From Flammeovirgaceae bacterium UBA4659 (GTDB lineage: Bacteria; Bacteroidota; Bacteroidia; Cytophagales; Cyclobacteriaceae): 16,951 nucleotides of DNA. The notes below the pieces were generated by a model. The model was not told the DNA's origin, searched no databases, and saw nothing but the letters and a program-made list of their open reading frames with translations. The position numbers and the translations under genes were made by a program. Positions within the stretch are counted from its first letter, which is position 1, and each line of letters starts with the position of its first letter. This document shows positions 1-16,951 of the stretch, piece by piece. Location: NCBI GenBank assembly GCA_002405445.1, contig DHLV01000003.1, positions 1 through 16,951 of the forward strand, in the 5' to 3' direction.

Positions 1-428
1 TTAGAAGTACCATTGAGAGACGTATTTCCCGCCCAATAGCCCGGCAAGTTCAATGCCTTCACCACTTTTGACCAAAACGTGATTTTATCCGTCATCCCTT
101 CTTGCACCCAAACTGATTTGGTTGCCCTGATGGATTTTGGTACGAGCAAATCGCTGCACACCACCGCCAAATCATAATGGTTATTGTAAACGGACTGAGC
201 GTAGTCGTTCTTGAGGCGATTTTGTGACAGGTATCGCTCAGTATTCTCGCGAAACTGGCCGCCTAAAATTGTGCTCGAGCCCCCACCTCTCTTTACAAAT
301 TCTTGCACTACCCAGTTATCGCTGTAGAACTGAGAAAAATAACAATCGTAATCAGACAGATGCGATGCGATGGCGTGCATCTGTGTTACTTGGTTGAGAG
401 AGCCAACCGTAAATAGTATCTTCTTCAC
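1..428 (-). CDS. Glycosyltransferase-like protein, N-terminal part (runs off left edge)
   Basis: The frame is open from a GTG at 428-426 down to base 1, giving 142 full codons with no stop. The tta at bases 1-3 is not in this frame. The protein begins (M)KKILFTVGSLNQ, a beta-strand plus glycine-containing loop typical of the first Rossmann strand of GT-B glycosyltransferases and UDP-GlcNAc 2-epimerase-like enzymes. Later segments include NNHYDLAVVCSDLLVPKS and VWVQEGMTDKITFWSK. From memory this resembles a Bacteroidota family annotated as glycosyltransferase or glycerophosphotransferase-like; I could not check it. An in-frame TAG lies at 431-429, directly before the GTG, and the next ATG is about 16 codons in and would remove the conserved first strand, so GTG is the only sensible start. 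A -7-like element sits at 448-455. Substrate and pathway cannot be told from this fragment. Confidence 0.6.
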   Translation of the reverse strand, partial: MKKILFTVGSLNQVTQMHAIASHLSDYDCYFSQFYSDNWVVQEFVKRGGGSSTILGGQFRENTERYLSQNRLKNDYAQSVYNNHYDLAVVCSDLLVPKSIRATKSVWVQEGMTDKITFWSKVVKALNLPGYWAGNTSLNGTS

Positions 429-447
429 CTATCGCTTTCTATTTGCG

Positions 448-455
448 CAAAAGTA
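448..455 (-). promoter_or_regulatory. Predicted -7 promoter element for the GTG-start gene
   Basis: On the - strand this reads TACTTTTG, a perfect match to the Bacteroidota -7 consensus TAnnTTTG. It ends 20 bp before the GTG start at 428. No TTTG -33 element is obvious upstream. Confidence 0.45.
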
Positions 456-630
456 TTAGCGAGATGTTACTTGAAATTTCATTAGGCGTGATGAAACGGT
501 TAAGTTTTTAACGGTGGATTAATATTTCTATAATCTTGAAACTACAATAAATTAAACCGAAAGGCGACTATGTCAGTCCTTTACCGCTGCGGATGACCTT
601 CAATTCTTCAATCAGCACCCAGGTGGTGAA

Positions 631-753
631 ATGAAGAGTATTTCCGAGTTGCATCGAAGTCAAATTGAAAAACCTATTACCTCATTTCCAGAGGTAGAAC
701 ATCTCAATCAAACAGTAATCGGTGAAACGATCACATTCGTAGAAAAATATTAG
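631..753 (+). CDS. Possible 40-aa ORF or gene remnant in the 429-806 intergenic region
   Basis: ATG at 631, stop TAG at 751-753. The peptide starts MKSISELHRSQIEKP and ends ETITFVEKY. AGGTGGTGA just upstream could serve as a ribosome binding site. The frame is open back to the stop at 553-555 (about 66 codons in all) with no ATG before 631, so this might instead be the tail of a decayed longer gene. I do not recognise the sequence. It is the only plausible coding stretch in the 378-bp gap 429-806; otherwise that gap holds the -7 element of the GTG gene and a hairpin at 758-785. Confidence 0.2.
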   Translation: MKSISELHRSQIEKPITSFPEVEHLNQTVIGETITFVEKY

Positions 754-757
754 TGAC

Positions 758-785
758 AAACCCCCACGCTTTTTTCATGGGGTTT
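758..785 (-). terminator. Hairpin after the lipocalin-like lipoprotein gene
   Basis: AAACCCC (758-764) can pair with GGGGTTT (779-785) around a 14-nt loop containing a T6 run. It lies 22 bp past the stop of the - strand gene at 807 and just after the stop of the small + strand ORF at 753, so it could act in both directions. The stem is only 7 bp and there is no clean U-tract after it, so the call is moderate. Confidence 0.45.
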
Positions 786-806
786 ACTACCTAACACATT
801 AATCGA

Positions 807-1247
807 CTACGGTGCTTTCATATTAAAAGTGTAGTTACCCGCTACACTTGAAACCCTGCCACCAGGTGCTGTTGCAAACGTCATTTTGAACTGCAGAGCG
901 GAAGAGCTTATCTGGGTGACAGTTACCAAAGCACCATCATTCCGGGTCAAGTCAAATAAGTTTTGAATTGTTGATGCCTGTAACGTGAAAGTACCCGAGG
1001 CGGGCCAGAGGTTTCCCACCGGATTGGTCGTAGTAAACTTGCCGTCTTTAGTGAAGCTGATTACCATGCCAGGAAAGGCGTTGGTTACATCCTTGCTGTC
1101 AAGTTGAACGTTGTTCACTGTCCAACTCCGGCTTAAGTTATTGAGAAAATTGTCTTTGGTGGGATCAACCTTTTCTGACGAGCAAGAAGAAATTTGGAAA
1201 AGCACCACGATGGCTGCCAATACAAGGAGAATCTGATTTTTTTTCAT
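807..1247 (-). CDS. Small lipoprotein, lipocalin-like
   Basis: 146 aa. The N-terminus is a lipoprotein signal peptide with a lysine pair, a hydrophobic stretch and a lipobox ending I19-S20-S21-C22, so the mature protein should be lipid-anchored. The residues after the cysteine (S-S-E-K) do not match the K-(D/E)2 surface-export signal, so a periplasm-facing location is more likely. The body has alternating beta-strand patterns: RSWTVNNVQLDSKDV near residues 40-55, then VISFTKDGKFTTTN and WPASGTFTLQ, ending in GNYTFNMK. This layout is typical of the small lipocalin-like lipoproteins of Bacteroidota, whose ligands are mostly unknown. The start lies 33 bp after the stop of the T9SS gene at 1281 on the same strand with no terminator seen between them, so the two are probably co-transcribed. 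Confidence 0.75.
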   Translation of the reverse strand: MKKNQILLVLAAIVVLFQISSCSSEKVDPTKDNFLNNLSRSWTVNNVQLDSKDVTNAFPGMVISFTKDGKFTTTNPVGNLWPASGTFTLQASTIQNLFDLTRNDGALVTVTQISSSALQFKMTFATAPGGRVSSVAGNYTFNMKAP

Positions 1248-1280
1248 TTCTTAATATTCTTTTACGATCAACAAAATTGA

Positions 1281-4200
1281 TCAGTTTATCTTCAATACTT
1301 TCTTTACAATTACCTGCTCACCCAGTTTCAACTTCAAATAGTATAATCCATTGGGTAGATTCGAGATGTCCAGTTGAAGGGTGCTTTTATCAATTAATCT
1401 CAAATTCACGTCACCGAATTCTCTGCCCAAGTCATCGATCAAATGGGTCTGTTTCGGCTCAATTGTTTGTTTCGATTTTATCCAATAAACCCCTTTGCCA
1501 GGGTTGGGGTACAACGTTAACTGATCGACAATCACATCATCAGCAGCTGTAATTCTTACACCACGACCTGTAATTGCCAGCGTACTCGTGCCAGATGTGG
1601 CATTTGTGCTAACTGTGAGGTTGCCGTTGTAATCTTGTGGGGCTGTTGGTGCAAAGGTTACCTGCACATTGAGCGATCCGCCCGCAGCAACCGTTCCGTT
1701 GGTTGGTGTAACGGTGTAACCTGCAGGGGCAGTGATTCCTGTAATCGACAAGCTAGAATTGCCGGTATTGTTGATGGCAATGCTTTTCTGAACCGATGGT
1801 TCGCCTACAATTACGTCACCGAATTGCAAGGTGCCATTTATTGCCAACACGCGCGACAGCGTTGTTGCTGCAATCACATTTGAATTAGTTGAAATCCCAT
1901 TTGCATTAGATGCACGTAAGCGATAGCTGTAACTCACCCCCGGAAGTAAACCGGTAACTGACGTGCTGGTGCCTGTAACGCTTAAGGCGTTAAACCCAGT
2001 TACGAAAGTCGTGAAGTTGTCTGACGACACATCTAGCAAATAATTGGCAGCTCCGGCTACTGTTGCCCAGTTGGCCGTAAAGCTGTTTGTCGATAAAAGT
2101 GTGGCTGCCGATGCCACTGGTGCAGTTAACACTGTTGCAGCGTTGACAACGTTAGAGGGTTGCGAATTACCATATACGTTAACAGCACGCACGCGATAGG
2201 CATAAGCCGTGTTTGAAGTTAGACCCGAAATGGCCACGGATGTCGTATTTGAATTCTGTGATGCAAAAGTCGTAAATCCGTTTGTAGAATACTCCACGAT
2301 ATAACTAGTCGCACCGGTTACGCTGCTCCAATTGGCCGTAAATCCTGCTGCAGAGATTTGTGTAGCTGCAGTTGCCACCGGGGCAGCCGCTACAGCAACA
2401 TTTTTTAAACTGTAAACAGAAACGGTTGAGCTTACTTCATTGCCAGCCAGCAACAACGCGTTACCATTAGGACTATCTTGCGCGGCAATGTAAACAATGC
2501 CTTCCGCACCACGGTCTCCACCCAACGCTGTTGGAGGCACTGTGCGCGAATTCAGATAGTCAGAGAAAATTGGTGCCGTAGGGTTAGTAATGTCAAACAC
2601 CATCACTCCGCCAATTCTCTCAAGACCGATAAATGCATAAGTTTTGCCCGCAATAACAGTTGTTACAACACCTTCAGGCTCTGGGCCCTTGTTGTCGCTG
2701 CGGTCTTTGATATTATTGTTAGAATGATCTGCGTTGAAGAGAGCGCCCCATGTAGCATCTTCAGAAACTATTTTTTCGATTGCGTTGCCGCTGTCAAATA
2801 CCAAAGATCCATTGTTTGCATTCCAGATGGCAAATGAACGGCCGCCTAATACTTGTATCTCATCAAACTGATTTGAGGAATTGCGATTTGCATTGGTGAC
2901 TTGCAAGCGACCCAAAGCCGAGTTTCTCTTCAAAATAGCTGCATTAGGGAAGGTAGAGGGATTTAATACATACCCGGCATCGGCAACTCGAACTTCCTCT
3001 GTGTAACCCGGTCCCGGTAAACCTGAACCGCCCGTCCAGTTGCGCGAGTCGCCTTCCGTTGCACCGATTACGTATGGAGTCCCTGCTATTTCAAAGTACG
3101 CTATGCCATCCGGCTGGTACATTCCTTTTACTGGCCAGTTAACGGGAATTATCTGGTTGTTAGAAACTCGGTCTGACGCGTCAAACGCATTGCCCGCAAT
3201 CGAATGGTCCTTTAATCCCAACGGGAAGATGCTGGTGATTTGCTTGTTCACAACATCCACGGCCACCATCGCGTTGTTTTCTTGCAGCACAACCCACGCT
3301 TTGCGCGAATCGTTGGAAAAGGTTACGTATTCAGGTTCGAAATCTTGAGAAACGGTAGCATTCGGCCCGTAAATTCTTATGCCCTGACTTCTCAATGAGG
3401 CGATTTGAGCATCAAAAGCGTTAAAGTTCAAAACAGAAACACTGCTTTGCTGTAACCCTATTGCACCGTTTGAGAGATCAATGATCGAAATGCTTCCCTG
3501 AGGGTCAAATGAATAGTTCGCATTGGGTTCGCCTTCGTCAGCAGTCATAACTGTTTTGCCATCAGGCGAAAATCCAACCATGTCAGGTTGAACACCTACG
3601 TTTACCTGAGAGATAAGTGCACCGTTGGTGTCTAAGAAAACAACTTTACCCGGCACAGAGGTGGTGGCGGTCGCTACTATGGTACCCTCCACCGCAACTG
3701 CTACAATTCCGTTTTTTACTGCCACACTGTTTACACCCGCACCGTAAGCGCTCATGTCAATTGAAGAAATAGCAGTGATGGAAGCTGGGTTTGAAAAATT
3801 GAGAATTTCCAATCTGTTTTGAATTGAGTTTACCACAAACAACCGCTGCGTGCCCGGATCGTGTGCAACAATTTCCGCAGAGGCTGAACCCGCGGTGCCT
3901 ACCTGATAGCTTGAAGTGTATTGGAATTCGATGGCTTTGCTGGGTGCCGTGGCTGTTTGATCATCATCTTTTATATACAAGATATGCGTGTTTGAGTTGG
4001 CCGAAGAATTGATAGTTGCGCCAATAGCGTTTGTTAACTGGAATACCGCGTAGCGGGTTGGTTGTGGTGAAGTGTTGTTAATCACAGCTACCTGAAACGA
4101 TTGAGTGTTATTGGTACTTCCTGCTGGGAACGTAAGTGTTTGGGTGGTGAAATTAATGTCTGTCCCCAACACGGCATTACCTGTATTCGCAACAGTAACA

Positions 4201-4397
4201 TCCACTGTAATGTCAGGCGTGGTGGTGGAGCGAGTTAAAATAACATTGATAGTTGCCGTGCCTGCGCTTTCCAGCACAGTGCTGTTAGCATCACTTACTG
4301 CACCTGACGCAGCAGGAGTGACTATTTGAAAGGCCACCGTCTGACCAAACGACCAGTGGCCTAACAGAATAAACGAAAAGAGTAAAATTTTCTTCAT
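1281..4397 (-). CDS. T9SS-exported multidomain protein with MSP130-like / choice-of-anchor-I core
   Basis: 1038 aa. Seen in order: a Sec signal peptide (residues 1-19, ending SFGQ); a Calx-beta-like domain (about 20-146, ending YIKDDD); a large beta-propeller-like domain (about 150-668) with SAEIVAHDPGTQRLFVVNS, VNSVAVKNGIVAVAVE, PDMVGFSPDGKTVMTADEGEP, GPEPEGVVT and DRGAEGI; two fibronectin-III repeats (about 672-757 and 759-848), each beginning APVA(T/S)AAT and containing FTANW; an ASH/choice-of-anchor-D-like Ig domain (about 853-953, GTLQFGDVIVGEPSVQ); and a C-terminal T9SS type A sorting domain (about 959-1038, LYPNPGKGVYWI ending VIVKKVLKIN). The core matches the bacterial family related to sea-urchin MSP130, often annotated as alkaline-phosphatase-like; no enzymatic activity is proven from sequence. 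It should cross the outer membrane by T9SS and be attached to the cell surface or released. It heads the probable operon with the lipoprotein at 807-1247 and has a repeat-containing promoter at 4420-4488. Confidence 0.88.
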   Translation of the reverse strand: MKKILLFSFILLGHWSFGQTVAFQIVTPAASGAVSDANSTVLESAGTATINVILTRSTTTPDITVDVTVANTGNAVLGTDINFTTQTLTFPAGSTNNTQSFQVAVINNTSPQPTRYAVFQLTNAIGATINSSANSNTHILYIKDDDQTATAPSKAIEFQYTSSYQVGTAGSASAEIVAHDPGTQRLFVVNSIQNRLEILNFSNPASITAISSIDMSAYGAGVNSVAVKNGIVAVAVEGTIVATATTSVPGKVVFLDTNGALISQVNVGVQPDMVGFSPDGKTVMTADEGEPNANYSFDPQGSISIIDLSNGAIGLQQSSVSVLNFNAFDAQIASLRSQGIRIYGPNATVSQDFEPEYVTFSNDSRKAWVVLQENNAMVAVDVVNKQITSIFPLGLKDHSIAGNAFDASDRVSNNQIIPVNWPVKGMYQPDGIAYFEIAGTPYVIGATEGDSRNWTGGSGLPGPGYTEEVRVADAGYVLNPSTFPNAAILKRNSALGRLQVTNANRNSSNQFDEIQVLGGRSFAIWNANNGSLVFDSGNAIEKIVSEDATWGALFNADHSNNNIKDRSDNKGPEPEGVVTTVIAGKTYAFIGLERIGGVMVFDITNPTAPIFSDYLNSRTVPPTALGGDRGAEGIVYIAAQDSPNGNALLLAGNEVSSTVSVYSLKNVAVAAAPVATAATQISAAGFTANWSSVTGATSYIVEYSTNGFTTFASQNSNTTSVAISGLTSNTAYAYRVRAVNVYGNSQPSNVVNAATVLTAPVASAATLLSTNSFTANWATVAGAANYLLDVSSDNFTTFVTGFNALSVTGTSTSVTGLLPGVSYSYRLRASNANGISTNSNVIAATTLSRVLAINGTLQFGDVIVGEPSVQKSIAINNTGNSSLSITGITAPAGYTVTPTNGTVAAGGSLNVQVTFAPTAPQDYNGNLTVSTNATSGTSTLAITGRGVRITAADDVIVDQLTLYPNPGKGVYWIKSKQTIEPKQTHLIDDLGREFGDVNLRLIDKSTLQLDISNLPNGLYYLKLKLGEQVIVKKVLKIN

Positions 4398-4419
4398 GTT
4401 TCGGTTTTAATTTCGGGTG

Positions 4420-4488
4420 CGAAAGTAAAACATTCATCAAGGCCAGATTTAAATCAAGCATTAACGAATTATTAAGCTGCTGTTACTC
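4420..4488 (-). promoter_or_regulatory. Promoter of the T9SS protein gene: -7-like element plus three 11-bp-spaced TTA repeats
   Basis: The - strand reads TACTTTCG at 4427-4420, one mismatch from the -7 consensus TAnnTTTG. Farther upstream, the + strand shows TTAACG at 4461, TTAAGC at 4472 and TTACTC at 4483, exactly 11 bp apart. The first TTA is 34 bp from the end of the -7 element (4427 to 4461). There is no TTTG -33 element between, which fits an activator-dependent promoter. The same layout recurs at 12409-12477 and 15422-15479. An 11-bp direct repeat is the usual operator geometry for OmpR/PhoB-family regulators; the identity of the regulator is inference. Confidence 0.55.
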
Positions 4489-4687
4489 CATTAATAAAAG
4501 AAAAGAAGGCAATGGGGAGATAGAACAAATTCAGACAACGTAACGGTCGCTGAGTTATTCAACTCATGTAAGTATTGCGTACTGTTAGTTTCTCTTTCTA
4601 ACGCGTCTTCAACTTCATAACAATTCCATAAACTTTAGGAGAAAACCCGTTCGCTTTCAAAGGTGTTATTTGCAGCAAATCTGTCCC

Positions 4688-6829
4688 ATGAGTTGGTTTG
4701 CGAAGTGGAGCATCCGCGCCAGGTTGTTGATGGCGTTCCTTTCAGTTTTGTTATTATCAGGTGTACTCATCTATTTCAGCATCCGGTCCATTCAGTCGAT
4801 CACATTTTTTAAGTCAGTAAACGAAAAGCTCGAGACACTGGAACTCAACCTAACTGTGGAAGAACTTGCCGTGAAGGAGTTTATTTATGAAGGCTACAAA
4901 ACGGCAGAGTTCCATCAACAAAATATCAGCCCTCAAATTGACCACTTCTATACCAGCAATAAGAAGTGCCAAGAAATTTTGGCATTTCTACAACTTCATG
5001 GCAGCGAGCATCAATCACAGTGGGCAGAACTAAAGTCCACCCAAATTGCAATCCAAAAACAATTTGATTCATTGAGACAGCTTTTCAAAGCGCGAGGCTT
5101 TAAAGACTTCGGGTTAGAAGGGTCGCTTCGAAAAGCCGTGCACGAAGTTGAGAACAGCCAGGCTAAGTTTGATAAAACGTTGTTGCTTACGCTAAGGCGA
5201 AACGAAAAGGACTTCTTCCTCCGCAAGGATCTAAAGTATCAAAGGGATTTTGCCAAAAATCTGGAACTTTTTGTCTCAAATATTTCGCGTGATGCCACGC
5301 TGACACAGTTGGCTGAAAAGTATGGAAAGGAATTCAATCGCGTGGTAGAACTGGAACAGACAGTCGGTTTAACGGAGAACGCTGGCATCAGAGGAAGGCT
5401 GAAATCAAACCTTGAAAGATCCAGACCACAATTAAGCCAGGTTAAGACCGAAATGATTGCCGCGAATGAAACGGCTGTGCTCAAATCTCAGTCAAGGCTT
5501 ATGATCATGTTTGTGATACAATTGGCATTGGGTATCACATTGGCTGTTTCCTACAGCAGAATCATTTCGCGGTCAATCAAAAGCATACGCGATGCAATGA
5601 CTAGTTTGGCGGCTGGCAAGTTTCCTGAAAAATTAAAAATTGTTTCGTCAGAAGAAATCGGCCAGACTAAGGCTGCCCTTAACCAATTGGTGGATCGCGT
5701 TCACTCCGCTGTAGATTTCGCCTCTGCATTAGGTAATGGCGATTTGAATGCCACGTATAACGAAGCCTTTCGACAAGATGTGTTGGCGGTTGCACTCATT
5801 CAAATGCAAGACAAAATCAGAGAGGCAGATGACCGACAGTTTAAAATCAATTGGGTGAATGAAGGTATTGCCCAAATTGCCAATATCACTAAAAACGAAA
5901 GGCAAGGTTTAGAAGAATTATCTCAGGTGATTCTGGCCAATTTGGTGAAGTATGTGGGTGCGAACCAAGGAGTTCTGTATTCCCTTGAAACCACCACGCT
6001 CCATGCAGTCGCTCACTTTGGCACCTCAAAGCAGGGCACCAACAAAAATGCAATTGAATTAGGCGAAGGTTTGGTGGGGCAATGCGCAGTGGACGGCACA
6101 ACCCAAAATCTCACTAATTTACCGAATCAATACTTCAAGATATCCTCGGGACTCGGAAACACATCGCCCAAAAACGTGGTGTTGGTGCCATTGCTACTGG
6201 AGAGAAAGGTATATGGAGTGCTGGAAGTAGCGAGCCTGGAAGTACTTCCCCTATACAAGGTCGCGTTTCTTGAACGTGCATCAGAAAGCGTGGCGCTCCT
6301 AATTTTTAACCGTCAAACATCAGTGGTCACAGCACAACTGCTGGAGCAAGCAAAAGAAAAAACATTTGCCCTACAACAACAGGAAGAAGAAATGCGGCAA
6401 AACATGGAAGAACTGGTTGCCGTACAAGAGCAACTGCGCAGGCGCACTGCCGAATTTGAGACGAGGGTGAAACTGATCAATAGTGCCGGCATTGGTATAG
6501 TTGAGTTCGACCAGAAAGGCATGGTACTTCAAGCTAACCAAAGCTTCTTAAGCAAATCGGGCTATTCTGAATGGGAAGTAGTCGGTCGGGAAATTGAATC
6601 ATTCTTCTTGCCAAAAATTAACTTGAGCGATTTGTTGGTCGAACTTAAAACCAGCGAAACACAGCATATAGAACTTGAACTAAGTTCGAAGACTGGCAAA
6701 TCATCTGCCGTAAAAGTCACTTGCACTGCTCTGGCAAACAACAATGGCGATACGCTACGCATTGTTGCAATTATTGTTGATCTGCCGACTTATCGGCAAC
6801 GTGTTGTTACGTTAACAGAGTTTGAATAG
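4688..6829 (+). CDS. Membrane sensor with HAMP-GAF-PAS domains and no output domain
   Basis: 713 aa from ATG 4688. An upstream in-frame TTG at 4670 would add six residues, but the ATG start gives MSWFAKWSIRARLL, which lines up with MRKFFEFNSIRSRML of the neighbouring kinase, so I chose it. Seen in order: TM1 (about 9-33); an all-helical extracytoplasmic domain with RGFKDFGLEG (about 136-145), LRRNEKDFFLRKD (about 168-180) and GLTENAGIRGRL (about 228); TM2 (about 271-290); a HAMP and a second HAMP-like segment (about 290-375); a GAF domain (about 388-545); a coiled coil with EEEMRQNMEELVAVQEQL (about 546-595); and a C-terminal PAS domain (about 596-710). No histidine kinase, GGDEF, MCP-signalling or DNA-binding domain follows. 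The R-R-x-E-K-D-F-x-L-R motif is common in helical bundle sensor domains of chemoreceptors and kinases. It may work through a partner, perhaps the adjacent kinase. The ligand is unknown. Confidence 0.8.
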   Translation: MSWFAKWSIRARLLMAFLSVLLLSGVLIYFSIRSIQSITFFKSVNEKLETLELNLTVEELAVKEFIYEGYKTAEFHQQNISPQIDHFYTSNKKCQEILAFLQLHGSEHQSQWAELKSTQIAIQKQFDSLRQLFKARGFKDFGLEGSLRKAVHEVENSQAKFDKTLLLTLRRNEKDFFLRKDLKYQRDFAKNLELFVSNISRDATLTQLAEKYGKEFNRVVELEQTVGLTENAGIRGRLKSNLERSRPQLSQVKTEMIAANETAVLKSQSRLMIMFVIQLALGITLAVSYSRIISRSIKSIRDAMTSLAAGKFPEKLKIVSSEEIGQTKAALNQLVDRVHSAVDFASALGNGDLNATYNEAFRQDVLAVALIQMQDKIREADDRQFKINWVNEGIAQIANITKNERQGLEELSQVILANLVKYVGANQGVLYSLETTTLHAVAHFGTSKQGTNKNAIELGEGLVGQCAVDGTTQNLTNLPNQYFKISSGLGNTSPKNVVLVPLLLERKVYGVLEVASLEVLPLYKVAFLERASESVALLIFNRQTSVVTAQLLEQAKEKTFALQQQEEEMRQNMEELVAVQEQLRRRTAEFETRVKLINSAGIGIVEFDQKGMVLQANQSFLSKSGYSEWEVVGREIESFFLPKINLSDLLVELKTSETQHIELELSSKTGKSSAVKVTCTALANNNGDTLRIVAIIVDLPTYRQRVVTLTEFE

Positions 6830-6832
6830 AAG

Positions 6833-8659
6833 TTAAGCGCCCGTCAATACGTTGTTTTCGTTCTCAATCAGCTCAAAAAGGTTGGGCAACTGTACGTGAA
6901 ACGAAGTGCCAACCCCGAGCTTTGACTCAACCGAAACGTTGCCTTTGAGCTTGCTTAGCGTCTCCATAAAAATAAACAACCCCAAACCACTTCCTTTGGA
7001 TGTTACGTTTACGCGATAAAACATGTCAAAAATTTTACCGATGTGCTCTTCCGCAATGCCTTGACCGTTATCGCTGAAATCCAACTTCATCGTATCTTCA
7101 GTTATTTTAACAGAGACCTTAATAAAAGAATTAACCTTCGTATGGTCTGCATAACGAACTGCATTTGACATTAAATTGTTTAGCAAGATCATTACCCTCC
7201 CACGGTCAGAATAAAACGGAACCTCCTCGACAACTGTGACATCCATTTCAATTCTGTTAGCTCCCTCCGCAAACCGATGATTCTCGTATACTTCGTTTAG
7301 CAACACTCGTAGGTCAATTCGTTCTTGGCGTACTTCTAGCCGCTTATTCTTCGAGTAACCCACTATTTGCGAAATAAAATCTTCCATCCGATGGATGCTG
7401 GCTTCCATCATCACAAAGTATTCATCCAAATTCGTTGTTTTACTTTCCTTTTTAGCCAAATACAATAGCCCCAATAAAGAAGTGAGTGGAGACCTTAAGT
7501 CATGGGCTGTACTATATAAAAAGCTGTCCAATTCACGATTCAGCTTTTTCAACTGATGGTTACGCTGCCGCAGCAAGCCAGACTTCTTCTCCAACTCCTT
7601 TACGTTTCTGCTTACTTCGTCAATCAGCTTGTTAAACGAAGATGTCAACGTATTGATTTCCTGTGCGGCTTTTCCCTGCGAAAACTTAATTCGTATGACG
7701 TTGTGCTCACCTACCGCTTGGTCAATAACGCGCGATAATCGTGCAATGGGTGACGACAATTTTTTTGCCAGCCAAAAACTAGAAAACAAACTGATGAGCA
7801 CTGCAACAGTAATAAGCGAACCATAAAACAAAAATGCTTTTCGCTGGGTGGCTGTAGCCGTCTGACTTGAGAATTCAGACAGCTGGAAAAAAGTAGTGCC
7901 TAGCTGCCCAGTAAGTTTGTTAAGCCTGCTACGCAAGCCACTGTTGCTATCCAGCCCAATAGTATTGTGAATGGCAACCAACTGGTTAAACGTCTCGACA
8001 TACGCATTTAAGTGTTGTAATGTATGCAGATCGATTTTGGAAACAGTAAGCTTGGCGCGAAGTTCATTGGCTAAGTCGTTGAGCCCAATTACATATTCAA
8101 AATCGTGGCGTAAGAAGAAGTCTTTTTCTAGCCTGCGCAATGAAAGGATCTCTGCCATCGAAAGGCTTTGTCCCTTTCGCTCCAGCAGATGCGCATGAGA
8201 ACGCATTACCCCCTCAAGGCCGAAGCCGCGGAACCCGCGTTTGAACAATAACTCTTCTAGTTGATTGAATTCTGTATTGTACTGCGTAAGCGTTCGCTCA
8301 ATCAGCTCAAAATGCGAGACGATGCCTTCAGACTGGTCGCGCAAAATACCTAGTGTTCCGGTCAGTTTGATCTTAATGAGTCGGTTGAGGCTGTCCCTCG
8401 TTTGCAGGTAGTGGCTTTGGCGGGTTCGGAAGTAAACTGTATCAATTACACCGAGATCAAAAAAATCGTTATCTGACTTAATCAAGATCAGCACGTTTGC
8501 CTGCAGTTGATTGATGCTGCGATCAATGTTGGCTGTGTACCGAATGTTATCTAATGTAAACAGCGAAATAATGGCAATCAAAAAAATAAGGAACGTAAGC
8601 GCCAAGAAGCCCGCAAGCATTCTGCTGCGGATGGAATTAAACTCAAAAAACTTTCGCAT
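6833..8659 (-). CDS. Membrane histidine kinase, HAMP-HisKA-HATPase
   Basis: 608 aa. TM1 (about 12-36); a helical sensor domain homologous to that of the convergent neighbour, with RGFRGFGLEG (about 139-148), LRRLEKDFFLRHD (about 174-186) and GLDSNSGLRSRL (about 234); TM2 (about 275-297); HAMP (about 297-355); coiled coil; HisKA with STAHDLRSPL and the predicted phospho-acceptor H386; and HATPase_c with N-box LLNNLMSNAVRY (about 493), G1 DNGQGI (about 530), F-box MFYR and G2 GSGLGLF (about 557). All catalytic motifs are intact. It lacks a receiver domain and no response regulator gene is in the window, so it is an orphan kinase locally. Its stop codon is 3 bp from the stop of the + strand sensor gene. 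A perfect -7 element lies at 8671-8678. Confidence 0.92.
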   Translation of the reverse strand: MRKFFEFNSIRSRMLAGFLALTFLIFLIAIISLFTLDNIRYTANIDRSINQLQANVLILIKSDNDFFDLGVIDTVYFRTRQSHYLQTRDSLNRLIKIKLTGTLGILRDQSEGIVSHFELIERTLTQYNTEFNQLEELLFKRGFRGFGLEGVMRSHAHLLERKGQSLSMAEILSLRRLEKDFFLRHDFEYVIGLNDLANELRAKLTVSKIDLHTLQHLNAYVETFNQLVAIHNTIGLDSNSGLRSRLNKLTGQLGTTFFQLSEFSSQTATATQRKAFLFYGSLITVAVLISLFSSFWLAKKLSSPIARLSRVIDQAVGEHNVIRIKFSQGKAAQEINTLTSSFNKLIDEVSRNVKELEKKSGLLRQRNHQLKKLNRELDSFLYSTAHDLRSPLTSLLGLLYLAKKESKTTNLDEYFVMMEASIHRMEDFISQIVGYSKNKRLEVRQERIDLRVLLNEVYENHRFAEGANRIEMDVTVVEEVPFYSDRGRVMILLNNLMSNAVRYADHTKVNSFIKVSVKITEDTMKLDFSDNGQGIAEEHIGKIFDMFYRVNVTSKGSGLGLFIFMETLSKLKGNVSVESKLGVGTSFHVQLPNLFELIENENNVLTGA

Positions 8660-8670
8660 AACCCAGCCTG

Positions 8671-8678
8671 CAAATCTA
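8671..8678 (-). promoter_or_regulatory. Predicted -7 element of the histidine kinase gene
   Basis: The - strand reads TAGATTTG, a perfect TAnnTTTG match, ending 11 bp before the ATG at 8659. No TTTG -33 element is visible upstream; a TTA-type repeat pair (8703 and 8714) lies there instead. Confidence 0.5.
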
Positions 8679-8702
8679 ACTGGTATTAGGTGGCTAGGTT
8701 TA

Positions 8703-8719
8703 TTATGAAATTGTTACGG
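8703..8719 (-). promoter_or_regulatory. TTA repeat pair shared with the TonB receptor promoter
   Basis: The + strand has TTATGA at 8703 and TTACGG at 8714, 11 bp apart. The 14-mer TTATGAAATTGTTA (8703-8716) also occurs exactly at 15463-15476, in the same orientation, upstream of the TonB receptor gene. Here the distance from the -7 element is 25 bp rather than 34, so function is less certain. Confidence 0.3.
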
Positions 8720-8741
8720 TTAGCAACTTGTATATCCTTGG

Positions 8742-9299
8742 CTATTGGGCAATAGCTTTCTGCTTCCACATTCGTTCTCTATCGTCAAAATAATTCCTGT
8801 CGTCCGGAAACTCAATGTATTCCTCCTGAGATTTCGACCTTTCAAAGATGCTTAAGTCTTCATTCTTTACCATTCTGTCAAATAGAAAAAAGCTCTTCTT
8901 ATGCAATTCATCAGGCTTCATTTTAAAGGTTCGAAAAACTTCTTTGTAATACATTAGTTCGCCTTTCTCCGTCAACACAAACTTACCAGCATTGGCCACG
9001 CGTTTTTCAACCAAGCTGGGAGCCCTGCGACTAACCATAAAAAAGCAAGTATCACCTTTGATATAGAAAGCATCCAATTTGTGAAGTGCTTGCTGCTCGC
9101 GATAGTACTTATCATAACCTTTATAAAATCGTTCTGGAAATGTAAGGCCTTCGGGTTGGCGGGCAACGTAGCGAATGATTGTCCATAAAATAGCATCTTG
9201 TTGTTGGGGAGTAAGGTGCTCACTAGGTTGATATCCTTTTTTTCCACATGATGAAGCACCAAGTAGCAAAAACACAATAAACAAGATTCTTAGATTCAT
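8742..9299 (-). CDS. Lipoprotein of unknown function
   Basis: 185 aa. Lipoprotein signal peptide with lipobox A15-S16-S17-C18, followed by G-K-K, which is not a surface-export signal. The mature part is mixed helix and strand with many aromatic and charged residues: LTPQQQDAILWTIIRYVARQPEG near 29-51, FYIKGDTCFFMVSRRAPSL near 78-96, GELMYYKEVFRTFKM and FPDDRNYFDDRERMWKQ near the C-terminus. I recognise no named domain; the overall look is of a conserved Cytophagales periplasmic lipoprotein. The -7 element at 9304-9311 ends only 4 bp before the ATG, suggesting a leaderless or nearly leaderless transcript. The stop codon lies inside a perfect 7-bp inverted repeat (8741-8756). The start is supported because the signal peptide would be lost with any later methionine. 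Confidence 0.75.
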   Translation of the reverse strand: MNLRILFIVFLLLGASSCGKKGYQPSEHLTPQQQDAILWTIIRYVARQPEGLTFPERFYKGYDKYYREQQALHKLDAFYIKGDTCFFMVSRRAPSLVEKRVANAGKFVLTEKGELMYYKEVFRTFKMKPDELHKKSFFLFDRMVKNEDLSIFERSKSQEEYIEFPDDRNYFDDRERMWKQKAIAQ

Positions 9300-9303
9300 G
9301 GCG

Positions 9304-9311
9304 CAAATCTA
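9304..9311 (-). promoter_or_regulatory. Predicted -7 element of the 185-aa lipoprotein gene
   Basis: The - strand reads TAGATTTG, a perfect TAnnTTTG match, ending 4 bp before the ATG at 9299. A TTTG (CAAA at 9328-9331 on +) lies 16 bp upstream and could be the -33 element; it overlaps the T-rich tract after the 9340-9352 hairpin. Confidence 0.5.
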
Positions 9312-9323
9312 TTACTTCAATAA

Positions 9324-9367
9324 AAAACAAAAAAGAGACTTGCCAATGGCAAACTTGTCCGAAGTTT
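9324..9367 (-). terminator. Likely terminator of the 375-aa lipoprotein gene
   Basis: Inverted repeat TTGCC (9340-9344) / GGCAA (9348-9352) with a 3-nt loop, followed on the - strand by a T-rich tract down to about 9324. A second overlapping inverted repeat, AAACTT (9351-9356) / AAGTTT (9362-9367), lies closer to the stop codon. Both stems are short, but their position after the stop at 9396 and the T-tract support termination. Confidence 0.45.
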
Positions 9368-9395
9368 TGTTTAACCTATATAATTAGGCTAAGAG

Positions 9396-10523
9396 CTATT
9401 CGGTAAAAAAAGAATTAGCCGTAAATTTCCTAGGGGCTAAAATTGAAAATTCCATGACATCTCCACTAACTGGAAACCCGTTCTTTAAAGTGACTTCAGT
9501 TGTAGAATAAGCATGCCCGAAGGTATCATAAGTCGTTTTATATGAATTCACATAAAGTTCAATAACTCTTTCGGACTGTGAAGTAAATCTTCGTACAAAT
9601 GTTCCTGTATAAACTCTATTCATTACTTCTCCATAAAGTCCGTTCATATCTCTAGGATACCCATGAAGTTCTGAGTAAATGCCTACGGACTGATTCGTAT
9701 TCATAGAGATACCTGCTTGCATCTCAACGCTTCCCTCAGTACACCATGCTTGAATTGATAATTTATATTCAAATGATATATCAATTTCTGTATTTGGCTG
9801 AAGTGGTGGAGAAAATCTAACAAAGTATTTCTTCGTATCATTATAATCAGAACTATAATTTGCTTGCGGTATCAAGGTTACAGTATACCTTTGACCTATT
9901 CCTATTAAAACGGGTTGAAGGGTTCTTGAAATTGAGTTAGCCCTTGACCCATCAAAGAGTGCGCCCGGATTAATAAGAGGATCTGGATTACTATCCCAAG
10001 TGGATATTCTAATTTGCGGTGACAGCTGAGATATGCCAGAATAGCTAATTCTTAAGGTTAGAGTTAATTGGTTGATGGGTGATTGTAGGCAATAGCCATA
10101 AGCAGCAACATAAATTTTTCCATCAGGCTGTACGCTTGCCGTAAGGCTACCTTGAGAGCTGCCAAAATTTTGTACTGTAGCACTTACTAACTTCAATTGA
10201 GAATTTTGATTCAAAAGCTCAATTAAAAAGTCTGAGGATGAATCAATACCCCCAGGAAGTGGTGGTGTACTGATGATTCTTATGGAATACAAACTTATCT
10301 TTCCATTCCCATTATTGGTGTCATATGAATCCAATCCTGGAGCAGAGGCAGTAAATGATTGACCTTGATAATTTGCTATTGGACCACAATCAATTCTACC
10401 AAACTTGGACACTACAGTTCTACTTTCAACTTCCTTGACTTCCTGAGCAACCTTCCTATCGATATCAGACGTACATGATATTATGACTAATGAGGATACC
10501 ATTAGCTGAATAATTTTTTTCAT
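9396..10523 (-). CDS. AT-rich lipoprotein of unknown function
   Basis: 375 aa. Lipoprotein signal peptide MKKIIQLMVSSLVIISC with Cys at residue 17, followed by T-S-D-I-D. The mature protein is beta-rich and full of Ser, Asn, Thr and Tyr. It contains CGPIANYQGQSFTASAPG near 47-64, SVQPDGKIYVAAYGYCLQSP near 130-149 and WCTEGSVEMQAGISMNTNQ near 259-277. Four cysteines remain in the mature chain after the lipid-anchored one. I recognise no family. Base composition is lower in G+C than its neighbours: four 60-base lines I counted by hand gave 84 G/C in 240 (35 percent), against 24 to 31 per 60 in three lines of other genes. That fits recent acquisition. The ATG is only 26 bp from the large terminator hairpin (10550-10585) of the gene upstream, and no -7 element is visible in that gap, so how it is transcribed is unclear. 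Confidence 0.7.
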   Translation of the reverse strand: MKKIIQLMVSSLVIISCTSDIDRKVAQEVKEVESRTVVSKFGRIDCGPIANYQGQSFTASAPGLDSYDTNNGNGKISLYSIRIISTPPLPGGIDSSSDFLIELLNQNSQLKLVSATVQNFGSSQGSLTASVQPDGKIYVAAYGYCLQSPINQLTLTLRISYSGISQLSPQIRISTWDSNPDPLINPGALFDGSRANSISRTLQPVLIGIGQRYTVTLIPQANYSSDYNDTKKYFVRFSPPLQPNTEIDISFEYKLSIQAWCTEGSVEMQAGISMNTNQSVGIYSELHGYPRDMNGLYGEVMNRVYTGTFVRRFTSQSERVIELYVNSYKTTYDTFGHAYSTTEVTLKNGFPVSGDVMEFSILAPRKFTANSFFTE

Positions 10524-10549
10524 ATGCTACGCGTTTGCATGCGTGTTCA

Positions 10550-10585
10550 AAAAAAAGACATAGTTGGTTAACTATGTCTTTTTTT
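10550..10585 (-). terminator. Strong Rho-independent terminator of the beta-helix lipoprotein gene
   Basis: A perfect 16-bp stem (10550-10565 with 10570-10585) with a GGTT loop. The core AGACATAGTT/AACTATGTCT is flanked by an A-run on one side and a T-run on the other, so the hairpin can work in both directions. It sits 13 bp past the stop of the - strand gene at 10599. Confidence 0.9.
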
Positions 10586-10598
10586 CAAAATAAACAGT

Positions 10599-12389
10599 CT
10601 AATACACCTTATTGATTGGTTGGAATTCAGACCATCCATCAGTCCAGTCGGTAGCTCCAAATGCACCTCTGTAAGTAATCGTCTTGTCAAAGAAAGCACC
10701 CAATTTCGCATTTGTAAAGTTGGCTGTTGCATTCATGTTGTTTGCACCAGCAACACCTGCTGTCAACACAAAACTTGGATTTGAAGGATACGTAGCAGGA
10801 GTAGAGGCACCCCAGAATAATGCTGTTGGGATACCTAAATCTGAGACTTTCGAAAGAGAAGCAACATCTGGTATGGTGGTAAAGTAACTATTATTATTGG
10901 AGGTCCAATAGGTTTCCAATGCTGCCGCATTGCCACCGCTCAAACCTGTGATGAAAACTCCATCGGCTGCTGATGAAGATGTACCAATTGCAGGAGGTGC
11001 ATTTGCAGCTGCGGGGTTATAAGGAACCGTTAATACATTGTATTGATGAACCGCAGAACCGGACGTTAAGTTATCCAGCGTACCTTGATCGTCAATCCTC
11101 AAACCAATCCTGAAACCAGAGAAAAATGAATTAAAAATGGAAATATTTGATCTTCTGCGAATATGTAATGCATTTTGATAGTTGGCAGAAATACCTCTGC
11201 CTTGGTTATCTCGTGGGCCAAGAACTGTGATATTGGAAAACACTCCACTCGTACAACCTGTTTTGGTAGTGCCATCGCAGATATTTGCTACTGCATCACC
11301 GTTACCTTGGTTATCGCTTTCAAATGCATTGGAACCCGATTGATCAGCAGATGAAACGTTTCTTACCACAATACCCCACTGTACGTTACCGGTCCATCCG
11401 AAATCAGTATCAAAGTCATCATCCCAGGTAGAAAGCGAGATCAAACGCTTAGCGTTAACCTTGCCACCAAACCATTCGAAACCATCATCACCACCATAAG
11501 ACACCTGCACGTTTTCAATAATTGTTGCATCACCCAAAGCACCCATCGTTAAGCTATTTGTTTCGTTGTTAGGCGTTAATTCAATACCTGCATATTCGAT
11601 GCGCGTGAATCGCATCGTTCCATTGTTTTCACCCGCGCCTGCGTTGATGTTTGCTGCTCCAACGGTTCCATATGGCTGGTTGGCGATACCTTCCGCATTT
11701 GGCCTGTTTGCTTGGTTCACGAAGGCATTTCCCGTCCAAGAAATTCCACCCCAGTCACCACGATCGCGTTCGCCCGGGCCTTGGGAAGATGTAAATACTA
11801 CAGGATTTGTGGCGGTACCGTTACAATTCAAAATACCACCTGGTTGAATGATCAACAAACCTTTTGTGGCCTTATCACCTTTGATCACCGTGCCGGCTGG
11901 AATAGTTAACGTCACACCATTTGGTACTAGCACCGTTCCTTTAATCAAATAAGGAGTTCCTGCAATGAGCGTCCGCGTTGTCAAAGTACCCACCAGTTCC
12001 ACTACCGGGTTACCCACTGTCAAGGTGAAGTTAGCAATTGTGGAAGGGAAATTCTTTGAATCTGTAGCTTGAAAAGAGATAATGATTGTCGAGCCGACTA
12101 CTGCCGAAGCCGGGATTGTATACGAATATGCCTGTGTGAACGACTTCGCTCCACCCATGTCAAAAGATTCAACATTCGTTCCGGCAACATACACGTCCAG
12201 AAACTTACCGCCATTTGGCGCATTTACTGTTGCTGTGATCGTAACGGTACCACCCGGAATATTTTGCCCGGTAGACGCATCCAAGGCAACTGTGGCTGCA
12301 GGTTGAATTTTCTCCTCCTCTTTGCAGTTTTGCAAAAGCAAAAGTGCAGAGAAGGCACCGATTAGAGTTAGTAATTTTATGTTTTTCAT
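10599..12389 (-). CDS. Surface lipoprotein with right-handed beta-helix domain, TonB-receptor partner
   Basis: 596 aa. The signal peptide ends LLLLQNC (Cys22); asparagine before the cysteine is an atypical lipobox. The residues after it, K23-E24-E25-E26, match the lipoprotein export signal K-(D/E)2 described in Capnocytophaga, so surface display is likely. Then an Ig-like domain (about 30-125) and a parallel beta-helix domain (about 128-590) with NGVTLTIPAGTVIKGDKATKG, GERDRGDWGGI, SYGGDDGFEWFGG, the acidic WDDDFDTDFGW and RRRSNISIFNSFF. The family is widespread in Bacteroidota, is sometimes mis-annotated as a multidrug transporter, and commonly sits beside a TonB-dependent receptor, as here (12595-15405, same strand upstream). 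Its acidic motif could bind metal; that is inference. It probably cooperates with the receptor in capturing a nutrient at the cell surface. It has its own repeat-containing promoter (12409-12477) and terminator (10550-10585). Confidence 0.8.
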   Translation of the reverse strand: MKNIKLLTLIGAFSALLLLQNCKEEEKIQPAATVALDASTGQNIPGGTVTITATVNAPNGGKFLDVYVAGTNVESFDMGGAKSFTQAYSYTIPASAVVGSTIIISFQATDSKNFPSTIANFTLTVGNPVVELVGTLTTRTLIAGTPYLIKGTVLVPNGVTLTIPAGTVIKGDKATKGLLIIQPGGILNCNGTATNPVVFTSSQGPGERDRGDWGGISWTGNAFVNQANRPNAEGIANQPYGTVGAANINAGAGENNGTMRFTRIEYAGIELTPNNETNSLTMGALGDATIIENVQVSYGGDDGFEWFGGKVNAKRLISLSTWDDDFDTDFGWTGNVQWGIVVRNVSSADQSGSNAFESDNQGNGDAVANICDGTTKTGCTSGVFSNITVLGPRDNQGRGISANYQNALHIRRRSNISIFNSFFSGFRIGLRIDDQGTLDNLTSGSAVHQYNVLTVPYNPAAANAPPAIGTSSSAADGVFITGLSGGNAAALETYWTSNNNSYFTTIPDVASLSKVSDLGIPTALFWGASTPATYPSNPSFVLTAGVAGANNMNATANFTNAKLGAFFDKTITYRGAFGATDWTDGWSEFQPINKVY

Positions 12390-12408
12390 GCTTTTAAATT
12401 TTTCGCCA

Positions 12409-12477
12409 CAAAAGTACTCTCAGGATTTAAAGCATAGAACCCCGTTCGATTAACAATTTATTACGCGAATGTTACCA
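12409..12477 (-). promoter_or_regulatory. Promoter of the beta-helix lipoprotein gene: -7 element plus three 11-bp-spaced TTA repeats
   Basis: The - strand reads TACTTTTG at 12416-12409, a perfect TAnnTTTG -7 element, 19 bp before the ATG. Upstream, the + strand has TTAACA at 12450, TTACGC at 12461 and TTACCA at 12472, exactly 11 bp apart. The first TTA is 34 bp from the -7 element (12416 to 12450), as in the promoters at 4420-4488 and 15422-15479. Two more TTAACA copies lie at 12491 and 12497, out of this register. No -33 element is seen. Confidence 0.6.
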
Positions 12478-12538
12478 TTTTCATTTTTCGTTAACATTAA
12501 CAACACGTCAAGTAGTAAGAGCCGAGTTGAAGCATAAA

Positions 12539-12569
12539 AAATAGGGCGCACTTCCAGAGCGCCCTATTT
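12539..12569 (-). terminator. Rho-independent terminator of the TonB receptor gene
   Basis: Perfect 11-bp inverted repeat AAATAGGGCGC (12539-12549) / GCGCCCTATTT (12559-12569) with a 9-nt loop, 25 bp past the stop of the - strand gene at 12595 and followed on that strand by a run of T. It separates the receptor from the lipoprotein gene downstream. Confidence 0.9.
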
Positions 12570-12594
12570 CAACGTAAAATCAATCACGTTCTTT

Positions 12595-15405
12595 TTACTT
12601 ACCGTGATGAAATTTTACCGAAAAAGAAATTGAGTACTGTGCACCTATCCGATAACCTCTAATTAATGGATCACTGTTTTGAATTTCGCTGTCATTGGCG
12701 TTGTCTTGCTTAAACTGATAATTTGCATTGAGTAGGTTCTGAGCATTGAACTTGATCTCGTATTTCTTTTTGAACTGCTTTGCAATCTGCAAATCCAAAA
12801 TATTTCGCGGCATCTCGAACCAAGTAGGATACAACAAATCACCTACCGTGAAGATCCTCTGCCCAAAGACGTTATAGGCAACATTCGCAGAGAATCCATT
12901 CTCTTCGTCATTGTAATAGACGCCTACATTAACGATGTAGGGCGACTGGCCGGTTAGCGGGCGAAAACGTGCTTGGTTAGTAGCAGCAGCACCAACATCC
13001 ACTTCAGATTTGATAAAAGCAGCATTTGTGTTGATCGATGTGTTTCGTAAGAATTTTGAAACTCCCAAACTTGCCAAAGACTTTCTAAATTCTATTTCCG
13101 CGCCAACACTATAAGCCTCTGGTGAGTTTGCGTAAAAAAACTGGGGGCTCTCACCAACAATTTGATTGTATATCTCTATCGGATCTTTGAATGACTTATA
13201 AAAAGCACCAACGCTGAACATCTCACCTGGATTAGGATACATCTCATATCTCAAATCAAGATTATTAATAAATGCTGTCTTCAACGTTGGCGTTCCTACA
13301 ATATTCGCATCCACTTCGAACTGATAAAACAAGAATGGCGCAAGTTCTCTGAACTCAGGCCTGTTTAACGTTCGGCTGTAGGCGGCTCTGATCAACTCCC
13401 TCTCTGAAAGGTTAAAGGCCACATTTAAGAATGGAAGAGGCGCTAGCACCGTATTCTCCACATTTACGCCAAAAGCCTTCAGCTTTTGTACGTTGTTCTC
13501 AATCCTTACTCCGCCAGCGAGATCGAATTTGCCAACCGGCAGTGTGCCTCCAACATAACCCGCGGTGAGAAAATTTGAACCCGTGTAAGAGTCTGTTAAA
13601 TTAGTTCCCTCTTCGATCACTAGTCCATTATTTCGGCTAATATTTTTGGGAGCGAAAATATCTGAAATAGGCAATAATGCTAACTGCTGCTTAATTGTCT
13701 GATCAAAATTACCTGGATATAAATAGCTGATATATCGCGCATCGAAAGCCCTGGTTCGATACTCAAACAAATATCCGGCTTTAATTGAGGCGGTGCGTTT
13801 CTCTTTTGGATCACCGAACTTATGCTCAAAGTTCAAGCTGTGATTAAGTCCATCGTCATTCAAAGACGACCAGAACCTCCCCGTGTCAAATAGGTTGCTA
13901 TTCGGAGGTAACTGCATTTCGTAAGGGGTTTCTGTCCCTCTGTCAGCAATGTCACGAAACGTTCTAAACCTTCTGAAATCTGGTTCTCGCTTATTAATCA
14001 AATTGGCGCCAACAACCCAATTTATTTTATTTGAACTTCCTAATTCGTGAAAGCCTTGCAACTGGCCGGAATAAATAGACCGTTCTAGGTAGTAATAAGA
14101 ATAGTTCAGGCGATCAAAGTTTGGCTGTTGAATGAAATCATTACCTTCTCTGACGATTGTCCTGTTTTCCCCCAGTTGAACAAAAAAATTCTTAAACTCT
14201 AGTTTATGTCTGTCATTGAACTTAAACTCCCAATTGTGCATTGCGCTCACCCTTGTTTCACGCACATACGTATTATCAAAATATTTGAAGCGAGGTGTTA
14301 ACACACCGTTAGAAAACTCATTGAATCGATTAAACTCGGCCTGAAAGGTTTGGTAGGAATTGGAATAACCCACAGCGGTGAGGTTTTTGGCCGTAATCTT
14401 ACCTATTCTAAATGAATTGGATGTAGTTATGTTAAAGCCTAAATCAATAGGTGCTTGAAATTCTTTTAGTGCAAAAGTATTATTGAGAGACTTTCCGGCT
14501 CGTTCCCTATTGATGTCCGTTCTGTTGGTTGCCCTTAATGCAGTCGTGCTCGGAAAATCAGCGGGCAATTCTCTAAAGCCGTTGTCAAAACCCAACCAAT
14601 CTGTTGAACTTGTCTGAGAGGATCTAAAATTTTGAAAAGTCGTGCCATCTCTAAAACCAGCGCTAAAACCGACTTTGGTGAAATTTTCATTTTCAGGTTG
14701 TTTGGTTACAATCTGAATTACTCCACCCGCAAAATCACCGGGTAGTTCAGCTGTGCCAGATTTGTAAATAAGCATCTGATCAATAAAGCCAGCAGGAATT
14801 AAGTCAAATGAAAATGAACGCGAGTCTGTTTCAGTACTTGGCCCTATTGCCCCGTTAATCATTACCTGATTGTAACGCTGAGGCAAACCTCTTACTACCA
14901 CAAAACGATTATCAGCAATAGTAATACCGGGAACGCGTTGCGCAATCTGTGCAGCATCGCGATCTGGTAGTTTGGTTATTTGCTCAGCAGAAATTCCGCT
15001 TACCACTAGCTTAGCCTGCTTGATACCCTGCATTAACGAAACATCATTATTTACCTCTCGAGTGGCTGTAACCACAACTTCAGCAAGTTCTGCCACATCT
15101 TCTACCAAAGTGATGTTTACAGTGGTGCGCTTTCCGCTTTCGACTACAACATCTGCTACCGTTTGTGTTTTGTAGGCCACATAAGAGACTACCAATGTAT
15201 AGGTGCCGGGCTTAACGCTATTGATCACATAATTTCCTTCTACATCAGTTGAAGAACCAACCGTAGTTCCTTGAATAACCACGTTGCCGCCAATAATTGG
15301 CTCTTTGGTTTTTAAATCCACTACCGTGCCCGAGATAGTTCCCAACTGTGCCCATCCGTTAACGCTAGCCACTAATAAAAAAACCAAAACATAGAAATTC
15401 TTCAT
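12595..15405 (-). CDS. TonB-dependent outer membrane receptor
   Basis: 936 aa. Signal peptide (1 to about 19, GWAQ); carboxypeptidase-regulatory-like domain (about 22-108, GTISGTVVDLKTKEPIIGGNV, SSTDVEGNYVINSVKPGTY); plug domain (about 120-245) with EVVVTATRE, DAAQIAQRVPGITIADNRFVVVRGLPQRYNQ split across the plug, SFSFDLIPAGFIDQM and AGGVIQIVTKQ; then a beta-barrel (about 255-936) with RAAYSRTLNRPEFRELAPF and the late INAQNLLN-type segment KFNAQNLLNANYQF. It should import a substrate across the outer membrane using TonB energy. The substrate is not evident from sequence. No SusD-like gene is adjacent; the partner appears to be the surface lipoprotein at 10599-12389. A repeat-containing promoter lies at 15422-15479 and a strong terminator at 12539-12569, so it is transcribed as a single gene or with readthrough. 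Confidence 0.93.
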   Translation of the reverse strand: MKNFYVLVFLLVASVNGWAQLGTISGTVVDLKTKEPIIGGNVVIQGTTVGSSTDVEGNYVINSVKPGTYTLVVSYVAYKTQTVADVVVESGKRTTVNITLVEDVAELAEVVVTATREVNNDVSLMQGIKQAKLVVSGISAEQITKLPDRDAAQIAQRVPGITIADNRFVVVRGLPQRYNQVMINGAIGPSTETDSRSFSFDLIPAGFIDQMLIYKSGTAELPGDFAGGVIQIVTKQPENENFTKVGFSAGFRDGTTFQNFRSSQTSSTDWLGFDNGFRELPADFPSTTALRATNRTDINRERAGKSLNNTFALKEFQAPIDLGFNITTSNSFRIGKITAKNLTAVGYSNSYQTFQAEFNRFNEFSNGVLTPRFKYFDNTYVRETRVSAMHNWEFKFNDRHKLEFKNFFVQLGENRTIVREGNDFIQQPNFDRLNYSYYYLERSIYSGQLQGFHELGSSNKINWVVGANLINKREPDFRRFRTFRDIADRGTETPYEMQLPPNSNLFDTGRFWSSLNDDGLNHSLNFEHKFGDPKEKRTASIKAGYLFEYRTRAFDARYISYLYPGNFDQTIKQQLALLPISDIFAPKNISRNNGLVIEEGTNLTDSYTGSNFLTAGYVGGTLPVGKFDLAGGVRIENNVQKLKAFGVNVENTVLAPLPFLNVAFNLSERELIRAAYSRTLNRPEFRELAPFLFYQFEVDANIVGTPTLKTAFINNLDLRYEMYPNPGEMFSVGAFYKSFKDPIEIYNQIVGESPQFFYANSPEAYSVGAEIEFRKSLASLGVSKFLRNTSINTNAAFIKSEVDVGAAATNQARFRPLTGQSPYIVNVGVYYNDEENGFSANVAYNVFGQRIFTVGDLLYPTWFEMPRNILDLQIAKQFKKKYEIKFNAQNLLNANYQFKQDNANDSEIQNSDPLIRGYRIGAQYSISFSVKFHHGK

Positions 15406-15421
15406 ACCTATAACTTTGTCG

Positions 15422-15479
15422 CAAAGGTGGCACGGGCATGTTACCCAACAGGGTAGCCTATGTTATGAAATTGTTAAGG
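15422..15479 (-). promoter_or_regulatory. Promoter of the TonB receptor gene: -7-like element plus 11-bp-spaced TTA repeats
   Basis: The - strand reads CACCTTTG at 15429-15422, one mismatch from TAnnTTTG, 16 bp before the ATG. The + strand has TTATGA at 15463 and TTAAGG at 15474, 11 bp apart, and TTACCC at 15441, two periods earlier; the intermediate position 15452 (GGTAGC) is degenerate. The TTA at 15463 is 34 bp from the end of the -7 element, identical to the promoters at 4420-4488 and 12409-12477. Confidence 0.55.
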
Positions 15480-15638
15480 AAGGATTGAAAAGAATGGCGT
15501 TTTTGGCCTCAAAAAACAAAACTTGTTTCTGAATAAATCAATAAGTCATTTGAAATACAATGAGTTGCGCAGATCGGCAACATAACATTTGGATTACTTT
15601 CTGATAAAGTATTTAATCTTTGGTTAATGTCACGTTAT

Positions 15639-15703
15639 AGATTTCAGATTACATATTTCAAATTGACCCTAACCAGAAATTTTGAATCTGTAATCTGAAA
15701 TCT
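15639..15703. repeat. Long imperfect inverted repeat after the MoxR gene
   Basis: AGATTTCAGATTACA (15639-15653) is the exact reverse complement of 15689-15703. The arms are 15 bp with a 35-bp centre that can pair further (TTCAAATT against AATTTTGAA, one extra T). It starts 6 bp after the MoxR stop codon at 15710, so it may end that transcript. Its size and AT-rich palindromic nature also suit a small dispersed intergenic repeat. Within the 304-bp gap 15406-15709 the only other item is the TonB receptor promoter. Confidence 0.7.
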
Positions 15704-15709
15704 TTAAAA

Positions 15710-16699
15710 TCACTTAGCAATCGGCACCTTGGTGAGCAACACTTTTACAATGTCAGCGGTGCGTACATTGTCGGCTTCTGCCTCGTAATTCAATAAAATA
15801 CGGTGGTTCATCACATCCAGCGCCACTTCTTTAATGTCTTCGGGTAACACGTAATCGCGGCCATCCATGTAGGCCACAGCTTTTGAAGCCAAATTGAGGT
15901 TGATACTCGCGCGGGGCGAAGCGCCAAATTGGATGTACTGCGCCTCATGGTCAAGTTTGTACTCTTTTGGCTTGCGCGTGGCCGTTACCAACTCTATGAT
16001 ATACCGCTCCAACGATTCAGACATTTTCACTTTGTTCACGCCTTCGCGGATCGAAAAAATATCTTCTTTGGTAAGCACGGGGTTTACCTCATAGCCAAAT
16101 TGCATGTTGGATATCCTGCGCATAATTTCCAACTCCTCTTCTTTGGTAGGATAATTCACAAACACCTTCATCATGAAACGGTCTACCTGCGCTTCGGGCA
16201 AAGGATAAGTACCTTCCTGGTCTACCGGGTTTTGAGTAGAGAGTACCAAAAAAGGTTTGTCGAGTTTAAAAGTGGTTTCACCAATGGTTACCTGCTTCTC
16301 TTGCATCGCCTCTAGCAAAGCCGATTGCACTTTTGCGGGAGAGCGGTTGATTTCGTCTGCCAAAATGATGTTGGCGAAAATCGGACCTTTCTTCACCTCA
16401 AACTTGCCATCTTTCTGGTTGTAAATCATAGTGCCCACCAAATCGGCCGGCAGCAAATCGGGCGTGAATTGTATACGCTGAAAATCCAGGTGAAGTACCT
16501 TGGCCAGGGTAGAAATGGTGAGTGTTTTGGCCAGCCCCGGAACACCTTCTAACAGTACGTGACCATTCGTAAATAAACCCACCATCAAGCGGTTTACCAT
16601 GTAGTTTTGGCCTACCACCACTTTGGCCACCTCATCATATACCTGTTTGATTTTGGCTTTGTGGTTTTGGTGCTGTTCTGTAGAAGGAGTAAAAGACAT
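15710..16699 (-). CDS. MoxR-family AAA+ ATPase
   Basis: 329 aa from ATG 16699. The frame is open further to an ATG at 16822, but the extra 41 residues are Cys/Arg/His-rich and unlike the family, whereas MSFTPSTEQHQNHKAKIKQVYDEVAKVVVGQ is split cleanly into the usual MoxR N-terminus. Seen: Walker A GVPGLAKT (52-59), Walker B IILADEI (111-117), sensor 1 STQNP (154-158), GTYPLPEAQVDRF (163-175) and FGASPRASINL near the C-terminal lid. MoxR ATPases act as chaperone-like factors, often with DUF58 or von Willebrand A proteins encoded just downstream. Here the next gene downstream is the TonB receptor, and an inverted repeat intervenes, so the usual partners are absent on that side. It is divergent from the RND-type transporter gene at 16850. 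Confidence 0.92.
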   Translation of the reverse strand: MSFTPSTEQHQNHKAKIKQVYDEVAKVVVGQNYMVNRLMVGLFTNGHVLLEGVPGLAKTLTISTLAKVLHLDFQRIQFTPDLLPADLVGTMIYNQKDGKFEVKKGPIFANIILADEINRSPAKVQSALLEAMQEKQVTIGETTFKLDKPFLVLSTQNPVDQEGTYPLPEAQVDRFMMKVFVNYPTKEEELEIMRRISNMQFGYEVNPVLTKEDIFSIREGVNKVKMSESLERYIIELVTATRKPKEYKLDHEAQYIQFGASPRASINLNLASKAVAYMDGRDYVLPEDIKEVALDVMNHRILLNYEAEADNVRTADIVKVLLTKVPIAK

Positions 16700-16829
16700 A
16701 CGTTCAACTATTATTTTCCAATGAAACGGCAATATTACAGATTTGTTGGGTAGCGATAAAGCCCAAATTCGCACGTGATGCCCGGAATGTTGGCGGCAGA
16801 TTCGGCATCGCAACAAATCCAAAATTCCT

Positions 16830-16837
16830 TAGCTTTG
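16830..16837 (+). promoter_or_regulatory. Predicted -7 element of the RND/MMPL transporter gene
   Basis: Reads TAGCTTTG, a perfect TAnnTTTG match, ending 12 bp before the ATG at 16850. No clear TTTG -33 element lies upstream. Confidence 0.5.
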
Positions 16838-16849
16838 GCGTCATTTTTT

Positions 16850-16951
16850 ATGTGGACGCACCTGGCAAAGTGGATCATTCGGTTTAGGCTGCCGCTCATT
16901 GGGCTGATATTGGCCGTTACCGCAGCAATGGGCTACTATGCCACCAAGGTG
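16850..16951 (+). CDS. MMPL/RND-family transporter, N-terminal fragment (runs off right edge)
   Basis: 34 codons are present from the ATG at 16850 to the window end with no stop. The peptide begins MWTHLAKWIIRFRLPL and continues with a hydrophobic segment GLILAVTAAMGYYATKV. A short amphipathic start, then a basic residue pair, then TM1 ending in a Y-x-(A/S)-(T/K)-K-V motif is typical of the patched-like MMPL family of RND exporters in Bacteroidota. Only the first membrane segment is visible, so the family call rests on resemblance. It is transcribed away from the MoxR gene. Confidence 0.65.
   Translation, partial: MWTHLAKWIIRFRLPLIGLILAVTAAMGYYATKV

Follow-up and report, generated by a model that had tools for sequence, protein, structure and literature searches.

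Genes and promoter arrays of the window

The window, i.e., the whole stretch of 16,951 nucleotides analysed here, corresponds to contig C147 in a draft genome of Bacteroidota type (3.9 Mb), which is distributed over 301 contigs and is about 90% complete. Three of its genes are at the centre of this analysis:

1281..4397, minus strand: choice-of-anchor-I protein with Fn3 and a T9SS sorting tail
10599..12389, minus strand: putative surface lipoprotein, TonB-receptor partner, without Pfam match
12595..15405, minus strand: TonB-dependent receptor (Pfam domains CarbopepD_reg_2 and Plug)

A sequence-only reading had reported TTA triplets upstream of these genes at 4461/4472/4483, 12450/12461/12472 and 15441/15463/15474, and all of them were found there when the sequence was re-read; in the array at 15441-15474, the unit at 15452 is degenerate (GGT). 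The common distance of 34 bp to a predicted -7 element also holds (4461-4427, 12450-12416 and 15463-15429), and the reported lack of a -33 TTTG is borne out by the presence of 0 TTTG in the 45 bases 5' of the -7 element in all three promoters. As all three genes lie on the minus strand, the unit is better written nTAAy in gene orientation; the register is most clearly given by the unit starts, which lie 15 + 11k bp 5' of the -7 octamer. The promoter parts, with units given on the gene strand, are the following:

4420..4427, minus strand: -7 element TACTTTCG of the choice-of-anchor-I gene
4432..4486, minus strand: in-phase array of the choice-of-anchor-I gene, GTAACAGCAGC TTAATAATTCG TTAATGCTTGA TTTAAATCTGG CCTTGATGAAT, units 1-3 canonical
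12409..12416, minus strand: -7 element TACTTTTG of the lipoprotein gene
12421..12475, minus strand: in-phase array of the lipoprotein gene, GTAACATTCGC GTAATAAATTG TTAATCGAACG GGGTTCTATGC TTTAAATCCTG, units 1-3 canonical
15422..15429, minus strand: -7 element CACCTTTG of the TonB-receptor gene, in the same position relative to the array as in orthologues
15434..15477, minus strand: Pho-box-like array of the receptor gene, four 11-bp units, TTAACAATTTC ATAACATAGGC TACCCTGTTGG GTAACATGCCC
448..514, minus strand: fourth in-phase box, CCGTTAAAAAC TTAACCGTTTC ATCACGCCTAA TGAAATTTCAA GTAACATCTCG CTAA TACTTTTG

In the receptor promoter, the array is separated from CACCTTTG by a spacer of 4 bp, GTGC. 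The fourth box, absent from the earlier reading, is located upstream of a gene cut off by the left edge of the window.

Arrays were scored with a unit matrix trained only on 11 TonB-receptor promoters, the window receptor site being included and the window choice-of-anchor-I and lipoprotein sites lying outside the training set, and the weights of the -7 score were set by hand. In one training row (L011), the script took an upstream array and not the promoter-proximal one visible by eye; training left out L010, which hardly differs from L009 here, and the gene fragment L021. The combined score of array and in-phase -7 element is 20.5 for the choice-of-anchor-I gene, 21.2 for the lipoprotein gene and 27.7 for the receptor gene. 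These scores are reached in 0/400, 0/400 and 1/400 dinucleotide shuffles, respectively, the single tie being exactly the observed score and perhaps due to a shuffle that failed and left the sequence unchanged, in agreement with the earlier view that three matching registers are hard to get by chance. When six off-phase offsets are considered, the maxima at the same promoters are 5.1, 9.4 and 11.5. The fourth box has a combined score of 17.6, which 0/400 dinucleotide shuffles reach, and it is kept in the genus neighbour with a score of 17.2. Of the 10 genes scored in the window, none but the three at the centre of the analysis and the left-edge gene are above 17.

Period, register and conservation in other promoters

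In 10 other genomes of the family, the receptor promoters display, by eye, a four-unit array placed 4 bp before the -7 element, as exemplified by L015 (TTAATGAATTC ATAATTTTTTG GACCCGCTCAA TTAACATTAGC TATC GACTTTTG); the receptor proteins of these genomes are only 38-48% identical. The lipoprotein orthologue of the genus neighbour (L085) is preceded by TTAACAATTTG GTAAAGCACAG TTAATCAACAG GTATTCTTATA, in the same phase and one unit nearer. The promoters of receptor and lipoprotein orthologues thus keep both the repeats and the spacing, as would be expected from the earlier reading.

The sets scored were composed of 18 lipoprotein promoters, 12 pstS promoters, 29 PhoX promoters drawn from the class and 34 control promoters. 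Lipoproteins L086-L096 were omitted, as their genes come second, behind the receptor gene; the lipoprotein set retains other probable second-in-operon genes (e.g., L112), which are counted as misses. The pstS set omits L059 (truncated start), the PhoX set L351 (short upstream region) and the control set L003, L040 and L041, and the receptor paralogues L022-L038 are outside the scored sets.

The period of 11 bp gives the highest mean best score in the lipoprotein promoters (9.3, the next being 5.7) and in the pstS promoters (10.0, the next being 6.0), and it is not raised in the 34 control promoters. When the array and the -7 element are chosen separately and automatically, their distance modulo 11 is 4, the canonical phase, in 9/11 training regions (own site included), in 9 of the 16 lipoprotein regions passing the thresholds (of 18), in 3 of the 6 such pstS regions (of 12) and in 0 of the 6 such control regions (of 34). 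Furthermore, an offset of 15 ranks first by combined score in the lipoprotein set (15.4, others at most 0.9), the pstS set (7.8, others at most 4.3) and the PhoX set (8.2, against 4.1 or less at the other offsets), the offsets of the control promoters being flat, with 0/34 scoring 17 or more.

At the level of single promoters, scores of at least 20 are found in 11/11 training, 10/18 lipoprotein, 2/12 pstS and 0/34 control promoters. The pstS set is therefore mixed, 5/12 of its promoters scoring at least 14, and so is the PhoX set, in which 5/29 score at least 18 in phase, with 0-1 at each off-phase offset. As a background, 15/179 genes from the window and 11 fetched neighbourhoods score at least 20: 3 are window genes, 9 are phoBR-type genes in Flavobacterium/Sphingobacterium phoB/phoBR neighbourhoods and 3 are others; 8/179 genes reach 20 at one of the six off-phase offsets.

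For the choice-of-anchor-I gene, no full-length copy is found in the genus neighbour, and the promoter of the own-genome paralogue, on C258, is absent from the assembly, since the contig ends 14 bp past the gene start. Ten homologues from other genera (L115-L124), several of whose called starts are doubtful, include one scoring 21.1 (L124) and four scoring 14.3-18.4 (L117, L118, L119 and L121), scores which are suggestive only.

The sequence comparisons show that the repeats follow an 11-bp period and a conserved register. Two features of a Pho box, direct repeats with an 11-bp period and a fixed promoter register in place of a -35/-33 element, are thus found here.

Phosphate genes, phoBR clusters and the candidate PhoB

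Of further envelope or nutrient genes, at which the earlier reading proposed to look for support, PHO4, part of pstS, some PhoX and TonB receptors carry the pattern. In the own genome (G000, about 90% complete), no match to PhoU was found, and PstS had no match in either G000 or the genus neighbour (G017). The PHO4 permease gene therefore serves as the own-genome positive control. Its promoter reads GTAACAATTCC ATAACATTGGG GTGCGAAAGCA GCGC TACCTTTG, and that of the genus neighbour GTAACAAATCC ATAACATTGAG TCGCGAAAGCA GCAC TACCTTTG, and both contain two canonical units and share the phase of the window arrays. Their scores are modest (14.1 and 13.0, respectively), about the level reached by 1/34 controls; the own PHO4 gene is split over two frames in the assembly.

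A search for TTAACA-N5-TTAACA with a downstream -7 element in 395 phylum genomes gave 60 rows in 51 genomes, two overlapping pairs included, and a control with the backwards pattern gave 1. The phase is canonical in 28/60 rows and one base short in 16/60, the latter coming mostly from one Flavobacteriaceae promoter family. Of the 50 loci examined, 48 have a downstream gene, and these were assigned by eye to DUF47, PHO4, a PstS-like protein, TonB receptors, DUF1573 and others. Pfam analysis of 8 protein pieces from these loci confirms one each of PHO4, DUF47, receptor-type and DUF1573 and gives no match for 4/8. Two of the pieces without match, L145 and L148, had been considered as an OprP-like porin and a phosphate permease, respectively, and are not counted. 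The YceI-like gene of the own genome, matched by the phylum pattern, has no in-phase box.

Named genomes were also scanned for this TTAACA motif, here with a gap of 20-21, and at least 119 loci were found; among those listed, 8 are titled outside Bacteroidota, and under the ORF rule applied 17 are without and 102 with a downstream ORF. In the 102 downstream genes listed, Pfam detects PhoU_div (DUF47/PhoU-like) in 31, PHO4 in 10, Na_Pi_cotrans in 1, PhoX in 1, TonB Plug in 22, TypA/BipA in 3 and Cpn10 in 2. Most of the DUF47 group represents a single orthologous Flavobacterium promoter and is best counted about once; with the group set aside, phosphate transporters or a phosphatase account for 12/71 of the proteins listed. 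DUF1573, TypA and Cpn10 have no phosphate link known to us. The sequence pattern is thus associated with phosphate-acquisition genes, namely PHO4, DUF47, Na/Pi, some PhoX, some pstS and, as described below, Sphingobacterium phoB.

The own genome encodes six OmpR-type DNA-binding regulators. One of them, the response regulator on C138, is 53-58% identical to the PhoB of relatives' phoBR clusters (six genomes searched), the next best full-length match among those listed being 42% identical, and it is adjoined by a PhoR-like histidine kinase; the best match to phoBR-cluster PhoB and the neighbouring kinase are the features expected of a PhoB orthologue. PhoB models rank first for this regulator, with 230.8 bits for TIGR02154 and 224.6 bits for NF053854, both below the curated cut-offs (296.2 and 270, respectively), and the phoBR-cluster PhoB of Flavobacterium phragmitis is also below both (215.2 and 205.1 bits). 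From these comparisons, the C138 regulator is most likely the PhoB of this genome. In the 200 bp preceding phoB, no box was found in either the own genome or the genus neighbour.

The closest Flavobacterium relatives of the C138 regulator (53-54% identity) belong to a cluster that, in three genomes, consists of a glycosyltransferase (PF04101), a porin (PF07396), a kinase, PhoB, a TonB receptor and a lipoprotein (Pfam on one genome), in the order given for Fjoh_0541-0546 in the accessible text of a F. johnsoniae study (PMC8115612). In F. aquidurense, F. phragmitis and F. notoginsengisoli, in-phase boxes are located at the porin gene oprP (27.9-28.2) and at the cluster TonB receptor (24.0 in each), where the array sits in the phoB-receptor intergenic region; the lipoprotein has one in F. 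notoginsengisoli only (20.0). At the receptor promoters of F. aquidurense and F. phragmitis, an off-phase offset scores nearly as high (23.1 and 22.7 vs. 24.0). The Sphingobacterium phoB box scores 25.1. Over 210 aa, the window lipoprotein shows 34% identity with its counterpart in the Flavobacterium phoBR cluster (E 9e-30), and the window receptor is 24% identical over its full length to the phoB-adjacent receptor of F. notoginsengisoli (E 6e-51).

In F. johnsoniae, according to the accessible part of the report, phosphate depletion induces the receptor (log2 +8.0), the lipoprotein (+9.9), the glycosyltransferase (+5.4) and PhoB (+3.1), and does not induce PhoR (0.76, p 0.056) (PMC8115612). 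OprP, which has the best box in the three Flavobacterium relatives, is yet uninduced in this species (log2 -1.3, p 0.25; PMC8115612).

A putative Pho box in Bacteroidota

The repeats are, with high probability, Bacteroidota-type Pho boxes bound by PhoB and activating phosphorus-scavenging genes. That phosphate starvation and PhoB would be the signal follows from the promoters of PHO4, DUF47, part of pstS, PhoX and the phoBR cluster. The earlier proposal that one OmpR/PhoB-type regulator serves all three genes gains support from the period, the register, the conservation in orthologues and the other nutrient genes. We infer that PhoB is the binder, that binding depends on its phosphorylation and that binding activates transcription. 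Under phosphate starvation, PhoR would phosphorylate PhoB, dimers of which would bind the tandem 11-bp nTAAy half-sites, about one helical turn apart. As the frame of the half-sites appears fixed relative to the -7 element TAnnTTTG/CAnnTTTG (15 + 11k bp), bound PhoB would always face the polymerase, and it could stand in for the absent -33 TTTG contact. The window genes switched on would be those of the TonB receptor, the surface lipoprotein, the T9SS-secreted choice-of-anchor-I protein and probably the left-edge gene, and the outcome would be outer-membrane phosphorus scavenging.

It is rather unlikely that another OmpR-family regulator (e.g., RprY-type) with the same 11-bp half-site spacing is responsible, the phosphate genes being only part of its targets. 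The genome does encode six OmpR-type regulators, the motif occurs at DUF1573 and TypA, and its own phoB is without box; however, the same phase is found at PHO4, DUF47, part of pstS, PhoX and the phoBR-cluster receptor, and in Flavobacterium the array lies between phoB and the receptor gene. Still less probable is that Bacteroidota promoters in general carry the TTAAC repeats as an upstream element, acting through polymerase contact or DNA curvature: these promoters are A+T-rich and arrays precede several unrelated genes, but the 34 control promoters show no 11-bp period and no 15-bp offset, and only four of the 10 window genes exceed 17. Chance, in the form of A+T-rich DNA and a register chosen post hoc, is hardly credible, since the spacing was indeed found after looking but the shuffle counts given above oppose it and the register recurs in orthologues and other phosphate genes.

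The PhoB-bound Pho box proposed here can be compared with known systems. In Escherichia coli, the PhoB Pho box consists of tandem 11-bp direct repeats by the promoter, with the half-site CTGTCA, and replaces the -35 contact. The likeness lies in tandem 11-bp repeats that adjoin the promoter in place of a -35/-33 element; the half-site is here TAAC/TAAT, and the -7 element TAnnTTTG of Bacteroidota serves as the reference for the register, with units at 15, 26, 37, 48 and 59 bp. The Bacillus subtilis PhoP box, made of TTAACA-type repeats in steps of about 11 bp, has nearly the same half-site, in another phylum and with another sigma factor, whereas the units are here placed 15 + 11k bp from the -7 octamer.

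Within the phylum, the nearest precedent is PhoP of Riemerella anatipestifer, a Pho-type regulator like the one proposed here, whose DAP-seq motif has TTTAACA as its most conserved nucleotides and whose gel-shift targets include a TonB-receptor promoter; the authors compare the motif to ArcA and report a pathogenicity regulon, and the accessible text gives neither a promoter register nor a phosphate regulon (PMC9603813). As deletion of phoPR in Riemerella raises pstS 8-fold, the role of this PhoP may differ, judging from the accessible part of that study (PMC5399024). In the same phylum, Bacteroides fragilis PhoB binds the pstC promoter in gel shift, in a paper whose accessible text is without the words 'consensus' or 'binding site' and in which no site sequence was found (PMC3547664). 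The F. johnsoniae Pho regulon is alike in gene types, a TonB receptor and a pectin-lyase-fold lipoprotein, and includes the phoBR cluster and PhoX; it consists of expression data, the main text, in its accessible part, being without 'promoter' or 'pho box' (PMC8115612). In the literature searched, which covers few subscription papers, no Bacteroidota Pho box with a promoter register was found, the Riemerella motif being the closest.

It is likely, though less so than the reading of the window itself, that this Pho box is phylum-wide and follows a strict grammar: tandem 11-bp nTAAy units whose starts are placed 15 + 11k bp 5' of a -7 element, the first base of which is often weakened (CAnnTTTG, GAnnTTTG), with no -33 element, at promoters that would depend on PhoB. 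In genera without Pst, it would govern PHO4 and TonB-receptor/lipoprotein pairs, so that outer-membrane phosphorus scavenging could be read directly from sequence. Such a box would provide a simple grammar for activator-dependent promoters that use the unusual -7/-33 promoter of Bacteroidota, and it offers an alternative reading of the 'ArcA-like' motif of Riemerella. TonB receptors with surface lipoproteins are numerous in Bacteroidota, and few of them have a known substrate; a readable phosphate-starvation site would allow phosphorus-related TonB receptors to be picked from the genome alone, in species from soil, sea and gut.

Genes flanking the boxed promoters

Two genes lie next to the promoters that carry a predicted in-phase box, that is, an array of 11-bp units in register with the -7 element:

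Window 4670-6829, plus strand: sensor-type gene, divergent from, and adjoining, the choice-of-anchor-I promoter
Window 15710-16822: MoxR-type ATPase gene (AAA_3), immediately upstream of the boxed TonB receptor gene

A candidate in-phase array of the sensor-type gene, ATAACAATTCC ATAAACTTTAG, scores 16.4, which is under the trusted level. An in-phase box was not found in the moxR upstream region of the window (score 2.4); in Riemerella, PhoP reportedly binds ahead of moxR (PMC9603813).

Related layouts in other genomes and the PHO4 permease

The TTAACA-N5-TTAACA layout with its downstream -7 element is present at TypA/BipA GTPase genes in three Bacteroidota draft genomes (loci L211, L213 and L224). 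TTAACA arrays are also found near the canonical phase at DUF1573-type genes of several genomes (L147, L154, L173 and L183, among which the Pfam check of this assignment covers L154 only), and we know of no phosphate-related role of DUF1573.

The PHO4 permease is encoded by a single open frame in the genus neighbour (L174, G017 contig C8). In the draft assembly of the own genome (L176, G000 contig C255) its gene is spread over two reading frames, which may reflect either a sequencing error or real damage. Masked-base stretches occur inside own-genome open frames (L082 372-1097; L176 210-626).

A fourth box at the left-edge gene

One further in-phase box was located:

Window 448-514, minus strand: fourth in-phase box, preceding the left-edge gene 3-428

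No Pfam match was obtained for the product of this gene. The box is kept in the genus neighbour (L081), where the counterpart of the gene is, as judged by eye, the first of a sugar-modification-type cluster. The left-edge gene, with its box, may belong to a phosphate-starvation envelope-remodelling operon.
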